A stretch of DNA of 64,000 nt from IMG/VR virus record IMGVR_UViG_3300030090_006322, positions 27,434-91,433 of that record. One strand, given 5' to 3'. This document shows, in pieces, positions 1-64,000 of this stretch. The stretch is from a virus. How positions within the stretch are numbered: position 1 is the stretch's first letter; every line of letters begins with the position of its first letter. The notes under the pieces are model-generated. The model had not been told where the DNA came from and searched no databases. It saw only the letters and a program-made list of their open reading frames with translations. The position numbers and the translations under genes are program-made.

Positions 1-18
1 GATAGAGGTGTTTTAGGT

Positions 19-1089
19 TCAGGCATCACTAAGTAATAAAGCGGTCTTTATTTCTTTTTTAGTGAAGCTTGAAGAGTTGTTTTTAACAAAATCGCAAATA
101 AATTTAACTTGTGCTTTCTGATCTATTGATTTTTCCGACCAATATTTCCTAATGTCACAATTATCTAAATGAGCATCACCAAAATCATTATATGACTTAG
201 GTGGAAATTTTACACTCAAAGCGTCAAGATCGAAGTAATTAGATAATTTTAAAAAGCTCTTTAACGCTGCAATAAACCCTCTATTTTTCCCACTATTTTC
301 GTCGTTATTTGTTGAAATATATATATGGCTGATAGACCTACTACTAAGGTAATTAACAATATTATTATTAACAGATAAGCCAAAAATGACAAGAACATTT
401 CTAATATTTTGTTCATAAAGCGCCAATGCATCACCTATACTTTCTACTAAAATTACTTCTTTTTTTAATTCAATCTCTTCATCGACACCAGTGTCTTTAT
501 TATAGGCTGGATAAACCCAATTATTTCGTTTGCCAATATGTTTCCACTTGGCGTAATCATTGTTGTTATCAACCTTTCTTCCAGAAAATCCAATAATTTG
601 GTTATGTTCATTATATACAGGGAAGACCATTCTTCTATACATCTTTCCGACACCTGCCAAACCTACTTGGAAAGCTTTTTGAGTTTTTTCTGATATCTTT
701 CTATCTTTGTAAAAATTATAATTTGGGAATAATCGTTCTAATGAAGAATTTGGGTAAACTTTTTCCATTTCAATTTTTTCTTTTGGATAATAAGTAACTA
801 CATCGTTTGTAGAAGAATTAACTAAAATTTCATCTATTTGTTTTTTGTCTTTAACTGTAAGTCTAATCAAAGCCTCGAAAGGTTTGCAGCCCTTGTTTTC
901 TACAAAATCCATCCATACGCCTGTATTTTTGTATATTTTTACAGCGGTGTTGTTATCGCCATCTCTGTAGAGAGCTTGAGTTCTCCAGTGATCTCCACAG
1001 TCTATAAGTTTATAACCTATTGACTCTAAAATGCCTTGGAAATCTTCAGAATTGATCGAAGTCTGGGATTGTTTCTTGGATTCCATCAT
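19..1089 (-). CDS. DNA primase with TOPRIM domain
   Basis: Probable phage primase (356 aa) making RNA primers for replication. The C-terminal half carries TOPRIM features: VILVESIGDALAL (the catalytic Glu motif, about residues 213-225) followed by a hydrophobic strand IFGLSV and an acidic segment ISTNNDENSGKNRG. The N-terminal part (GYKLIDCGDHWRTQALY) has the spacing of a primase zinc-ribbon fold, but the cysteines are largely missing, so zinc binding is doubtful. Start: two adjacent ATGs at 1089 and 1086; either works. It overlaps the 3' end of the helicase gene by 44 bases, which fits a co-translated primase-helicase pair. Confidence 0.85.
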   Translation of the reverse strand: MMESKKQSQTSINSEDFQGILESIGYKLIDCGDHWRTQALYRDGDNNTAVKIYKNTGVWMDFVENKGCKPFEALIRLTVKDKKQIDEILVNSSTNDVVTYYPKEKIEMEKVYPNSSLERLFPNYNFYKDRKISEKTQKAFQVGLAGVGKMYRRMVFPVYNEHNQIIGFSGRKVDNNNDYAKWKHIGKRNNWVYPAYNKDTGVDEEIELKKEVILVESIGDALALYEQNIRNVLVIFGLSVNNNIVNYLSSRSISHIYISTNNDENSGKNRGFIAALKSFLKLSNYFDLDALSVKFPPKSYNDFGDAHLDNCDIRKYWSEKSIDQKAQVKFICDFVKNNSSSFTKKEIKTALLLSDA

Positions 1090-2563
1090 TATCTAACTCT
1101 TCATGTCCCTCCAATACCCGAGCGATATCTCTAAGATCTCCTCTCTCTGTAATATTAAAATTATTAAAATCTAAATTAATTGCATTTTTTCTTAGAGAGT
1201 CACCTATTCTAACTGGTTCTATAGCTCCTGCTATATCACTACCTAAATGACGAGCCTTTACATTGATTAGTTTATGAGTTCCAAATCTACCTCCCTCTGT
1301 TTCCATTTCATCAGAGGTTTTGCTACGCAAGATGAACATGTGAGAACAAAACTGTGTAATTCTATCTGATAGAGAAACAATAGATTCGTCATCAACTATG
1401 TTGTCAGAGCTTCTATTTGTTGTAATTCCATATCTATTAGACTGCACAGATGTAATCATAGGTATTACGGGATTGCCATCATTTAAAATCTCTTTCTGAA
1501 CACATTTTTTAAATTTATCAACCATCTCTCCAACAACTTGCCATTCTGACTTGTTGGAAATATTTTCAGATGTTGTCTTAATGTAATCGAAAGAGAAGAC
1601 CATCTGGTTACCGCGCCCTACTTTTGCATAATAGAATCTTTTTAAAGTGTTGACCATCGAATCTACATCCATACCTCCTACGTTGTAGTAATAGAATTTG
1701 AGATTTTTTATCTTTGGCCAAACAGATCTTACTTTCTCTACCACTTCTTCGCCAGCTCGCCTCCACTTACCGCTTTCTAGTAAATGCATAGGCACACCAG
1801 ATAGGGCAGCACATTGCCTCATAATTAATTCTTCCTTGCTCATCTCCCCATTGTCGAAATGCAAAACAGGGACATCATATTGTAAACTAACTTTAGTGGA
1901 ATAGTCCATACAAAACTGTGTTTTGCCCACGCCAGATCGCGCAACAATCACAGTGATATTTCCAGCTCTTAAGAGAGATCCATAAATATCATTGATTTTT
2001 TGATGTGGACCCATCATCCCGAATTCTGTAACAGGATTATCTCCCCGCTCCTCTACAAGAGCTTCCATCTCTTCATAAATGTTTTCTGGAGTATCGTTTC
2101 CTATCTCATAAAGGTTTATACGAGAGTTATAAACATTATCAGCTACCTCGATAATATCCCTGTAAGAAGATTCGGGGGCTATGTTTTTCATCTTCTTAGC
2201 TATCTCTTGAGATGATTCTAAAATTTCTCTTCTTATCGTATATTTTTTTAGCTCTTTAGCTGTCTTAATAATATTACCTTTAGGAACTTTTCTTAAAGAT
2301 AGGGACTTGATATAATCTGAAGGGTTTAAATTATCTTCGAACGAAAGCCCGACTTCGTTGACTCTTTGAGCCACAATGATTTCATCTATTTCATCTCCAG
2401 CGTTAATTGCTTGTTGGATGATCCTAAAAATTGCAGAATGTAAAGAGCTTTGTTTAGAATAAAAATCAGAGTTGCTAATAAAGTTAGAAATCTCTGCGAG
2501 ACTCTCTGGCTCTTTAATAAGTCCAGCTAACAACTGCTTTTCTAGTTCGAAATTATATATCAT
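1046..2563 (-). CDS. DnaB-type replicative helicase
   Basis: Replicative helicase, 505 aa. An N-terminal DnaB-like helical domain (MIYNFELEKQLLAGLI) is followed by a RecA-type ATPase with Walker A ARSGVGKTQ near residue 209 and a Walker B-like strand MVFSFDYIK. I start at ATG 2563, not at the longer open frame beginning at 2647. GAGGAAG stands just upstream as a good Shine-Dalgarno sequence, the ATG overlaps the stop of the preceding gene as TAATG, and the extra upstream residues do not look like helicase. It should load on the fork together with the primase encoded directly downstream. Confidence 0.92.
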   Translation of the reverse strand: MIYNFELEKQLLAGLIKEPESLAEISNFISNSDFYSKQSSLHSAIFRIIQQAINAGDEIDEIIVAQRVNEVGLSFEDNLNPSDYIKSLSLRKVPKGNIIKTAKELKKYTIRREILESSQEIAKKMKNIAPESSYRDIIEVADNVYNSRINLYEIGNDTPENIYEEMEALVEERGDNPVTEFGMMGPHQKINDIYGSLLRAGNITVIVARSGVGKTQFCMDYSTKVSLQYDVPVLHFDNGEMSKEELIMRQCAALSGVPMHLLESGKWRRAGEEVVEKVRSVWPKIKNLKFYYYNVGGMDVDSMVNTLKRFYYAKVGRGNQMVFSFDYIKTTSENISNKSEWQVVGEMVDKFKKCVQKEILNDGNPVIPMITSVQSNRYGITTNRSSDNIVDDESIVSLSDRITQFCSHMFILRSKTSDEMETEGGRFGTHKLINVKARHLGSDIAGAIEPVRIGDSLRKNAINLDFNNFNITERGDLRDIARVLEGHEELDNDGIQETIPDFDQF

Positions 2564-2805
2564 TAATCTTCCTCTCTTATTTGTTCTGCTGGGTGTTGGA
2601 AATGATTCTCCAGAGCCTTTGTTAAAGCAAACTCTGTCATACCGCAATCAAATTTGCAATATATAAGTGGCTTACCATTTTCAGATGAAACAGCCATAAT
2701 AACTCCTTTGTATTTATCTGCTCCTCCTGATAACTCATAAAGTTTATCGACCATTTCTGTTGGAATGCAAAATTCCCCATCATCACTTCCTTCTGGTAAA
2801 TTCAT
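2563..2805 (-). CDS. hypothetical protein, 80 aa
   Basis: Unrecognised small acidic protein between the nuclease and helicase genes. It starts with MNLPEGSDDGEFCIP and holds two cysteines in YCKFDCG. No transmembrane segment is evident. It overlaps the upstream nuclease gene by 4 bases and its stop forms TAATG with the helicase start, so it is embedded in the replication operon and is probably translated in series with its neighbours. Confidence 0.7.
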   Translation of the reverse strand: MNLPEGSDDGEFCIPTEMVDKLYELSGGADKYKGVIMAVSSENGKPLIYCKFDCGMTEFALTKALENHFQHPAEQIREED

Positions 2806-3209
2806 AGATAAATATCTTGTTCGCTAAATAAAGATGCTTGTATTTCGTCTTGAGGGTAAACTTCTGCTAATTTTATTTTATTAGCTTGGCAAAAATTTAA
2901 TTTCTTCTCATCTCTTTTGAGTTGATCGGCATATTTAAAATGATTTTTATGAAAGTGTTTAACGAATTTAGTATGTTGAGCGCCTTGAACTTCCACAGCT
3001 ATTTTTTTATTAGCATTGTAGAAATCCAAAGTCAATCTGCTGCCAACAACTCTAAACTCTTCAAACACAATATCATTCTCCCAATATGTTCGCAAAAATT
3101 TTTTTACGTTTGTTTGGAACTTACTCCTGCTAGGTTTGTCCCAATCAATTAAATATTTCTTTGCGTTTTTAAGGTTTCTTTCTTTTCCATACTGGTCAAT
3201 GAACTTCAT
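2802..3209 (-). CDS. PD-(D/E)XK/Vsr-like endonuclease
   Basis: Small nuclease-like protein, 135 aa. Residues about 57-75 read RLTLDFYNANKKIAVEVQG, which fits the D...ExQ active site of restriction-endonuclease-like folds: Asp in LDF, Glu and Gln in VEVQG. A Lys/His-rich helix (HKNHFKYADQLKRDEKK) follows, as in Vsr/DUF559-type enzymes. The place between recombinase and helicase genes suggests a DNA repair or recombination-intermediate role, but the substrate cannot be told. It overlaps both neighbours by 4 bases. Confidence 0.65.
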   Translation of the reverse strand: MKFIDQYGKERNLKNAKKYLIDWDKPSRSKFQTNVKKFLRTYWENDIVFEEFRVVGSRLTLDFYNANKKIAVEVQGAQHTKFVKHFHKNHFKYADQLKRDEKKLNFCQANKIKLAEVYPQDEIQASLFSEQDIYL

Positions 3210-4315
3210 GCTCCGATTTGTTCTCTGAAATAATTTATCAAAAATTTACATAAATCCTCATCCTGATCCAGTGTTTTGAAAAGATTATTGTCGCCTTGTA
3301 TTTGATCTGGGAAAGTTAAGCTGTTTTCTTTTAAAAGCTCTTGAAAGTCTTCGGTGGGTTTAATCCAAGCACCCTTCTTTTCCACAAATTCCCAAGCGTA
3401 TAACAAGTCTACGATTTCTTTCTCAATCCAAATAGAGTTGCCACCAGATCGATTATATCTGACAGGGTAAGTCAAGCTTACATTAGATTTTTCATTAGGA
3501 GATTTGCAGATTAAAACTTTTGCAAAATGACCAATGATTGGGTTTTTTTTCTCGTCAATAGTTTTTACGCTAGGATTTTGAAGAATCAAATCGGATTTGT
3601 ATCTAGGCTGAAATTGAATAACGCTGTTAGCGTAATGCTGCAAGGCATATCCCCCTGTTGCTACAGACTGTCTAGGGGGTTCTTTAGAGTATTGGTCTCT
3701 CATTTCTGACCTTACCTGACTAATAAAAATAGCCATATGGCCCCTCTTGCCTAAAGCAATGCTGGTTTGTTTGCACCAAGTAGATGCGATGCTAGCTCCT
3801 GCGGCTATTTTGGCGAACTCATCAAAACCTTTAGACGCATCATTCTTGGCGACTAAACCATCAACAGAATCTAATATAAAACAATATTTATGTTTATTCT
3901 TTTCATTGTCAATGAGTTGTTTGATGCAAGTCATTGCTGTTTCATAAATATTCGTTTCTAAAACAAAACAAGTGCCGTCTACCCACTCATCTGCTGACCA
4001 CACAAATTTGACCCCAGACCTCTCTCTCACTTCTTTACCTAACCTGCCTTCAGCTTTAATATACAAGCCTCTGGGTTTTTCTATTGTGTTTAGAAAGTTT
4101 TTCATAACTTCTAAAGCCTCGGAAGTTTTTCCCCCTTCTGTTAGACCAGTAAAGCGATGTAACCCAGGTCCAAACCCTCCATTCATGCACAAATCAAATT
4201 GAAGAGAGCCGCTAGAAACTTTGTAATCGCATTCGTCTTCAAAATTGTAGTGGTCGCTTTTGTTGGATTTCAAGAAATTACCTAGAATATCGTTTGGGTC
4301 TGGTCCTTCACTCAT
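3206..4315 (-). CDS. uvsX: RecA/UvsX-like recombinase
   Basis: Strand-exchange recombinase of the RecA/UvsX family, 369 aa. Walker A is GLTEGGKTS (about residues 57-65) and Walker B is YCFILDSVDGL; a RecA-core segment SIALGKRGHMAIFISQVRS follows. It lies in the replication operon next to helicase, primase and a nuclease, the usual setting for recombination-dependent replication. The length is close to T4 UvsX. Overlaps of 4 and 8 bases with the neighbouring genes support a single transcript. Confidence 0.88.
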   Translation of the reverse strand: MSEGPDPNDILGNFLKSNKSDHYNFEDECDYKVSSGSLQFDLCMNGGFGPGLHRFTGLTEGGKTSEALEVMKNFLNTIEKPRGLYIKAEGRLGKEVRERSGVKFVWSADEWVDGTCFVLETNIYETAMTCIKQLIDNEKNKHKYCFILDSVDGLVAKNDASKGFDEFAKIAAGASIASTWCKQTSIALGKRGHMAIFISQVRSEMRDQYSKEPPRQSVATGGYALQHYANSVIQFQPRYKSDLILQNPSVKTIDEKKNPIIGHFAKVLICKSPNEKSNVSLTYPVRYNRSGGNSIWIEKEIVDLLYAWEFVEKKGAWIKPTEDFQELLKENSLTFPDQIQGDNNLFKTLDQDEDLCKFLINYFREQIGA

Positions 4316-4655
4316 TTAAAAAATCTTTTATAGTTTTATTTTTACGGGATAAATTGCCGTCTTTACCCACCTTCTCGCCAAGATTATAAGTCTTGTATTT
4401 AGAAAAGTCAACCTTAAAATTGAAAGCCCTGAATTTTTCATCAAGAGTGGATTTAAGCTTATCGCTGACAAGATAAGCTAATGAATCAAATTTTTTGTTA
4501 AATGACACTATCGCCATAAACTCTTGAGAATAACGATCACACAAATCGTTAAGCATTTTCATCTCTCGGGCAAAAAAAGGTCTTCTGCCTTTATCTGGAA
4601 CCTCTAATAATCGGAAGAGTATTTCTCTTTTATTCGGTCCTTTAGATTTGCTCAC
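4308..4655 (-). CDS. hypothetical protein, 115 aa
   Basis: Basic, mostly helical protein of unknown function (MSKSKGPNKREILFRLLEVP...). It sits between the glycan island and the recombinase and overlaps both neighbouring genes by a few bases. It has no membrane segment and no cysteine cluster. Position suggests a replication or recombination accessory factor, for example a mediator, but nothing in the sequence proves that. Confidence 0.65.
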   Translation of the reverse strand: MSKSKGPNKREILFRLLEVPDKGRRPFFAREMKMLNDLCDRYSQEFMAIVSFNKKFDSLAYLVSDKLKSTLDEKFRAFNFKVDFSKYKTYNLGEKVGKDGNLSRKNKTIKDFLNE

Positions 4656-5701
4656 GGAAAAGTTTGCAATGAAAATACATCACAGTCAACCATTTTTTTA
4701 ATCAATTGTAAAAAATTAGTTTCTGGTTTCCAACCAAGCTCTTCTCTTGCTTTGGTTGAGTCTCCCCATAATAAATCCACTTCTGCTGGGCGATAAAAAT
4801 TTTCGTTCACCTCCATGAGACAATCAGGCCCATGAAAATATTTTTCTTCCATTCCTTTACCCTTCCATTTGCATTGAGTTCTATGAAAGCCAACAAAATT
4901 AAAAGCTTCTACTACAAACTCTCTAATGGTGTGGGTTTCATTAGATGAAAGCACATAATCTTTTGGGTTTTCTCTATCTTGATTTAGCATAAGCCAAACC
5001 CCTTTCACAAAATCTTCAGCATCACTCCAATCTCTTTTAGAGTCGATATTGCCTAATTGAAGAGGTGTGGTGGTTTGCCCTGATTCATACTCTTTTAGGA
5101 TTCTAGCAACATTTTTAGTTATTTTCCTTGTGACAAACTCCTCTCCTCTTCTAACTCCCTCATGATTAAATAGCCAACCCTGAACTGCATAAATATCATA
5201 AGAATCTCTATAAACCTTGACTAAATGTCTAGCAGACGCTTTAGACGCTCCATAAGGGCTTCTAGGGCGCAAGGGATGATTTTCTGATTGTGGAGACTCA
5301 ATAACATCCCCAAACTCTTCAGAACTGCCAGCGTTGTAATAACGACAATGAGGAACATGGCGGCGAATTGCTTCTAGCTGATGCAAAACAGACATACAGT
5401 TAGTTTGCATGTGATTAAAGGGCATGTCCCAACTACTACCGACAAAAGAATTCGCTGCGAAATTAATAAAGTAATCGGGTTTATGTTCTGAAATAACTTT
5501 TTCCGTATTTTGCGGATCAGATACATCTAAATCAATTAGAAAAAACCTTGGGTTGTCTTTTAAATGTTTTATATTCTTATGGTTCTCGACACTAAGCCTA
5601 CGCACACCACCAATAATATCGTGTTCAGTGTTTTTTAGAAGATAATCTGCCATCAGACTACCATCTTGACCAGTAATTCCTGTTATTAATATTTTTTTCA
5701 T
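4652..5701 (-). CDS. gmd: GDP-mannose 4,6-dehydratase
   Basis: Extended SDR enzyme converting GDP-D-mannose to GDP-4-keto-6-deoxy-D-mannose, 349 aa, near the family length. The NAD(P)-binding GxxGxxG is in ITGITGQDGSLM at the N-terminus; the catalytic YxxxK is YGASK; the Gmd-typical segment NHEGVRRGEEFVTRKIT is present. Its product feeds the next three sugar enzymes of the island: the Fcl/ColC-like enzyme, the ColD-like dehydratase and the perosamine-synthase-like aminotransferase. It abuts the Fcl/ColC gene with a one-base overlap. Confidence 0.93.
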   Translation of the reverse strand: MKKILITGITGQDGSLMADYLLKNTEHDIIGGVRRLSVENHKNIKHLKDNPRFFLIDLDVSDPQNTEKVISEHKPDYFINFAANSFVGSSWDMPFNHMQTNCMSVLHQLEAIRRHVPHCRYYNAGSSEEFGDVIESPQSENHPLRPRSPYGASKASARHLVKVYRDSYDIYAVQGWLFNHEGVRRGEEFVTRKITKNVARILKEYESGQTTTPLQLGNIDSKRDWSDAEDFVKGVWLMLNQDRENPKDYVLSSNETHTIREFVVEAFNFVGFHRTQCKWKGKGMEEKYFHGPDCLMEVNENFYRPAEVDLLWGDSTKAREELGWKPETNFLQLIKKMVDCDVFSLQTFP

Positions 5702-6612
5702 TATTCGTTAATATACCAGTTGTAAGTTTTTTCTAAACCTTCTTGCAAGGTTGTTTCGGCGGTAAAGTTAAGCTCTTTTTTTGCTTTTGTTGTATCTAAA
5801 CATCTGCGAGGTTGCCCATTTGGTTTGCTTTCGTCAAATTTTATTTCACCTTTGTAGCCAACAATATCTTTTATTAGAGTCACTAAATCTTTGATTGATA
5901 TTTCTTTACCAGTTCCGATATTCATTGGTTCAGGAGAATTGTAAGAATCTATAGAAAGCTCTATGGCTTTAGCACAATCACCTGCATACAAAAACTCCCG
6001 AGAGGCAGATCCATCTCCCCACACTTCTACAAATGGCGCATCCTGCTCTTTAGCTTCAATAAACTTTTTTAAAAGCGCTGGTATTACGTGAGATTTTTCA
6101 GGATCAAAGCTATCATATTCACCATACATATTAACTGGGATAAGATGTATAAAATTGCTGCCGTATTGATCATGGTATGCCTTGCATCCTACTAGAAGAT
6201 TTTTTTTAGCTATCCCGTAAGGAGCGTTTGTTTCTTCAGGATAGCCGTTCCAAATATCATCTTCTTTAAATGGAACTGGAGTAAATTTTGGGTAAGAGCA
6301 AACAGTGCCTAATGTAATCAATTTTTTAATATTAAAAATATGACAAGCAGACAAAACATTTAAGCTCATTTGAGAATTTTTTACAAAGAAGTCTGCTGGA
6401 GATTTTTGATTAGCACCAATCCCGCCGCACACAGCAGCCAAATGAATAATACAATCGGGCTGGTGATAAAAAACATAATCATTAAAATCTTTAGAAGAGC
6501 AGACATCCAACCTAGACTTGCTAGGGGTGAGAAGTTTGTATTTTTCTTTAAGAAGCTCTGTGAGATGCTTTCCTAAAAACCCCCTTGATCCTGTTATAAG
6601 TATTTTTTTCAT
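5701..6612 (-). CDS. GDP-L-fucose synthase / GDP-L-colitose synthase (Fcl/ColC-like)
   Basis: SDR-family epimerase-reductase, 303 aa. Cofactor motif ITGSRGFLGKHL, catalytic triad region LGTVCSYPK and YGIAK. In Fcl the corresponding segment carries the catalytic Ser and Cys; the Cys is kept and the Ser position is Thr here. Fcl makes GDP-L-fucose from the Gmd product, while the related ColC makes GDP-L-colitose from the ColD product. A ColD-like gene lies two genes upstream, so the colitose role is a real option and sequence alone does not decide. Confidence 0.85.
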   Translation of the reverse strand: MKKILITGSRGFLGKHLTELLKEKYKLLTPSKSRLDVCSSKDFNDYVFYHQPDCIIHLAAVCGGIGANQKSPADFFVKNSQMSLNVLSACHIFNIKKLITLGTVCSYPKFTPVPFKEDDIWNGYPEETNAPYGIAKKNLLVGCKAYHDQYGSNFIHLIPVNMYGEYDSFDPEKSHVIPALLKKFIEAKEQDAPFVEVWGDGSASREFLYAGDCAKAIELSIDSYNSPEPMNIGTGKEISIKDLVTLIKDIVGYKGEIKFDESKPNGQPRRCLDTTKAKKELNFTAETTLQEGLEKTYNWYINE

Positions 6613-6613
6613 T

Positions 6614-7390
6614 TTATTTAGAGTTAATTGAACATGTTTTCCAATTTAAGAAAGGAAAAATGTTTCCATGCCATTTAATATAATCATCAACATCAGGACA
6701 GATTACATTATCTTGGTTGCCCAAAAAACCTATCCACCAACTAAAGGTTCCTAAAGATAAAATCTTATTGGTAAATCTAGAAGCAGTTAAAATAGTCTCT
6801 TGTTCTTTAAGGTCTAAAAATTTAAAATTATAGTCTGAAATTAAAGTTTTTACAAAATCATGTTCAGGAGAGTCACTAGACAATACAAGCTCTCCTTTTA
6901 AATCTGTTTCCTCTAAAGCCTTTTTATAATATTCCAACTCACAATATTTACCAGGAGTATCGAGAATATCCCCTAGCCTTAAATGAATATAAGTTCCTTC
7001 TATTGGCTCTTGTTCTCCTAAGTTATTAAATAGTTTTGATTTGTTTTCGTTGAATTTATTAATAACCTCTTCGGCTTGAAAAAAACCATTTAGGAAAAAA
7101 TTTGATCTAGATTTATTTCCTCCTGTAAGGAAACCTTTAAAATTTTTATCGTCAACTTTTGCAAATTGTTTTTTATCAATACAGTCTAAATATAAATCAT
7201 CTTCTTGTGAAGAGTTTATAGAAAAACGATGATGAAAATGTTCGTTGTACCAATGGTTAGTATTTTTATTATTAATACTTGTAAATAAAGGATTGGCTAC
7301 GGTTTGACCGTAGTTTTCAGATAAAATTACCGCTACAAAATGCTGGAATAATCTATTACCAAATCTGCCTTTATAATCTATATAAATCAT
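6614..7390 (-). CDS. GT11-type fucosyl/colitosyltransferase
   Basis: Glycosyltransferase family 11-like protein, 258 aa. Hallmarks are the N-terminal GRFGNRLFQH (family pattern GGLGNQLFQ), YIHLRLGD (the HxRxGD motif that binds GDP-sugar), and the C-terminal SLGTFSWWIGFLG. GT11 enzymes transfer L-fucose, and some bacterial members transfer colitose, in alpha-1,2 linkage. Lying between the ColC-like and ColD-like genes, it is the likely user of the nucleotide sugar made here. Confidence 0.8.
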   Translation of the reverse strand: MIYIDYKGRFGNRLFQHFVAVILSENYGQTVANPLFTSINNKNTNHWYNEHFHHRFSINSSQEDDLYLDCIDKKQFAKVDDKNFKGFLTGGNKSRSNFFLNGFFQAEEVINKFNENKSKLFNNLGEQEPIEGTYIHLRLGDILDTPGKYCELEYYKKALEETDLKGELVLSSDSPEHDFVKTLISDYNFKFLDLKEQETILTASRFTNKILSLGTFSWWIGFLGNQDNVICPDVDDYIKWHGNIFPFLNWKTCSINSK

Positions 7391-8541
7391 AATTCACCCA
7401 CAACATCCTTAATATAATTAATATCTTCAGTCGTTATTTGATGATTGTTCGGCAAATAAAATCCATAATCATCAACATAGTCTGCATTTTTCAGACTAAC
7501 CTCTCCATAATTTTTTGTCCAAAAAGGTTGCTTGCCCAAAGAGCCACAAATTAAAGGTCGTGTCTCAATATTATTTTCTTTTAACTTTTTAACTATTTCC
7601 GTCCTGTTTGGATGAATAACTGGATAAGCAAAACTAGAAATATACTTATCATCTGTAGACTTAGGAGGTACCCAAGTAGAGTTAGTAAAAGCCTCTCTAT
7701 ACAGAGCATAATTATCATTTCTTTTCCCTACAATCTCATCAAATCTTTTTAACTGGTTGATACCTAAAAAAGCCTGTAGATCTGTAGATCTAAGATTAAA
7801 ACCCAAATGATAAAATTTATATTGTGATTCGAAATCATTATCGACAGAGAATTTTTGTTTCAAAATGGAGGAATGTTTAGAACTCATGTCCCTGTCCCAG
7901 CCGTGACTTCTTAAAGATTTAAGTAAATTGAAAATATCTTCGTCATCTGTGCAAACCATCCCTCCTTCAATAGTTGATAAGTGATGACCATAATAAGTAG
8001 AAAAACAAGACATTGTACCGAAGTTTCCTAGCTTTTTGTTTTTGTAAGAAGAGCCTAAAGATTCGCAAGCATCTTCGATCATAATGATATTTTGCTCTTC
8101 ACAAAATTCTACAATCTCATCCATTTCTGGCACTAACCCTAAAACAGAAACTAAAATTAAAGCCTTCGCTTCTTCTGTCGCAGCAAGCTCTTTAAGGTGA
8201 TTAACGTCCACGGAAAGATCTGTTAGATTGCAGTCACATAAAACTGGTTTTAGACCAAGCTGCACAACAGGAGACAAATCTGTAGCCCAAGATAAAGCGG
8301 GGACAATAACAGTATCTCCCCTTTTTAAAGCTCCACTTTCTATTAAAGAGTAAACTGCTATTAGTAAAGCGGAAGAGCCAGAATTAACAAAAACAGAATA
8401 TTCGCAACCTATTTTTTTAGACCAAAGCCTTTCATACTCCTCTGTTAACTCCCCTTTAGTTAATCTGGGTGAGGTTTTTAACCATTCACAAAGAGAGCTA
8501 ATCTCCGAATCAGATATTGTGTCATAAGCTAGTTTAATCAT
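7387..8541 (-). CDS. colD: ColD-like GDP-4-keto-6-deoxymannose 3-dehydratase
   Basis: PLP-dependent enzyme of the DegT/DnrJ/EryC1 fold, 384 aa. The active-site loop reads YYGHHLSTIEGGM: the lysine that normally binds PLP is replaced by His, the known mark of ColD and related sugar 3-dehydratases. DACESLGS supplies the PLP-binding Asp. ColD removes the 3-hydroxyl of GDP-4-keto-6-deoxymannose, the Gmd product, on the way to colitose. The next gene downstream is a GT11 enzyme, then an Fcl/ColC-like reductase, so the pathway is clustered. An ordinary aminotransferase is unlikely without the lysine. Confidence 0.82.
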   Translation of the reverse strand: MIKLAYDTISDSEISSLCEWLKTSPRLTKGELTEEYERLWSKKIGCEYSVFVNSGSSALLIAVYSLIESGALKRGDTVIVPALSWATDLSPVVQLGLKPVLCDCNLTDLSVDVNHLKELAATEEAKALILVSVLGLVPEMDEIVEFCEEQNIIMIEDACESLGSSYKNKKLGNFGTMSCFSTYYGHHLSTIEGGMVCTDDEDIFNLLKSLRSHGWDRDMSSKHSSILKQKFSVDNDFESQYKFYHLGFNLRSTDLQAFLGINQLKRFDEIVGKRNDNYALYREAFTNSTWVPPKSTDDKYISSFAYPVIHPNRTEIVKKLKENNIETRPLICGSLGKQPFWTKNYGEVSLKNADYVDDYGFYLPNNHQITTEDINYIKDVVGEL

Positions 8542-9634
8542 CGGGTTTAAATTTATTTATTACTCCGCAGATATATTTTAATTGTTTTTTGCTTATATTG
8601 TATGATGAAGGCAAAGATATTCCACTCTCAAAAGCTTTTTCGCTAATAGGTAATTTTGAATCTGTATTGATAAGTTCAGAATTTAAATAGCAAGGTTGTT
8701 TATTCAAGGGATAGAAAAACTCTCTTGTTTGAATTCCATTATTTTTTAAATAAGAGATTAATTTTTCTTTGTGATCTGTAAAAAAAGAAGTGAACCAGTG
8801 GACTGGAGTGGTTTTGTGGTTTGTCGGGATTTGTTGTAAAAAAGAATTTTTTATGTTTTTATAATAAAATTCAAAAATTTCATTTTTCTTTTTGATGACT
8901 TTTTTAAGTTTATGCAATTGAGATATGCCGACTGCCGCTTGCATTTCTGTAAAGCAGAAATTAAAACCTATTGATTCATGGACAAAAACACCTTTACCCG
9001 ATCTGCCATGATTTTTCATTTTATAGCAATCCTTTATAACTTTTTCATTTGGGCTTAAAACCACCCCTCCTTCTCCACAGGTAATTGTTTTATTGGCGTA
9101 AAAAGATAATACACCTGCATCGCCAAAAGTCCCTACATGCTGCCCTTTGTATAAGACTCCCATGCCTTGGGCTGCGTCTTCTATAATTTTTAAATCATGG
9201 GATATAGCTAACTCTTTCAAGCTGTCCATGTCGCAACTTTTTCCATAAAGATGCACGGGCATTATTGCTTTAGTTTTTGAAGTAATAACTTTTGAAGCTT
9301 CTTCAGCAGACATGCATAAACTATCTTTATCAACATCACACAAAACAGGAGTTGCGCCAGCAAATATGACTGCATTCGCTGAAGCAATAAATGTCATATT
9401 AGGAACTATGACCTCATCTCCCTCGCCAATACCTAGAGCTTTCAAAGCACAAAAAAGAGCAGCAGTGCCATTAGTCATAGACACGGCATGTGGAGAGGAT
9501 GTTATTTTTTTGATTAAACTCTCAAATTCTTCGTTTAGCTTATATTCAGAAACAAAGGTGGACTTAACAACTCTTTTTAATTGTTTGAGTTCTCTTCTAT
9601 CAATCCAAGGCTCAATTTGAATTACTCTTTTCAT
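8534..9634 (-). CDS. per: GDP-perosamine synthase-like aminotransferase
   Basis: DegT/DnrJ/EryC1 aminotransferase, 366 aa, with an intact PLP lysine in SFYANKTITCGEGG, unlike its neighbour. EDAAQGMGVLYKG carries the PLP Asp. The closest functional type I recognise is perosamine synthase (Per/RfbE), which transfers an amino group to C4 of GDP-4-keto-6-deoxymannose. Since Gmd makes that substrate in the same operon, a second branch leading to an amino sugar is plausible. Other 4-keto-hexose aminotransferases remain possible. Confidence 0.75.
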   Translation of the reverse strand: MKRVIQIEPWIDRRELKQLKRVVKSTFVSEYKLNEEFESLIKKITSSPHAVSMTNGTAALFCALKALGIGEGDEVIVPNMTFIASANAVIFAGATPVLCDVDKDSLCMSAEEASKVITSKTKAIMPVHLYGKSCDMDSLKELAISHDLKIIEDAAQGMGVLYKGQHVGTFGDAGVLSFYANKTITCGEGGVVLSPNEKVIKDCYKMKNHGRSGKGVFVHESIGFNFCFTEMQAAVGISQLHKLKKVIKKKNEIFEFYYKNIKNSFLQQIPTNHKTTPVHWFTSFFTDHKEKLISYLKNNGIQTREFFYPLNKQPCYLNSELINTDSKLPISEKAFESGISLPSSYNISKKQLKYICGVINKFKPDD

Positions 9635-10007
9635 ACAGTGAATCGTAAGCCTTCTGCTCTCTAATTTCAGAATTATAGTGTTCGTTTATTTTGTTTTTCA
9701 TTATAAATCTTTCGTCATTATACCGAGCATTTAACCTAGCGAATTCAACAAATTGATTATCAAATTCTTTTTTAGATTCTTTGTCTCTAAAACCAGCTTC
9801 GGTTTCCCAAATTTTAGAATTAATTAAAAACAGTGGCTCATAAAGATGACTTTCAATTTCGATTCCTTCCTCTTTAAGAGCATCCAAAAGCATCTCCTTT
9901 TCAGCTTTAATGTAAGATAATCTATATTCGTCTTGAATGTTTTTTATTTTTAAATCAAGAATTGTAATTCTATCGAAAACTTCTCCTATGGCTACTTCTA
10001 CTTTCAT
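9612..10007 (-). CDS. DUF6165-like protein of glycan clusters
   Basis: 131-aa soluble protein starting MKVEVAIGEVFDRITILDLKI, which resembles the opening of DUF6165-type proteins (an IGELxDKxxILExK pattern) often found beside LPS and capsule glycosyltransferases. It is predicted to be largely helical and charged. No catalytic motif is visible. It overlaps the aminotransferase gene by 23 bases. The family assignment is from memory of the N-terminal pattern and is moderate. Confidence 0.6.
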   Translation of the reverse strand: MKVEVAIGEVFDRITILDLKIKNIQDEYRLSYIKAEKEMLLDALKEEGIEIESHLYEPLFLINSKIWETEAGFRDKESKKEFDNQFVEFARLNARYNDERFIMKNKINEHYNSEIREQKAYDSLYEKSNSN

Positions 10008-10011
10008 TTAT

Positions 10012-10680
10012 TTAGTCGCTTAAATATAAATATTTTTTTAAGTCTTTTCTTAGTTGTTTTTGTTGTATATTTTCTTTTTTTCTAAAAACGTGTAAACTGT
10101 CAGCTTGATCAATTCTATCAAAGTATTTTTCTATTGCTCCATATGATCTTACCTTTGCATCAAAATCGTGAACCAATAGATATGAGTCTTTCTTCATTTT
10201 CCCAATAGATTGTAGGCAGCAAGCCACTCTGAATCTTCCATCAACTAAAATTAAATCGGGAAAATAATTTCTTCTGCTTTTCAAAAAAGCTGAATATTTT
10301 GGCCACTCATCTATTTTTTCATCATTTTTAGGATGACCGTGATTTGAAGAATTAGCATTTATGTCAACATAAAAAACTTTTGCTTTTTTAGGTAGATCAT
10401 CTTTTACGTGTTCTATCCATTCTTTATCAGATTCAACCGAGTAAATTTTTTTTATATTTTTTTTAGAAGAAATATAAAGAGTGCTTCCTCCACAACCAAA
10501 CTCAAAAACAGTTTTTACTTTTGAAATATATTTTTCTAGTAAATTGGTTTCTGCACTGTTCATAAGAGGCATAGGGTTTTTTTTGTTAAAAACCTCTAGT
10601 TCGATCTCTCTACGAACCCAATCTGTATTGAAGGCAAATTTAATTGCCTCTATCGCGTGATTACCTACTACATCAAACAT
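10012..10680 (-). CDS. class I SAM-dependent methyltransferase-like protein
   Basis: 222 aa. Motif I of class I methyltransferases is seen as TVFEFGCGGSTLYIS (about residues 57-71), followed by an acidic strand end IYSVESDKEW and PDLILVDGRFRVACCL, typical of sugar or lipid-linked methyltransferases of the Methyltransf_24 kind. Within the glycan island it may O-methylate a sugar. It starts 8 bases inside the upstream transferase gene. Confidence 0.6.
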   Translation of the reverse strand: MFDVVGNHAIEAIKFAFNTDWVRREIELEVFNKKNPMPLMNSAETNLLEKYISKVKTVFEFGCGGSTLYISSKKNIKKIYSVESDKEWIEHVKDDLPKKAKVFYVDINANSSNHGHPKNDEKIDEWPKYSAFLKSRRNYFPDLILVDGRFRVACCLQSIGKMKKDSYLLVHDFDAKVRSYGAIEKYFDRIDQADSLHVFRKKENIQQKQLRKDLKKYLYLSD

Positions 10681-11521
10681 TAGTTATTATATTTTTATAA
10701 GTCTGTATTTCTAAAAAAGCTTGGACATTATCAAAGCAGTAATTACCTTTAAATTCAACTTTGTTTAAAGAGTCCCAGTTTTCCAAGAATATCCCAGGAA
10801 CTTTCCAATATTCAAACAATGCGGTTATAGAATTATCTATGGCTATTGGTATAGATCCTACTAGTAAAGTTTCATAAAATCGATGTAAGTCTTGCCCAGA
10901 ACCCTCCAAACAAATAACAAACTTATATTCGTTTAACAAAGAAAGATATTTTTTAAAAGAGAGTTTTTCTTCTTGGACTTCTACGAAATCTAAAGAACTT
11001 AAGGTTTTAAGTAATGCCGCTCTATCTGGGTTTGTAGAAGCTGTGTGATAAGGTAATAATATTTTATCTTTTTTGTTTTTAAAAGATTTTTTGTTTTGAT
11101 ATAGCTCTTTAATTGCATCTTGATTCCCTCCAGCCCTTTCTTTTTCCTCAAACCCAATTGGAATAGGGATTATTTTTTGACTTAAATTTCTAGGTGCATT
11201 AGTGCAATACCATTTTTTTAAAAATGGATTATTAATAATCGAACTAATTTCAGACCCCTTAGTTACATCAAAAGATGAGATGCCAGAAATTAAAGTAAAG
11301 TTATTTTTAATTTTAGGTAGAATAACCTTTTGGAACTGTCCGTGGTAAATGTAATCAGTTTTTACAAAAACAATATCTCCATTTTCTATCTCTAGAGGGT
11401 TTATGTAATTTTTATTATGTAACCTACTGACTCCAGCACCTTTGTAAAAATCTTCACCAACATCCAGAACATGGTCTGCTATTGTCGGCATCCAATTGTA
11501 ATTAATAAACTTAAGGTCCAT
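10673..11521 (-). CDS. exostosin/GT47-like glycosyltransferase
   Basis: 282 aa. The C-terminal half has the exostosin-like nucleotide-sugar site: FVICLEGSGQDLHRFYETL followed by GSIPIAID. The N-terminal half shows Rossmann-like alternation. Start is ATG 11521, which overlaps the previous stop as ATGA; the TTG one codon upstream is less likely. A related but divergent gene lies at 15209-16054. Acceptor and donor are unknown. Confidence 0.65.
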   Translation of the reverse strand: MDLKFINYNWMPTIADHVLDVGEDFYKGAGVSRLHNKNYINPLEIENGDIVFVKTDYIYHGQFQKVILPKIKNNFTLISGISSFDVTKGSEISSIINNPFLKKWYCTNAPRNLSQKIIPIPIGFEEKERAGGNQDAIKELYQNKKSFKNKKDKILLPYHTASTNPDRAALLKTLSSLDFVEVQEEKLSFKKYLSLLNEYKFVICLEGSGQDLHRFYETLLVGSIPIAIDNSITALFEYWKVPGIFLENWDSLNKVEFKGNYCFDNVQAFLEIQTYKNIITNV

Positions 11522-12231
11522 CAACTTAAACTTTTAATTGTTTGATCATCTTTTCTCGCTAAAATAGCCTGATATGGTCGAGGACAATCATCTGGTATTT
11601 TTTTGAATAAAGAATTGTTTGTTTTAAAAAAATCTCTTGAGAATTCTTTTTGATTTTCGTTTTTGCCCATCCACTCTTTAGAGGTATAGATGTTATAATT
11701 TAAATCTTTAAGAATAGACCTGCGGTGCCAATCCTCATCCCAGTGAAATTCAACTTGGAAAATAATTGAGTTATTAGACATGATTTTTCTAGCCCCTTCA
11801 AACACATCCCATTCAGCGCCCTCCACATCCAGTTTTATAAAATCAACTCTTTTGTCTTTAAAATAAGTATCTAAATTAATAGTATTAACTTCAAATAATT
11901 TTTCTTTATAGTCCGAAGAGTAAGCGTAAGGTGGTGCAGTTTGTAAATTACCCACGCTACAATCTTTTAAATCCAAAGAAAAAATCCCTTTACCGTTTTC
12001 TTTAGTAACAGCACAGTTATTTATTTTTAAATGTTTGTTTCTTACTAGATAAGAATATTTTTTTATTAAAAATTGATAATTTAAAGGAGAGGCTTCAAAA
12101 AGATGTCCAATTTTCATTTTGGGTAATAAAAAATCTGTCATGTCGCCTACACATGCGCCTATATCAGCGAAATGCCATTGACTTTGAATTAATCTTGAAA
12201 GTCGTTGTGATTGATTTTGTATCCAAGACAT
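11521..12231 (-). CDS. FkbM-family methyltransferase
   Basis: 236 aa. SAM-binding motif FADIGACVGDMTDFLL near residue 21, then HLFEASPLNYQFL, and the FkbM hallmark VDFIKLDVEGAEWDVFEGA near residue 130. FkbM proteins methylate hydroxyl groups of sugars or polyketides. In this island the target is probably a glycan unit made by the neighbouring transferases. It is spaced by 2 bases from the upstream gene and overlaps the downstream one by one base. Confidence 0.82.
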   Translation of the reverse strand: MSWIQNQSQRLSRLIQSQWHFADIGACVGDMTDFLLPKMKIGHLFEASPLNYQFLIKKYSYLVRNKHLKINNCAVTKENGKGIFSLDLKDCSVGNLQTAPPYAYSSDYKEKLFEVNTINLDTYFKDKRVDFIKLDVEGAEWDVFEGARKIMSNNSIIFQVEFHWDEDWHRRSILKDLNYNIYTSKEWMGKNENQKEFSRDFFKTNNSLFKKIPDDCPRPYQAILARKDDQTIKSLS

Positions 12232-12233
12232 AT

Positions 12234-12938
12234 CTAATATTTAATTTGTTTCCAATTTTTATTACTTTGCGAACCTAAAGGATGACCTCTAAAATCATGG
12301 AAGAACAATTTTTCTTGATCGCAATAAATATCTACTAATGTTTTAAAAGAGCTTTCCATACAATGCACCTCTTCGGCTTTTTCTAAAATGCCTATAAAAT
12401 GAAAAATATTTTCTGATGTGTCGTTTTCTATTATGTGCAATTCTTTGTTTTGTATATGGCTTTTATCTAATGTGAAACCCCTATCTTTATCGTCGTGGAC
12501 AAAAGCAAAAGGTAAGTTTTCAGGGTTTAACTTTTGCAAAAGTTTTTTTTCTGCCTCCAAGTCTCTTTCGACATAGAAATAAGACTGTCTTATGTCATAT
12601 GGGATTTTGACTTGATCATAAAATATTTCCCAGCAATTTTTTCCTACAGCCGCATGGTCGTAGTTTTGATGCCCGACTACTAACAAATTGTCATCGTGTT
12701 TAGCGTGTGTATTGAGAGCCTTTTGAACTTCTTCATGTTCTTTAGATCCATCTATTGCAATGATGTTAATTTTATCATTTTCTCTATACATGTAATCAAC
12801 CATCTTATAATAGCTATCTTTAGAGAAGATTGTTACTTTTTCATAGCCCCATTTTTCTTCTATATATCTTACCATTCCGTTGCAATCAAAATGGTCTCCC
12901 AAACCTAAATGATGATATATAAATAAATTATTTTTCAT
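12234..12938 (-). CDS. glycosyltransferase-like protein of the glycan island
   Basis: 234 aa from ATG 12938, which forms TAATG with the preceding stop. It opens MKNNLFIYHHLGLGDHFDC, a pattern reminiscent of GT9-like or GT11-like transferases (glycine-rich loop after the first strand) and has EEVHCMESSFKTLVD near the C-terminus, comparable to the donor-sugar loop of such enzymes. No certain family assignment can be made. Role in glycan assembly is inferred from context. Confidence 0.5.
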   Translation of the reverse strand: MKNNLFIYHHLGLGDHFDCNGMVRYIEEKWGYEKVTIFSKDSYYKMVDYMYRENDKINIIAIDGSKEHEEVQKALNTHAKHDDNLLVVGHQNYDHAAVGKNCWEIFYDQVKIPYDIRQSYFYVERDLEAEKKLLQKLNPENLPFAFVHDDKDRGFTLDKSHIQNKELHIIENDTSENIFHFIGILEKAEEVHCMESSFKTLVDIYCDQEKLFFHDFRGHPLGSQSNKNWKQIKY

Positions 12939-13588
12939 TACCAAATTCTGTTATCGTTTTCATCCACTGGTTCTCCAATAAAATATTTTGGATTACCATA
13001 ATGATCTAACCCCTCTCTTCTGCTGATTGGGAATGGCTTTTTCTCAAAAAACTCGTCATGAACAAAAGAGTTGTTTTTTACTAGTGGATAGATTTTTTCT
13101 CTTAAAAATTGTTGATCCAACTCTCTGAAATTGTCTTTTTTGTATTCGTCAATTAACTCTCTCATTTCAGATATAGATCCTTGTTTAGCTCCCCACATTC
13201 CAGCTAAAATTGCTGTTCCATGAGCGGGGTGATCTCTCATTATATGAAATCCTTTGTCGCTAGATATCCATTCGTCAACTGCTGCTTTTTCTCTAGCAGA
13301 AAGTCTACTGTCACTATCTCTACAGATCATGATCTCTACATCATCTTCAGAGGCTGGCAAAAACCTCCAAAGAGTGCTTAGATAATCTCCAGACTCTTTC
13401 ATTAAGACAACCTCCACATTGTCTTTCCCCTCCAAACTATTGATAATATCTTTCGGGGTAGAAGATCCCAAATAATAACGACATATCCAATCAGGATATA
13501 TATCTTTAGCTAAATCTGCATTTTTTAGCGCTCCAATAGTATATATGGGATTATCTCCCCACACTGTAAAACTTATAATTTTTTTCAT
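12938..13588 (-). CDS. putative GT-A fold glycosyltransferase
   Basis: 216 aa. A beta strand ending in EIMICRDSDSRLSAREKAAV supplies a DxD-like metal and nucleotide-sugar motif about residue 90. TAILAGMWGAKQGSISEM could form the acceptor loop. Proteins of this type recur in phage and bacterial glycan clusters without a known specificity. It overlaps the gene on each side by one to four bases, so it is part of the same operon. Confidence 0.55.
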   Translation of the reverse strand: MKKIISFTVWGDNPIYTIGALKNADLAKDIYPDWICRYYLGSSTPKDIINSLEGKDNVEVVLMKESGDYLSTLWRFLPASEDDVEIMICRDSDSRLSAREKAAVDEWISSDKGFHIMRDHPAHGTAILAGMWGAKQGSISEMRELIDEYKKDNFRELDQQFLREKIYPLVKNNSFVHDEFFEKKPFPISRREGLDHYGNPKYFIGEPVDENDNRIW

Positions 13589-14526
13589 TTATTTAAGTTT
13601 TTTATGAATTTTTGCAGATACTTTAAAAGATTGTGTTTACCAAAATAATCTTTTTTGCATTGTTGGATGGCTGGCAATCTCCAAGAAATAGGTTCATCCA
13701 TTATTTGTTTTAGCTCTTCAATAACATTATCAGACTCTGGATCAAAAGTAATAAAAGCATTTTCATCATAAGCTTCTTTGATTTTTGAACACCCATAATA
13801 AATTGGTATACAGTTGTTTAAAAATGCATCAAAAAACTTTTCGGAAATGTAAAAGTCTTCACAACTGTTTTCCATGCATATAGAATATTTGTAATCTTTA
13901 AGAGCTGTCTTTTTTAAAGGGGGAGCGCCTTTGTATCTGCGGTCATTTATGGACCAACCTTTTCCATAAATATCTATCTCTAAATCTGAATTTAAGATTT
14001 TTAATAATAAATTTTCTCTGATATAGTAATTAGATTCTTGAGGTTGAGATGATCCCGCTAATGCTCCATGATTTGCGACCATAAAAGACATCTTTTTAGG
14101 GTAATCGGGAGAATCTATATTTTCAGGGAAAGAGTCATTTTTTAAATATTCGCTTTTGGTTGGGCCATATAGGTTATCGGTGTGAATATTGTTTCTAGAA
14201 TCATGGGTGAATAAAAAAGAAAATGTATGATGAACATTCTCTCCTTGTATTTTTTTATCACAAGTAATCACATGCTCGCAGTAATTACCAAGATCTTTTA
14301 ATGAATTAACGCTCCATGTAGGCTCCATAGTAACAGCTATGTTTTTTTCTTTCGGAGACGAATACATTTCATTGCTGTGATTTAGAATAATCAAATAATC
14401 ATAGTCATCACTAGTCGTTAAATCGAAGCAATTGGGGAGTTTGCCCCAATTGTATAAAACGCGAGCGTTGTTTTCCTCTGGCGAATCCCAAGGAGAAGAA
14501 AATTTTAATTTTATTTTTTTAGACAT
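13585..14526 (-). CDS. GT10-like (alpha-1,3-fucosyl-) transferase
   Basis: 313 aa. The C-terminal domain reads YKYSICMENSCEDFYISEK followed by FFDAFLNNCIPIYYG, the conserved donor-binding motif of GT10 fucosyltransferases. GT10 members use GDP-L-fucose, so this enzyme could use the GDP-deoxysugar made by the Gmd and Fcl/ColC-like enzymes in the same cluster. It abuts the GT25 gene with a one-base overlap. Confidence 0.78.
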   Translation of the reverse strand: MSKKIKLKFSSPWDSPEENNARVLYNWGKLPNCFDLTTSDDYDYLIILNHSNEMYSSPKEKNIAVTMEPTWSVNSLKDLGNYCEHVITCDKKIQGENVHHTFSFLFTHDSRNNIHTDNLYGPTKSEYLKNDSFPENIDSPDYPKKMSFMVANHGALAGSSQPQESNYYIRENLLLKILNSDLEIDIYGKGWSINDRRYKGAPPLKKTALKDYKYSICMENSCEDFYISEKFFDAFLNNCIPIYYGCSKIKEAYDENAFITFDPESDNVIEELKQIMDEPISWRLPAIQQCKKDYFGKHNLLKYLQKFIKNLNK

Positions 14527-15212
14527 TAATAAGAATCTCTTAATGTTGATTTAAGGTGGCTTAAGTTTTCTTCATCAACAGCTAATACGCTGCCATGTTT
14601 TGTCAATGCTTTACCCCAATATACTTGGAAATCCATTTCTTCAAAAGCAGTGTTGAATTCCCAATCTAAAGGTTGGGTAATTTTGGTTGATTGAAGATAG
14701 TCGTTTAATTTTTTTAATGCATCTTTTGTATATAAAACTGTGCATAATCCATTAGTGGCTGGATGGTCTTTTTTCCCGAAAATATCTCTATCGTCTCCTT
14801 TTCTAATCCAAGCTTCCCCTAAAAATACACAATCATATTTTAAGTTATGATCCCTGCATAGCTTATTCATTTTGCTAACATACAAAATTGCATCTTCTTT
14901 AAAAATTACATCGTCTTCTAAAATAAAAAAGTATTCTCCTTCATCAGATTTAACTATATCTTCAATAGCTTTTTTATATTTCATGCATAAAGACATTTCT
15001 GACTTTAACATTTTTCTTTTAAACTTTTGTTCAAAAACTTTTAAATCGAAGTTATTATTTATAGTTTCATCAGAAAGTTCTTCTTGATCAAAATCTTCTA
15101 CGAATTCATGTTCAACTTTAGGAAACCAAGTTTCCATTTGTTTTTGCATGTGAGTTTTTCTCTCTTCTAGTTTCGTATAATGTATGATGTAAATTTTATT
15201 TATGTCCTTCAT
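14526..15212 (-). CDS. GT25-family glycosyltransferase
   Basis: 228 aa. N-terminal IYIIHYTKLEERKTHM and the central EYFFILEDDVIFKEDA (ExDD metal site, about residues 94-109) are typical of GT25 LPS transferases, and the SEMSLCMKYKKAIED helix precedes it as in LpsA-like proteins. It probably adds a hexose to a host surface or virion glycan. Overlaps the next gene upstream by 4 bases. Confidence 0.78.
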   Translation of the reverse strand: MKDINKIYIIHYTKLEERKTHMQKQMETWFPKVEHEFVEDFDQEELSDETINNNFDLKVFEQKFKRKMLKSEMSLCMKYKKAIEDIVKSDEGEYFFILEDDVIFKEDAILYVSKMNKLCRDHNLKYDCVFLGEAWIRKGDDRDIFGKKDHPATNGLCTVLYTKDALKKLNDYLQSTKITQPLDWEFNTAFEEMDFQVYWGKALTKHGSVLAVDEENLSHLKSTLRDSY

Positions 15213-16054
15213 TTAAATAATTCAAAGTTAATTGACTTTGGATCAAAATCTCCCCATATTTTTGTATACAATTCAGGAGTCAAATCTAAATCTTTGAAAT
15301 CTGACCAATCATCAATAATTAAAATAGGTATACCCAATTTTTTAAACTCTTCTACCCCATGCCAACGAGTCACAATTGGGATGCTTTTCATGTAAATAGC
15401 CTCCCAAGTTTTATGACAATCAATTCCGTTTCCAATTGGAGATAAAGTAAAATAAGAACTAGCTATGTCGGTTAAATATCTTTCTTGAGTTGATTCAACA
15501 AAGTTATCATGATCTTTAAGGGAAGATGCATCTGGATAGTTTTTTTCCAGTTGTAGATTATATGGAAAGCCTATTTTATCTAAACATTCTTGTCTTGCGC
15601 GTGGATTGGTGGAGATGTTAAAATTGACATATACATTTTGAAATTTATTTATTTTTTTAGATTGTATCTCTATAAATCTATCTTGATTTCCATGAGACCA
15701 CTTTGGATTAGCTATACCAATTGGGATAGGTTTTACTTTAGGATGTTCTACAAGTAAGTTTTGAGTATACCAAAATCCAATATTCGGAAATAAATCTAAA
15801 ACAAAATCAATTTTTTCATTATCAAAATTAGTGTCTGAATTATGAGTGATTAAATTAAATTGTTCAGGAAGTTTTACAGCCCCTATTTTTCTATAAGTAT
15901 CTAATAAAGTTAAATGCTCTGGCTTACAGAATACATAGTTGTTATCTAAAGATTCATCTTCTTGCGGAAAAAACTCTGCCGTTCTTGGATCTTTATAATT
16001 ACTTAGTTGAAGCTTACATTGATGCTTAAAATATGTCCCACAAATAAAATTCAT
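15209..16054 (-). CDS. exostosin/GT47-like glycosyltransferase
   Basis: 281 aa from ATG 16054, whose ATGA overlaps the stop of the preceding gene; the longer frame from 16072 is less likely. The donor loop reads FTLSPIGNGIDCHKTWEAIY then KSIPIVTRW, comparable to the exostosin family and to the gene at 10673-11521. Part of the glycan operon. Linkage and substrate unknown. Confidence 0.65.
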   Translation of the reverse strand: MNFICGTYFKHQCKLQLSNYKDPRTAEFFPQEDESLDNNYVFCKPEHLTLLDTYRKIGAVKLPEQFNLITHNSDTNFDNEKIDFVLDLFPNIGFWYTQNLLVEHPKVKPIPIGIANPKWSHGNQDRFIEIQSKKINKFQNVYVNFNISTNPRARQECLDKIGFPYNLQLEKNYPDASSLKDHDNFVESTQERYLTDIASSYFTLSPIGNGIDCHKTWEAIYMKSIPIVTRWHGVEEFKKLGIPILIIDDWSDFKDLDLTPELYTKIWGDFDPKSINFELFK

Positions 16055-16899
16055 TTTACAACGGTCTCCCAAAATTTAGACGCAGCAGACTCACAGCGAT
16101 CTTTAAATTTATCATATCCTATTTTTTCAAATTCTAAATACGAACCAATTTTAGATTTGTCACCTATAATTTCTTCAACCCCACACAATAAGGCTTCTGC
16201 TACCATTCTGCAAAATGGTTCATTAACAATTGGAGAGTGGAAGATTGCATTAGATTTCTGAAAAACCTGTGCTATTTCAGAGTGATCTATCTGACCGTTG
16301 TGTTTTATATTAGGATATTTATCAAAAAAACCTTTAGTGCTAAAATCTGCCCATCCAAATATGTCTATGTTTCTGTTAGGGTTTTCTTTAGCAAATTTAA
16401 GTAGATTGTTAAAGCCTTTTAGGTGGTGTAAATAACCACAGTAAACAACATCATATTGTTTATCACAATCACTTTTTTTAAATACCTGTGTTTCTATTGG
16501 GTCATAGATTATTTCTACATCATGGAAATAATCTCCATAAAGTTTTTTGAAAAAATCAAAATGGAAATCGCTTAAAAAATAATTTTTTTTAGATTTCGAA
16601 AATAACTCTAACCTAGTATCATCATGCAAATATGAACAAGAATCATGCTCAAGCCTAATTGAGTTAGGCATTTTAAGAATAAAAGGTAGCTTTTCAGGAG
16701 AGATTTTACTAATTACCTCAAGATTTGAGTTAATAACTAAATCGTAAGATGTTAGAAAATCAGTAACTGATGAAGAATGGCTGTGTTCTTTTATTTCATA
16801 GCCAAGCTCTTTACCTTTTTTGATTAAGATATTATTGCTTACTTGAGCGCCACCTTCTCTCTGTTGTAGTGTGAAGTCAGATATAAACAATACTTTCAT
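16051..16899 (-). CDS. GT4-family glycosyltransferase
   Basis: 282 aa GT-B transferase. Starts MKVLFISDFTLQQREGGAQ with the glycine-rich loop, then YDVVYCGYLHHLKGFNNLL in the second Rossmann domain, and the donor-binding EPFCRMVAEALLCG (the EPF...E motif). It is the first gene of the glycan operon, and a 17-base gap separates it from the structural-type gene upstream. It probably elongates the surface glycan. Confidence 0.8.
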   Translation of the reverse strand: MKVLFISDFTLQQREGGAQVSNNILIKKGKELGYEIKEHSHSSSVTDFLTSYDLVINSNLEVISKISPEKLPFILKMPNSIRLEHDSCSYLHDDTRLELFSKSKKNYFLSDFHFDFFKKLYGDYFHDVEIIYDPIETQVFKKSDCDKQYDVVYCGYLHHLKGFNNLLKFAKENPNRNIDIFGWADFSTKGFFDKYPNIKHNGQIDHSEIAQVFQKSNAIFHSPIVNEPFCRMVAEALLCGVEEIIGDKSKIGSYLEFEKIGYDKFKDRCESAASKFWETVVK

Positions 16900-16918
16900 G
16901 CAAATGCATGATTATAGT

Positions 16919-17899
16919 CTATAATTCTTCTTCTTCAACAACTTCCTTAACTTCAGACAAAAATGGTAAAGAATTTAATAGGTCTTGTTGATCTGCAAAA
17001 TTAGCATCATCCCAACCCCACTCACTTAAAACTTCTTCATCATCCCAAGCTACAACCTCACTTGAAGTCATTTTGTTTACAGGTTTTTTGCTCCAAAATC
17101 TACAAGACCAATATCTAGCCTTATGTTTTGGACCTGGGTTTGTATCGCACTGGTGACGCGCTCTGAAATTTCTACGTCTGTCTGGATCATCTCGCTTGAT
17201 CTCCATATTTGGATCTCCAAATTTTACCATGACAGTATTTCCTTTTGGGTTTTTTACATAAACACCAAATTTCTTTTTGGAACCAGAAGGTAATCTAAAG
17301 GGTTTATTTAGGGTTTTTTTTTCTGCTTCTGAATAATCGATATCCTCTATGTCTTGATCCATTTCGACTTCAGAAATCCCCGCTTTCAACAAGTCTATTT
17401 TAGCTAGACCAAATTCTACTTCATTAAAGTCAACATATGCTTCTCCGACTGGCTCATTGTAGTATTCCTCGCTACCTCTAGCAATATCTCCATCAGCAGC
17501 TCTGTAAGATTCTTTGACTTTTCCCCCACGAACCATTTTTAAGAATGTATTTACGCGAGCCATCGCCCACTGACCCCTGCTTTTACCAGGTCTATGGCTA
17601 CTTGAAAATGCTCCTGCACCCCTCCTATAAACCTTTTTAAGTTGTCCAAGAGTAACTTTTTTAGAGTGTTTAGCGTTATGCTCCTTGACTTTATTCTTAA
17701 GTGAAGTGATTACTTTTTCAGAAAAAGTAATAGAGGGAGTTTTTTTGCCTCCTCCAGCAGATCCTTTAGGATTCTTTTTCGAACCTTTTTTGCGCTCCGA
17801 AGGTTTAGCTGGTGTTTGAGCAGAACTTCTTGGTCCTTTGCGTTTTGCGCTTTGGCTTTCTAAAAAGTCTTTAGCTTGATCTGAAAAGTCGTATTCCAT
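16919..17899 (-). CDS. DUF5824-like phage protein
   Basis: 326 aa, from ATG 17899 (the TTG at 17902 is a less likely start). A Lys/Gly/Pro-rich linker (about residues 20-60) precedes a domain with KKVTLGQLKKVYRRGAGAFS and RPGKSRGQWAMARVN, which I recognise as the DUF5824 type. A second module contains VMVKFGDPNMEIKRDDPDRR and CDTNPGPKHKARYWSCRFW, commonly found in phage capsid or protease-linked proteins. The C-terminus is acidic. Role unknown; a structural or head-maturation role is a guess. A GTGTAA box lies just upstream. Confidence 0.6.
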   Translation of the reverse strand: MEYDFSDQAKDFLESQSAKRKGPRSSAQTPAKPSERKKGSKKNPKGSAGGGKKTPSITFSEKVITSLKNKVKEHNAKHSKKVTLGQLKKVYRRGAGAFSSSHRPGKSRGQWAMARVNTFLKMVRGGKVKESYRAADGDIARGSEEYYNEPVGEAYVDFNEVEFGLAKIDLLKAGISEVEMDQDIEDIDYSEAEKKTLNKPFRLPSGSKKKFGVYVKNPKGNTVMVKFGDPNMEIKRDDPDRRRNFRARHQCDTNPGPKHKARYWSCRFWSKKPVNKMTSSEVVAWDDEEVLSEWGWDDANFADQQDLLNSLPFLSEVKEVVEEEEL

Positions 17900-17903
17900 C
17901 AAG

Positions 17904-17915
17904 AAATTATTACAC
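17904..17915 (-). promoter_or_regulatory. GTGTAA box upstream of the 17899 gene
   Basis: GTGTAATAATTT on the minus strand ends 4 bases before the ATG. It matches the recurring box found before several structural and metabolic genes of this phage. Confidence 0.5.
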
Positions 17916-17938
17916 TTTTAATTATTAAAAATGAATAT

Positions 17939-19585
17939 TTAACCCTCGCAAGAAGAGCAGTTTAGAATAGATCTAGCTAGTTCTTGACTAGGATTAGCGC
18001 TTCTTTGATAATAAAAGCTTTTTACTCCTTGCTCCCAACCAAAAATCAAAAGCTCATTTACTTGTTTTGGTGGGCATTTAGGGGAAATCATTAAATTTAA
18101 GCTTTGTCCTTGATCAATATATTTTTGTCTTTGAGCTGCTTGGATAACAACTTCTTTTTGTGAAATCTCTCCAAATGTTTTAAATACCTCTTTTTCTTCT
18201 TCAGATAAAAAGTCGAGATGTTGGACAGAACCACCTTTAATTAAAATTGATTTCCAAGTTTTTTGAGTATTTTTCTTTTTCTCCTCTAATAATTTTTCTA
18301 GATAAGGATTTTTGTAAGTAAATTTACCTTTAGCTAAATCTTTGGTAAAATAATTACTATTGAGAGGTTCGATAGAGGGAGAAACTTGTCCCAGAATGAA
18401 AGAGCTAGAAGTTGTTGGGGCTATAGCCATTGTGGTCATGTTGCGCCTACCATAACCTTTTAAATGTTCTGGCTCACCCAATAAAACAGAAAGTTCTTTT
18501 GTAGCTTTATCACAATTGTCTCTGATTGTTTTATGAATTTCATTATTTATAAATTTAGCCTCCATACTTTCGAAGCTAATCATTTTATCTTGAAGAAATG
18601 AATGCCAACCTAATACGCCAACTCCTAAAGCTCTTTGCCTTTTAGCAAAATTGTGAGAAGCCTCCATGAATGGAATATCTTTAGTTTTGTTGATGTATTC
18701 CTCCATAACGGCATCAAGAAAATAAACAAGAGTTTGAATTGCGTCTGTTTCTTTTATCTCGTCCCACTTCACAAGATTGAGAGATGATAAACAACAAACA
18801 AAAGACTCCTCTTCAGAAGAATGTAAAAATATCTCGCTACAAAGATTAGATGAATGAATCTTAAGTTTTTTATCTCTATATGCTTTGGGGGCATTTGCAT
18901 TCGCCGTGTCTGTAAAAAACAAGTATGGATAACCAGTCTCAAACCTCTTTTTAATAATCGAGGCCCAAATAGATCTTTTCTTTCGGTCACCATCAATCAT
19001 TGATCTCATCCATTCATCTGTAATGCAGACCCCAAAAGACATTTCTTGAATTGGGTTTCCCTCGCTACGAATTCTTAAAAATTCAGTTATATCAGGATGT
19101 TCTACTGGAAGATATGCGGCAAACGATCCTCTTCTTACGTTACTTTGAGATACGACAGAAGAAACTTTATCAAATAACTCCATAAAGTGGACTGGACCGC
19201 TCGATGTTCCTCCAGCAGATATTTCAACTCCTCTACCTCTTAAATCACCAAAATAACCAGAAGTCCCAGCGCCATGTTTTGTTTGCATACCAACCTCCGC
19301 TTGTTTATCTAAAATCGCGTCCATTCTGTCTTCTATAAAGACACCATTGCAAGAAATAGGAAGACCCCTCTCTCTCCCAAAGTTAGCCCAGATTGGGCTT
19401 GATAAAGAATAAAAACCTTGAGCTAAATAATCAGAAAACTTTTCAGCAAACCCTTTTACTTTTAGTATTTTTTCTGCTGCGAGAGCAATGTCTTCGCCTC
19501 TTTTTTCGGCAGTTTCACCATCTTGTAAATACCCTCTTTTGAGAAAGTCTCGGGCATCTTTATTTAGCCATTTGTATTTTTTCAT
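17939..19585 (-). CDS. nrdA: ribonucleoside-diphosphate reductase large subunit
   Basis: Class I ribonucleotide reductase alpha chain, 548 aa, reducing NDPs to dNDPs for phage DNA synthesis. Visible active-site parts: LPISCNGVF (redox Cys), SSNLCSEIF (the NxCxE motif with the thiyl Cys), ESFVCCLSSLNL (partner Cys), FYYQRSA (radical-transfer Tyr pair), and a C-terminal CSSCEG thiol pair. It is short because the N-terminal ATP-cone is missing, so dATP feedback control is probably lost. It is directly followed in the operon order by NrdB with a one-base overlap. Confidence 0.95.
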   Translation of the reverse strand: MKKYKWLNKDARDFLKRGYLQDGETAEKRGEDIALAAEKILKVKGFAEKFSDYLAQGFYSLSSPIWANFGRERGLPISCNGVFIEDRMDAILDKQAEVGMQTKHGAGTSGYFGDLRGRGVEISAGGTSSGPVHFMELFDKVSSVVSQSNVRRGSFAAYLPVEHPDITEFLRIRSEGNPIQEMSFGVCITDEWMRSMIDGDRKKRSIWASIIKKRFETGYPYLFFTDTANANAPKAYRDKKLKIHSSNLCSEIFLHSSEEESFVCCLSSLNLVKWDEIKETDAIQTLVYFLDAVMEEYINKTKDIPFMEASHNFAKRQRALGVGVLGWHSFLQDKMISFESMEAKFINNEIHKTIRDNCDKATKELSVLLGEPEHLKGYGRRNMTTMAIAPTTSSSFILGQVSPSIEPLNSNYFTKDLAKGKFTYKNPYLEKLLEEKKKNTQKTWKSILIKGGSVQHLDFLSEEEKEVFKTFGEISQKEVVIQAAQRQKYIDQGQSLNLMISPKCPPKQVNELLIFGWEQGVKSFYYQRSANPSQELARSILNCSSCEG

Positions 19586-20556
19586 TAAAAAAGATCGTCA
19601 GCGTCGAATGTTTGTGAGTTTTTCGAATATTCTACAGGTCTAGAATGAAAGAAATCTGTGGCGTTATTGCCCATCAGTTCCTCTTCGAACCACATTGTAT
19701 CTTCTAGTAAAGAAGTGTCAACATCAAACGCTGAATCAAAACCTATTTTTTCTAGAGAGTCATTAATTCTGTTTTTAATGAACTCTTTTAAAATTTCGGC
19801 ATTGAGACCTTTTTCATCAAATCCATTTACCATCCAATCGACAATATTACTTTCTGCGACAAAAGCAGCTTTAGCTTCTGTAGCTATTCTTTGTTCAAGT
19901 TCTTCGTCAAAAAGCTCTGGGTGTTCGCTGCGGATTGTGTTTATAATTTTAATTCCAGCCAACGCATGAATATTTTCTTCGTTTCTTGTATATTTTACCT
20001 GTTGACCAGTGTCTTTAAGTACATTGCGATAGCGGTTAAACCAATTGATAATGTAAAACTGTGAAAACAAAGATACGTTCTCCACAAAAAGAGTAAACAA
20101 AATGATGGAATACACATATTGTTTTTTAGAATCTTTGTAAAACTTGTGATTATATTTACGCAAATATTTTACCCTGCCTTCGATAAAATCGAGTTGTAGG
20201 TTTTTTTCAAAAATATCTTCTAGCCCCAGAACTTTTAAAAGTCTCTCGTAAGCATTATTGTGAATAACCTCAATGTTAGCCATCACGTAGCCCAGATCGG
20301 TTAAACTTGGATGAGGGAGGTTGTCTCCTAATTTGCTCCAAAACTTTTTAACCGCTACCTCAATCTGACCAATAGCAGAGAGAGTCCTCACGACCATCTC
20401 CCTTTCATCTTCCGTTAAGTTCACGTTAAAATCCTGAATGTCACTACTGAAACTAAATTCCTTGTCGGTCCAAAAACCGTTATGCATTGCCTCAATAAAC
20501 TCTTGCGCCCAAGGATAATGGTCGGGCTTTCTCGATACTTGCTCTTCAAAAATCAT
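19585..20556 (-). CDS. nrdB: ribonucleoside-diphosphate reductase small subunit
   Basis: Class I RNR beta chain, 323 aa, which houses the di-iron site and tyrosyl radical. Iron ligands are seen in IGQIEVAVKKFW (first acidic ligand as Glu), EVIHNNAYERLL (Glu, His and the radical Tyr with the usual spacing), LFVENVSLFSQF, and NEENIHALAG (Glu, His). It is the first gene of the nrdBA pair. A GTGTAA box is found about 10 bases before the ATG, and a TTGACA stands farther upstream at 20595-20600. Confidence 0.95.
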   Translation of the reverse strand: MIFEEQVSRKPDHYPWAQEFIEAMHNGFWTDKEFSFSSDIQDFNVNLTEDEREMVVRTLSAIGQIEVAVKKFWSKLGDNLPHPSLTDLGYVMANIEVIHNNAYERLLKVLGLEDIFEKNLQLDFIEGRVKYLRKYNHKFYKDSKKQYVYSIILFTLFVENVSLFSQFYIINWFNRYRNVLKDTGQQVKYTRNEENIHALAGIKIINTIRSEHPELFDEELEQRIATEAKAAFVAESNIVDWMVNGFDEKGLNAEILKEFIKNRINDSLEKIGFDSAFDVDTSLLEDTMWFEEELMGNNATDFFHSRPVEYSKNSQTFDADDLF

Positions 20557-20565
20557 GGTTAAAGG

Positions 20566-20574
20566 ATTTTACAC
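20566..20574 (-). promoter_or_regulatory. GTGTAA box upstream of nrdB
   Basis: GTGTAAAAT on the minus strand, 9 bases before the nrdB ATG. Same box as before several late-type genes. The TTGACA at 20595-20600 is spaced 17 bases from a poor -10 (TAAGTG), so a sigma70-like promoter is also possible here. Confidence 0.5.
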
Positions 20575-20628
20575 TTAGCAGGGGTATGAAGCAATGTCAA
20601 AGAGAAAATTTCGGAAAAATTTTTTTTG

Positions 20629-20656
20629 TTGACAAAGTGGTTTCACGGCATATAAT
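20629..20656 (+). promoter_or_regulatory. sigma70-like promoter of the sigma/SSB operon
   Basis: TTGACA at 20629-20634 and TATAAT at 20651-20656 with a 16-base spacer, both consensus hexamers. It reads toward the sigma-factor gene and predicts a start near 20663 and a leader of about 145 bases. That differs sharply from the leaderless promoters at 52-62 kb. Confidence 0.8.
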
Positions 20657-20667
20657 AACCGTGAAAC
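20640..20667. promoter_or_regulatory. operator-like inverted repeat around the -10
   Basis: GTTTCACGG (20640-20648) and CCGTGAAAC (20659-20667) form a perfect 9-bp inverted repeat with a 10-base centre that contains the TATAAT. A dimeric repressor bound here would block the promoter. The binding protein is not identified. Confidence 0.7.
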
Positions 20668-20711
20668 GGGATAAACGCAATTTACACCTATTACGGTATA
20701 GATTAAGTAAA

Positions 20712-20739
20712 ACGTAATACTATAAAGTATACGTTTTAT
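20712..20739 (+). other. leader hairpin before sigma gene
   Basis: In the untranslated leader, AAAACGTA and TACGTTTT flank TACT/AGTA, giving a roughly 12-bp stem with a bulged A and an ATAA loop. No U-tract follows, so a terminator is unlikely. It could be a second protein-binding site or an RNA control element. Boundaries are approximate. Confidence 0.4.
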
Positions 20740-20807
20740 AAATATTATATAAATATAAATCAGAAATTTTTTTAAATTCTGTGGAAAAAGGAAAGCCAGA
20801 AGATACA

Positions 20808-21392
20808 ATGGGGTCAGTGGAAAGCGATCTGACACTCATTTGTAAAATACAAGAGGATAATACCGATCAAGAAAGCTTAATAGCTTTGGTAGATCGGCAC
20901 TCTGGCATATTCCACACGATGGTAAATCATTTTATGTCTAGTCCTCAATGCGCTCTCGACAAAACCCAAATCGTTGAGGATAAAGAGATGACAATTTATG
21001 ATTCAGCTCTTAACTACGACCCATCAAGAAACACTAAGTTCTCGACGCATTTAGCAAACCAAACAAAATGGAAATGCTTGAATGCTCTTAATAAAAAGAA
21101 GAAAAATAAAGAGTGTTTTATTGATGATGAAAATAGTTACATCGAACCAAGTTGTGATTCGTTTATAAAAGACATCAACAAGGAAGAAGCATTAAGTGTG
21201 TTCGAAAAGTGTTTAAAAACAGAGGAAGATGATCGCGTTAAAAAAATAGTTGACATGCGCTATGGTTCATATAATAATAAACTCACTCCTTGGAGATTTA
21301 TTGCTAAAAAACTTGACTTAAGTATTCAGGGCTGTATAAACATTCACAACAAATTTATTAACAAAGTAAAAAAAGAAGGAAATTATGTATAA
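20808..21392 (+). CDS. sigma70-family RNA polymerase sigma factor
   Basis: 194 aa from ATG 20808; a GTG nine codons earlier (20781) is an alternative start. Region 2 is seen in DSALNYDPSRNTKFSTHLAN followed by KWKCLNALNK, the core-binding and -10 recognition pattern of small sigma factors. The C-terminal part (TPWRFIAKKLDLSIQGCIN) has the helix-turn-helix character of region 4. It probably redirects host RNA polymerase to phage promoters. It is first in an operon with SSB and overlaps it by 8 bases. A strong promoter with an operator-like repeat precedes it. Confidence 0.78.
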   Translation: MGSVESDLTLICKIQEDNTDQESLIALVDRHSGIFHTMVNHFMSSPQCALDKTQIVEDKEMTIYDSALNYDPSRNTKFSTHLANQTKWKCLNALNKKKKNKECFIDDENSYIEPSCDSFIKDINKEEALSVFEKCLKTEEDDRVKKIVDMRYGSYNNKLTPWRFIAKKLDLSIQGCINIHNKFINKVKKEGNYV

Positions 21393-21747
21393 TTCTATCA
21401 CTGCCGCAGCTTATCTCGTCAAAGATCCTGAAGTAAGAACTACCAATAATGGTAAAAAAGTTGTCAGCTTAAGAGCTGGCGTTTCTACATCAAACGCAAA
21501 AACAAAATGCTTTGTTGATATTGAATATTGGGATAAAACCGCAGAAATCGCTGAAAAATATCTTTCTAAAGGAAGAGAATTTATTGTTAATGGTGAACTC
21601 TGTATGTCTTCTTGGGAAAAAGACGGCAAAAAGTTTAGCAAATATTTTATTAGAGGAAAAGATCTTCAGTTTTTGAGTTCTAAAAAGTCAGAGAGTGATG
21701 GGTCAGAAACATCTGACGATGTGCAAGGCGACGATGTTCCGTTTTAA
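21385..21747 (+). CDS. ssb: single-stranded DNA-binding protein
   Basis: 120 aa OB-fold SSB. The pattern AAYLVKDPEVRTTNNGKKVV and FVDIEYWDKTAEIAEKYL followed by GREFIVNGEL matches bacterial SSB. The C-terminus is acidic and ends DDVPF, the tail that recruits replication partners. AAAGAAGGAAAT provides a Shine-Dalgarno sequence. It protects ssDNA at the fork. Confidence 0.92.
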   Translation: MYNSITAAAYLVKDPEVRTTNNGKKVVSLRAGVSTSNAKTKCFVDIEYWDKTAEIAEKYLSKGREFIVNGELCMSSWEKDGKKFSKYFIRGKDLQFLSSKKSESDGSETSDDVQGDDVPF

Positions 21748-22832
21748 TGAAATTATTAAATTTAGAAGCCCCGTTAAATGGCTTAAGTTTTGGTAATGTT
21801 TCTTACAACATTATCAGAGAATTAAAAGATTTAAAAGTAAAGTTGAGTCTGTTTCCCACGGGGGACGCAGACTTTTCTGCTTTTGATTTAGAGGACGATT
21901 TAAAAGAATATATAGAGGATGCTGTTAATAGAAGATGGGAAAGAATATCCTCTCGCGTCCCAACCTTAAAGCTTTGGCATTTAAACGGGTCTGAAAACAG
22001 GAAGACTAAAGATCAACATTTGCTTACTTTTTATGAGTGTAGTTCTCCAACCGATTTAGAGATTAAAATCGGCTCAATGCAAGACACTCTCATATTTTCA
22101 TCTAAATATGCCGCTGATCTTTTCAAGGAAAAAGGACTAGCAGATGTAAATTATATCCCGCTTGGTTTTGATAAAGATTTCAAAATAACTGGAAAAGAAT
22201 ATCTAAATAATATTATTCATTTTGGTTTGATGGGAAAATTTGAAAATAGGAAGCACACTAAGAAAATAATTCAATCTTGGTTAAAGAAGTATGGGAACAA
22301 TCCTAAATACCAACTTTCTTGCTGTGTTAATAACCCGTTTTTCAACCAACAACAAATGCAAGGAATATGGAATGAGGTTACCCAAGGTAAGAATTATAGC
22401 AATTTAAATATTCTTCCACGGCTTGCCAAAAATTCAGAGGTTAATGAATTTTTAAATGCAATAGACATAGACCTTACTGGCCTTTCAGGTGGAGAGGGTT
22501 GGAATCTGCCAGCATTTAATGCAACCTGTTTAGGAAAATGGAGCGTTGTTTTAAATGAAACTTCTCATAAAGACTGGGCTACAAATGAAAATTCAATTTT
22601 GATTAATTCATCTGGTCAAATGAATTGTCAAGATGGAGTCTTTTTTACCAAAGATTCTGGTTTCAATACTGGCGTTTTTTACACTTGGACAGAAGATGAG
22701 GCTATCGCGGCTATGGAAAAAGCGGAATCTAAAGCAGGACAAATTAACACAGAGGGTGTCAAAATGGGAGACAATATGACGTACAAAAAAACTGTAGAGT
22801 CTATTTTATCCCTTATTTTTAGGGAAAATTGA
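21747..22832 (+). CDS. GT4-like glycosyltransferase
   Basis: 361 aa GT-B type protein. The second domain holds IIHFGLMGKFENRKHTKKII and the donor loop LTGLSGGEGWNLPAFNATCLG, an EGWNLP motif comparable to the EGFGLP of GT4 enzymes. It lies outside the main glycan island, in the sigma/SSB operon, and its start overlaps the SSB stop by one base. It may modify virion proteins or DNA, or a host glycan; the target is not evident. Confidence 0.75.
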   Translation: MKLLNLEAPLNGLSFGNVSYNIIRELKDLKVKLSLFPTGDADFSAFDLEDDLKEYIEDAVNRRWERISSRVPTLKLWHLNGSENRKTKDQHLLTFYECSSPTDLEIKIGSMQDTLIFSSKYAADLFKEKGLADVNYIPLGFDKDFKITGKEYLNNIIHFGLMGKFENRKHTKKIIQSWLKKYGNNPKYQLSCCVNNPFFNQQQMQGIWNEVTQGKNYSNLNILPRLAKNSEVNEFLNAIDIDLTGLSGGEGWNLPAFNATCLGKWSVVLNETSHKDWATNENSILINSSGQMNCQDGVFFTKDSGFNTGVFYTWTEDEAIAAMEKAESKAGQINTEGVKMGDNMTYKKTVESILSLIFREN

Positions 22833-22862
22833 AATGGCATAATAAATGTTAAGTATATAAGT

Positions 22863-23186
22863 ATGAACACATTAATTAATCATATTCTTAACGACATTAC
22901 TAACACACAAAAAACTACAAAACCTATTCCAGTCAAAGATTCGGGAGATGTTTATGTAGCTGAATTTGAATTGGCTGGATTTTCTAAAAAAGATGTACAG
23001 ATCCAAGTTAGTGATAACACTCTAACAATTGAAGCTAAAAACGAACAAAGAAATAAATCATTTAAATTATTTTTATATGATCTGGTTTCCGAGGAGCATA
23101 TTACAGCTTCTTTAAAAAATGGGCTTTTAAATATTACTCTTCCTAAAAAAGAAGTTTCTGCAACAAAAAAAATTAATATTAAATAA
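22863..23186 (+). CDS. Hsp20/alpha-crystallin small heat-shock protein
   Basis: 107 aa. The alpha-crystallin fold is seen in VYVAEFELAGFSKKDVQIQV, NTLTIEAKNEQ and ASLKNGLLNITLPKKE (the GxLxIxLPK motif). A C-terminal INIK stands where the IxI anchoring motif usually lies. Such chaperones occur in T4-like and marine phages and may protect virion assembly intermediates. Upstream is TTAAGTATATAAGT, a possible promoter very near the ATG. Confidence 0.88.
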   Translation: MNTLINHILNDITNTQKTTKPIPVKDSGDVYVAEFELAGFSKKDVQIQVSDNTLTIEAKNEQRNKSFKLFLYDLVSEEHITASLKNGLLNITLPKKEVSATKKINIK

Positions 23187-23572
23187 TGCCTATTTATGTT
23201 TACAAACATCCCGAACGAGAAGAATACCGAGAGGTGATTCAAGGGATGAATGATGAACATACATATTCAGAAGATGGCGTTGAATGGAGCAGGGTATTCC
23301 TTGCTCCCAACGCATCTATTGATAATTCTATTGATCCATTTAGTCAGCAACAATATATTGATGCGACTTATAACAAAAAAGGAACTGTTGGCGACATGAT
23401 GGATTTATCTGCTGAACTAAGCCAGAAAAGAGCTGAAAAAGCTGGTGGTTTAGACCCAGTAAAAGAAAAGTTTTATGATAATTATTCTAAAGAGAGGAAT
23501 GGTGCAGAACACCCTAATAGAATAAAAGAAAAAGGATACGAAAGTAAAAATGTCAAAATTGATTTTGACTAG
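23186..23572 (+). CDS. FmdB-like N-terminal domain protein, cysteines lost
   Basis: 128 aa, starting MPIYVYKHPEREEYREVIQG then MNDEHTYSEDGVEWSRVF. The opening resembles FmdB-type zinc-ribbon proteins of phages, but the zinc cysteines are absent. The second half is charged and low in complexity. Its stop shares a CTAG with the stop of the convergent tail gene (4-base tail-to-tail overlap). Confidence 0.6.
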   Translation: MPIYVYKHPEREEYREVIQGMNDEHTYSEDGVEWSRVFLAPNASIDNSIDPFSQQQYIDATYNKKGTVGDMMDLSAELSQKRAEKAGGLDPVKEKFYDNYSKERNGAEHPNRIKEKGYESKNVKIDFD

Positions 23573-24669
23573 TAATTTGTCCCGCTTACTTGCAATCCTC
23601 TTGATTGAGTTACTTTAAAACTAAACTGTGCATCATAACTCATAGTCCCATTTACAGACATATTGTAGTTGTAAGAATCCAGTTTAGCGTCTTGTATCTT
23701 ATAAATCATTTGTTTTCCACTAGCTTCTAGCTTTAATTCAAATTGATAATCTTGATCGGATATAAAAACACCAGTCATGCCTCCTGAATCTAATCCCGAC
23801 ACCAGAGAGGATACAGAAAATGAACCATCAGCAGGAAACTGTCTTTTTCTGTTATATGCGTAGTCATTACCAAACCCATATGAGGATACTCTTGGCATTG
23901 AGACATTCATTTCAACAGATTGCACTAGATGTTCTCCAGATATGGGTTGCCCTCCTACCTGTAAGTTTTGTAAAGTAACATCACTATTTGTATTATCTGG
24001 ATTAACTAAAGGTGGTTTTTTTTCTAGCGTAGCGCTAGATAAATCTAAACCAAATTCGAATAGGCAATTACCCACGCCATTATTGTTTCCACCTGTTAAA
24101 TTTATAGCTGGCATTTGCATTGATGTCGCAGTCAAATTAGCAAAAACTGCGTTCGAACAAACATATGATGTCGAAACCGTGGGTAAATTTCCGATTGAAT
24201 AATTCAAAGAATAAGAAGAAGGAAAACAATTACCGAAAGCAATGGCTTCATCACCATTTAAATTTAAGCTAGATCCAAAAGACAATTTATTTAAAAAAGA
24301 ATCTTCTGCGTTTTTGGTTATTAAAGCGTAAAAATTAGTAGAATCGTTTGTGTCAGAAGGGTCAAAGAAATTTTTAAAAGGACCACCCACAGGTTTACTG
24401 TCTATAAATCTACCCTGAACTTCATTAGAAAAACTAGGTTCAGGCATATATGTAATGTTTAAATTTACATCTGGAAATCGATAAAGGTTATTAGAGGATA
24501 AATCTTGAGACCCAATCTGCTTCAATGGTTGTCTAGGATATTCAATAGAATAATCTAAGCCTTGAGTTATCTTATGTAATTTAAGACCTTGATTAGCTGT
24601 GGAAAAAGCCACTGTCGCATCTTGAGCTGCCACTATAGCATTAAAGCTTTTTATTATATTCCTAGCCAT
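23569..24669 (-). CDS. tail tube-like virion protein, paralogue 1
   Basis: 366 aa from ATG 24669; the stop of the gene before it ends one base away. Contains GNCFPSSYSLNYSIGNLPTV and later YNYNMSVNGTMSYDAQFSFK. The same layout (a Cys-Tyr strand, then S-x-G-x-x-P-x-V) recurs in the proteins at 25624, 36973 and 51184, so they are paralogues. Position after the tape measure suggests a tail tube, tail-tip or baseplate subunit. Function is inferred, not proven. Confidence 0.6.
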   Translation of the reverse strand: MARNIIKSFNAIVAAQDATVAFSTANQGLKLHKITQGLDYSIEYPRQPLKQIGSQDLSSNNLYRFPDVNLNITYMPEPSFSNEVQGRFIDSKPVGGPFKNFFDPSDTNDSTNFYALITKNAEDSFLNKLSFGSSLNLNGDEAIAFGNCFPSSYSLNYSIGNLPTVSTSYVCSNAVFANLTATSMQMPAINLTGGNNNGVGNCLFEFGLDLSSATLEKKPPLVNPDNTNSDVTLQNLQVGGQPISGEHLVQSVEMNVSMPRVSSYGFGNDYAYNRKRQFPADGSFSVSSLVSGLDSGGMTGVFISDQDYQFELKLEASGKQMIYKIQDAKLDSYNYNMSVNGTMSYDAQFSFKVTQSRGLQVSGTNY

Positions 24670-24670
24670 T

Positions 24671-25627
24671 TTATGTTCCTGTTGGCACAACTCCTAAAGG
24701 ATCTTCTACGAGCTGTATGGTTAAAGTATTTGAGTTAACATAATCCCAAGTATGAGTCCAACTTGGGCTATAATAAACTTTTGGCCTGTTGTAAACCGAA
24801 GGTATCTGATGTTCAAATCTTCTGTAACCCCCTTTGTTTTCCAAAAAGTGAATCATGCTTTTGGTTTGGGAATCAGAAATATTACTAAAAGTATAAGACA
24901 TACCAAAAGTAGAAATATTATCATTTGTTTTCAGTCTTTGTTTGAAAGAGTTTTTATAATCAATTATATCAGCTTTGATTTTTACATCATTTTGCGTTCC
25001 GATATCGGGTTCAAAAAAGAATTTTTGACTCCACATAGTAGATGCTCCAATTGGGCTGTTAGAAGATGAGGAAGTATGATCTCCTGTGCAATAATAAAAA
25101 TTGTCTAATTTATTTTCATTTATTCCAGAATAAACAACATCATACTTTTTATAACTTTTACTTGGACCCCATCCAGTGAAAGTTAAGTTAGAAAAACACC
25201 CCATTCCTGACCATTTTAAAATAGTCGGGGCGTGATCAACGCTTATGCTAGAAGCGACTTCGAATCTTTGATTGTTGACAAAGTTTATAGCGTAATTATT
25301 ACAAAACCCCGTAACGGTTTTATATATGTTAGAAGAGTCAGGAGTAAATTCTATATTTTCTATTCCTGATTGAGCTTCAAAGAAAGCCGCTAATTTTTGC
25401 GCGTTTGTCTCATTAACATCATATCTAATATCAAACCTAGCTGTCAAACTATTAACTGAATATGGTATTAAATTATAATAAAAATCATCAGTATCATAAC
25501 TGTGATTGTTAGCCTGAAAAGATACCTTCGACCCATAAACAGGAGTTAGACCCAAGCCAGCGATGGTTGATGGAATTGTAATCCCAGAGATATTATCATC
25601 CCTATTATAAAATAAATTTTCGCTCAT
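24671..25627 (-). CDS. minor tail protein (gpM-like)
   Basis: 318 aa. The last third (SYTFSNISDSQTKSMIHFLE, then GGYRRFEHQIPSVYNRPKVY and NTLTIQLVEDP) follows the pattern of lambda gpM-type minor tail proteins. The first third repeats the same theme (AQKLAAFFEAQSGIENIEFT), so the protein appears to be an internal duplication with a linker about residues 140-200. Lambda places gpM just downstream of the tape measure, as here with one gene between. Confidence 0.6.
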   Translation of the reverse strand: MSENLFYNRDDNISGITIPSTIAGLGLTPVYGSKVSFQANNHSYDTDDFYYNLIPYSVNSLTARFDIRYDVNETNAQKLAAFFEAQSGIENIEFTPDSSNIYKTVTGFCNNYAINFVNNQRFEVASSISVDHAPTILKWSGMGCFSNLTFTGWGPSKSYKKYDVVYSGINENKLDNFYYCTGDHTSSSSNSPIGASTMWSQKFFFEPDIGTQNDVKIKADIIDYKNSFKQRLKTNDNISTFGMSYTFSNISDSQTKSMIHFLENKGGYRRFEHQIPSVYNRPKVYYSPSWTHTWDYVNSNTLTIQLVEDPLGVVPTGT

Positions 25628-26436
25628 GAATGACCAATATAGTTAAGGGTTAATCTTAGAGTGCCATCTGCGGAAGCATTTAAATCTTCTGAAACAAGAG
25701 ATGCTTTAGGAATGGAAAGGTTTTGTAAAGTTGTTCCATCTCTTCCTTTGATATTGAAAGAAACGGTTTTTTCTTCTCTTTCTTGATCTAAAAAACTAAA
25801 CCCGCTTTGTAAAAAGGTATCATCAACTTCTATCTGAACAGAAGCTGTATATTGAATTGGATTTATATGTTTTACCTCTGTAGGGACTTCGGAACCTATA
25901 GTATAATAAGGTCTTTTTGTTACTGCTAAAGAATAATCAAAACCTATAACCCTATTTGTAGAGCTATTATCACAAGTGGCAGTTATAGAGCCTTGGCTTG
26001 GAATAAATATGTTAGTCGGAGCAGTTCCAGTGGCATTAGACCCGCTTTTCATTTCATCATAAACTACAAAACTGGCATTGACTCTGGGAACAGACCCGAC
26101 AGCACAATTGACAGAATAAGAATTTAGGTAACCACTTTCAAAACCATAAGATGAATTGTTGTCATAATTAAAACTTCCCTTCATTACTTCCGAGTCTCCA
26201 GTGAACTGTAAAACTGGGTCATCATATATCAAAGACCTAGAGAAAGAAACTTTTTGGGTTACCGCTCCACCTACCGTTGTTAAACCAAGCTTACTTCCCA
26301 AAGGAGCTAAAGTGTTAGCTGCATTTTTGTAACCTAAATCAAGAGAGTCAATTCCAGATAACTCTCTAGCCGAAGGACTACCGTCTCGCCCAGATATAAA
26401 AAAATGGGTTTGGTAATTTAAAGTTGCGTCATACAT
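25624..26436 (-). CDS. tail protein, paralogue 2
   Basis: 270 aa. The segment YLNSYSVNCAVGSVPRVNAS matches the shared motif of the paralogues at 23569, 36973 and 51184, and GSFNYDNNSSYGFESGYL precedes it. It directly follows the tape measure, overlapping it by one base. A distal tail or tail-tube role is likely. No enzymatic motif. Confidence 0.6.
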   Translation of the reverse strand: MYDATLNYQTHFFISGRDGSPSARELSGIDSLDLGYKNAANTLAPLGSKLGLTTVGGAVTQKVSFSRSLIYDDPVLQFTGDSEVMKGSFNYDNNSSYGFESGYLNSYSVNCAVGSVPRVNASFVVYDEMKSGSNATGTAPTNIFIPSQGSITATCDNSSTNRVIGFDYSLAVTKRPYYTIGSEVPTEVKHINPIQYTASVQIEVDDTFLQSGFSFLDQEREEKTVSFNIKGRDGTTLQNLSIPKASLVSEDLNASADGTLRLTLNYIGHS

Positions 26437-29400
26437 TATGCCCTAGCTTGTCTTAAAGATCCTCCGAGCCTTTTTTCGTCATCAATAACTTGTTTGACAA
26501 CATCTCTTATTCTAGTCGCGAGATTTACTTCTTCTTCGTTTCCATTTCCGCTTTCATTAGATGTGCCATCAGAATTAACTGTTATATTAATAACTGTTTC
26601 TCCTTCATTGTCTGAAACAGATATAAGCTCATCTAATTTTCCTATGATTGCTCCAGAGCCATTTCCTCCCCCTCCTCCAGAGTTAATAGATGAAAGAGTT
26701 CCTCTTCCTATCCTCTGTGTAGCGGCAGCATTCATAATAAATTCACCACCAGATAACATTGTAGGAACCGTATCAACTCCAGCAGCGTAAGGTATTGAGC
26801 CACCAGTGGCTGACTTCTTACTAAATACATCAGTAAGTTCTTTAAATCCAAATCCCGCAATACCAGCTAATATAGATCCAGTTAATAAACTAGTAAGACC
26901 TCCACTTCTCTCTCTAGCTTCTTGCTCTTTTTGGACTTGTCTAGTATACAAATTAAAAGCTTTTCTTTTTGATTCTTGTTCTCGTTGATATTGTGGGCTG
27001 TTTCTCCTGCCAAACATTGTAAGAGCTGCACTTTGTGGTTCTAATGCGATAGAAGCAAAACCCGCCCCACTTCCGAATTTGTCAAATGCACCCGTGGTAA
27101 AGGATTGAGTAGCAAAATCTAACAAGCTTCTTTTGCCTCTCATAGCGCCTTGCCCAAATGTTCCTGGGGTGAATAAACCTCCTCTATTCATTGTCGGAAC
27201 AGAACCTTGGTTTAACGCAGACATAAATCCTGCACCATACTTATCTACAGCTCCCCTTCTCATAACAAACTCTCCACCAGTCAATAAGGCTGGCACATCA
27301 TCTCTGACTCCAGATCCTCCCGTGACCTTTCCCCCTGTATTTGCTTTAAATATATTAAATAAGTTATCAAATCCCGCCCTAAAATTACTTTTAGCTTGGT
27401 CGAGGAAAAAGTCTGCTGCGGCTTGTTTTAGTATATCTCCTAAGTTTTCTCCTTTCGCTATAGCATCAGCTAAACCATCACTAAGTGTATCTACAAACTG
27501 TCTAGCTCCTTGCACTAAACTATCGTTTAGTTTATCCTGTATTTCTTTTTCTGAAAAAATGAATTCATCTTCGAATTTAGCTCTTAGAGAATCATTAACC
27601 TGTAACCTCTGCTTTTCTAATTCTAGAATTCTCTCTTTTAAACTCTGTAATCTAGTTACATCAACAACTTCATCTTTTTGTAGTTCAACAAATTGTCTCT
27701 TTAGGTCGAGTTGCTCTCTAACTATATCTATTTGTCTAGTAAACCCTCTAGCTTCTCTACTAGATCCAGCCAAACGTGCTTGGTCTTGTAATCCTGTTAT
27801 AGCAAAAGCTGTTGACGCTTGAGCAATCCCTCCAGCGCCGCCACCTCTAGCTTGAGCAGTAAATAATTGTTCATTTATATTAGATAAGATTGAAGATCCG
27901 TCTCTAGCTGTAACTAAATCTACTTTTAATTGTTCGGCCTGTTGCCTTAAGCTTAAAGTAAATTCTGCCAAAAGTTGACTGTAAGTTTGGAAGAGGTCTA
28001 TATTATCTCTTGTAGCTTTAGCTAATTTAACTCTTGTTTCACCTTCCTCTCTTGCAAGCTTTACGCCTTCTTGTCCTTCGTCTCTCGTTTGCAAAGCTGA
28101 CCTTATTGCGTCAGCTTGCTCGGGGGTAGGTTTGACTCCTTGCGCCCTAAGTTCATTGAAAAATACAGTATCTAAACCAGCTAAAGACGCAAATCCTCCA
28201 GTTTGAATAAGATCAACAATTGCCTTTATGCCTCCTTCGAATTCAGGCATAACGGTCACCAAATTACTTATCTCTTGAGAGGTAGACTTAACCGCTTCTG
28301 CTTCTGCATCTCTTATATCTAAAATATTTTCCTCCTCTATAAAACCAACTTCTCTATTCGCTTTTTGTCTATCTGTTAATCTGGCATTCGCAGATACCAA
28401 ACCTCTTCGTAAATCTAAATCGTTTCTATCCCTTCTTGATTGTGTAGAAGCATCAAAAGATGATCTTCTTATATCTATACCGAGATCTGATTGGCTATTT
28501 CTTACAAGCTCTGCTATTCTTGCTTGTTCTGTAGCAATTTTTGTAGTTATGCCTAAAACTAAATTTCTAGCAGCGACTTCTTTTTTAATGTTGGATACTG
28601 TCCCTTCTACATTTTTTGAAATTGCCTCTGTCTCTAAGACAGATTTTTGTTCTAAGCTTAATATGCCATCTAAAATTTCAAAGAATTTTCCTTGTTCGCT
28701 AAGACCTTCTACTCCAGCCTCTCTGATTTTGTCTTGTAATTCTAAACGCTGATCATCATTTAAAGCTAATCTTTCAACAGCATCTATCTGTTTTACTAAA
28801 ACATCAGCTACTTCTATATTTCCTTGTTTAATATTATTGCTACGCGCTATTTGACCTTCAAGTTGGGCTATTTGTTCTCCAGTTAAATTTTTATTTGATT
28901 GAGCTAATTTTAATTTTTGCTGGTCTGTGGTAAGAGCTGATGCTTTTATTTTAGCTATTTCTATTTCTGATTTTAAAGCATCCTTTGCTATATTTGCGTT
29001 AATTAAATTTATTCTTTTTGTCTCTTCTTCTTGTTCCGCACCTATTTCTTTTCTAATTGTTTGTAAAGTTCCAGCTCTACCTTCCGTGGTGACTTTTAAT
29101 CTTTTACCCTCTGCTGTGAACTGTTTTTCTGCCTCGCTTCTTACAGCAGCATCATCGCTACCTAATCTCTCTCTTAATCCTGGAGTATTTTTAACAAAAT
29201 CTTGTAGCTGGTCTTGCCTCGCAGAAAAATCTAAGTTAGCTAAATTTTTAAGGCTCTGACTCATTGCGTCAGCTATTTCATTAGAAAAAACTCTATCAAA
29301 AGTTCGCTGTCCCATTCTGGTTTGCCTTGTGAAGCTCCCAGCTTGAGCTTCACCCGTGCCAATTATCTTTTCTACCTCTGCGCTTGTTGCCCCAGCTTTG

Positions 29401-32400
29401 TAAGCTTGAGTTACAAGGTCTCCTAAACCCTGTGCTTGTGCTTTGTCTTTCGTGCCTTGGAAACCTCTATCTAAAAGCCTTTGTCTAGCTCGCTCACCTA
29501 AATTTTCAGATGTTTCTAAAAACGCCTCTCTTTCTTTTCTCCCCCCTAAATCTAATTCTTCAAATTCCCTTGTAGCATTTTTAGTAGCTTCAGCTAATCT
29601 TTCTTCGTTTTTTCTTAAATTGTCTGTGGTTCCATTAAGTTTATTAAACAATGAATTGATTGCTAATCCAGCAGTTGCCGCTAGACCTACTGGCCCAGCG
29701 AAACGAAGCAACGCTCCACCAGCTACTTTTAATCCACCCATTAAAGCGCTAGGTGCAGCCCTAGCTGCTAAACCTGCTCCTCCCATAATTCCTCTTCTGC
29801 TAGTAGCCTTACCCACACCCGCAAGCATCGAGAACCCTCTACTACCTCTTCCTGCGCTCATCATAGCAGCACCCCTAGCCGCAACCCCTCCTCTTCCAAT
29901 TGCAAATCTCCCTATATTTCCAAGTCCTCCAAAAGCTTGAGCTGCCAATGCTGCACTAACTGCTAGATTTAATGCTGTTAAACTGCCAGATACAAGTTTG
30001 TTCTTTTCAGTTACTTCTCCTAATACTCCGCTTAAAGCAGAAAATCCAATTTGAACAGCTAGTAACTTACCGACCATACCTCCAAAAGCATCGTTCGCGT
30101 CAGATGTAGTCGATTTTTTTCTGAAGTTAGGTATAGCCCCTGTAGGCTCATCTCTTGTGTTTGTAACAGCAAGACCCATTGGGTTGGCGCTATTTCTCAA
30201 TGAGGCATCTTGGTTTATCCTTACCTGATTAATTGGTAAACCTGCGGCTGTTTCTCTTGCTATAGCTTCTTGCAGGGGACCAGCAAAATTAGGAATGTAA
30301 CCAGATGCTCCTCTACTCCCGAAATTCATACCGACTCTGCTCCGCACAGCATCCATGCCAGTTAATTGTTTGGTCATCCCCATAGAGCCAACCGTTAAAT
30401 TTTTGCCTCCTCCAGCGCCGAGCAATTCAGTCCTGCCTCTTGCTGTTAGAGTTTTGCCGCTAGCAGTGGCTCCAAAATACCTTTGTATTTTTTTAGCCAT
30501 ACTAAGATTTGTTTTGCTATTAGATCCAATTTTAGCCTCTAAAAATCTTACGGGACTGCTTCTTAACGACGGAGATATATCTCCAATTTCTCTAATTGCG
30601 TTCTGTCCAACAAAATCAAAAGTTGCAGTTTCTCCAAAATCAAAATCTTTACTTTTTAATAAAGCACTTAATGCTGTTTCAAAAATCGTCCCAGCTAAAC
30701 TACCTACTGCTCCTTGGTTTCCTAGTTTTGATATCTTACCTGCTGTGGGTCTACCACCAGTCATTGTTTTAGCCTCTCTTGTGGCTAAACCTATAGCGAA
30801 TCTTTTTACAGACTCTTTAATATCTTTTTCTTCTCTTACTTTTTCTCCTGCGGCATTTATACCAAACACAGGGAATTTATAAGTATTAGTACCAATTGTT
30901 GCTTGAGCGAAGCTTTTACCTATTCCTTTTTGCGGGACTATCATCCCAGCGAAATCAACATTTCTTACTGTCTGTTTAGCAAAGTTAGGAATAAAGCCTC
31001 CAGCCGCGCCGATCTTTTTTGCTCCAGATGGAAGACCCATAGAAGCAACCATGTCTTGATTAAATATAGCAGAACCTCCAGTGCCAGCGAAATTAGGAAC
31101 CATGAACTCGCTAGTGTTCGCCACCATTGTTCCTTTTTGTCCAGCACCAAAATTAAAGTTTGGTATTGCTACTGGTCTTGCCGATTTAGGCGCTCCTCCA
31201 ACTCCACGATTGATATCTGCTTGTTCAGAACCGTAACCAAGAACAGCGTTGTAATTTGGTATAAAGCCTCCAGCAGCCCTACCTCCACGCCTAGCCCCTC
31301 TTGTGCCAGCAAAAACCCCAGGAGCTATACTAGCTGATATAGCTTGCATTCTAGTCATAACCGCTAACTGTTCATTTAAAGCGGTTGTGAAGAATTTTGT
31401 TTGAGCTGCTTTTTTTTGCTCTGTTGACAGTTGTGAATTTTCTATAGCTAAAATCTGCTTTTGGATAGTTGAATTACCAAGAAGAGTAGAAGCTATTTGT
31501 CCTTGTAAAGTGGCTTGTTCTTTAGCTGCTCTATTTAAACCAAAAAATGTTTTTAAAGATCCAGTTCCAAATTTAACTAAGTCAATAGTAAGTTTCGCGA
31601 TTATAGCGCCAAAGATGGCTAACCCAGGACCAGAAATAACATTACCTATACCTTTTACTATACCTCTAGCGAAATCCCCACCTATACCTTCGCCTTCTAG
31701 GACTTTTTGTATATTAGTTACTAATCCACTAAAAAAGTTTAAAATATTTTTTAGACTATCGGTGACTCCGATTTTACCTAACTCGTTAGCTAACTCTTGC
31801 ACACTTACAACTGTTGCATTTATAGCAGCAGATAGTGTTTGATTAAGAGCTTTATTACGTTCATAAGCTTCTGTTGTAGCTTTTTGGGAAATTGCAGTGA
31901 CCTCGATAGCTTTAGAGGTTTTAGAGTTATAATCATCTAGGATAGCTAAGAATGGTGCAACTTGGAATTTGCCTACTAGATTTTCTGCTATCTGCAATCG
32001 TCTTGCATCAGGCACATCTGAAAGAGCCTTGGCCAGATTTTCAATCAGTTTAGTTCCACTTAAAACATTTCCTGAAAGATCTGTAATTTCCACGCCAAGA
32101 TTTTGCATGGTCTGAAGTTTGTCGATGCTCTGAATACGAGTAAAAATTGTTTTAAAAGAGTTACCTATAACAGCACCCCCTCGGGCAGTCTTTGTTTGCA
32201 CCGCTGTGATAACACCGACTAATTCATCAAACGAAACACCAGCTTGAATAGCAACAGAACCAGAACGCTTAATACCTTCGATAAGATCTCTTTCTGAAAC
32301 CGCAGCAGAAACCGCAGCGGCAGACAATTTGTTAAGCACCTCCGCACTAGTGATACCAGTAGAATTGAAAGAGTTTATCGCAGCAGTTAAACCAGCAACA

Positions 32401-32909
32401 GCTTCAGCAGCCCCCAATCCAGATAGACGGGCTAAAGTTAAAGAGTCCCCCAATCTTTTTGTGACTTCTTCAGCCTTAAGACCTTGACGACTTAATTCTA
32501 ATGCTGCCTCTGCTACAGTTGAAAAACCTTGTTCTGTATCTCTAGCGACATTGAAAATTGTTTGCTTAAATGAATCTAATTGTTTAGCGGAGGTATTTAA
32601 TATAGAGTTTATGCTGGCGAGTTGTTTCTCTACTTCTATAGTAGTTCTTACTAAATCTTGAAATCCCCTCGTCACCGCTGACAAGACACCCACCGAAGCT
32701 CCGAACGCTAACACACGGGCATTAGCGGCTTCCATAGACTTTGTGAACTGGTCTGCCTTTCCAGTGATACGCCCCAAGGGTTGAGACAAGCCTTCGATAC
32801 TTTTGGCGCTAGTACCCAAATTTATCTTGAGACTTTTACCTGCGCGTTTGGCAGCAGCCTCAATGCTTGCTTCTAATCCTGTTTGTGTGACTGGTACTTG
32901 AATTGGCAT
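26436..32909 (-). CDS. tape measure protein with inserted nuclease-like domain
   Basis: 2157 aa, the largest gene. Residues 1-400 are TP901-type tape measure (ALELSRQGLKAEEVTKRLGD, LVGVITAVQTKTARGGAVIG), then a hydrophobic stretch about 417-446. Residues about 549-931 carry six copies of an IPNF-type motif. Between copies four and five lies a domain (about 725-815) with Glu744, Asp765 and EAK at 791-793, the spacing of a PD-(D/E)XK nuclease. Long coiled coils fill 1100-1750, and two GGEFxM modules (about 1880 and 2075) lie near the C-terminus. At 0.15 nm per residue the ruler would be near 320 nm, less if the inserts do not count. Confidence 0.9.
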   Translation of the reverse strand: MPIQVPVTQTGLEASIEAAAKRAGKSLKINLGTSAKSIEGLSQPLGRITGKADQFTKSMEAANARVLAFGASVGVLSAVTRGFQDLVRTTIEVEKQLASINSILNTSAKQLDSFKQTIFNVARDTEQGFSTVAEAALELSRQGLKAEEVTKRLGDSLTLARLSGLGAAEAVAGLTAAINSFNSTGITSAEVLNKLSAAAVSAAVSERDLIEGIKRSGSVAIQAGVSFDELVGVITAVQTKTARGGAVIGNSFKTIFTRIQSIDKLQTMQNLGVEITDLSGNVLSGTKLIENLAKALSDVPDARRLQIAENLVGKFQVAPFLAILDDYNSKTSKAIEVTAISQKATTEAYERNKALNQTLSAAINATVVSVQELANELGKIGVTDSLKNILNFFSGLVTNIQKVLEGEGIGGDFARGIVKGIGNVISGPGLAIFGAIIAKLTIDLVKFGTGSLKTFFGLNRAAKEQATLQGQIASTLLGNSTIQKQILAIENSQLSTEQKKAAQTKFFTTALNEQLAVMTRMQAISASIAPGVFAGTRGARRGGRAAGGFIPNYNAVLGYGSEQADINRGVGGAPKSARPVAIPNFNFGAGQKGTMVANTSEFMVPNFAGTGGSAIFNQDMVASMGLPSGAKKIGAAGGFIPNFAKQTVRNVDFAGMIVPQKGIGKSFAQATIGTNTYKFPVFGINAAGEKVREEKDIKESVKRFAIGLATREAKTMTGGRPTAGKISKLGNQGAVGSLAGTIFETALSALLKSKDFDFGETATFDFVGQNAIREIGDISPSLRSSPVRFLEAKIGSNSKTNLSMAKKIQRYFGATASGKTLTARGRTELLGAGGGKNLTVGSMGMTKQLTGMDAVRSRVGMNFGSRGASGYIPNFAGPLQEAIARETAAGLPINQVRINQDASLRNSANPMGLAVTNTRDEPTGAIPNFRKKSTTSDANDAFGGMVGKLLAVQIGFSALSGVLGEVTEKNKLVSGSLTALNLAVSAALAAQAFGGLGNIGRFAIGRGGVAARGAAMMSAGRGSRGFSMLAGVGKATSRRGIMGGAGLAARAAPSALMGGLKVAGGALLRFAGPVGLAATAGLAINSLFNKLNGTTDNLRKNEERLAEATKNATREFEELDLGGRKEREAFLETSENLGERARQRLLDRGFQGTKDKAQAQGLGDLVTQAYKAGATSAEVEKIIGTGEAQAGSFTRQTRMGQRTFDRVFSNEIADAMSQSLKNLANLDFSARQDQLQDFVKNTPGLRERLGSDDAAVRSEAEKQFTAEGKRLKVTTEGRAGTLQTIRKEIGAEQEEETKRINLINANIAKDALKSEIEIAKIKASALTTDQQKLKLAQSNKNLTGEQIAQLEGQIARSNNIKQGNIEVADVLVKQIDAVERLALNDDQRLELQDKIREAGVEGLSEQGKFFEILDGILSLEQKSVLETEAISKNVEGTVSNIKKEVAARNLVLGITTKIATEQARIAELVRNSQSDLGIDIRRSSFDASTQSRRDRNDLDLRRGLVSANARLTDRQKANREVGFIEEENILDIRDAEAEAVKSTSQEISNLVTVMPEFEGGIKAIVDLIQTGGFASLAGLDTVFFNELRAQGVKPTPEQADAIRSALQTRDEGQEGVKLAREEGETRVKLAKATRDNIDLFQTYSQLLAEFTLSLRQQAEQLKVDLVTARDGSSILSNINEQLFTAQARGGGAGGIAQASTAFAITGLQDQARLAGSSREARGFTRQIDIVREQLDLKRQFVELQKDEVVDVTRLQSLKERILELEKQRLQVNDSLRAKFEDEFIFSEKEIQDKLNDSLVQGARQFVDTLSDGLADAIAKGENLGDILKQAAADFFLDQAKSNFRAGFDNLFNIFKANTGGKVTGGSGVRDDVPALLTGGEFVMRRGAVDKYGAGFMSALNQGSVPTMNRGGLFTPGTFGQGAMRGKRSLLDFATQSFTTGAFDKFGSGAGFASIALEPQSAALTMFGRRNSPQYQREQESKRKAFNLYTRQVQKEQEARERSGGLTSLLTGSILAGIAGFGFKELTDVFSKKSATGGSIPYAAGVDTVPTMLSGGEFIMNAAATQRIGRGTLSSINSGGGGGNGSGAIIGKLDELISVSDNEGETVINITVNSDGTSNESGNGNEEEVNLATRIRDVVKQVIDDEKRLGGSLRQARA

Positions 32910-32923
32910 AACCGTAAACCTTT

Positions 32924-32936
32924 AATGTAATTACAC
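32924..32936 (-). promoter_or_regulatory. GTGTAA box upstream of tape measure
   Basis: GTGTAATTACATT on the minus strand, 14 bases before the tape-measure ATG; a second GTGTAAAT lies at 32941-32948, inside the end of the upstream gene. Confidence 0.45.
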
Positions 32937-32942
32937 AAAGAT

Positions 32943-33926
32943 TTACACATCATGCCCAGCTAATCGCATCATTTGTTCCATGTTTAGCTGACCTCCATGT
33001 TTTTTAGCCTCCTCTGATAAAGAAACTCCCCCCGCAGTTCCACCTAAATCTTCAACATCTTCATTAGTGGCACCAAAGACTGCTGAACCAGCAGCATCAT
33101 CCCTTATTTGTGACTTGCTAGAATCTTTATTTCTCTGCGCTTCAGAAAAAGATAACAACTTTTCAGGATCTTGCTTTATGTCCTCTGGTATATCCTCTGT
33201 AAATTGGAAAATGTTAAAAAACATTCTACCGAATAAAGCGACTCTTAATTGAAATATAGATAACTCTGGTATCGGTTTGTCGTAAAATCCTGATACATCT
33301 TCACAAAGAGATAAATACATGCTAAAAAAAGGTCTCAATACAGCTTTTTGTATATTAGAATCTGATAATTTATCTTGAATATCTTTTTGAATCTTTCCCA
33401 AAGCTATGACTTGCCACGCTTCTAATTCTCCGAACTCCTCTTCAGAATACAAATGCTCTGTTAGATCTTTATTTTTAAACAATAAAAATCTTAATATTTC
33501 ATCTCCACTTCTAGTTTCCGCATAATCGTCTGCGGTTTGTCCTATAACTTCTTTTCTTTTTTGTTGTAAAGAAAATAATTTTTCTCTACTCTCTTGTATT
33601 TGTTTGTCGATATCGTCTTTTTGGGATTTTAAAAATAAAGCCCTACGAGTTCTTTTAAGATTTTCTATCTCTGAAGTTAAAGAGCTTATTTCTAAATCGT
33701 CTTTTGATTCCCAAATACCTTCTTCTATCACATATTTTAGTTTTTCCTCTTCAGATTGGAGACCTTTAGATAGTGCTATGTTTTTGTATTTTTCATGGTA
33801 TTTATGTAAATACCTTTGATCTTTTATATTTATGTGTTTGATGTATACAGTACGATCTTCGAAAATGGCTTCTGTATAACCATCGAAAGCTTCGCCTATT
33901 AAAGAGATGTAAAACTGCTCATTCAA
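32943..33926 (-). CDS. hypothetical, possible tail assembly chaperone
   Basis: 327 aa. A long charged coiled coil (about residues 75-130, e.g. IENLKRTRRALFLKSQKDDI) is followed by a helical domain and a low-complexity tail ending GGQLNMEQMMRLAGHDV. It lies directly before the tape measure, where tail assembly chaperones are normally encoded, but I see no frameshift signal linking it to its neighbour. The assignment rests on position only. Confidence 0.4.
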   Translation of the reverse strand: MNEQFYISLIGEAFDGYTEAIFEDRTVYIKHINIKDQRYLHKYHEKYKNIALSKGLQSEEEKLKYVIEEGIWESKDDLEISSLTSEIENLKRTRRALFLKSQKDDIDKQIQESREKLFSLQQKRKEVIGQTADDYAETRSGDEILRFLLFKNKDLTEHLYSEEEFGELEAWQVIALGKIQKDIQDKLSDSNIQKAVLRPFFSMYLSLCEDVSGFYDKPIPELSIFQLRVALFGRMFFNIFQFTEDIPEDIKQDPEKLLSFSEAQRNKDSSKSQIRDDAAGSAVFGATNEDVEDLGGTAGGVSLSEEAKKHGGQLNMEQMMRLAGHDV

Positions 33927-34678
33927 ACCTCACCTTTTTCGACATCCTCAATAAGTTTATTGAATTCATCTGGGGAAGAGGCTTGGTTAAAGAACCAAAA
34001 AGCTAAAATTGTAGTTACTTTTTTAACTATCGCTTCATAAAGATCAGTAGTGTTATCCTCTTTATTGTAGTAATCTTCAATTTTTTCATCAAAATCATTT
34101 CCAATAAAGTAAGGAATTGGCTCTTCATCCTCCTCCCTTTGAATATGAGTCAGCATCAAAGTATACCAAAGAAGAAGTCTATTTTGAGCCTTTGTATCAG
34201 CAGTATGATCGAATAAAGACTGCATTGCCGATTCAGCATCTACAATTTGCCTTTTGGTAGAAGCCAGCTTTTCCTTAATAGACTCAAGTTTTTCTTTTTG
34301 TTTTTCAGTTTTTTTATCAACACTTTCTAGGCGAACATACTCATTCTGAATATCAAAAATTTCTTTATAAAGCTTACCATAATCTTTTGCATCATTTTCG
34401 GTCCAAACTCCACCAGTATCGCTATATTTTTTGTATAACATGGCTTTGGTTAAGATACCCTTTTTAACACACCTGCTCATTTCGACAGAATATTCTAACT
34501 CCGCATCTTCAAGATCTCGCCGCGAAGGTCTTTTTAGCTTAATCTGCACAGGTGATTTTTCTTTTACTTTTTTAGTAACAGTAGTCTCTTCTCCTGTTTT
34601 TTTGTTTTTGCGAGTTGTTTTCTTTTCCACCTCTCTCTCTTCATCAAGGGTGAATGAATATAATTCTTTAAATGACAT
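33923..34678 (-). CDS. hypothetical, possible tail assembly chaperone
   Basis: 251 aa, rich in Lys and Glu. It opens MSFKELYSFTLDEEREVEKK and has a coiled coil about residues 110-150. It overlaps the next gene by 4 bases. Its place between the tail-tube cluster and the tape measure suggests a tail assembly chaperone. There is no family motif I can name. Confidence 0.4.
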   Translation of the reverse strand: MSFKELYSFTLDEEREVEKKTTRKNKKTGEETTVTKKVKEKSPVQIKLKRPSRRDLEDAELEYSVEMSRCVKKGILTKAMLYKKYSDTGGVWTENDAKDYGKLYKEIFDIQNEYVRLESVDKKTEKQKEKLESIKEKLASTKRQIVDAESAMQSLFDHTADTKAQNRLLLWYTLMLTHIQREEDEEPIPYFIGNDFDEKIEDYYNKEDNTTDLYEAIVKKVTTILAFWFFNQASSPDEFNKLIEDVEKGEV

Positions 34679-34689
34679 AACCTTTTTCC

Positions 34690-34977
34690 TTATTTAAATA
34701 CAAAACTTACTGTATAATTATCTACTTCTTCGCATAAATTTCTAATAGATTCATTACCAGCGTCTAAAATTCTTTTTCTTATCCAATTAACTTTATCAGG
34801 AGTGAAGTGATCAGCGGTGTCGATAATAGCATGATAATCCTCTGGGATGTTTTTATAAAGCTTTTGATAATGAAAATCATGGTCCATTTTCATATCCTCT
34901 AGCATTTTAAGCATTGCTTTAAAAAGTCTAGACACCTCTTTTTCAGAGCGACTATTTAAATATTTTTTCGCGTCCAT
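34690..34977 (-). CDS. hypothetical protein, 95 aa
   Basis: Small helical protein, MDAKKYLNSRSEKEVSRLFK, of unknown function. First gene of the tail operon on the minus strand. AGGATTAAGG just upstream is a good ribosome-binding site, and a TATAAT on the minus strand about 25 bases upstream may be its promoter. The 45-base gap to the divergent plus-strand gene holds the control sites for both. Confidence 0.6.
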   Translation of the reverse strand: MDAKKYLNSRSEKEVSRLFKAMLKMLEDMKMDHDFHYQKLYKNIPEDYHAIIDTADHFTPDKVNWIRKRILDAGNESIRNLCEEVDNYTVSFVFK

Positions 34978-35008
34978 GCCTTAATCCTATCTTATTATAT
35001 AAATAAAA

Positions 35009-35018
35009 GTGTAAAAAT
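35009..35018 (+). promoter_or_regulatory. GTGTAA box of the plus-strand connector operon
   Basis: GTGTAAAAAT ends 4 bases before the ATG at 35023. It is the only clear plus-strand copy of the box and predicts a transcript with almost no leader. Confidence 0.5.
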
Positions 35019-35022
35019 CAAC

Positions 35023-35490
35023 ATGGCAGGATTTTTATCACAAGACCAAATAACAAAAATTAGGAATTTAGCTGGGACTCTACATAATACTTTTGCTAGA
35101 ACTATTACTGTATACAAAAACTCAAAGAAAACACTAATAGCTTCTAATAATACTTGGAACTCTCTTTATAGAAAAACCAATACTGGTTCTAATAGCTCTG
35201 TTGAATACACTACAGAATCTCAAACATTTAGCGCTAGAATCTATTATGACAATATGGACACAGCCTATTTAACAGATGATGGGCCAGCAGACCAAGCTGG
35301 CACTCAAAATAAAGTAGTTGTGGCAGATGGAACAGTTAGAATTGTAGTGGAGGAAGATGGCTACAATTACATAAGCGAAGCTAGAAGAGTGGAATTTGAT
35401 GGAACAAAATTTATTATTGAAAGTGATGGTCAACCTAGAGGCTTAACTTCTAATCAATTCTATACATTTGTTCTTAGTCCCGTGGATTAA
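35023..35490 (+). CDS. hypothetical virion protein, 155 aa
   Basis: Beta-rich protein (YYDNMDTAYLTDDGPADQ, KVVVADGTVRIVVEEDGYN) of the size and location of a head-tail connector or stopper. First of four plus-strand genes placed between tail genes and head genes. No family match that I can name. The ATG lies just behind a GTGTAA box, with no Shine-Dalgarno sequence visible. Confidence 0.5.
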   Translation: MAGFLSQDQITKIRNLAGTLHNTFARTITVYKNSKKTLIASNNTWNSLYRKTNTGSNSSVEYTTESQTFSARIYYDNMDTAYLTDDGPADQAGTQNKVVVADGTVRIVVEEDGYNYISEARRVEFDGTKFIIESDGQPRGLTSNQFYTFVLSPVD

Positions 35491-35491
35491 T

Positions 35492-36076
35492 ATGCCCAAA
35501 TTACCGCTAGATGTGCAACAAGCCTTGCAAAGACAAGCCCCAAAACAGCTTAGAAGGGGCTTCGAAAAAGATATTAAAAATAAATTTAAAAACATAAAAG
35601 ATGAATTAATAAAAGAATTTTTATCTGATCCAGTAACTATAGAAATACTGCAAGGTCCAAGCGGCTCTAATATAAGCGGAACATTAGGGGGCGTAAGTAA
35701 TCTTTTCGCATTTATAGGTTTTGATTCTGGAGATCAGCCCATATCTCCGATCTTGCAATCTCTAGAAAACATACAACTTACTTACAGTAAAGAGATTAGA
35801 AAACGAGGTATAGGTGTTGAATTTAATGTATCTATACCTACAGCTCAAGACATATTCGCGATTACGCCTTTGCCTTGGGCCACGGGAAGGAGCTGGGCAG
35901 AAGGAATTGAACGAGGATTGTCAGGATTAGGTTATTTATTGCGTAAAGATGGAGGAAGATCAGGCGCAGCAGTCCAAAGTCGTGTAAACAAAGTAAGAGG
36001 CGGCAGGTTTCAAAATAGACCTTATATTTCTGCTTTAATTAAAAAATACAGAAAAAGATTTGAAGAGTTAAAATGA
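35492..36076 (+). CDS. hypothetical neck/tail-completion protein
   Basis: 194 aa from ATG 35492, one base after the previous stop; the longer frame from 35468 overlaps that gene and is unlikely. Basic ends surround a glycine-rich centre (GPSGSNISGTLGGVSNLFAF), and the C-terminus is a basic helix (LIKKYRKRFEELK). Size and order fit the tail-completion/neck class that follows a connector in many siphophages. This is inference from order. Confidence 0.45.
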   Translation: MPKLPLDVQQALQRQAPKQLRRGFEKDIKNKFKNIKDELIKEFLSDPVTIEILQGPSGSNISGTLGGVSNLFAFIGFDSGDQPISPILQSLENIQLTYSKEIRKRGIGVEFNVSIPTAQDIFAITPLPWATGRSWAEGIERGLSGLGYLLRKDGGRSGAAVQSRVNKVRGGRFQNRPYISALIKKYRKRFEELK

Positions 36077-36924
36077 TAGAACAATTCCAACACAAGTTAA
36101 CCACATCTTTCTTTTTGTGGTTTGACAATTTCCTTTTAACCAAAGGACAAGCCTTTAGTAATAAAACTGGACAGTTTTTTTATTATGAAGATCCAAGGCT
36201 AGACTCTAGGTATTTAGCTTATGGCAGTCCATATAAACAGTGGGTGACAGATTCGTCAATTGCTGGCGCGACAATACCCACAGGTGTTTCAGTTGTAGGA
36301 GCTGGGACTTCTGGAAGAGATGATGGAGTTGTTTTTGATTTTGATAATGGCAGAGCTTTATTCTCTGGAGACAACACTAACATGACTGTAACTGGTGAAT
36401 TCGCAGTTAAAGACTTCAATGTATACTTAACAAACGATACAGAAGACGACCTAATAGTAGAAAACAAATATGTTGTTAATTCAAGGTTGCCCTCTGGCCC
36501 TTTTACTTACATTCAACCTTATGACGATGTTGTTCCCGCCATATTTTTATCTGTTTCTCAAGCTGAAAATGACCCTTTCGCTCTAGGTGGGATGCAAACA
36601 ACAAAAAGTCAGGCAAAAGCTGTAATTTTAGCAGAGGACACTTATCAATTAGACGGTGTTTTGTCTATTTTTATGGACTCTGTAGACGAGGTTATATCAG
36701 CAATACCAATGTCTGGTTATCCAATTGATGAGTTGGGAGACCTCAAAGATAATGAGTTTAATTATTCAACAACTTCCGAAAGTTATAACGCAGAAACAAA
36801 ATTCTGTGTAGAAAAAGTAAGGACATCTAAATTAAGCGATAGAACAAGAAATGTCCTAGCAAATGAACTTTATGTAGGATTCATAGATTTTGACATAGAA
36901 CAACAGAGATATCGCTTCCAATAA
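36073..36924 (+). CDS. virion structural protein, 283 aa
   Basis: Begins MIEQFQHKLTTSFFLWFDNF and is beta-rich afterwards. Shares a 4-base overlap with the gene before it. Comparable proteins occur beside the tail tube in other phages, where they are annotated only as structural. No enzymatic motif. Possibly a tail terminator or collar component. Confidence 0.5.
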   Translation: MIEQFQHKLTTSFFLWFDNFLLTKGQAFSNKTGQFFYYEDPRLDSRYLAYGSPYKQWVTDSSIAGATIPTGVSVVGAGTSGRDDGVVFDFDNGRALFSGDNTNMTVTGEFAVKDFNVYLTNDTEDDLIVENKYVVNSRLPSGPFTYIQPYDDVVPAIFLSVSQAENDPFALGGMQTTKSQAKAVILAEDTYQLDGVLSIFMDSVDEVISAIPMSGYPIDELGDLKDNEFNYSTTSESYNAETKFCVEKVRTSKLSDRTRNVLANELYVGFIDFDIEQQRYRFQ

Positions 36925-36972
36925 TTTCACATTTTAACAATAAAACTGTAAACAACAGAAAGAATCTTTATT

Positions 36973-38169
36973 ATGGCCAGTAGAAACAGAGTAATTTATC
37001 AATCAGAAGGTTTATTCGTCAGCGAAAACGCCTCATCAACAGGTATAACAAAGCATGAACAACTTAATCGTGTTCAAAGCGCTAATTATAGCTTTACCAT
37101 TAATAGGCAAGACATTAACCAGTTCGGAGACTTGGCAAGGATTGACTCCTTGGTGTTAGATCCCCCTACTGTTAGTCTCGATTTTAGCTATTATCTTGCA
37201 GATGGATTTAATGAAAGAGCTATGGGTTTTTTCGTTACTAATTCAGGAAATAACAGAGGCACAGTCATATCTCCAGGAACTGTAAACTGTCCTGTAGGTA
37301 ATTTCGCTTCAGGTCACTTAACCGCTAACTCTGGTATTAACTTTTATATTGCCACTTCTCCAGATGGTGACGATCTAAACCAATCAATAACTGGACAACA
37401 ACTTGATGGTTCTGATACTGTTATCGGAGTTGGTAACTGCTATGTAAGTGATTATACAGTAGATTTTTCTGTAGGAGCTATTCCTACAGTGAGTGTGACA
37501 GTAGAGGGATCGAACATGAACTCCGCAGTGCCAACTAAAAAAGGCACTTATGGTGGTTATGAAATACCCTCTCCAGCAGTAGACCAAGAAGCTGGAACTA
37601 AAATTTATGGTGGAGCTTCCACCGTTCAACTCCCTAATCCCACCACAGATGGTGGTATTACTGGTATTCCTAGTGGAACCGCTACTGCGATCACAGCCTT
37701 GCGCCCAGGAGATGTAACTCTTAATTTAGATAATGTTTCTGGTGAATCTCTAATAAAACTTGGCACTGATGAAGGCGCTCATATTCAAAGTGCTTCCATT
37801 TCATTACCACTTTCTAGAAGTCCTATTGATAGACTTGGTAGTAGGTTCCCATTTGCAAGAGAAGTTGATTTCCCAGTAAATGCCACTCTAAATGTCAGCG
37901 CTATAGTTAATGACGCAGCCACCCAAAACTTGGCTGATATCCTTGATTCTGGAGTCCAAAATGTAAGTCTTCAAGTAAAAGATAAAAACGCAGAAACAGC
38001 CATCAAATATGATATAAAAGGAGTTAAGATTGACAGCCAATCATTCTCCTCAAGCATCGGAGCAAATAAGTCTGTTGATCTAACATTCTCTGCTCAAATA
38101 GGTGGTCCTAACGATGACGTTAATGGAGTGTTTATGAGTGGTGTAGGATTTAATCAAGTCTTTGTCTAA
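36973..38169 (+). CDS. major tail tube-like protein, paralogue 3
   Basis: 398 aa, the longest of the four related tail proteins. GNCYVSDYTVDFSVGAIPTV carries the shared motif, and LDPPTVSLDFSYYLADGFNE and PLSRSPIDRLGSRFPFAREV look like paired tube-domain strands. Its place next to connector genes makes it the best candidate for the main tail tube. The gap of 48 bases before it may hold its own signals. Confidence 0.6.
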   Translation: MASRNRVIYQSEGLFVSENASSTGITKHEQLNRVQSANYSFTINRQDINQFGDLARIDSLVLDPPTVSLDFSYYLADGFNERAMGFFVTNSGNNRGTVISPGTVNCPVGNFASGHLTANSGINFYIATSPDGDDLNQSITGQQLDGSDTVIGVGNCYVSDYTVDFSVGAIPTVSVTVEGSNMNSAVPTKKGTYGGYEIPSPAVDQEAGTKIYGGASTVQLPNPTTDGGITGIPSGTATAITALRPGDVTLNLDNVSGESLIKLGTDEGAHIQSASISLPLSRSPIDRLGSRFPFAREVDFPVNATLNVSAIVNDAATQNLADILDSGVQNVSLQVKDKNAETAIKYDIKGVKIDSQSFSSSIGANKSVDLTFSAQIGGPNDDVNGVFMSGVGFNQVFV

Positions 38170-38171
38170 TA

Positions 38172-38372
38172 ATGAAGGACTCCTCTGACAATAAAGATTT
38201 AAAGGAAAAAAGCTTATCCTCCCCGAAAGGGGGGGAAAAAGCTTCTCCTAAAAAAGATAAATCCTTTAAATTAAACGATCCAAATACCCGCCCTAGAAGG
38301 CAGAATAGAATCCTTAATGACGGGAAAGATTGGTTCGATACTCATCCCGATTGGAGAGAAGATTGGGTTTAG
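38172..38372 (+). CDS. hypothetical charged peptide, 66 aa
   Basis: Lys/Ser/Pro-rich peptide (SSPKGGEKASPKKDKSFKLN) ending WFDTHPDWREDWV. It begins 2 bases after the tail-tube gene and meets the convergent minus-strand gene tail to tail with a 4-base overlap. Unknown function. A CCCCGAAAGGGG hairpin lies inside the coding sequence. Confidence 0.55.
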   Translation: MKDSSDNKDLKEKSLSSPKGGEKASPKKDKSFKLNDPNTRPRRQNRILNDGKDWFDTHPDWREDWV

Positions 38373-38854
38373 GTGTAAGTCACACCTATTCCGCTAGCGT
38401 CAATACCACCTAATTGTCTAGGTTGAGCTTGGTATATATTATACTGTGCAGCTAGTTGGGTTACTCTATTCATGCAATCAGTAGCTAGCCCTCTGTAGAC
38501 TTTGGAGACTTCATTGCGATTAACGAACGTAACGGCACTTTCTCCGTCTCGTAGAGATAATACGTTGTCTCCACTAGCAGTAGACGTTGTAATGCCTCTA
38601 AGGGCATTTCTCGCCTCTTTATTGTAGTAATTTGCTAGATAGAGTTCTTTTAGGACACTTTGAGCTTCTATGTCCATTGCTCCATAAGTGCCAGTAGCCC
38701 CCTCGCCCTCGAAATTTGTGTAAAGGTAAGTGTTTACTTGACCTAAATTTTCAAACAACCACCCACTGACGTTAGCAACTGTAGCGATTCCTGTGTCACC
38801 ATCAAATTCAGTGACAACAATTCCTGAAGCGAGATCTTCTAATACGTTCGGCAT
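38369..38854 (-). CDS. putative head-tail connector protein
   Basis: 161 aa, helical C-terminus (NEVSKVYRGLATDCMNRVTQ). Size and its place next to capsid genes fit a head completion or connector protein; no domain is certain. The minus-strand ATG lies 6 bases after a GTGTAATA box. Confidence 0.45.
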   Translation of the reverse strand: MPNVLEDLASGIVVTEFDGDTGIATVANVSGWLFENLGQVNTYLYTNFEGEGATGTYGAMDIEAQSVLKELYLANYYNKEARNALRGITTSTASGDNVLSLRDGESAVTFVNRNEVSKVYRGLATDCMNRVTQLAAQYNIYQAQPRQLGGIDASGIGVTYT

Positions 38855-38860
38855 ATAGTG

Positions 38861-38868
38861 TATTACAC
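38861..38868 (-). promoter_or_regulatory. GTGTAA box upstream of the 38854 gene
   Basis: GTGTAATA on the minus strand, ending 6 bases before the ATG. Confidence 0.45.
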
Positions 38869-38882
38869 CATATTTTAGTATT

Positions 38883-39332
38883 TTAACTCTCTAACCAATC
38901 AAGAAGTTCCTTATGTTTGGGATTATTTGGGTCCAACTCAACGGCTGGAGTGGGTAGTGGTGCAGAAGCCATATTACCTCTGCTCTGATATCTATTAAAT
39001 TCTTTAATAATATTATCTTTTACCGCTCCTTTATCGTAGTAAGGATTGATCCCAACTTTTCTAGCAAAAGCTTGTAGGTCTGCCTTGCTCATCTTATTTA
39101 GTTTATCTTTAAGTATATCGATATCATTTGTGCCAAAGGAGTTTGTTTCTCCTGCCCCGAAAATAACTTCTACTTCTTGCACAAGCTCTTTATAACGAGC
39201 GGTGCTTGTTTCTCCATTATCTCTAAGCTCCTCCAGCTCTTCTAAAAGCCCTTTTTTAGCTGGCTGTTCTTGCCCCGTGGTGACTTCTTTAAATGGAGCT
39301 TCCTTCTTTTTAACTGTTTTCTTTTTGGCCAT
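38883..39332 (-). CDS. hypothetical protein with SAP/Rho-N-like helix pair
   Basis: 149 aa. A Lys-rich start is followed by a coiled coil and a small helical motif KMSKADLQAFARKVGINPYY, similar to SAP or Rho-N folds that bind nucleic acid or protein. The end is proline-rich. Between capsid and connector genes, it may be a head accessory protein. An independent GTGTA-box lies just before the ATG. Confidence 0.5.
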   Translation of the reverse strand: MAKKKTVKKKEAPFKEVTTGQEQPAKKGLLEELEELRDNGETSTARYKELVQEVEVIFGAGETNSFGTNDIDILKDKLNKMSKADLQAFARKVGINPYYDKGAVKDNIIKEFNRYQSRGNMASAPLPTPAVELDPNNPKHKELLDWLES

Positions 39333-39337
39333 ATAAT

Positions 39338-39348
39338 ATTATATACAC
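39338..39348 (-). promoter_or_regulatory. GTGTA box upstream of the 39332 gene
   Basis: GTGTATATAAT on the minus strand, a variant of the GTGTAA box, ending 5 bases before the ATG. It lies just after the MCP terminator, so this gene is re-initiated separately. Confidence 0.45.
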
Positions 39349-39363
39349 TTAATTAATAAATTA

Positions 39364-39395
39364 CAAAAAAAAAGCCGCCCCCGAAAGGACGGCTT
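39364..39395 (-). terminator. intrinsic terminator after the capsid gene
   Basis: On the minus strand AAGCCG (closed by CC/GG pairs) and CGGCTT form a stem directly followed by nine T. It ends the capsid transcript 20 bases after the stop codon. Confidence 0.85.
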
Positions 39396-39415
39396 CTTTT
39401 ATATGTGGAAGGTTT

Positions 39416-40573
39416 TTACTGACCTTTGATAAGTCCGAGAAGGACACGGTTGTCAAGAACAACACGACCCTCTTCGATCTGACCGTAATAACCAATCTTG
39501 TTCTGACGAACGCTGTACTGGTCATCTGCGATCAAGTTCATCTCGCTGTTGCTATCTGGATCAGTAGCAATAACGCGCATGAGTGAATCGCGAGTACGAT
39601 CAACACCAACAATGATTTCATCAGAAGCGCCAGCAAATGCTGCGTTTCTAGCTCCACCGAAGGTCTTATAAGTAGCAGACCCAGCAGCAGTATCAAAGAT
39701 AGTGTTAAACTTCTGACCTTTACCCATCTCGTTGAATTCCAAGATGTTAACGCCCATGAAGCTATCAAGACCTGCGTTCTGATAAAGCTCACTACGTAAC
39801 TGCTCTGGAGCAGCAAGACCGTTGGAGTTTTCAGCCGCAGCAGCCTCTCCAAGCGCAGCAGTAGTGTTCACAGGGTTGTAAGCCATCGCACGGATGCTTC
39901 CAACAACCTCTGGAGAACAAACGATATCAGTAATACCACGGGTACGAGTGGTGGGAGTTCCACCAATCCAAGAAGTATTAATACGCTTGGCAAGAGTCAT
40001 AAGCTTATTGAAGTCATCAAGAAGAACGGTGTCTGCGACAGCAGTTCTAAAGATTTGCTTATCCTCAAACAAAGGAGAAGTTTTAATTGAAGCGCCAGCA
40101 AGAGAAGTCATAAGAAGAGTAGCAGAAGTGCGCTCTTGCTTAAGAAGAATTTCTTGTGCAACGCGAGTAAATGTTTTTCCGACAACATCCATACGACTCT
40201 TTGCTGCGTAGCGGCGATCAAAGTCAACGGCGGCATCAAGAGTGTAAGTAGCTAACTTAAGCTCGGAAGCTGTAGGAAGCACTTGGTTACTTGGAAGACC
40301 ACCTGCGTGACTCTGACTCCAAACCCTGACGTAATCTTCGTCAGCGATATCGTAGTAAAGGTCAAGCGGGATGCTTGGGTTGTCATCCGCATCAAATTGA
40401 AGCGAATTGAAAAGATTGCTTACAGTAGGAGCTTGGTTGAGAACCTCGGCCAAAACTGGTCCGATGAATTCAGCAAGCGCTACTTGAGCCTCGTATGCCA
40501 CACTGCGGTTACGAGAAGCCATAGCTTTTACAAGCTCGACTTGTTCTGGAGTTCTTTTTAAAGTAATTTTCAT
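39416..40573 (-). CDS. major capsid protein
   Basis: 385 aa, HK97-type major capsid candidate. Sequence runs from a helical N-arm (SRNRSVAYEAQVALAEFIGP) through a domain rich in beta strands (DEIIVGVDRTRDSLMRVI). The gene uses more C-ending codons than its neighbours, as expected for the most abundant protein, has an AGAAAGG Shine-Dalgarno sequence, and is followed by a strong terminator. It lies after a decoration-type gene and a protease/scaffold gene, the standard head order. Confidence 0.8.
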   Translation of the reverse strand: MKITLKRTPEQVELVKAMASRNRSVAYEAQVALAEFIGPVLAEVLNQAPTVSNLFNSLQFDADDNPSIPLDLYYDIADEDYVRVWSQSHAGGLPSNQVLPTASELKLATYTLDAAVDFDRRYAAKSRMDVVGKTFTRVAQEILLKQERTSATLLMTSLAGASIKTSPLFEDKQIFRTAVADTVLLDDFNKLMTLAKRINTSWIGGTPTTRTRGITDIVCSPEVVGSIRAMAYNPVNTTAALGEAAAAENSNGLAAPEQLRSELYQNAGLDSFMGVNILEFNEMGKGQKFNTIFDTAAGSATYKTFGGARNAAFAGASDEIIVGVDRTRDSLMRVIATDPDSNSEMNLIADDQYSVRQNKIGYYGQIEEGRVVLDNRVLLGLIKGQ

Positions 40574-40594
40574 GTTATAAAGCCTTTCTAATTA

Positions 40595-41263
40595 TTAGTT
40601 ACAATCAAACGATACAACGATGTAATCACCAGAGAACTGATCTGTGGTTGGGCCTACGTTTGCACGGTGACCTGTTCCAAGAACGTGTCCAAAGTTCCTA
40701 TCTTGCTCGGCTAACTCACCAGTGGTGATAGCGTTAATGTCAACATGAGCGAAACCAGTAACTTTTCCAGCGCCATCAGGAGAGATTTTAATCCTATTTC
40801 CTGGGGCGTAGCTAGTGATAGGCCCATCGAAAGCTGCTGTAGCTAAAGTAAAGATACCTTTAGTAGCAATAGGAACAGCTTGCCCTGGGAGCATTGCTTG
40901 GAGTTCTTCTTGCTTCTGTGGGTTGTAAAGCAGCTTTTCGCCGTTTTCGTCGTTTTTAGCGGTTTGATAAAGAGTCATCCCAAGTGGGCGATCTCCTTCT
41001 ACTGCGCCTGTAACTTTGATATTAACTTCAGGATACATTTCTGTAGTCCCAAGGAATGGATAGTCGGTGTTACCCAAATAACTATTCGTTTGGTAAGTTA
41101 CAGGATCGTTATCGAAGTTTCCGTCTGCTACTTTCACAAATACCCCAGCATCGCCAAGGCCAGATCCAGTAGTGCTATCGAGAACATCACTATCAATGAT
41201 AGAATACATGTTCACGACATCGTGATCAGAATATTGTCTGAATGGTAGAATTCGTAATGCCAT
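40595..41263 (-). CDS. capsid decoration or stabilising protein
   Basis: 222 aa, beta-rich (DNDPVTYQTNSYLGNTDYPF, GFAHVDINAITTGELAEQDR). Lies directly between protease/scaffold and capsid genes and shares the capsid gene's codon preference. Such a position and size are typical of head decoration proteins. No family is certain. Confidence 0.55.
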   Translation of the reverse strand: MALRILPFRQYSDHDVVNMYSIIDSDVLDSTTGSGLGDAGVFVKVADGNFDNDPVTYQTNSYLGNTDYPFLGTTEMYPEVNIKVTGAVEGDRPLGMTLYQTAKNDENGEKLLYNPQKQEELQAMLPGQAVPIATKGIFTLATAAFDGPITSYAPGNRIKISPDGAGKVTGFAHVDINAITTGELAEQDRNFGHVLGTGHRANVGPTTDQFSGDYIVVSFDCN

Positions 41264-41280
41264 AATTTTAGTTTGTTAAA

Positions 41281-42771
41281 TTAAGAAATTTCAATGTTTT
41301 CGCGGGAAAAAGCTGATTTAAACTTATCGCGCAAAGAGGGTTCTTCAGATGCAGTAGCCTCATTTGCATTAGAGATTTCTGCATCTACAGTTTCAGCAGC
41401 ATCAAGAGCTTCTTCAATTTCTACTTCTTCAGTAGAAGCGTTGGAAAGCTTTTTAGCTACTTCTTCATCAATACGAGCTTGGATTTGAGCATTGAACTCT
41501 TCTTGAACTTCTTTGTTTTTGTGCTTCCAAAGCACATCAAGTTTAGAAGCAAAAGCCTCGTAAGAATCGTCGTCTCCTAAACCTTTAAGTTCGGAAGCAA
41601 GAAATTCACGGTCTTGATCGTCGAGATCAAACTTGTTGTCAATTTCATCCATACGAGTGTTAAACGAAGCGACAGCTTCTTGAGCTTTTTTCTCGTTTTC
41701 AAAACCAGAAATGCGCTCACTAGCAGCACCAAGTTTTTCCTCTAGCTCTGCGACAGAGGCTTTGAGGTCTTCGTATTCTTTAATTTTACCTTCTTTCTCT
41801 AATCTCTCTGCTTCAAGATCCTTACGGTACTGTTCGTCCCGCTGACGGATTGCATCTGCAAAGGTATCAGTCATAGAAGCGACAGCTTCCTTGGAGAATT
41901 TCTTCTCGTTAAGAAGATCCTTTAGTTCTTTTAGAGTATTTTCAAGTTCCATATCAATGATGTTCTTTTGTGTGTTTACATTTAAATTATTATTTTGTGA
42001 AATTTTATCCCTCTTATCATTTATAAAAATTTGAGTTTTTTCAGGAGGTTTCGAATATAGACCTTTCACATCTGCTGCTGGATTTAATGTATAAGCGATG
42101 CCTAACGGGTATATATCACCCATGATTAATCTGTTTATTTTCTCTCCTTTATCGGTCTTACCATTACCGCCATAACTCCTTAAATTACCTTGCAATTTAG
42201 CTATTTCTTCAGGATCAGATATAATTCTAGCCTCACTTAATTTGTCACTGCCCACAGCTAAAACATAACTATTAAATCCTACCTCCCAGCTAGCGGAAAC
42301 TTTCTGATATTGGTCACTTTCACTATCTAAAGAATTTTTTACTAAATTTGTGAAATTAGGATTAATTGTTTTATAAAGAACAGCTCCTAGAGAAATATTA
42401 AAAGGCTCTCTAAGGGTTTTTACCTCTTCTTCGCCCATTAGCTCACTTGAGCCAAACTTGCTGTATCCAGCAGAAACAATATGCCCTACTACTTTTTGTT
42501 TATCATGCTCTATGTTTGTAGGCTTATGAATAAACTTATTAGTATATTTTACGGCTGTAGACGTATCCATCCCATCGCCGTTTTTATTAAATTGATTAAT
42601 TACAGCAGCATTAAAAGCTACACCCATTAAATCTACATTTTCGTCGTAATCTATATCGCTCGGGACTAAAGGTTCTAAATTTTCTAAAGAAGCCTTAGAT
42701 ATCAAAGAAGCCTCATTTATTTCGCAAGGAAGTAAAGGGGCTTCAAATGTAGTGGTGTATTTGTAATCCAT
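41281..42771 (-). CDS. head maturation protease fused to scaffold
   Basis: 496 aa. The first ~240 residues look like a prohead protease: NIEHDKQKVVGHIVSAGYSK gives the His and VSASWEVGF or ISLGAVLYK the Ser. Residues from about 274 are a charged coiled coil typical of scaffolds (AELEEKLGAASERISGFENE). An in-frame ATG at 41952 (Met274) begins this half, and codon use becomes more like the capsid gene from there, so a shorter scaffold may also be made, as in lambda C/Nu3. Start ATG 42771 overlaps the preceding stop as TAATG. Confidence 0.7.
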   Translation of the reverse strand: MDYKYTTTFEAPLLPCEINEASLISKASLENLEPLVPSDIDYDENVDLMGVAFNAAVINQFNKNGDGMDTSTAVKYTNKFIHKPTNIEHDKQKVVGHIVSAGYSKFGSSELMGEEEVKTLREPFNISLGAVLYKTINPNFTNLVKNSLDSESDQYQKVSASWEVGFNSYVLAVGSDKLSEARIISDPEEIAKLQGNLRSYGGNGKTDKGEKINRLIMGDIYPLGIAYTLNPAADVKGLYSKPPEKTQIFINDKRDKISQNNNLNVNTQKNIIDMELENTLKELKDLLNEKKFSKEAVASMTDTFADAIRQRDEQYRKDLEAERLEKEGKIKEYEDLKASVAELEEKLGAASERISGFENEKKAQEAVASFNTRMDEIDNKFDLDDQDREFLASELKGLGDDDSYEAFASKLDVLWKHKNKEVQEEFNAQIQARIDEEVAKKLSNASTEEVEIEEALDAAETVDAEISNANEATASEEPSLRDKFKSAFSRENIEIS

Positions 42772-42986
42772 TATTTTTTATCCATCCAGCTTTTGGGTAG
42801 AGCGCTTTCTGCTCCTATTTTTTTAGCTCTTTTAGTTAGTTTGCTTTTAAACTCCTCAAAACTCATTGGGCCTTCATATCTGCCCCAACTACTCACTGCA
42901 TTTTTTACATCCCTAGCAGATAAAACGGGGAAAGACCTCCTTTTGGGGTCAAGAAAGTCGCTATCTTTTAGCTCGCTTCTTTTTTT
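42771..42986 (-). CDS. start-less ORF, DUF6582-like, probably reached by -1 frameshift
   Basis: An open frame of about 71 codons, beginning just after a TAA at 42987-42989. It reads SELKDSDFLDPKRRSFPVLS, then ARDVKNAVSSWGRYEG and MSFEEFKSKLTKRAKKIGAE, very like the DUF6582-type domain of phage head proteins. There is no ATG, GTG or TTG start before it; the first ATG would give about 31 residues. It lies in the -1 frame of the EF-hand gene, which crosses nine consecutive A at 42980-42988, and its own stop forms TAATG with the protease start. A -1 slip would fuse it to the upstream protein. A homopolymer miscall is the rival explanation. Confidence 0.6.
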   Translation of the reverse strand, partial: KKRSELKDSDFLDPKRRSFPVLSARDVKNAVSSWGRYEGPMSFEEFKSKLTKRAKKIGAESALPKSWMDKK

Positions 42987-43525
42987 TTACCATACCTTTC
43001 GGCAGCGATATCAGTAAGCATTTGAGCGTAAGTCATTTTCTTACCGTTTTTGTCCTTATCTTTATGCATACTCTTGGACTCTTTTTTGTCTTTGCGGAGC
43101 ATTTCGAAATCCTCTTTTGAAATCTTTCCATCCTTGTTTTTATCAAGACCGCTTTTCTGCTTGGGGGTCATATCTGCCTCCATTTTCTTTTTGCCATTTT
43201 TATAAGCAGCTTTTGTGTCTTTTTCCTTGCCATAATGACCAGCCTTCATTTTCTTTTCAGACTCCTTATCAAACTTCATATCTTTCTTAAGAGCTTTCTT
43301 TTCAGCGTCTTTTTTCTCTGAAGGCGCACCCTTATCCAGCTTTTTCATTTTGCTCTTGTCATCCTTGACAGCATCTTTCTCATGTTCGACTTTCTCTTTT
43401 TTAGTGTCGCGCTTGAGTTCTTTTGTATCAATTTTATCATATTGCTGCTTTGTCATGGCAGCTTCAATCTCCTCGGCAGAGATAGATACTTCGATTTCGT
43501 TAGAGTGAAAATTACTGTTTTTCAT
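42968..43525 (-). CDS. Lys/Glu-rich EF-hand protein of the head module
   Basis: 185 aa, strongly charged. A canonical EF-hand loop DKNKDGKISKED lies at residues 128-139, with Asp at positions 1, 5 and 12 and Gly at 6. The rest is Lys-rich and probably extended. It ends ERYGKKKEAS just after a nine-A run that may act as a -1 slippery site. Located between portal and protease, it is probably a minor head protein. Calcium or magnesium binding is inferred. Confidence 0.6.
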   Translation of the reverse strand: MKNSNFHSNEIEVSISAEEIEAAMTKQQYDKIDTKELKRDTKKEKVEHEKDAVKDDKSKMKKLDKGAPSEKKDAEKKALKKDMKFDKESEKKMKAGHYGKEKDTKAAYKNGKKKMEADMTPKQKSGLDKNKDGKISKEDFEMLRKDKKESKSMHKDKDKNGKKMTYAQMLTDIAAERYGKKKEAS

Positions 43526-45470
43526 GGCTGTGATATAAAATGGCTGCTGGATATGTTTCTAAAGTATGTTGTGCTGAAATATCTAAAACTTCTTTTAAAG
43601 TATTTAAATTTTCAATTTCGTTAAAATCCTTTACACATGATTCTAGCGTTTCGCCCCAATATTCTTTCTCATTAGAGCAAACTATAGATTCACATAGATT
43701 AGAAACCATTTCTTCTTGAGCTTCACTAAGTTCAGAAATCTTTAAATGAGATGTCATTTTTTCTTTTGCATCATGAATCAAATTATCAATTTCATATATG
43801 GTTTTTTGAATATTAGCTCTAGAATATGTAGCATTTGCTAAAGGGATATCTGTAGTGCCTTCTGGTCTACCAGCGGTCTTCCTTGGGCCTTTTGCTTTTC
43901 CATCAGGAGAATAAACTGGCACTCCTCCAACAATTGGATTGTAATAGCCTTTTTCTCTATCTTCTAAAAACTCTTGTTGTGCCTTATCCAGTTTATCTGG
44001 CTCTGGGAACTTGCCATTATGGAACATTTCCATTCCTTGCTCTGGAGTAATGATACCAAGCTCCATCAGACGAGTAGAAGCTCTCATCAGTTGAACTTCG
44101 TCCCTCATATCAATATCTTTCATCTTTGCCTCGGGCCATGAACGGAAACCTAAATCTTTAGCTATTCTTTTAATTTCTTTGTTTAAAAAATCATTTAAAA
44201 AGCCATAACGAGACTCTTGTAATCTATCAATAAAGATTTGGGCTTTAACCTGTGTAGAGTTGAACTTTTCCTCACCTACAACAATGTTTTGTAAACCCTG
44301 CTTGATATCTTCGTTTAGTATTTGATACTTTTGTGGTCCCAGAACCAAATTAAGCTCTGGTATAATAAATTCAGCTTTTGTAGTATAATCCGAAACTAAA
44401 ACCCTACCCACACTCTCATTCTTGAAAAGGTTTTGCATGGCGACCATGTTATTAGGGTTGACCCCTCCCTTTTCAGGATCAGCCCCCATAGTGATAAGTA
44501 AAATAACATTTTCTACAGTCCTCGTAATAGCTTGATCCATTTTCTTTAATTCCATCTTTGCATTGATGTCCTCAAGAACTGGAAAACCAAAAGGAACAGC
44601 GAATGGCTCATAGTCTTGTTTTTTATAAAAAGAATAAGACAACCTTGTAGGGTCTAGGTTTATTTTTATTCCCTTGTTACTATAAGAGCCTTTTTGAATT
44701 GATTCTTTTATTTCTGGATCTAAAGCTTCAAATATAGCCAGATCCTCTTCTGTTTGTGGGCTACCAAGTCTAGCTATTTCGTATTCAGACAATACTTTTT
44801 GATATACTCCACCAGTAGTAAACGTGGTAGATCTTCTTGCTATAACATCATATGGATTTAAAAGAATATATTTTAAAGGTATTTTATTAGTTGCAGCCCC
44901 TATTGTCCCCACTTGATTAATTAACCTAGCGTAATCATCAGCTTTAAATTTACCATCTATCCTATACAGAAAAATATTTCCACTTCTGTAATACTCTCTA
45001 AAATACTGATCTTTTAGAGCGATAATATTAATTTTTTTAAACCACTCGTAAAAAAACTCTCTGCTTTTTCTGCTTCCTCCCTCTAGGTAAATATCAGTGT
45101 TTGTGAACTCTGACATAATATCTATAGCGTTTCTAAACACTGCCACGTTACAATACGCCTTTTGGCAAAGCTCAATAGCGTCTCTACAGGTAATCCCATC
45201 AGAACCATATTCGTAAGGAAGTAATCCTCTACGGATGCTAGAAAACCTTTCTTTTTGTGTTACGTACGCGGCCCTGTTTGTCCTACTCCCCGCAAACGGA
45301 CTTTGTGAAGCCGCTTGCCTCCTAGCCTCTGATATAGCGGTATAAGATGCATCGGAAGTATAAAAAGGCTCGCCCAGCAGTTCTGGAGAAGGCTCTTCTC
45401 CATCAGTCTGTGATGGGTGATTAAATTTGTTCCAATATTCAGAACGCTTGGTATATTTTCTTTTAGCCAT
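43512..45470 (-). CDS. portal protein
   Basis: 652 aa, of the size and place of a portal: directly after the terminase and before protease and capsid genes. Recognisable portal-like segments are FRNAIDIMSEFTNTDIYLEG near residue 100 and LQESRYGFLNDFLNKEIKRI near residue 420. It forms the dodecameric ring for DNA entry. A GTGTAA box lies 10 bases before the ATG. Confidence 0.82.
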   Translation of the reverse strand: MAKRKYTKRSEYWNKFNHPSQTDGEEPSPELLGEPFYTSDASYTAISEARRQAASQSPFAGSRTNRAAYVTQKERFSSIRRGLLPYEYGSDGITCRDAIELCQKAYCNVAVFRNAIDIMSEFTNTDIYLEGGSRKSREFFYEWFKKINIIALKDQYFREYYRSGNIFLYRIDGKFKADDYARLINQVGTIGAATNKIPLKYILLNPYDVIARRSTTFTTGGVYQKVLSEYEIARLGSPQTEEDLAIFEALDPEIKESIQKGSYSNKGIKINLDPTRLSYSFYKKQDYEPFAVPFGFPVLEDINAKMELKKMDQAITRTVENVILLITMGADPEKGGVNPNNMVAMQNLFKNESVGRVLVSDYTTKAEFIIPELNLVLGPQKYQILNEDIKQGLQNIVVGEEKFNSTQVKAQIFIDRLQESRYGFLNDFLNKEIKRIAKDLGFRSWPEAKMKDIDMRDEVQLMRASTRLMELGIITPEQGMEMFHNGKFPEPDKLDKAQQEFLEDREKGYYNPIVGGVPVYSPDGKAKGPRKTAGRPEGTTDIPLANATYSRANIQKTIYEIDNLIHDAKEKMTSHLKISELSEAQEEMVSNLCESIVCSNEKEYWGETLESCVKDFNEIENLNTLKEVLDISAQHTLETYPAAILYHSHEKQ

Positions 45471-45480
45471 AAATATAATT

Positions 45481-45490
45481 TATTTTACAC
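45481..45490 (-). promoter_or_regulatory. GTGTAA box upstream of portal
   Basis: GTGTAAAATA on the minus strand, 10 bases before the portal ATG. Confidence 0.45.
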
Positions 45491-45518
45491 TCCAAAGTTA
45501 ACTTTCAACTTTTAAAAG

Positions 45519-47384
45519 TTAAGAAATAAACATCGGGGTAAATGTAGTCTGGACATTTGATATATCCTCCGACTCCATATCATAGAAAATGTTCATCATC
45601 CAATTTCCTAAAACCAATGCAGAGTATGAGTCTTTTCTAGCTTTATCTGCGCCACTTTGCTTTCTTAGGTTGGGTGGTAAATCAAAGCTTTGAGTTCCTT
45701 GAACAGATGTCGTGATTTGTATCAAAGCGCATTGCACTTTAATTAAATCCATCATATCCTTTTGATGCTCTACGAAATCAATCATTCTAGCACCTTTACC
45801 ACCTTTTTCATTGGGGTCGTTTCTAATAAACTTTAATTGTTCGATAGGGACTCTAGATTTTCTTTGATTGTTATAATCATCATTCATAGCCGCCCCAGCG
45901 AAGAATATTCTCTTGTGATCAAAAGCTGACTGTAAAGATTCGTTAGCTAACCTAATCCAAGCTGAAGTAGGTTTCCTAAGAAACACAAAATTCTTTTCTG
46001 ACTTGTTATATTGATTTTTAAGCCTTCTTAAGTTTTTATCATAATCTTTTGATTTATCTAAATCAGCTTCTATGACTCCAAGCTTCAAATTTCTTTTTTT
46101 GAATATTTCACTCTCGTTACAAGAATTAACAAATTGAACACCACCGTTATAGTCGCCCACAACAGCAGATATGTTAAAATGAGTGAGTATATATGCCATA
46201 TACTTTATGTGAGTCTTTAAACTAGCTCCAGAGAGAGCATAACTATGAACAATAGTTCCTTTTCTAGTATCACGATTCAACTTAATCAACAGCATCGCAA
46301 AATCATCTGAACTTTCACTTTCAGACCAAGAGGGGTCAAAAGCTAACAAATATTCGTCTTTAGGATTACCTATGACCTCCACGCACTGACCCTCGCCATC
46401 GGGAAGAGTACAAGCAGCCATTTTGCTCACCTTAAAGTATCCAGAGCTGTCATCTGTAAATATAGCCCCAAACTCTCTATCGAATTGCGAGTCACTCATT
46501 GTGGACTTTGATTGATTTATTAAACTTTGATCGTAAAGTTGTTCTGGGGCGCAATCATAACTAAAATGCATAATAGTTCTATGCGCTCCATCTTGTTTGT
46601 TCTCGTTTAGAATAAGGGCTTCATATTGCTGATATATCTTGTAAAGGTATTCGAATTTGTAAGAGGCTGATGATAAACCAATAATTTTGTTGTTTGGCCA
46701 TATCTTCCTATCCTCTTCTTTCATTTTACCCTGCTCAATCATCTGGGTCTCTAGGTCATAAACTTCTTGACGCTCGGTAGGGTTTTCTACGACAGAGAGG
46801 AATGGTATAATAACCTCATTGTAAATTTTTTCAGGCATCAGCAATAACTCATCGATGATCATTCTTTGGAATCTAAAACCCCTCAATTTTTCTCCATCTC
46901 CCAAAGGCAATGCTCTTATACTGCTTCTTCCTATCTCCATGACCCACTCATCGTTCATTTTAGAAACTCTAGTTATACATTGAGAAAAGAAGGTCGCCTT
47001 CGGACTTTTGGCAATGTCTTCTATCTTCTTAAAGATCATTTTAGATTGCCTAAATGACTTAGACAAAATACCTATCTGGACACCCTGATTTAAAATAGCG
47101 TCTAATAGCGCGAAAACGCCCGTAGAGAAGCTTTTAGACATACCCCGACTCCATATGCCTAAAAAGTAATCGGACTCCATCATCGCCTTAATAGCCATGT
47201 GCTGGAAAGGGAATAATTTTACCCCCGTAAACAACTCACAAGCAAAAGACGGATTTTCTCTTAAAAACTTATAAAGCAAAATTTTTGCTTCAGTTTCTTC
47301 TATAAACCCCTCTTTTCCGAGAATGTGTTTGTTTATATCCTTGTACTTTCGGTTTAGTTTCTGTTGTCCTGTTTCCCAAGCCAT
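45519..47384 (-). CDS. terL: terminase large subunit
   Basis: 621 aa packaging motor. Walker A-like WSRGMSKSFST (about residues 78-88), Walker B MIIDELLLMPEK, and a nuclease domain with YLLAFDPSWSESESSDDFAM, AVVGDYNGGVQFVNS and a late Asp in MIDFVEHQKDMMDL, the acidic residues of the RNase H-like fold. The first 95 bases overlap the preceding nuclease gene in another frame; no suitable later Met exists, so the overlap is real. It pairs with the upstream small-terminase candidate. Confidence 0.92.
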   Translation of the reverse strand: MAWETGQQKLNRKYKDINKHILGKEGFIEETEAKILLYKFLRENPSFACELFTGVKLFPFQHMAIKAMMESDYFLGIWSRGMSKSFSTGVFALLDAILNQGVQIGILSKSFRQSKMIFKKIEDIAKSPKATFFSQCITRVSKMNDEWVMEIGRSSIRALPLGDGEKLRGFRFQRMIIDELLLMPEKIYNEVIIPFLSVVENPTERQEVYDLETQMIEQGKMKEEDRKIWPNNKIIGLSSASYKFEYLYKIYQQYEALILNENKQDGAHRTIMHFSYDCAPEQLYDQSLINQSKSTMSDSQFDREFGAIFTDDSSGYFKVSKMAACTLPDGEGQCVEVIGNPKDEYLLAFDPSWSESESSDDFAMLLIKLNRDTRKGTIVHSYALSGASLKTHIKYMAYILTHFNISAVVGDYNGGVQFVNSCNESEIFKKRNLKLGVIEADLDKSKDYDKNLRRLKNQYNKSEKNFVFLRKPTSAWIRLANESLQSAFDHKRIFFAGAAMNDDYNNQRKSRVPIEQLKFIRNDPNEKGGKGARMIDFVEHQKDMMDLIKVQCALIQITTSVQGTQSFDLPPNLRKQSGADKARKDSYSALVLGNWMMNIFYDMESEDISNVQTTFTPMFIS

Positions 47385-48300
47385 CTTTTTTTAATTGTTT
47401 GTCCCAAAAATATTGTAGGTCTACCTCCCAGAGTTTCGTGCCTAAAACAAGAATTTTAGGTATCAGCTCTTCGCTCTTTTGTCTTGAGCCGCTAAACACA
47501 AATTGACAACAATCTGTATAGTTAGCTTGGATCTCTCTCATTCTATGGTAAACATAATCTAGTTTAAATTTTTTGTAGACACGCCTATTTACTGCCCACA
47601 TCTTATCAAAAGCTGTTTCTGTAACTACATATAAGTAACAACCCATTGTTCGGCACCTCTCTAACTCTTTTATAAATCGGTTGTAACCATTTGTTATGGT
47701 TGAGCAAAAATCCTGGTAAGATTTCCTATCCACGAATGTATAGTCATATAAATCTCCCCCAACCGCATAATCGCCCACATCCAACTTTAACAATTCAGAA
47801 TTGTTGAAATGCAGTGGCTTTTGTTCTCTTGTATCTATTAGAATCGGCGTGTTTGAATAATCTTTATTGAATTGCTTTGGCAACGCTTTAGAAAGCATAG
47901 GCTTCATCTGCAATTGTTTGCATGTGTCTTTGTAGCTGCCAAAGACCTCTTTACATAAGTCTATATCTGGTAGATTGCTTGTTTGCAGATAAGTAGAGGG
48001 TGGACCAGCAGTTATGCCCTTGGCTTGTAGTTTTTTTTGTAAAGCTGTTACAATGAAATCTTTAACGTCTTCTTTCGGTGCCTGTTTGCACCATTTGTTC
48101 ATATTTCTTTTGTTTATGAACTCTGTAGAAAAATACTGCTTATAATTTTTAAAAGGTATCAACTCTCCAGTTAGCTTATCTTTTCTTTGATAGCTCTCCA
48201 CATAGTAATCTCCTAAAAGCTTATCGTGCTTTTTGATGTGCGCGTGTAAGCTCCTCAATGAATCAAATGACTCCCCACATATTTTGCATTTAAATGACAT
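47290..48300 (-). CDS. C2H2 zinc finger plus ERCC4-type nuclease
   Basis: 336 aa from ATG 48300 (a TTG four codons earlier is possible). An N-terminal C2H2 finger reads CKICGESFDSLRSLHAHIKK and ends in His. Residues about 150-240 match the XPF/MUS81 ERCC4 nuclease: ILIDTREQKP, LDVGDYAVGG and FVDRKSYQDF (the GDY...RK site). ERCC4 nucleases cut branched DNA, so it may debranch concatemers before packaging. The C-terminus is basic and its last 95 bases overlap terL. Confidence 0.78.
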   Translation of the reverse strand: MSFKCKICGESFDSLRSLHAHIKKHDKLLGDYYVESYQRKDKLTGELIPFKNYKQYFSTEFINKRNMNKWCKQAPKEDVKDFIVTALQKKLQAKGITAGPPSTYLQTSNLPDIDLCKEVFGSYKDTCKQLQMKPMLSKALPKQFNKDYSNTPILIDTREQKPLHFNNSELLKLDVGDYAVGGDLYDYTFVDRKSYQDFCSTITNGYNRFIKELERCRTMGCYLYVVTETAFDKMWAVNRRVYKKFKLDYVYHRMREIQANYTDCCQFVFSGSRQKSEELIPKILVLGTKLWEVDLQYFWDKQLKKDGLGNRTTETKPKVQGYKQTHSRKRGVYRRN

Positions 48301-49339
48301 CTTGCTGACCAATTCCTAATACTCTTGCTTTCCACTCTGCCATCCCCTCTAATCTTTCTGCTTCCTGCTTTACTGCCTCTTTTTGCATTTCTGCAATTCT
48401 TATCATTGTCTGCCTTTCTTCCTCTTCTTGAAAAAGCTGCACTATAGACAAAAACGAAGCGTTCTCTTTGTTTAGCTTTTTCATCCTCTCGCTTCTGTCC
48501 CCTTGAAGCTTCTTTGTTAGGTTCTCAATACGAGTTTCGCATTGATGATACTCTGAACTCTTGGTTTTGATAATTTCCGCAAGCCTGATAGACATTTCTT
48601 GCTGCTCATCTGCCTCATCAAACATACTGTTAAGTTTATTTAAGTGGGCGCTGATAACTTCTAGATTAATAACCTCTTTGCATACATTTAAATACAAATT
48701 AATTTCATCAGCAGTCAAATCTGGCTTGTCCCAAGTTAAACGCACAAATTCATGTTCAAACAGAACTCTATCCTCTTCATTTAAAAAATTGTTAATAATT
48801 TTTAGAAATCTTGAGTTAGAAAGGTTAACTCCGAGTTTTTCTACGCAAATTTGCTTTTGTCTGTTAAGTTTCGATTCATTTAACCCCAAACCAGTGGCAT
48901 CATTGATTTTTTTGATGATTCTGGATGAAGACTTCGGTGCAATGTATGAATTGAGAGCGCCTGAATCTTGAGATGGTAAAATGTCAGGATTAACCTCTCT
49001 GATTTCAGCTAACACAGCTCTTTGCTCTGCACTTAGAGGTCTGACAATTCTAGAAGGGAAAACAATTTTAGCTATCTCCAAAGAAGACATCCCTTCTTCT
49101 GCTTGTTGAATTATAAATTCTTTTTGTTCGTTTGTGAACTCTATGCTCTCTGCTGGAACTCTCCCCGTTGTTTTAAAGTCTATAGAGTTTTCTACCAAAA
49201 ACTTTCTAACAGCTCGCCCTTCTTTAGATCTTCCGTCTAAAGAGTCATCTTCAAAGCACTGCTTTGTCAGATCAATTAAGTTAGGAATTTTTGATGCGTT
49301 TTCCCTTAAAAAATCTTTCTGTTCTTTAGTTAGGTCCAT
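48290..49339 (-). CDS. HTH/coiled-coil protein, small terminase candidate
   Basis: 349 aa. Two related N-terminal units (LTKEQKDFLRENASKIPNLI and FTNEQKEFIIQQAEEGMSSL) look like repeated helix-turn-helix modules. A long coiled coil fills the C-terminal third (LAEIIKTKSSEYHQCETRIE). DNA-binding N-terminus plus coiled coil upstream of terL is the pattern of a small terminase subunit. It may alternatively be a regulator. Confidence 0.5.
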   Translation of the reverse strand: MDLTKEQKDFLRENASKIPNLIDLTKQCFEDDSLDGRSKEGRAVRKFLVENSIDFKTTGRVPAESIEFTNEQKEFIIQQAEEGMSSLEIAKIVFPSRIVRPLSAEQRAVLAEIREVNPDILPSQDSGALNSYIAPKSSSRIIKKINDATGLGLNESKLNRQKQICVEKLGVNLSNSRFLKIINNFLNEEDRVLFEHEFVRLTWDKPDLTADEINLYLNVCKEVINLEVISAHLNKLNSMFDEADEQQEMSIRLAEIIKTKSSEYHQCETRIENLTKKLQGDRSERMKKLNKENASFLSIVQLFQEEEERQTMIRIAEMQKEAVKQEAERLEGMAEWKARVLGIGQQDVI

Positions 49340-50012
49340 CTTCTATAATATCTTGGTCCCTTAGTATTTCCATAGCCACTTGTAGGAACTTCTTTTTTAA
49401 ATTCTTCACTTGTCTATAGCCAAGCTTTCTTTTTTGAGCGGATATTTTATAACCCATGAATTTAGCAACGTCCTCTTCATTATTTTTATCAAAGTAAAGC
49501 ATTCTGTAAGCAGTATAATGAATATTACTTAAACGGCGCTTCATCTCTCCATCCAACTTTTCTAAAGAAGAATTAAAGTCAAAATCAACATATTGTTTAC
49601 TTGTGACTTCTTTTACAAAATCTTCAGTAGATAATGGTATTTTTATTTCTAACGCGGCTTTTTTAGATTTTTCCCACTTTTGACAAATCGGGCATATTGA
49701 TGAATCATGATTTGAAAATTGATAATCTGGACACGGATTAACATAATTACCGTAATGGTTTCTTATGAGGTTGCGAATTTGATTAGATATAATTCTGCCA
49801 ATCCAAGGTTCAAGCGGTCTCTCTTGATCCCACATGTGCCATTTTCTAGAAATGTGAAGTTTGATGATTTGTTGAACATCATCAAAATCAAACCACCTGA
49901 CAGCATTTAACCTCCACTTATACTGCTGTCTTCTTATCGCGGCATCAATTACTTCAGAAAAGTCTTCGTATGTATAATCACCCTTCTTTTTTCTTTTCAT
50001 CAATAAATTCAT
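49326..50012 (-). CDS. sigma70-family sigma factor with Cys-rich insert
   Basis: 228 aa. Region 2-like text FDDVQQIIKLHISRKWHMWD, PLEPWIGRIISNQIRNLIRN matches the core-binding and -10 region of small sigma factors. It is followed by an unusual insert NPCPDYQ...ICPICQKW with three cysteines, which may bind zinc, and then a region 4-like helix pair (EEDVAKFMGYKISAQKRKLG). This second sigma factor, next to late genes, is a candidate for late transcription. ATGs at 50012 and 50000 are both possible starts. Confidence 0.7.
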   Translation of the reverse strand: MNLLMKRKKKGDYTYEDFSEVIDAAIRRQQYKWRLNAVRWFDFDDVQQIIKLHISRKWHMWDQERPLEPWIGRIISNQIRNLIRNHYGNYVNPCPDYQFSNHDSSICPICQKWEKSKKAALEIKIPLSTEDFVKEVTSKQYVDFDFNSSLEKLDGEMKRRLSNIHYTAYRMLYFDKNNEEDVAKFMGYKISAQKRKLGYRQVKNLKKKFLQVAMEILRDQDIIEDGPN

Positions 50013-50328
50013 TAATAGATCTAGTCTTTCTCTTCCGAGGAGTCTCGGATTCAGGTGACTCTCCTATTAAGGAACCGAATGTCATAGGGCGCTTGTCTGA
50101 TGCTTGCACCTCCACTTCGATGCTAGAAATGTTAGGAACGCTTTCTGCATCCGTTTCGTCTTTAGAAATAATAACAGATTTTTCTAAAACAGGCATACCT
50201 GCCGAAGTGTTCGCTGTAGAGGTAGAAGCTAAAGAATTAAGTTGGATACCGCACTTTCCACAAAAGTTAGGTTTTGCATGAGCGTAAGAAATTTTTGTTC
50301 CGCAACTGTGACAAAATAGATGAGCCAT
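49978..50328 (-). CDS. zinc-ribbon protein
   Basis: 116 aa. N-terminal CHSCGTKISYAHAKPNFCGK followed by CG, a four-Cys zinc ribbon (CxxC...CxxC) of the kind seen in small regulatory or adapter proteins. The rest is acidic and disordered with a basic tail (PRKRKTRSINEF). It overlaps the sigma-factor gene and may act with it. Confidence 0.7.
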   Translation of the reverse strand: MAHLFCHSCGTKISYAHAKPNFCGKCGIQLNSLASTSTANTSAGMPVLEKSVIISKDETDAESVPNISSIEVEVQASDKRPMTFGSLIGESPESETPRKRKTRSINEFIDEKKKEG

Positions 50329-50440
50329 ACTATATTTTATTTAATTAAAATAGTTTTTTCAAAAAAACAAGGCATGTGTCCTTTTTATCAGTAGCAGTTC
50401 GCCGCTTGCGCGTGACACTTTTTTCTTGCTTATATATATA

Positions 50441-50450
50441 ATATTACACT
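50441..50450 (-). promoter_or_regulatory. GTGTAA box at the end of the PhoH gene
   Basis: GTGTAATATT on the minus strand, followed by an AT-rich run. It lies about 113 bases before the zinc-ribbon ATG (50328) and may start the zinc-ribbon, sigma, terminase transcript. Confidence 0.35.
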
Positions 50451-51160
50451 TCCTTACCTTTTTCTAACTTAGAAATGATAAACTTTAAAATTTTACTACG
50501 AACAATATCATTTCTGTTAAAAGAAAAGGAATGTATTCCGTTCTCTCTTGATTTGTCATCAGAGAAAATATCAAACATATCTTTGAAGCCAGTTTTACCG
50601 TTGATATCGCTTTGCATAAAGTCTCCGCATATAACTAACTTGGTGTCCTCACCAATTCTAGTTATCAAGGTAGTCAACTCTTTAAACGTAAAGTTTTGAG
50701 CTTCATCTGCCACGATTAACTTATTATTCCAGTTAGCTCCTCTTAAAAAGTTCACAGGGATTGCTGTGACCCTCTCTTTCTGTTTTAAGAAGGCTGTATC
50801 TCCCTCATGTATTATTTCTTCCAATTTATCGTATAAGGGCAACGTGAAAGGGTTGAACTTTTCAGACATATCTCCTGGTAGGCTACCCAAGCCTTTATCT
50901 GCGCTTTCGACAATACTTCTTATATAGAGAAGATCTTTTTCCTTATCTTCAGCCATTAAACGCAAACACCCATATAAAGACATGTATGTTTTACTAGAAC
51001 CTGCTGGACCAGACACAAACATGATTTTAACCTCTTCATCTAGCAACGTGGCTAGAAATTTGCGCTGATTTGGGGTAAATTTAAATTTCCTTTCCTTAAA
51101 CTTGATAGAGTGGAAAGTGTGAGGCTCTAAACGAAAATTAGACAATTTTTTAAGTGCCAT
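50444..51160 (-). CDS. phoH: PhoH-like ATPase
   Basis: 238 aa PhoH-type P-loop ATPase. Walker A is FVSGPAGSSKTYMSLY (about residues 48-63), Walker B is KLIVADEAQNFTFKELTTLI, and a sensor motif TKLVICGDFMQSDI follows. PhoH is common in marine phages and its role is unsettled; RNA or phosphate-stress functions have been suggested. A GTGTAA box lies 10 bases before the ATG. Confidence 0.92.
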   Translation of the reverse strand: MALKKLSNFRLEPHTFHSIKFKERKFKFTPNQRKFLATLLDEEVKIMFVSGPAGSSKTYMSLYGCLRLMAEDKEKDLLYIRSIVESADKGLGSLPGDMSEKFNPFTLPLYDKLEEIIHEGDTAFLKQKERVTAIPVNFLRGANWNNKLIVADEAQNFTFKELTTLITRIGEDTKLVICGDFMQSDINGKTGFKDMFDIFSDDKSRENGIHSFSFNRNDIVRSKILKFIISKLEKGKEV

Positions 51161-51170
51161 ATGTAATATT

Positions 51171-51178
51171 AATTACAC
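51171..51178 (-). promoter_or_regulatory. GTGTAA box upstream of phoH
   Basis: GTGTAATT on the minus strand, 10 bases before the phoH ATG. Confidence 0.5.
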
Positions 51179-51183
51179 TTAAA

Positions 51184-52035
51184 TCATAATTTTATTTGCT
51201 TAATTGTGGCGCTAGTTGTCAAAGTTTCGCCACCATTAGTAGAGAGCGATTGTGTTAAAACTCTAGAGCCAGCGTCAAATTTAATTAAATCTACAATCTG
51301 CGACATAGCGGCTGTGCCTCCTATACCACATACGCTGACACTCAACGAGTTAGATAAAGACTGTCCACTAAAATTTATAAGGCTATTCAATCCTGTTGAT
51401 GCCACAGTAAGCTCTTCCTCAACTCCATCGAGCAACATTGAAGAAGCGTTAATTGAACCGATGCCGTAAACGGGAGTTCTGGCGTATTTCCTTGTAAAAC
51501 TTATTTGGCTTTGTGTGTTATTTAAAATATTTGCATTATCATCTATAAGGCAAGTATGACCATAAGCTACTGCGTCACTATCCAAAGGCACAGTCGAACC
51601 ACCGTAAGGGTTGCTATCTCCACTTATAGACCCATCAATAGCAGGATCTAAAGAAACAAAACTAGCATTTAAAGTAACAGCGGCAAAAGGGTTTATATTT
51701 ATAGATACATCCGTTGCATAGCAGTCTCGATACACTCCGCTACCCAATTGAATAATAACAGAACTATCTTGATTTACATCTTTTAAAAAATCTAAACCTG
51801 AAAGCATTCCTGTATGAAATACGCAATCGATAGATATGTTTGCGGATAGAGCTTGTTGAAAACCAAATTGATCAGTAGAATCGATAGTTGTCCCCAACTT
51901 ACGTTTGGGGCTATGATTTGTATTGTAATTTACACTTGCTTGGGTCGCAGGAATATATCCATTCACTTCAGAAGGAAGCGCTGTAGTGCCGATACCACCA
52001 ATATAAACAGGAAACTCACTATAAGGTAAACTCAT
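51184..52035 (-). CDS. tail protein, paralogue 4
   Basis: 283 aa. YRDCYATDVSININPFAAVT followed by LNASFVSLDP corresponds to the shared strand pair of the paralogues at 23569, 25624 and 36973, and FGFQQALSANISIDCVFHTG to their central strands. It is separated from the other tail genes by the entire head module, an unusual location. A virion role is inferred from the resemblance. Confidence 0.55.
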   Translation of the reverse strand: MSLPYSEFPVYIGGIGTTALPSEVNGYIPATQASVNYNTNHSPKRKLGTTIDSTDQFGFQQALSANISIDCVFHTGMLSGLDFLKDVNQDSSVIIQLGSGVYRDCYATDVSININPFAAVTLNASFVSLDPAIDGSISGDSNPYGGSTVPLDSDAVAYGHTCLIDDNANILNNTQSQISFTRKYARTPVYGIGSINASSMLLDGVEEELTVASTGLNSLINFSGQSLSNSLSVSVCGIGGTAAMSQIVDLIKFDAGSRVLTQSLSTNGGETLTTSATIKQIKL

Positions 52036-52040
52036 TTGTT

Positions 52041-52050
52041 TAATTTACAC
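52041..52050 (-). promoter_or_regulatory. GTGTAA box upstream of the 52035 gene
   Basis: GTGTAAATTA on the minus strand, ending 5 bases before the ATG. Confidence 0.45.
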
Positions 52051-52054
52051 CGTT

Positions 52055-52210
52055 TTACTGATTACCAACTACCATAAGACCAAAATTTGCCGTAGCATAA
52101 GAAATCCAGATCACACCCCAACCATAATCCCTCTTCATAAAATAAGCAAAAGCAACGAGAGCATACATGACCCCAGCTACCAATGGGACATACTTTGTTA
52201 TATCGTCAAG
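52055..52210 (-). CDS. two-helix small membrane protein, 51 aa
   Basis: Starts with TTG at 52210 and is hydrophobic in two segments: YVPLVAGVMYALVAFAYF and WGVIWISYATANFGLMVV, separated by MKRDYG. Comparable short two-helix proteins are found in other marine phages. Minus-strand TATAAT, 12 bases before the TTG, could be the -10 of its promoter. The non-ATG start keeps confidence moderate. Confidence 0.6.
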   Translation of the reverse strand, partial: LDDITKYVPLVAGVMYALVAFAYFMKRDYGWGVIWISYATANFGLMVVGNQ

Positions 52211-52438
52211 AGTCACTTTGAATTATAGGGTCTGATTATTTTTTTTAAACAATAAATGGAACTCATGCCCCCGTTTACCACGCCCAGACAATTGGGTGGG
52301 GGTTTCTCGTTGATAGATTGATAATGGACTCCCCCCGCCAGTTTGCCACGCAAACGCAAACTAATTTTTTCAGAAATGGGGTAGGGTTGTCAAGCCCTTT
52401 TTTAATAAAAAAAAAGATAAAAAAAAGATAAAAAAAGC
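52211..52438. other. divergent intergenic region
   Basis: No gene seen. It contains a minus-strand TATAAT near 52223-52228 (with a TTGTTT farther upstream) for the small membrane gene, a GC-rich palindromic stretch about 52268-52305 (CCCA and TGGG arms inside CCCCC and GGGGG), and a run of A-rich sequence before the first leaderless promoter. An origin or regulatory role cannot be tested here. Confidence 0.4.
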
Positions 52439-52473
52439 TTTACTTTTGTTTGATTGTGTGCTATAGTTACTAC
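52439..52473 (+). promoter_or_regulatory. leaderless promoter P1
   Basis: TTTACT, 17-base spacer, TATAGT, then 6 bases to the ATG at 52474. The -10 hexamer spans -12 to -7, so the ATG is at +1. Confidence 0.75.
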
Positions 52474-52644
52474 ATGAAAATAAGCAACTTTGAATTGAAC
52501 GACAGCGTAACTTTTAAGCATGGCGAGAGCCTTGAGTTCGTTGACACAGGCATAATCTTTCACATAGAAGATAATTGCCTACACGTTGAGGTCAAAGAAC
52601 TCGATGAGGTCTTTGAGGTAATCGCTGAAGAAATCGTAAAATAA
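52474..52644 (+). CDS. hypothetical acidic protein, 56 aa
   Basis: First gene of the small-gene region, starting MKISNFELNDSVTFKHGESL. Acidic and probably a small beta barrel (VTFKHGESLEFVDTG). I start at ATG 52474 and not at the longer frame from 52450 because the ATG falls exactly at the +1 position of promoter P1. No ribosome-binding site is present, consistent with a leaderless transcript. Confidence 0.65.
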   Translation: MKISNFELNDSVTFKHGESLEFVDTGIIFHIEDNCLHVEVKELDEVFEVIAEEIVK

Positions 52645-52657
52645 TACAAAAAAAAAC

Positions 52658-52692
52658 TTGCTTTTAACTTTAACCTGTGCTATAGTAGAAAC
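52658..52692 (+). promoter_or_regulatory. leaderless promoter P2
   Basis: TTGCTT, 17-base spacer, TATAGT, 6 bases, ATG at 52693. Confidence 0.8.
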
Positions 52693-52911
52693 ATGACAGA
52701 AATTAAAAATCAAATTGGAAACGGCGCGGAAATCGTGTCACAAGGTAAATGGTTCATCGTAACTGACACAGACCTAGAAAATGGTCTTGTGTGGGCTATG
52801 GATCAAGACGGCGGCGAGGAAGCAATTTCTCTCGACGCAATCGACGATATCAGACTAGAAGATATCGTAACCCGCGACTGGTCGCCAATGCTCAACAAGT
52901 TGAGCATCTAA
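52693..52911 (+). CDS. hypothetical acidic protein, 72 aa
   Basis: MTEIKNQIGNGAEIVSQGKW onwards; strongly acidic (DDIRLEDIVTRDW) with beta-strand character. Unknown function; an acidic DNA mimic or inhibitor is conceivable but not supported by any motif. Leaderless start from P2. Confidence 0.65.
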   Translation: MTEIKNQIGNGAEIVSQGKWFIVTDTDLENGLVWAMDQDGGEEAISLDAIDDIRLEDIVTRDWSPMLNKLSI

Positions 52912-52939
52912 AAAAATAAAAAAAAAGATACTTTTACCC

Positions 52940-52974
52940 TTGACTTTTAACTCAAACCCTGCTATAGTATAAAT
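52940..52974 (+). promoter_or_regulatory. leaderless promoter P3
   Basis: TTGACT, 17-base spacer, TATAGT, 6 bases, ATG at 52975. Confidence 0.85.
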
Positions 52975-53175
52975 ATGTTAGTAATTAATCCAGAACTCCT
53001 AAACCGCACTCGCTACATTGTCACCTTTAACGGCCGCAAGGTCAAGTGTTTCCCTTCAACATATGGCTCTCACAATGGTGAGCCAATCTGCGCGGGTGAA
53101 ATCATGGAGGGCGAACACAAGGGCAAAAACACATCCGTCACAGGTGAAGCCGCTCGCATAGGATGCGAAAAATAA
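52975..53175 (+). CDS. hypothetical basic protein, 66 aa
   Basis: MLVINPELLNRTRYIVTFNG then GRKVKCFPSTYGSHNGEPIC. Small and probably beta-rich, with three cysteines. Unknown function. Leaderless start from P3; the gene is followed directly by the next leaderless promoter. Confidence 0.65.
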   Translation: MLVINPELLNRTRYIVTFNGRKVKCFPSTYGSHNGEPICAGEIMEGEHKGKNTSVTGEAARIGCEK

Positions 53176-53189
53176 AATAAAATAAAAGC

Positions 53190-53224
53190 TTGCGTTAACT
53201 CCACTTATAAAGTATATTCTAATC
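53190..53224 (+). promoter_or_regulatory. leaderless promoter P4
   Basis: TTGCGT, 17-base spacer, TATATT, 6 bases, ATG at 53225. Confidence 0.8.
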
Positions 53225-53416
53225 ATGACAGAACAAGAAAAAATCGACCAACTAAAAGATCAAATCTTTAAACTCCAAATGGTAATGAAAGGCGTTTCAG
53301 GCATCGCCGCCGCAGGTGCGGCATGGCAAGAGACATCCGCTTTTAACAAGCAGACCTTTAAAAGAATCGAGAGCCAACTTGATGAAGCAGTCGAGGCAAT
53401 CGAGACCACCCACTAA
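53225..53416 (+). CDS. hypothetical helical protein, 63 aa
   Basis: MTEQEKIDQLKDQIFKLQMV then a short Gly/Ala patch GIAAAGAAWQ and a second helix with an acidic end. Coiled-coil likely. It is probably co-transcribed with the membrane gene 38 bases downstream, since that gene has no promoter of its own that I can see. Leaderless start from P4. Confidence 0.65.
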   Translation: MTEQEKIDQLKDQIFKLQMVMKGVSGIAAAGAAWQETSAFNKQTFKRIESQLDEAVEAIETTH

Positions 53417-53453
53417 CACACACAAAAAAATCTAACACACACACAAAAAAATC

Positions 53454-53705
53454 ATGAAAAAATTCTTCTCTACTCTCAATCACTTCATTGACCGCTTTCT
53501 ATTCTCTGCTATGGTATGCATAGCGTTTAACTTCGTAATCATCATGATCGCCGTCTTGATTGGTAGCGGTCCCGCACTTTTCGAAAGCGTCTTGCGTGGT
53601 TGGGATGGTGCCGACTTTCTTGTTGTAATGTTAGGACTGCCAGCACTCTGGGCGGTTGTGTGGATGTTAGGGGATGCCCTTGTAAAATGGGTTCACAAAT
53701 TCTAG
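53454..53705 (+). CDS. small membrane protein, 83 aa
   Basis: Two or three transmembrane segments: FSAMVCIAFNFVIIMIAVLI (about residues 17-36) and FLVVMLGLPALWAVVWML (about 55-72). Topology uncertain. It lies behind the gene at 53225 across a CA-rich tandem repeat and is followed by a strong terminator. It may act at the host membrane, for example in superinfection exclusion or lysis, but nothing specific is visible. Confidence 0.65.
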   Translation: MKKFFSTLNHFIDRFLFSAMVCIAFNFVIIMIAVLIGSGPALFESVLRGWDGADFLVVMLGLPALWAVVWMLGDALVKWVHKF

Positions 53706-53730
53706 GCGGGTGACCGCCGCTGTCATGGAG

Positions 53731-53765
53731 CCTCGTCACCGAGTGGAGTCGGTGGCGAGGTTTTT
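53731..53765 (+). terminator. intrinsic terminator
   Basis: CCTCGTCACCGA and TCGGTGGCGAGG pair over 12 bases (one G-U), with a GTGGAG loop, followed by five T. It ends the P4 transcript just before repeat R1. Confidence 0.85.
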
Positions 53766-53784
53766 ACTTGACAAGAAAATTGCG

Positions 53785-53866
53785 TTGTAAGTCGTTGACG
53801 CTCAACGAGTTACAAGGGCGCGGCCCCCCGCGCCTCGTAAGTCATTGATACTAAGTGAGTTACGAA
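53785..53866. repeat. composite repeat R1
   Basis: Dyad TCGTTGA-CGC-TCAACGA within TTGTAA/TTACAA arms, then a 7-bp GC hairpin GGCGCGG-CCCC-CCGCGCC, then a second dyad TCGTAAGTCA/TGAGTTACGA. First of eight copies between 53.8 and 61.5 kb. Confidence 0.85.
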
Positions 53867-53889
53867 GCAAAAAAAACAATAAAAAAGGC

Positions 53890-53923
53890 TTGTGTTGCGG
53901 GGTGAGTGTGCTATAATACCCCC
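53890..53923 (+). promoter_or_regulatory. leaderless promoter P5
   Basis: TTGTGT, 16-base spacer, TATAAT, 6 bases, ATG at 53924. An A-tract lies before the -35. Confidence 0.8.
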
Positions 53924-54091
53924 ATGAGCATCAAAGAAGAGGCCACTAAAACAGATCGCTACATTGTCTACCATCAGTGGTCTAAGGATGAGGAGTTCCG
54001 AGGCACACGGGCCGAGTGCGAGGCTTGGGTTGCAGCGTTCAACCTTCCCAAGTTCGCCAAAACCTTTTTCATCTCCCACGAAAGCAAATAA
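53924..54091 (+). CDS. hypothetical protein, 55 aa
   Basis: MSIKEEATKTDRYIVYHQWS then KDEEFRGTRAECEAWVAAFN. I start at ATG 53924, at +1 of P5; the frame extends upstream to 53906 but without support. More GC-rich than the structural genes. It resembles the next gene in layout (a beta strand, then EAKAW/CEAWVAAF helix), so the two may be distant paralogues. Confidence 0.65.
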   Translation: MSIKEEATKTDRYIVYHQWSKDEEFRGTRAECEAWVAAFNLPKFAKTFFISHESK

Positions 54092-54108
54092 AAAAGATTA
54101 AAAAAGGC

Positions 54109-54142
54109 TTGCGCCCACTCTCACACCTGATATAATACCCGC
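54109..54142 (+). promoter_or_regulatory. leaderless promoter P6
   Basis: TTGCGC, 16-base spacer, TATAAT, 6 bases, ATG at 54143. Confidence 0.85.
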
Positions 54143-54364
54143 ATGACAGTTAAGAGAGTCACCGAGTCCCGCTACCATCTCCAGATCGCCGTGCGTGGGG
54201 GCGGCACCTATACGAACGGCGCATTCGACACATATGCGGAAGCGAAGGCATGGCGCAACGCCTACGCCCCCGCTGCCGCGATTGTCTTCCGTTCCGTGTT
54301 GCGCTCCTATAATATGGACGAAGACACCCCCGCCTCTCCCGCGTGGGAATATAGGAATCGCTAA
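54143..54364 (+). CDS. hypothetical protein, 73 aa, GC-rich
   Basis: MTVKRVTESRYHLQIAVRGG then DTYAEAKAWRNAYAPAAA. GC-rich codon use unlike the structural genes. A helix resembling that of the previous gene (AEAKAWRNAY versus ECEAWVAAFN) suggests a small related family. Function unknown. Leaderless start from P6. Confidence 0.65.
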   Translation: MTVKRVTESRYHLQIAVRGGGTYTNGAFDTYAEAKAWRNAYAPAAAIVFRSVLRSYNMDEDTPASPAWEYRNR

Positions 54365-54380
54365 AAAGCGAAAATAAATC

Positions 54381-54414
54381 TTGCGCTTCTCTCAATCTCT
54401 ACTATACTACACAC
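54381..54414 (+). promoter_or_regulatory. leaderless promoter P7
   Basis: TTGCGC, 16-base spacer, TATACT, 6 bases, ATG at 54415. Confidence 0.85.
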
Positions 54415-54699
54415 ATGACTGAAACAGACATCATGACCCGCCCGTCCGATACCTACTTTGTAGTGACCGCCGCTCACTACGGTGACACCACTAAGCGCTG
54501 GGTTGTGGCTGGCACTGCCAGTCAGACCGAGGCCGTGACTCTGGGTGAGAGGCAGGTCGCTGGGATGGTGAGCGGATTCGCTAACCGTGCCGAGGCACTT
54601 GAGACCTACCCTGACCTTGACCCCAAGCCTACGGGCTGGGACCACGACCCGCAGGGATGGGTTAGCTATATGCGCGACTGGGAGGAACACAGCAACTAA
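54415..54699 (+). CDS. hypothetical protein, 94 aa, GC-rich
   Basis: MTETDIMTRPSDTYFVVTAA then AGTASQTEAVTLGERQVAGM. No domain recognised; one small alpha/beta unit is likely. Its stop is 3 bases before repeat R2. GC-rich like its neighbours. Leaderless start from P7. Confidence 0.65.
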   Translation: MTETDIMTRPSDTYFVVTAAHYGDTTKRWVVAGTASQTEAVTLGERQVAGMVSGFANRAEALETYPDLDPKPTGWDHDPQGWVSYMRDWEEHSN

Positions 54700-54702
54700 G
54701 CC

Positions 54703-54783
54703 TCGTAACTCACTGATAGTCAAGGGGTTATGGGGGGCGGCCCCCCGCCGCCTCGTAACTCGTTGACAGTCAACGACTTACAA
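54703..54783. repeat. composite repeat R2
   Basis: Same plan as R1: TCGTAACTCACTGATAGTCA dyad, GC hairpin with GGGGCGG and CCGCC, then CTCGTTGACAGTCAACGACT. It begins 3 bases after a stop codon. Confidence 0.8.
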
Positions 54784-54930
54784 GCCTTTATACGCATGAC
54801 CGATCTGGGGGGCTGTCAAGTAAAAAAACACACTATTTACTATTTATCTATTTATCCCCTGACCTACAGTCTGTGGCCTGTCAAGTATAATTTAAAAGAA
54901 AAAAAAAAGAAAAAAAAGATTAAAAAAGGG
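54784..54930. other. AT-rich spacer without gene
   Basis: Contains two copies of TGTCAAGTA about 65 bases apart and a long A-rich run (54900-54927) leading into promoter P8. I see no coding frame with a credible start. Confidence 0.4.
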
Positions 54931-54968
54931 TTGCACTAAAAACAAAAGTGTGGTATACTTACAGCATC
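54931..54968 (+). promoter_or_regulatory. near-leaderless promoter P8
   Basis: TTGCAC, 17-base spacer, TATACT, but 9 bases to the ATG at 54969, giving at most a 3-base leader. Confidence 0.75.
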
Positions 54969-55139
54969 ATGACAGAGACAAAATCAGATCTTCAACAACT
55001 CCTCCAAGAACAGACTGCGGTCGCACTTATGAGAGACGACATCTCGTTTCTTATCGGTTGGACTAAAGCCGACAATCCAGAAATCGCTCAAAGACTTGAG
55101 GACATCTTGGCTAATCACACAAAAAATAGAAATAAGTAA
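54969..55139 (+). CDS. hypothetical helical protein, 56 aa
   Basis: MTETKSDLQQLLQEQTAVAL then ISFLIGWTKADNPEIAQRLE. Start chosen at ATG 54969 just behind P8. It begins a small operon with the next three genes, each separated by one base or overlapping. Function unknown. Confidence 0.6.
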   Translation: MTETKSDLQQLLQEQTAVALMRDDISFLIGWTKADNPEIAQRLEDILANHTKNRNK

Positions 55140-55140
55140 A

Positions 55141-55332
55141 ATGATAAATCGAATCGATCAAATCCTAGCAAACCTAAACTGTGCCGCTGTAGATGGCGGC
55201 TTCTGCCTCTTTGTAAAAGATGGCGAAATTGTAGCGAAGGATCTTCTTAGCGAAGAGCCTCTTGAGTTTAATATCAGATTCGTCGGAACTGACATCTCTG
55301 ACATCGAAGCAAAACCACTCACCAAAAAGTAA
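55141..55332 (+). CDS. hypothetical protein, 63 aa
   Basis: MINRIDQILANLNCAAVDGG then FCLFVKDGEIVAKDLL. Start ATG 55141 lies one base after the previous stop; the upstream extension overlaps that gene. An alpha/beta protein without known motif, co-translated in the P8 operon. Confidence 0.6.
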   Translation: MINRIDQILANLNCAAVDGGFCLFVKDGEIVAKDLLSEEPLEFNIRFVGTDISDIEAKPLTKK

Positions 55333-55333
55333 C

Positions 55334-55708
55334 ATGGGACTAGACCAATACGCAAAAAAAGTAAAGAGGGAATACAATCATGAGACCCTCACCGAGACAA
55401 TCGTCAAAACTGAAATAGGTTACTGGCGTAAACACAATGCACTAGAAGGTTACATGGCTGACCTTTACCGCACTAAGACAGGAGATCAGGGAGAGTTTAA
55501 TTGTAAAACTCTTTCTCTTGATAAAGACGACTTGGACACCTTGGAAGCGGTGGTAATAAGAGGCAACCTGCCCGAAACCGTAGGTTTCTTTTTCGGTAGT
55601 TGCACCAAGGACAACGAGGAATACAAAGAAAATGATCTTGAGTTTATAGCGAAGGCTAGGAAATGCCTTGCTAATGGCTTTGAGGTAGAATATACATCTT
55701 GGTGGTGA
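55334..55708 (+). CDS. conserved MGLDxYA-type phage protein, 124 aa
   Basis: Begins MGLDQYAKKVKREYN and contains EIGYWRKHNALEGYMADLYR and LPETVGFFFGSCTKD. This opening and the YWRK-N-H/L-E region are shared by a widespread family of uncharacterised phage proteins. Start ATG 55334 is one base after the previous stop. Function unknown. Confidence 0.75.
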   Translation: MGLDQYAKKVKREYNHETLTETIVKTEIGYWRKHNALEGYMADLYRTKTGDQGEFNCKTLSLDKDDLDTLEAVVIRGNLPETVGFFFGSCTKDNEEYKENDLEFIAKARKCLANGFEVEYTSWW

Positions 55709-55890
55709 TGAGAGAAGGAGCATACAACAAACAACAAACGCATAGCGACCGACAAATGCAATATATGACTCACCTTTCTAAAAGTGTTGGTGAGGCTTGC
55801 GATGCGTGGCTGGAAAAAAGAGGGATGAAACAAAAAAGTTGGAGGCAGCAAAAAGATGAGAAATTCCAGAAAAAAAACTTGACACCGTAA
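55708..55890 (+). CDS. hypothetical basic protein, 60 aa
   Basis: MREGAYNKQQTHSDRQMQYM, rich in Gln, Lys and Met. Start ATG 55708 overlaps the previous stop as TGATG. Its own stop codon, TAA at 55888-55890, is the TAA of repeat R3, so the gene ends inside the repeat. Unknown function. Confidence 0.55.
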   Translation: MREGAYNKQQTHSDRQMQYMTHLSKSVGEACDAWLEKRGMKQKSWRQQKDEKFQKKNLTP

Positions 55891-55963
55891 CTCCTTAAGC
55901 CTCAACGACTTAGGAGGGCGCGGCCCCCCGCGCCGCGTAACTCGTTGATAGTCAACGACTTAC
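55886..55963. repeat. composite repeat R3
   Basis: CGTAACTCC...CAACGACTTAGG, GC hairpin GGCGCGG-CCCC-CCGCGCC, then CGTAACTCGTTGATAGTCAA. The TAA of the first arm is the stop codon of the preceding gene. Confidence 0.85.
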
Positions 55964-56000
55964 AGGGCAAAAAAAAGATCATAAAAAAAGAAAAAAAGCC

Positions 56001-56034
56001 TTGCGGCTCTGTGAGTCTGTGCTATGTTACCAGC
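56001..56034 (+). promoter_or_regulatory. leaderless promoter P9
   Basis: TTGCGG, 16-base spacer, TATGTT, 6 bases, ATG at 56035. Confidence 0.8.
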
Positions 56035-56241
56035 ATGACAGTTCAAAATCCTATTGGCCAACTCGCCCCTATGAATGAAACCGACCTACGCGAAATGCTC
56101 GATGACGGGCCACGCGCAGGTTGCTGGAACCCTTCGCCTGATGAGGTGCAGGAGGTTCTCGCGCAGATCCACGCCGATATGGGCGACCGCCACCCGCAGT
56201 GGTCCTCGGATGTCGAGGATCAAGATGAGATCCCAATGTAA
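56035..56241 (+). CDS. hypothetical acidic protein, 68 aa, GC-rich
   Basis: MTVQNPIGQLAPMNETDLRE then EVQEVLAQIHADMGDRHPQW; ends in an acidic stretch. Start chosen at ATG 56035, +1 of P9. Its GC-rich codon choice sets it apart from the structural genes. Function unknown. Confidence 0.65.
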   Translation: MTVQNPIGQLAPMNETDLREMLDDGPRAGCWNPSPDEVQEVLAQIHADMGDRHPQWSSDVEDQDEIPM

Positions 56242-56265
56242 TTGTAACCCTCTACCCCTAAAATC

Positions 56266-56505
56266 ATGAACCAGAGCAATATCTATAAAATGACAGAAAT
56301 CGAATACCAGCAGAACCCGCCTTCGTGCGGGGGCAACTGGGAGTGTGGGTCTGTGACCCGTGTGTGTATGTCGCGCTCGCCCAAGGTGGCGGTCGCGATG
56401 GCGGGGGATATCACCGTGCGCTATGAGGGTGTGGACGGTGTGCCTATCATGCGCCAGCGCATTCTCACCAAGGGCGGCAAAGTGATCTTCGATAAGTGGG
56501 ATTAA
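56266..56505 (+). CDS. hypothetical protein, 79 aa
   Basis: MNQSNIYKMTEIEYQQNPPS then CGGNWECGSVTRVCMSRSP. Four Cys in the first half could bind a metal, but the spacing is not a standard finger. It follows the previous gene by 24 bases without its own promoter, and repeat R4 begins 3 bases after its stop. Confidence 0.6.
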   Translation: MNQSNIYKMTEIEYQQNPPSCGGNWECGSVTRVCMSRSPKVAVAMAGDITVRYEGVDGVPIMRQRILTKGGKVIFDKWD

Positions 56506-56507
56506 GC

Positions 56508-56589
56508 CGCGTAACTCACTAAGTCTCAACGACTTAGGGGGGCGCGGGGGCCGCGCCCTCGTAACTCCTTGATAATCAACGAGTTATGA
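56508..56589. repeat. composite repeat R4
   Basis: GCGTAACTCACT...CAACGACTTAGG, a GC hairpin with GGGGC and GCCCC-type arms, then TCGTAACTCC...CAACGAGTTATGA. It begins 3 bases after a stop codon. Confidence 0.8.
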
Positions 56590-56624
56590 AGCAAAATAAA
56601 AATGCATTTAAATGCAAAAAAACA

Positions 56625-56660
56625 TTGCTATTTAACTATTTATGGGTTACTATTTGAACC
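56625..56660 (+). promoter_or_regulatory. leaderless promoter P10
   Basis: TTGCTA, 17-base spacer, TACTAT, 7 bases, ATG at 56661. The -10 match is weaker than the others. Confidence 0.65.
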
Positions 56661-56966
56661 ATGAGAACAGACGACAAGCAAAGACAAGAAGTTACTTTGG
56701 AGCGCAGGATCTGCGACCGCTGTAGAGATGTTGATGGATTGACCTTCGGTTACATCGGTAACTTTGAAAGCTGGGGAGATGATCGCAAGCTTTTCATCTG
56801 GATTAATGAGGATGAGATGAGAGAGAAGAATGGCAATCAAGCTGCTCTCTGGGAGTGTGTTGCTCGCGATCTTAATGTGAAAGATGCCTGTCTCGCTCTT
56901 GCGGCAATCAAAGGTTTTCAGATGGGTAAGCTCTATAGCTCTATCAAAATCAACAAGAAGCTCTAA
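56661..56966 (+). CDS. hypothetical protein, 101 aa
   Basis: MRTDDKQRQEVTLERRICDR then CRDVDGLTFGYIGNFESWGD. A CxxC is present near the start (ICDRC). Its TAA overlaps the next ATG (TAATG), so the two genes are translationally coupled. Function unknown. Start just behind P10. Confidence 0.65.
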   Translation: MRTDDKQRQEVTLERRICDRCRDVDGLTFGYIGNFESWGDDRKLFIWINEDEMREKNGNQAALWECVARDLNVKDACLALAAIKGFQMGKLYSSIKINKKL

Positions 56967-57184
56967 TGAAGACACGCATACACGTTAACCAGCACAAGAT
57001 CCGCAGTAATGCAAAGACTGGCGAGAGGGAGCCAGTGCTTACGGTCAAGACTTACAAAAGCAACACTTACTGCAAGACGGTCAACATAAACGGCCCTTGT
57101 AAAGTTGTTTACTCGCCTGATAACCCGCTGCCCTGCGGTGCGAAGGTCTGGATTGAAACAGAAGAAGGTGTTGTATGTGATTGA
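56966..57184 (+). CDS. hypothetical protein, 72 aa
   Basis: MKTRIHVNQHKIRSNAKTGE then REPVLTVKTYKSNTYCKTVN and a hydrophobic end. Appears as a small beta-rich protein, of unknown function. Coupled to the gene before it. Its TGA stop lies in the first arm of repeat R5. Confidence 0.6.
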   Translation: MKTRIHVNQHKIRSNAKTGEREPVLTVKTYKSNTYCKTVNINGPCKVVYSPDNPLPCGAKVWIETEEGVVCD

Positions 57185-57250
57185 TACTTAACGACTTATG
57201 CGGGTCGCGGGGCCGCGCCCCCGTAACTCGTTGATGCTCAACGAGTTAGA
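57178..57250. repeat. composite repeat R5 (left arm shortened)
   Basis: GATTGATACTTAACGACTTA, a GC hairpin with CGGG and CCCG arms, then CCGTAACTCGTTGATGCTCA. The left arm is truncated because the preceding gene ends inside it. Confidence 0.75.
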
Positions 57251-57296
57251 CAACATAATACGCAGAAAAAAAAATCATTTTAATGCAAAAAAAAGG

Positions 57297-57330
57297 TTGC
57301 AAAGCCTATTTGTTGTGATATACTACGTCC
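57297..57330 (+). promoter_or_regulatory. leaderless promoter P11
   Basis: TTGCAA, 16-base spacer, TATACT, 6 bases, ATG at 57331. It drives the long form of the 57418 gene. Confidence 0.8.
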
Positions 57331-57382
57331 ATGAAATTGAGATTCCCCAAACTCTGGAGCAAAAAAAATAACAAATTGCCCC

Positions 57383-57417
57383 TTGACTTAACCCCGCTTA
57401 TGCCTTATACTACCATT
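57383..57417 (+). promoter_or_regulatory. leaderless promoter P12, nested in the upstream frame
   Basis: TTGACT, 17-base spacer, TATACT, 6 bases, ATG at 57418. It lies inside the reading frame opened at 57331. Confidence 0.85.
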
Positions 57418-57693
57418 ATGAAAAACGAAATCATGTCCACCCCATCCACCCTTCCTTCCAACCCTATCGCACTTGCCTCCGCACTGACTGGCAAGACTTT
57501 GGTATACAACGCTCGCAAGTCTACTGTTACCAGTGACAAGATGCGTGTGTTCAAAGTCGAGAAAGTCGATGACGTATTCACATCCGACTCCTCTGGTCAG
57601 CAGTGCGTAACCCTTTGGGCAAAGGATATCGACCAAGGCGGTCGCTTGGTCCCTCGGACCTTGCACGTTGTCGGTATCGAATCAGTTTCATAG
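57418..57693 (+). CDS. hypothetical protein, 91 aa (120 aa from an upstream in-frame start)
   Basis: MKNEIMSTPSTLPSNPIALA then a beta-rich segment CVTLWAKDIDQGGRLVPRTL. The ATG is at +1 of P12. The frame is also open from ATG 57331, at +1 of P11, which adds 29 residues including KNNKLPLDLTPLMPYTTI. Two leaderless mRNAs would therefore give long and short forms. The region is more GC-rich than structural genes. Function unknown. Confidence 0.7.
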   Translation: MKNEIMSTPSTLPSNPIALASALTGKTLVYNARKSTVTSDKMRVFKVEKVDDVFTSDSSGQQCVTLWAKDIDQGGRLVPRTLHVVGIESVS

Positions 57694-57769
57694 AGGGGAA
57701 ACATGATAGCGGGGGGGTGAGGTTGTTTTTGCTTATGTTCTACCTCACCTCCCTGCACTCACTTTTTAC

Positions 57770-57804
57770 TTTACAAACAACAAACCATACATTACATTAG
57801 CATC
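57770..57804 (+). promoter_or_regulatory. leaderless promoter P13
   Basis: TTTACA, 17-base spacer, TACATT, 6 bases, ATG at 57805. It may also drive the structured RNA that follows the gene. Confidence 0.7.
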
Positions 57805-58023
57805 ATGCCTAAATCACCAGAATCGATTCGTATCGAAGTTAAAAATAAAGACCAAGCCGCATTGCTTAACTATGCCTTGGGTATCGTTCACCAAACTCTA
57901 GCTGAAAGAATGTCAGAGGTAGCAGACGATAAGCTCGACAATTTTATGGACAATGTGAAGTGGACACGCAAACACGCTTCCGCATTGAACGAAAAGTTTT
58001 CTTTGGCTCCAACCGAGTCATAG
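57805..58023 (+). CDS. hypothetical helical protein, 72 aa
   Basis: MPKSPESIRIEVKNKDQAAL then NYALGIVHQTLAERMSEVAD. Helical after a short beta strand. Unknown function. The stop TAG at 58021-58023 lies on the 5' edge of the structured RNA region, so the RNA could be the 3' part of this gene's transcript. Confidence 0.65.
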   Translation: MPKSPESIRIEVKNKDQAALLNYALGIVHQTLAERMSEVADDKLDNFMDNVKWTRKHASALNEKFSLAPTES

Positions 58024-58369
58024 AAATTCGGAGCGGAACCGCAAAGCGATACTGGATATCCAGAAGCTCCTAAAAAACAACTTCACCTGAATTCTCTGTG
58101 GCTAGGGTGTCGTAAAACGCACAGAGGCTCCCAGCGTGTGGGCAAATAAACCGCTAGGTGGTAACAGTGACCAACTCTTAATTGACTGGCACTCGTCAAC
58201 AAGCCGACCCTCTCCCACTTTTCTAGACAGTGGGAGGGGGATATAACTTTCTGGAGGAAAGCCCCAACGGAGTGCTACCACAGATTGAAGCCGTCGATAG
58301 TGGTTCTTTAACCTAGAGCGGTCTTTAAATAGACCTTAATGACTCGAAACTATCGGCGGTTTCTTTTTG
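58022..58369 (+). ncRNA. candidate large structured RNA, no known class
   Basis: A coding-free stretch dense in helices. By coordinate: AAUUC 58025-29 with 58089-93; GGAGC 58030-34 with 58066-70; CUGG 58052-55 with 58060-63; CUCUGUG 58094-100 with 58120-126; CCCA 58130-133 with 58139-142; a long-range GUGGUA 58158-163 with 58276-281; AGUG-CCA 58166-173 with 58187-193 (bulged A); a 12-bp CCCUCUCCCACU 58208-219 with 58229-240; CUUUC 58247-251 with 58257-261; a 15-bp helix 58287-301 with 58349-363 that encloses hairpins at 58302-313 and 58320-335. UUUUUG follows the last helix. I compared RNase P, tmRNA and group I introns without a match in order. It may be processed from the 57805 transcript. 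Confidence 0.65.
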
Positions 58370-58382
58370 TTCTGTTAACTCA

Positions 58383-58466
58383 AGTCATAACTCATTGATA
58401 CTGAACGACTTAGCGGGGCGCGGCCCCCCGCGCCGCGTAACTCGTTGATACTCAACGACTTACGAG
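58383..58466. repeat. composite repeat R6
   Basis: GTCATAACTCATTGATACTG dyad, GC hairpin GGCGCGG-CCCC-CCGCGCC, then CGTAACTCGTTGATACTCAA. Directly follows the structured RNA. Confidence 0.85.
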
Positions 58467-58534
58467 GCAAAAACAAGCACAGCTTTCTGGGTATGTCAAG
58501 CAGAAAAAAAATAAAAAAATAAAACAAAAAAGGG

Positions 58535-58568
58535 TTGCATGAAATGAATTTTTCGGTATACTACTGGC
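58535..58568 (+). promoter_or_regulatory. leaderless promoter P14
   Basis: TTGCAT, 16-base spacer, TATACT, 6 bases, ATG at 58569. Confidence 0.85.
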
Positions 58569-59384
58569 ATGAGCTTAATCCTAGCCAAAAACAAAGTCAC
58601 TCGCGAACAACTTGTGAGTGCTGATTCGGACGCAGGTCTGATCATCGAAGGATTGGGTAAGAACGGCGTGGTCGCTAAGACCCCCGACCCAACCGACACC
58701 CACACCCCTATTCCCCACGCGCTTCTCGTTGATGAGGCGCATGAGGCTTTGGACCGCGCAGGTCTAGAGGTGTTGGAGGAAGAACACGCCCTTGGGCGTG
58801 GTGGACTCCGCTACTTTGGTGGCTTCGCCATCAAGGGGACGGATATGGAAGCAAGCGACCGCCGTTTGGTGGTTGGGCTTCGTAACGCGCACGACAAGTC
58901 CTTTGCGGCTTCCGTGTGCATCGGTAACCAGATGATGGTTTGCGAGAATCTTTGCTTCTCTTCGGATGTGAAGCTCGCTCGCCGTCATACAGCCAACATC
59001 GTGCGCGACTTGCCTCGCGTCCTTTCTTCGGCTGTGTCTCGCGTCATCTCCCACTGGAGTGACATGGGCAAGCGCATCGACGCTTACCAAGCGACCGAGG
59101 TTGCTCGCGACCGCGCCGCTGACCTCATCGTCAGCCTTGTGGACGCGAAAGCGTTTCCTGCTCGCGATGTCTACAAGGCAGTGCAGGAATTCCGTAACCC
59201 TCGCCATGAGGAGTTCAAAGGCGGCTCTCTGTGGACCCTTTACAACGGGATCACGGAGAATCTCAAAGGCGGTGACTTGACCAAGTTGCCACAGCGCACA
59301 ATGACTGTGCAGTCTGTCTTCGACAGGATCGCGGGGCATAGCCCCGAAATCCTCGATGCCGAGGAGGTCGCGCTTCCCGCATAA
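58569..59384 (+). CDS. DUF932-like protein
   Basis: 271 aa. VVGLRNAHDKSFAASVCIGN, QMMVCENLCFSSDVKLARRH and a helical C-terminal half match the DUF932 type found in many phages and plasmids; function unknown. The gene is GC-rich relative to the structural genes and is followed by a strong terminator. The ATG is at +1 of P14, so it is translated leaderless. It is the largest gene of the region. Confidence 0.82.
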   Translation: MSLILAKNKVTREQLVSADSDAGLIIEGLGKNGVVAKTPDPTDTHTPIPHALLVDEAHEALDRAGLEVLEEEHALGRGGLRYFGGFAIKGTDMEASDRRLVVGLRNAHDKSFAASVCIGNQMMVCENLCFSSDVKLARRHTANIVRDLPRVLSSAVSRVISHWSDMGKRIDAYQATEVARDRAADLIVSLVDAKAFPARDVYKAVQEFRNPRHEEFKGGSLWTLYNGITENLKGGDLTKLPQRTMTVQSVFDRIAGHSPEILDAEEVALPA

Positions 59385-59402
59385 GGGGTGAACCCATCAC
59401 AG

Positions 59403-59434
59403 ACCCGCTTCCCGAAAGGGGGGCGGGTTTTTTT
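59403..59434 (+). terminator. intrinsic terminator after the DUF932 gene
   Basis: ACCCGC (with an inner CCC/GGG around GAAA) and GCGGGT, then a run of seven T. Confidence 0.9.
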
Positions 59435-59481
59435 GTGCAGAAATAAAAAAGTTTTTCTTGACACGCGTTTAAGTAAGAAGG

Positions 59482-59563
59482 CTTGTAACTCGTTGAGTAT
59501 CAACGAGTTAGGGCGGCGCGGCCCCCGCGCCCTCGTAACTCCTTCAGCGTCAACGACTTACGA
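59482..59563. repeat. composite repeat R7
   Basis: TTGTAACTCGTTGAGTATCA dyad, GC hairpin with GGCGCGG and CCGCGCC, then TCGTAACTCCTTCAGCGTCA. Lies between a terminator and promoter P15, so here it is not the main transcription stop. Confidence 0.85.
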
Positions 59564-59586
59564 CTTGAATTAAAATGAATTTTAAT

Positions 59587-59620
59587 TTGACCAACCCTAT
59601 ACTTATGGTATAATACGCGC
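59587..59620 (+). promoter_or_regulatory. leaderless promoter P15
   Basis: TTGACC, 16-base spacer, TATAAT, 6 bases, ATG at 59621. Confidence 0.85.
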
Positions 59621-59803
59621 ATGGAAACGATAACTACTAAATCTTTTTGTGTTGATTATTGGGACTCTAAAGGCAATCACCTTTTGACTTCTGCCTATTG
59701 TAATAATACTGGATCTGAAGTTGACACCGAGCAATATGCTGATAAGAATCGCCCAATGCGTAATTGTATTTGGGAAGTCACAGAAATGAAACAAGAAGAC
59801 TAA
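59621..59803 (+). CDS. hypothetical protein, 60 aa
   Basis: METITTKSFCVDYWDSKGNH then TSEVDTEQ-like acidic segment and CIWEVTEM. Unknown small alpha/beta protein. Start at +1 of P15. AT-rich again, unlike the genes before it. Confidence 0.6.
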   Translation: METITTKSFCVDYWDSKGNHLLTSAYCNNTGSEVDTEQYADKNRPMRNCIWEVTEMKQED

Positions 59804-59805
59804 TC

Positions 59806-60021
59806 ATGGCTAATTCATATAATATAAGTTATAGTGTTATTGAGAGACATCCCGCACCATTCGACTTTATCTTTGAGTGGGACAATGGAACAGAAAAAAC
59901 ATTTATAGTTGTTTCATTGCATGGCGCGAAGGCACTAGCCGAAACATTTGAAAACTTCGGTTACGAACGCGAAGAGGGAAGCATTGAGTTCAGGAAAAAC
60001 TACGCGGTCGAATTCCCTTGA
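59806..60021 (+). CDS. hypothetical protein, 71 aa
   Basis: MANSYNISYSVIERHPAPFD then FIFEWDNGTEKTFIVVSLHG. Begins 2 bases after the previous stop; the extension upstream from 59764 overlaps that gene and is discarded. Beta-rich with a helix, no motif recognised. Part of the P15 operon. Confidence 0.6.
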   Translation: MANSYNISYSVIERHPAPFDFIFEWDNGTEKTFIVVSLHGAKALAETFENFGYEREEGSIEFRKNYAVEFP

Positions 60022-60038
60022 ATAAAAATTAATTTAAA

Positions 60039-60073
60039 TTGACAAGCCCAGGAAATAGTGTATACTCCCTCCT
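60039..60073 (+). promoter_or_regulatory. leaderless promoter P16
   Basis: TTGACA, 16-base spacer, TATACT, 7 bases, ATG at 60074. Confidence 0.8.
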
Positions 60074-60763
60074 ATGTCCAAGCTTCTAAATTCAGGAAAT
60101 CATAAAACAAGCAAGGGCGAAAAGTATGGTTGGATAACCTACGGCTTGCACCTTGCACCATATAACTTATCAGGAAAAAATGTTTGCTCTTCTGCTTCTG
60201 CTGGTTGTTCTACTGCTTGTCTCAATACTGCTGGTCGTGGAATCATGCATTCCGTTCAAGATGCCCGAGTTAAAAAAACACGAAGGTTTTTCGAGGATCG
60301 GGATGGATTCCTATCGCAGCTATACAAGGAAATCAAAAGCTCGATTAAAAGCGCAACGAGAAAACAAATAAATCATTGCTTCCGTTTGAATCTCACAAGT
60401 GATATTCCGTGGGAGAGTATGGTCGTAAAACAATTCCCCCAATCACAGTTCTACGACTATACTAAACACCTAAAAAGATTCGTTCGGTTCTTGGAAGGTA
60501 AACTGCCAAGCAACTATCACCTTACTTACTCAAGAGATGAGACAACACCTGATACATTGGTAAAGAGCTTGTGTGCAAGTGGTGGCAATGTGGCTGTTGT
60601 GTTTAGAGGAAAAAAGCTCCCCGCCAGATGGCTTGGAATAGAAGTAATAGATGGCGACGATTCGGACTTGCGTTTTCAAGATGGTGAGGGTAAGATAGTC
60701 GGGTTGCTAGAGAAAGGTCTAGCCAAGAAAGATGAAACGGGGTTTGTTGTTGAGCCATGCTAG
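60074..60763 (+). CDS. GP88-like conserved phage protein
   Basis: 229 aa. The N-terminal GWITYGLHLAPYNLSGKNVC, CSTACLNTAGRGIMHSVQDA and NHCFRLNLTSDIPWESMVV, then FYDYTKHLKRF, reproduce the pattern of the phage GP88-type family, known from actinobacterial and other phages. Cysteines at C-x6/7-C-x3-C suggest metal or redox chemistry, which is unproven. Start near +1 of P16. Overlaps the next small gene by 7 bases. Confidence 0.75.
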   Translation: MSKLLNSGNHKTSKGEKYGWITYGLHLAPYNLSGKNVCSSASAGCSTACLNTAGRGIMHSVQDARVKKTRRFFEDRDGFLSQLYKEIKSSIKSATRKQINHCFRLNLTSDIPWESMVVKQFPQSQFYDYTKHLKRFVRFLEGKLPSNYHLTYSRDETTPDTLVKSLCASGGNVAVVFRGKKLPARWLGIEVIDGDDSDLRFQDGEGKIVGLLEKGLAKKDETGFVVEPC

Positions 60764-60828
60764 ACCCTAATTGGATTGTAATAGTAATGGCTCTCCTGTT
60801 AACCTTAACTTGTTATAGAAAAAGATGA
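60757..60828 (+). CDS. micro-membrane peptide, 23 aa
   Basis: MLDPNWIVIVMALLLTLTCY then RKR: a single hydrophobic helix with a basic tail. Its ATG overlaps the end of the GP88-like gene and its TGA overlaps the next ATG (ATGA). The chain of couplings supports expression, though such a short frame could be chance. Confidence 0.5.
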   Translation: MLDPNWIVIVMALLLTLTCYRKR

Positions 60829-61049
60829 AGAAACCAAAAATCACATGGGAAGAGGGCATGACAAAATGCCTGGGCCTTTATACAGAAGCGCTGTTCAGGG
60901 GTGACAAGGACGAAGCTATAGATATCGGTCATCAGATGATCGCTATTGGAAAAACTCTGGACAGCACACAAAAGTTCCTAGAGAAACAAAACAAAACTTA
61001 CGATCAGTTCGGAGAGACTGTAAAAGCAATAAACACCAACTTAAACTAA
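60825..61049 (+). CDS. hypothetical helical protein, 74 aa
   Basis: MKKPKITWEEGMTKCLGLYT then ALFRGDKDEAIDIGHQMIAI, helical and probably TPR-like or helical-hairpin, followed by a coiled coil. Coupled to its neighbours by ATGA and TAATG overlaps. Function unknown. Confidence 0.6.
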   Translation: MKKPKITWEEGMTKCLGLYTEALFRGDKDEAIDIGHQMIAIGKTLDSTQKFLEKQNKTYDQFGETVKAINTNLN

Positions 61050-61213
61050 TGGATACATCAGCCAACGCACTAATAGATGACTTGAACGATATACTGTCTG
61101 ACTTTAAGAGTCATATGGTAGAAGCGTATGAAGAGAGAGAAGATGAGATGGAAGAGAAGATCGACAATCTCATAAAAGAAGTAAACGAATTGTTTAGCTC
61201 TAGCTATGTCTAA
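61049..61213 (+). CDS. hypothetical acidic coiled-coil protein, 54 aa
   Basis: MDTSANALIDDLNDILSDFK then YEEREDEMEEKIDNLIKEVN. Strongly acidic coiled coil. TAATG coupling at the start and an 8-base overlap with the next gene support translation. Confidence 0.6.
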   Translation: MDTSANALIDDLNDILSDFKSHMVEAYEEREDEMEEKIDNLIKEVNELFSSSYV

Positions 61214-61418
61214 AAAAACAGGAGGCAGACCGCGCAAAACGAAAGGTTTAATTGATGTGGCTAGATGGATGCCCCAGATAAGGCGGGTGTGTAGTCGCCA
61301 ACTTGTTTTGAATCAGCTAGATGCACTAGAGCGAGATCATACACTATCTGAAGGTAGGGTGGGAATAAAACATCGCATAGCGCAGATTAAAAAAGATGTA
61401 GCTAGGATACAGTTGTAA
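61206..61418 (+). CDS. hypothetical basic protein, 70 aa
   Basis: MSKKTGGRPRKTKGLIDVAR then a helical body; begins with a GRPRK AT-hook-like tract, which suggests DNA binding in the minor groove. Its stop TAA (61416-61418) is the TAA of repeat R8. Last gene of the plus-strand operon. Confidence 0.6.
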   Translation: MSKKTGGRPRKTKGLIDVARWMPQIRRVCSRQLVLNQLDALERDHTLSEGRVGIKHRIAQIKKDVARIQL

Positions 61419-61492
61419 CTCCTTGAGAATCAAGGGGTTACGGGGGCGCGGGGGCGCTCGCCTCGTAACTCGTTGAGTATCAGTGACTTATG
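61413..61492. repeat. composite repeat R8
   Basis: TTGTAACTCCTTGAGAATCA dyad, GC hairpin with GGGGGCGCG and CGCTCGCC-type arms, then TCGTAACTCGTTGAGTATCA. The first TAA is the stop codon of the preceding gene. Confidence 0.8.
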
Positions 61493-61510
61493 ACTGGGAT
61501 TCTGTAAAAG

Positions 61511-61540
61511 GCAAAAAGAAAACCCGCAGTTACGCGGGTT
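61511..61540 (-). terminator. intrinsic terminator for the minus-strand SprT operon
   Basis: AACCCGC and GCGGGTT form a 7-bp stem; on the minus strand it is followed by TTTCTTTTT. It ends transcription of the minus-strand genes 45 bases after the SprT stop. Confidence 0.75.
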
Positions 61541-61585
61541 CACTTATTTATTTGATTCTATTTGATCCTGCCTTATATTATTTAG

Positions 61586-62068
61586 TTAACATCGCACGAC
61601 CTGCAACTTGCCTTCTGTCTCTTGTCTCTTGCCTTGTAGCCAGACTCCATCCCAATTCTTATGCTTTGGTCTGCGGTAATAATATCTATAGACTTTACCT
61701 GTGTCCTTGTTGATTAGCTTATACTTTCCTTTTGTAGTTTTAACTGTGCCACCTCTATCTTCAGACTTATAACATCTCTCTGGTCTGGCCCCGACCTTCC
61801 GACACATACTTTTCCATACGTGGTCATGCCCATGTCCTGGGCCTGTAAGTGCGTGGGCGATCTCATGCAAAACAACATCTTTTGTTTCTTCTATTGTATT
61901 AAGATTCGCCAACACTTTGGTAATACCTATTTCTTTCTTACTGTATCTGCACTGACCGTATCGACGCACTGCTCTGGTGTCCCAAACGAACTTCCAATCA
62001 TCTATGCCCCACTTGTCCATCTGCTCCAGAGCAAACTCTTTTATTTTGTGTAGTTTAATCAGATCCAT
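61586..62068 (-). CDS. SprT-like zinc metalloprotease
   Basis: 160 aa. VVLHEIAHALTGPGHGHDHV gives the HExxH zinc motif and a third ligand His, as in SprT/SPRTN-type proteins. It may proteolyse DNA-protein crosslinks or a host factor; substrate unknown. The C-terminal half is basic with two Cys in MCRKVGARPERC. Follows the 62417 gene on the minus strand and is terminated at 61511-61540. Confidence 0.82.
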   Translation of the reverse strand: MDLIKLHKIKEFALEQMDKWGIDDWKFVWDTRAVRRYGQCRYSKKEIGITKVLANLNTIEETKDVVLHEIAHALTGPGHGHDHVWKSMCRKVGARPERCYKSEDRGGTVKTTKGKYKLINKDTGKVYRYYYRRPKHKNWDGVWLQGKRQETEGKLQVVRC

Positions 62069-62117
62069 TTTCTTAATGTGGTTATTAATAGCAGAACGGT
62101 TAAAATAAAAACTTCTA

Positions 62118-62417
62118 TCACTGGTTTGAGATGTGATGAATGTGTTTGTCTATATACTGCCCGAAATCAGCTATAGCCCGCAGGTGCTTCTGCCTCTCAT
62201 CATATGCCCTAGAGAATGCATTGTCATCATTGAAAGCGTCCTTCATAGGGTCGGAGTCCTGCACATAATAGTCTCTGCCGTGGAATGTGCAATCATTAAG
62301 TGCATCGCTTAAATCACTTAAAGCTTTTTGTATTTTTATATTGCCCCACAACAATGTTCTTTTATCTGTGCCGTTAAGATGAACTGTGGGGAGTGGATAG
62401 TCTTTTGTTTCACTCAT
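62118..62417 (-). CDS. conserved phage hypothetical protein, 99 aa
   Basis: MSETKDYPLPTVHLNGTDKR then LSDALNDCTFHGRDYY and a helical end with HLRAIADFGQYIDKH. The NGT...GRDYY pattern is seen in other phage proteins of unknown function. ATG 62417 is at +1 of leaderless promoter P17. Confidence 0.65.
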   Translation of the reverse strand: MSETKDYPLPTVHLNGTDKRTLLWGNIKIQKALSDLSDALNDCTFHGRDYYVQDSDPMKDAFNDDNAFSRAYDERQKHLRAIADFGQYIDKHIHHISNQ

Positions 62418-62452
62418 GCCTACACATTACTACCACCTACGGTGGTAGTCAA
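62418..62452 (-). promoter_or_regulatory. leaderless promoter P17 with palindromic operator
   Basis: Minus-strand TTGACT, 17-base spacer, TAATGT, 6 bases, ATG at 62417. The spacer and parts of both hexamers hold the perfect palindrome CTACCACC-TAC-GGTGGTAG (62430-62448), a likely repressor site. Confidence 0.75.
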
Positions 62453-62589
62453 GAATAAAAATGAATTAAAATTCCCACCAGAATAAACAAAACAAATAGT
62501 GTGGTTGGGCGCGGGGCAAAGAGCTTATTATACTCCCTAGCCTCATGTTTATTTCTTTGTCTTTCGGTCACTCTGGAACTCGCATACAT
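62449..62589 (-). CDS. small single-TM protein, 46 aa
   Basis: MYASSRVTERQRNKHEAREY then NKLFAPRPTT and a hydrophobic C-terminal helix LFVLFILVGILIHFYS. Basic N-terminus and a C-terminal membrane anchor. Its TGA stop lies within the -35 TTGACT of P17. Only a weak promoter can be suggested before it. Confidence 0.55.
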   Translation of the reverse strand: MYASSRVTERQRNKHEAREYNKLFAPRPTTLFVLFILVGILIHFYS

Positions 62590-62731
62590 AACATTAGTTA
62601 TTACGCGATTAATGTCCCGACCTGCAAAAAAGAAAAGTGTCGATTCCGTAACACATTATTTAGTTATTTACGTTCGATCCTACGACCTGGGCTTTTGTTT
62701 ATTTAGATTATTTGGTTTGAACTGGGCGATC

Positions 62732-62804
62732 TGGGAGCGACAGGATTCGAACCTGTAACCTAACGATTATGAGTCGCTTGCTCTGACCATTGAGCTACAC
62801 TCCC
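62732..62804 (-). tRNA. tRNA-Met/Ile (CAU anticodon)
   Basis: Acceptor GGGAGUG with CGCUCCC, D-arm GCUC/GAGC, anticodon arm AGCGA-CUCAUAA-UCGUU (anticodon CAU), T-arm ACAGG-UUCGAAU-CCUGU. CCA is not encoded; discriminator A. Elongator Met or the Ile-CAU type cannot be distinguished here. Confidence 0.9.
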
Positions 62805-62846
62805 TCATTATGTTTATTTAGATTATTTCAGTTGATCTGGCTGATC

Positions 62847-62919
62847 TGGGTGTGGCGGGATTCGAACCCGCACTTTACAGATTTTAAGTCTGTTGCCTCT
62901 GCCGTTGGGCTACACACCC
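62847..62919 (-). tRNA. tRNA-Leu (UAA anticodon), short variable loop
   Basis: Acceptor GGGUGUG with CACACCC, anticodon arm ACAGA-CUUAAAA-UCUGU (anticodon UAA), T-arm GCGGG-UUCGAAU-CCCGC. The variable loop is about 5 bases, unlike cellular class II tRNA-Leu, but similar forms occur in phages. No CCA encoded. Confidence 0.85.
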
Positions 62920-62932
62920 TTGGTCTTATATC

Positions 62933-63058
62933 CTAACCATCGGACCAGTAATCGTCTATGTCTTCGTCTCTGTGAGAGGTTTTCTCTCCGCTTCTAAGGG
63001 CATTAAATAGGAGTAAAAAGAATAATATAGTAAAGGTTATAGGTTCAAAACCACCCAT
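62933..63058 (-). CDS. small single-TM protein, 41 aa
   Basis: MGGFEPITFTILFFLLLFNA then LRSGEKTSHRDEDIDDYW and SDG. A hydrophobic N-terminal helix with an acidic tail. Lies just upstream of the tRNA pair on the same strand. Similar in kind to the other micro-membrane genes of this region. Confidence 0.55.
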   Translation of the reverse strand: MGGFEPITFTILFFLLLFNALRSGEKTSHRDEDIDDYWSDG

Positions 63059-63233
63059 AGTTATTAAAAAATGTATTAAATTGTATTTAATTAATTAAAA
63101 AGGAGAGGGTGCAACTAATTCTTTATGTTTAAGCTTTTCCCTGTGGTAACAGTATATTCTCTTATATATATCTCTATTAGTATCTTATCCTCTTGGTAAT
63201 TACAAATGCTTAAAAGAAAAGGTGTTTTTATAA
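63059..63233. other. intergenic region
   Basis: No credible gene start. The minus strand has an open frame without ATG. Repeated TAATTACAAA sits near 63200 and 63232. Confidence 0.35.
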
Positions 63234-63446
63234 TTACAAACGGCGGTTGAATAAATCTATACTCTTAGCGTTGGAATACTTGGTATTGTATTCTACTAAT
63301 TCTTTTACTCTGTATATCTCTCCTAGTGTCTCTTTAGTCCTACCAGAATTGTCTACCTGACGTAGTGATATCAGATCTGCTTCAGCAGATGACAGGACGT
63401 TGACAAGCTCTCTGATAAGCTCATCTGGAGATTTGTAATCACTCAT
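63234..63446 (-). CDS. hypothetical helical protein, 70 aa
   Basis: MSDYKSPDELIRELVNVLSS then EADLISLRQVDNSGRTKET. Helical and acidic. Its ATG overlaps the stop of the small gene before it as ATGA. Function unknown. Confidence 0.6.
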   Translation of the reverse strand: MSDYKSPDELIRELVNVLSSAEADLISLRQVDNSGRTKETLGEIYRVKELVEYNTKYSNAKSIDLFNRRL

Positions 63447-63580
63447 TCTTTTTCTTCGAAATTAAATGCTGTGACATCTTGATTATTGTAGATATCAAAA
63501 CAGTATTTTATTAACTGATCGTAAACCTCCTCTTCGGTTTCCGCTTCGAATACGTCTTCAAAAGTAACTTTAAATTTCAT
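63443..63580 (-). CDS. hypothetical acidic protein, 45 aa
   Basis: MKFKVTFEDVFEAETEEEVY then DQLIKYCFDIYNNQDVTAFN. Acidic beta-alpha protein. ATGA overlaps at both ends tie it into the minus-strand operon. Confidence 0.55.
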   Translation of the reverse strand: MKFKVTFEDVFEAETEEEVYDQLIKYCFDIYNNQDVTAFNFEEKE

Positions 63581-63678
63581 AGCTCTTTAATTAGTTGAGT
63601 GAAGGAACACATTAAACAATAAAGTATAATTACAGGGACGAATCCCAGACTCCACCATACCAACAAAATCTTAATCAT
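63577..63678 (-). CDS. micro-membrane protein, 33 aa
   Basis: MIKILLVWWSLGFVPVIILY then CLMCSFTQLIKEL. One transmembrane segment. The ATG overlaps the end of the glycosylase gene by 8 bases and the TGA overlaps the following ATG. Confidence 0.5.
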   Translation of the reverse strand: MIKILLVWWSLGFVPVIILYCLMCSFTQLIKEL

Positions 63679-64000
63679 CTACTCCCTCTCTAGACTCAAA
63701 GGGAAACTCCATATCAAATACTTCTTCTCTTGAGATTCTATTACTCTGGTCTGACCAAATCAACAAATCAATTTGTGCGTCTGACAGGTAAGGATAACGC
63801 AAGCGGGACAAATACCTAAACTGTTTCTCTAGTTCTTGGTATTTCTTACTGTTGGTTGGGGTGTTCTTGGGAGCATCCTCTACTCCATTGTCTCTCAACC
63901 ATGCGAGGATGTGAGTGTCTAAGACTGCGTAGTCACAACCCTGTCTGGTATGAAGCAAAAAGAAACGTGCTGTCTTGTTGCCCACTCCATACACATTAAG
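63671..64000 (-). CDS. HhH-GPD DNA glycosylase-like protein (partial)
   Basis: C-terminal part, cut by the window edge. YGVGNKTARFFLLH is the helix-hairpin-helix and YAVLDTHILAWLR supplies the catalytic Asp of EndoIII/MutY/Ogg-type glycosylases. No iron-sulphur cysteine cluster is seen downstream. The N-terminus lies outside the window. A base-excision repair role is likely; the damaged base is unknown. Confidence 0.72.
   Translation of the reverse strand, partial: LNVYGVGNKTARFFLLHTRQGCDYAVLDTHILAWLRDNGVEDAPKNTPTNSKKYQELEKQFRYLSRLRYPYLSDAQIDLLIWSDQSNRISREEVFDMEFPFESREGVDD

Follow-up and report, generated by a model that had tools for sequence, protein, structure and literature searches.

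Most work on leaderless translation, which is known to be less sensitive to kasugamycin, concerns single genes or has been done in Actinobacteria, Deinococcus, and archaea. Among phages, the cI message of lambda is a leaderless mRNA, and leaderless transcripts are reportedly made by a Thermus phage. TA-led leaderless genes, with a TANNNT motif lying some 12 bp ahead of the start codon, are described across bacteria in the survey text of PMC3160421. In Cluster O mycobacteriophages (the Corndog group), the SigA promoters PL1, PR2, and PL2 are predicted to be leaderless, with a start on the first codon, and short dyad repeats occur between genes, deletions being ascribed to recombination between these repeats (PMC4351075). 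Gene cassettes of the PeSL type are found in T4-like phages (Arbiol 2010; Comeau 2014; both as cited in PMC4503421).

The window analyzed here, a DNA stretch of 64,000 nucleotides, corresponds to positions 27434-91433 of a 91,433-bp virus record. Between 52.4 and 62.5 kb it is occupied by small ORFs, mainly on the plus strand, with about 42-49% GC as compared with 30-42% in the rest of the window; this is a putative early region read from host sigma70-type promoters. The 17 promoter-preceded starts reported for this region in a first-pass annotation, 16 on the plus and one on the minus strand, were all located (Table 1). The distances given there were also correct: the gap from the -10 hexamer to the ATG measures 6 bases in 14 cassettes, 7 in two (56661 and 60074) and 9 in one (54969), and the hexamers are separated by 16 or 17 bp in all 17.

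Table 1. Promoter cassettes, promoterless ORFs, and 75-bp elements of the region (window coordinates)
Feature	Position	Strand	-35 / -10	ATG	Gap	Product or remark
Cassette 1	52439..52644	+	TTTACT 52439-52444 / TATAGT 52462-52467	52474	6	56 aa
Cassette 2	52658..52911	+	TTGCTT / TATAGT 52681-52686	52693	6	72 aa
Cassette 3	52940..53175	+	TTGACT / TATAGT	52975	6	66 aa
Cassette 4	53190..53416	+	TTGCGT / TATATT	53225	6	63 aa
ORF without own promoter	53454..53705	+				83 aa; CA/A-rich leader
Element E1	53788..53862	.
Cassette 5	53890..54091	+	TTGTGT / TATAAT	53924	6	55 aa
Cassette 6	54109..54364	+	TTGCGC / TATAAT	54143	6	73 aa
Cassette 7	54381..54699	+	TTGCGC / TATACT	54415	6	94 aa
Element E2	54706..54780	.
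Cassette 8	54931..55139	+	TTGCAC / TATACT 54954-54959	54969	9	56 aa
Three promoterless ORFs (55141, 55334, 55708)	55141..55890	+				adjoin or overlap preceding stop codons
Element E3	55888..55962	.				first TAA is stop codon of preceding ORF
Cassette 9	56001..56241	+	TTGCGG / TATGTT	56035	6	68 aa
Element E4	56512..56586	.
Cassette 10	56625..56966	+	TTGCTA / TACTAT	56661	7	101 aa
Element E5	57174..57248	.
Cassettes 11 and 12	57297..57693	+				one frame, two starts; 120 or 91 aa
Cassette 11		+	TTGCAA / TATACT	57331	6
Cassette 12		+	TTGACT / TATACT	57418	6	in frame with 57331
Cassette 13	57770..58023	+	TTTACA / TACATT	57805	6	72 aa
Element E6	58388..58462	.
Cassette 14	58535..59384	+	TTGCAT / TATACT	58569	6	DUF932 protein, 271 aa
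Element E7	59486..59560	.
Cassette 15	59587..59803	+	TTGACC / TATAAT	59621	6	60 aa
Cassette 16	60039..60763	+	TTGACA / TATACT	60074	7	Pfam GP88 protein, 229 aa
Element E8	61416..61490	.				first TAA is stop of ORF 61206-61418
Cassette 17	62118..62452	-	TTGACT 62447-62452 / TAATGT	62417	6	99 aa; palindromic spacer

Within 52201-62600, a strict scan requiring an ORF of 50 aa or more behind the promoter located 13 gap-6 sites, compared with one in the other 52 kb; over 200 dinucleotide shuffles of 52201-62600 the average was 0.04 such sites, with never more than one. When the whole record was searched by pattern, nine forward and no reverse matches were obtained, with two matches to the reversed control.

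The window was then compared with 142 related viral loci (1.65 Mb in total), with 40 aa as the minimum ORF length. Gap-6 promoters were found in 61 non-homologous gene families, grouped by BLAST at an E value of 1e-3, so that very remote homologs may count twice. Fewer families had their promoter at another distance: gap 9 occurred in 19, gap 5 in 15, gap 7 in 13, and most remaining gaps in about five or six each. With each gap-6 family represented once, the ATG was preceded by C in 50 cases, by T in eight, by A in three, and by G in none, a pyrimidine thus occupying position -1 in 58 of the 61; C precedes the ATG in 82% of this class versus 126 of 592 other ORFs (21%) and is specific to it. 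At transcription start sites, a pyrimidine at -1 followed by a purine at +1 is favored. The C(-1)/A(+1) pair fits this start-site signature, which is independent evidence that the A of the ATG is +1. Most likely, then, transcription of the cassettes begins at this base and their messages are leaderless, as the first-pass annotation had proposed; the gap-6 peak and the C at -1 give that proposal good support from sequence, the transcription start itself being a prediction.

The annotation had also called for a comparison of the same starts in related phages, and orthologs of many cassettes do keep gap 6: 13/13 relatives of cassette 2, 6/6 of cassette 4, 11/11 of cassette 7, 15/20 of cassette 9, 12 relatives of the GP88 gene (cassette 16), and nine of cassette 17. 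Cassette 8, whose predicted +1 is the A of AUC-AUG, has relatives with gap 9 (10, as ATC-ATG) and with gap 6 (nine). For three of the 17 cassette genes no relatives were detected in the related loci surveyed. The DUF932 gene (58569-59384) varies more: diverged relatives retain the -10-N6-ATG geometry, a second group shows gap 9, and in a third the same start codon is preceded by a leader, with no promoter close by. These groups differ in promoter and share the protein start; leaderlessness is therefore a changeable property of clades, and its cost or benefit could be compared directly between DUF932 relatives with and without a leader.

The absence of Shine-Dalgarno (SD) sequences from the early region was borne out, an SD core occurring in none of 28 early starts. 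The accompanying statement that several operon genes elsewhere in the window are SD-led did not hold: AGGA, GGAG, or GAGG lies at the right distance in 2 of 38 starts, against a shuffle mean of 2.3, and SD motifs are thus at chance level throughout the window, early and late. About ten early genes, overlooked in the first pass, have no promoter of their own. Most of them adjoin or overlap the upstream stop codon, which suggests translational coupling as the way in which they are probably reached. Of 14 relatives of the promoterless gene at 53454, eight do carry a gap-6 promoter of their own.

Also missed initially was a 75-bp element present in eight copies between gene groups of the window. 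It consists of the palindrome TAASTCnnTGAnnnTCAnnGASTTA, 25 bp of GC-rich DNA, and the same 25-bp palindrome again. The window and the related loci together contain 308 distinct copies, 271 of them with exactly 25 bp between the halves, and in 28 copies the ORF in front ends on the element's first TAA. Single copies fold well as RNA (z -3.8 to -5.7). A conserved RNA hairpin was considered and rejected, as no RNA covariation was found in the halves; the same result makes a pair of DNA-binding sites a likelier function for the halves than an RNA structure. As to a possible terminator function of the stem-loop, no U-tract was seen immediately downstream of the window's copies. The element often precedes an A-rich tract and a promoter; in the window clade, a near-ATG promoter follows 52 of the 83 elements within 160 bp, versus 0.18 at random positions. 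According to the gene maps, modules between elements are present, absent, or moved among relatives, as is the DUF932 module in loci L009 and L011. Gene adjacency was kept in 236 of 346 comparisons without an element and in 126 of 259 across one, a modest difference between comparisons that are not independent. The repeat may have a role in gene shuffling.

The phage is a marine one, with a genome of about 91 kb or more, and probably infects Verrucomicrobiota. No DNA similarity match to the window was obtained among phage records, a capsid protein search gave no matches, and in Rfam tRNAs alone were matched. The terminase is 86-100% identical across at least 80 viral contigs and gave weak partial matches in five of 388 Verrucomicrobiota genomes. 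The nearest cellular relatives of the DUF932 protein in GTDB genomes belong almost all to Verrucomicrobiota and Planctomycetota, which points to such a host without proving it. Some Verrucomicrobiota are listed as SD-scarce (PMC10783764).

In most of the 388 genomes, the pattern TATAMT-N5-C-ATGA occurs near the level of its reversed control. Counts against that control were 50:0 in G207, 48:0 in G336, 29:0 in G283, 21:0 in G286, 20:0 in G087, 17:0 in G020, and 14:0 in G029, genomes picked for their high score in this phylum-wide search and hence not a random sample. Versions with another base in place of the C were rarer in these genomes (11, 1, 4, 1, 3, 8, and 1, respectively). The high-scoring genomes show enrichment at gaps 6 and 7; with gap 9 counts are lower, and with gap 5 they come close to the control. 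All 30 sites inspected in G207, G336, and G029 lie ahead of an ORF of 60 aa or more, and 27 have a TGn-extended -10. No gap-6 excess was seen in the stretches examined of the three genomes sampled at the outset (G080, G108, G047), and the signature does not extend over the whole class of G029. Nor were gap-6 promoters enriched in 0.88 Mb of named Verrucomicrobiota and Planctomycetota DNA flanking DUF932 relatives, which argues that leaderlessness is confined to some lineages. Judged by these patterns, leaderless genes of this type appear to exist in some Verrucomicrobiota lineages, on ordinary genes, and we read the phage as using the leaderless initiation of its presumed host for a modular early region.

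The explanation that we consider quite likely to be correct is that of a Verrucomicrobiota phage whose early region is built of repeat-bounded modules, most small genes carrying their own host sigma70-type promoter with the start point on the A of the ATG. The resulting leaderless mRNAs would initiate through 70S ribosomes at the 5'-AUG, and promoter plus ORF would form a self-sufficient cassette requiring neither an SD sequence nor an upstream gene, in a host phylum with sometimes weak SD use and with leaderless genes in some of its lineages. Genes without a promoter would be reached mostly by coupling to the preceding stop codon, and the 75-bp repeat would mark the ends of modules gained, lost, and reordered between relatives. 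It is possible, though somewhat doubtful, that this extends to a widespread marine group of Verrucomicrobiota phages with a largely leaderless early program, in which the 75-bp element is a recombination or regulatory element bounding the cassettes and leaderless initiation is standard in the host lineage; we found no report of leaderless initiation as a standard mode in Verrucomicrobiota.

Recombination could instead have spread a single promoter-plus-start unit between cassettes, gap 6 then reflecting common origin and not selection. Promoters within one genome are indeed alike (D3, D9, D10, D12) and ATGACAG is a frequent start; spacers and discriminators vary widely over the 61 families, yet gap 6 and C(-1) persist, and unrelated bacterial genes share both the gap and the -1 base, so that copying is unlikely as the explanation. 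Leaders a few bases long may be present on some messages, because gap 9, and less so gaps 5 and 7, exceed background, and the 54969 family has kept its gap of 9. That real promoters generally start elsewhere or at scattered points, giving short leaders, with ATG placement a by-product of compact intergenic DNA, is nevertheless improbable: compactness predicts neither a gap-6 peak sharp to one base nor the high frequency of C(-1). Given the small size of many of the ORFs (55-100 aa) and the absence of relatives of three in the surveyed loci, these ORFs might also begin at later codons or not be genes, leaving the adjacency of promoter and ATG translationally meaningless. Most cassette ORFs, however, are conserved at the protein level in relatives from the same ATG, and the DUF932 start residue is the same even in orthologs without a close promoter, which makes this very improbable.

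Under the favored explanation of leaderless cassettes, the region would offer 17 natural leaderless constructs. A leaderless promoter would make a gene portable with some 40 bp, and phages may benefit from this when swapping small early genes; the signature in Verrucomicrobiota suggests that leaderless initiation in bacteria is wider than the survey texts at hand show.

Compared with described systems, the cassettes resemble the TA-led genes of the survey text (PMC3160421): the -10 box, 6-7 nt ahead of the start codon, is so placed that +1 would fall on that codon, with a pyrimidine at -1, a purine at +1, and no SD sequence. They differ in occurring in a phage and in a single region, and Verrucomicrobia go unmentioned in the survey text. 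Cluster O phages have three such promoters versus 17 here, another host, and another repeat (PMC4351075). The PeSL cassettes of T4-like phages, as presented in PMC4503421, similarly place a stem-loop or structured element and an early promoter between modules and are linked to gene shuffling; the likeness is one of layout, the element here being 75 bp long, with two 25-bp palindromes at a fixed 25-bp spacing, and associated with predicted leaderless promoters. Lambda cI provides a leaderless phage mRNA, as predicted here, but from a single gene. What appears new is the density of the cassettes, their pairing with boundary repeats, their recurrence across the clade, and the link to Verrucomicrobiota.

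At the start at 54969 (cassette 8), and at the starts of relatives that share its layout, nine bases separate the -10 hexamer from the ATG and the sequence ATC-ATG is kept; starts of this type could be former leaderless starts that lost their first codon and now use a second ATG. The spacer between the -35 and -10 hexamers of the 62417(-) promoter (cassette 17) is a palindrome. Its arms co-vary among relatives, and it is a candidate operator.

The early region also carries eight copies of a 75-bp interspersed element, built of two 25-bp palindromes with a GC-rich 25 bp of fixed length between them; 308 distinct copies are spread over 65 loci. Outside this region, GTGTAAW occurs 7-13 nt upstream of the ATG of several genes, and again in relatives, as a candidate late promoter giving a short leader. 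For two ORFs there are weak matches, to sigma-70 region 2 (Pfam, below cut-off) and to a regulator PHROG of transcription; these ORFs are possibly phage sigma factors.

Positions of the features in the window
Feature	Position
75-bp element, copies 1-4	53788-53862, 54706-54780, 55888-55962, 56512-56586
75-bp element, copies 5-8	57174-57248, 58388-58462, 59486-59560, 61416-61490
Genes preceded by GTGTAAW	35009, 38868, 45490, 51178, 52050 and others
ORFs with weak sigma-70 region 2 and regulator matches	49326-50012 (-); 20781-21392 (+)
62417(-) promoter with palindromic spacer	62424-62452

A strong leaderless promoter signature precedes ordinary chromosomal genes in seven Verrucomicrobiota genomes (G207, G336, G283, G286, G020, G029 and G087), three of which supplied loci L297-L326.
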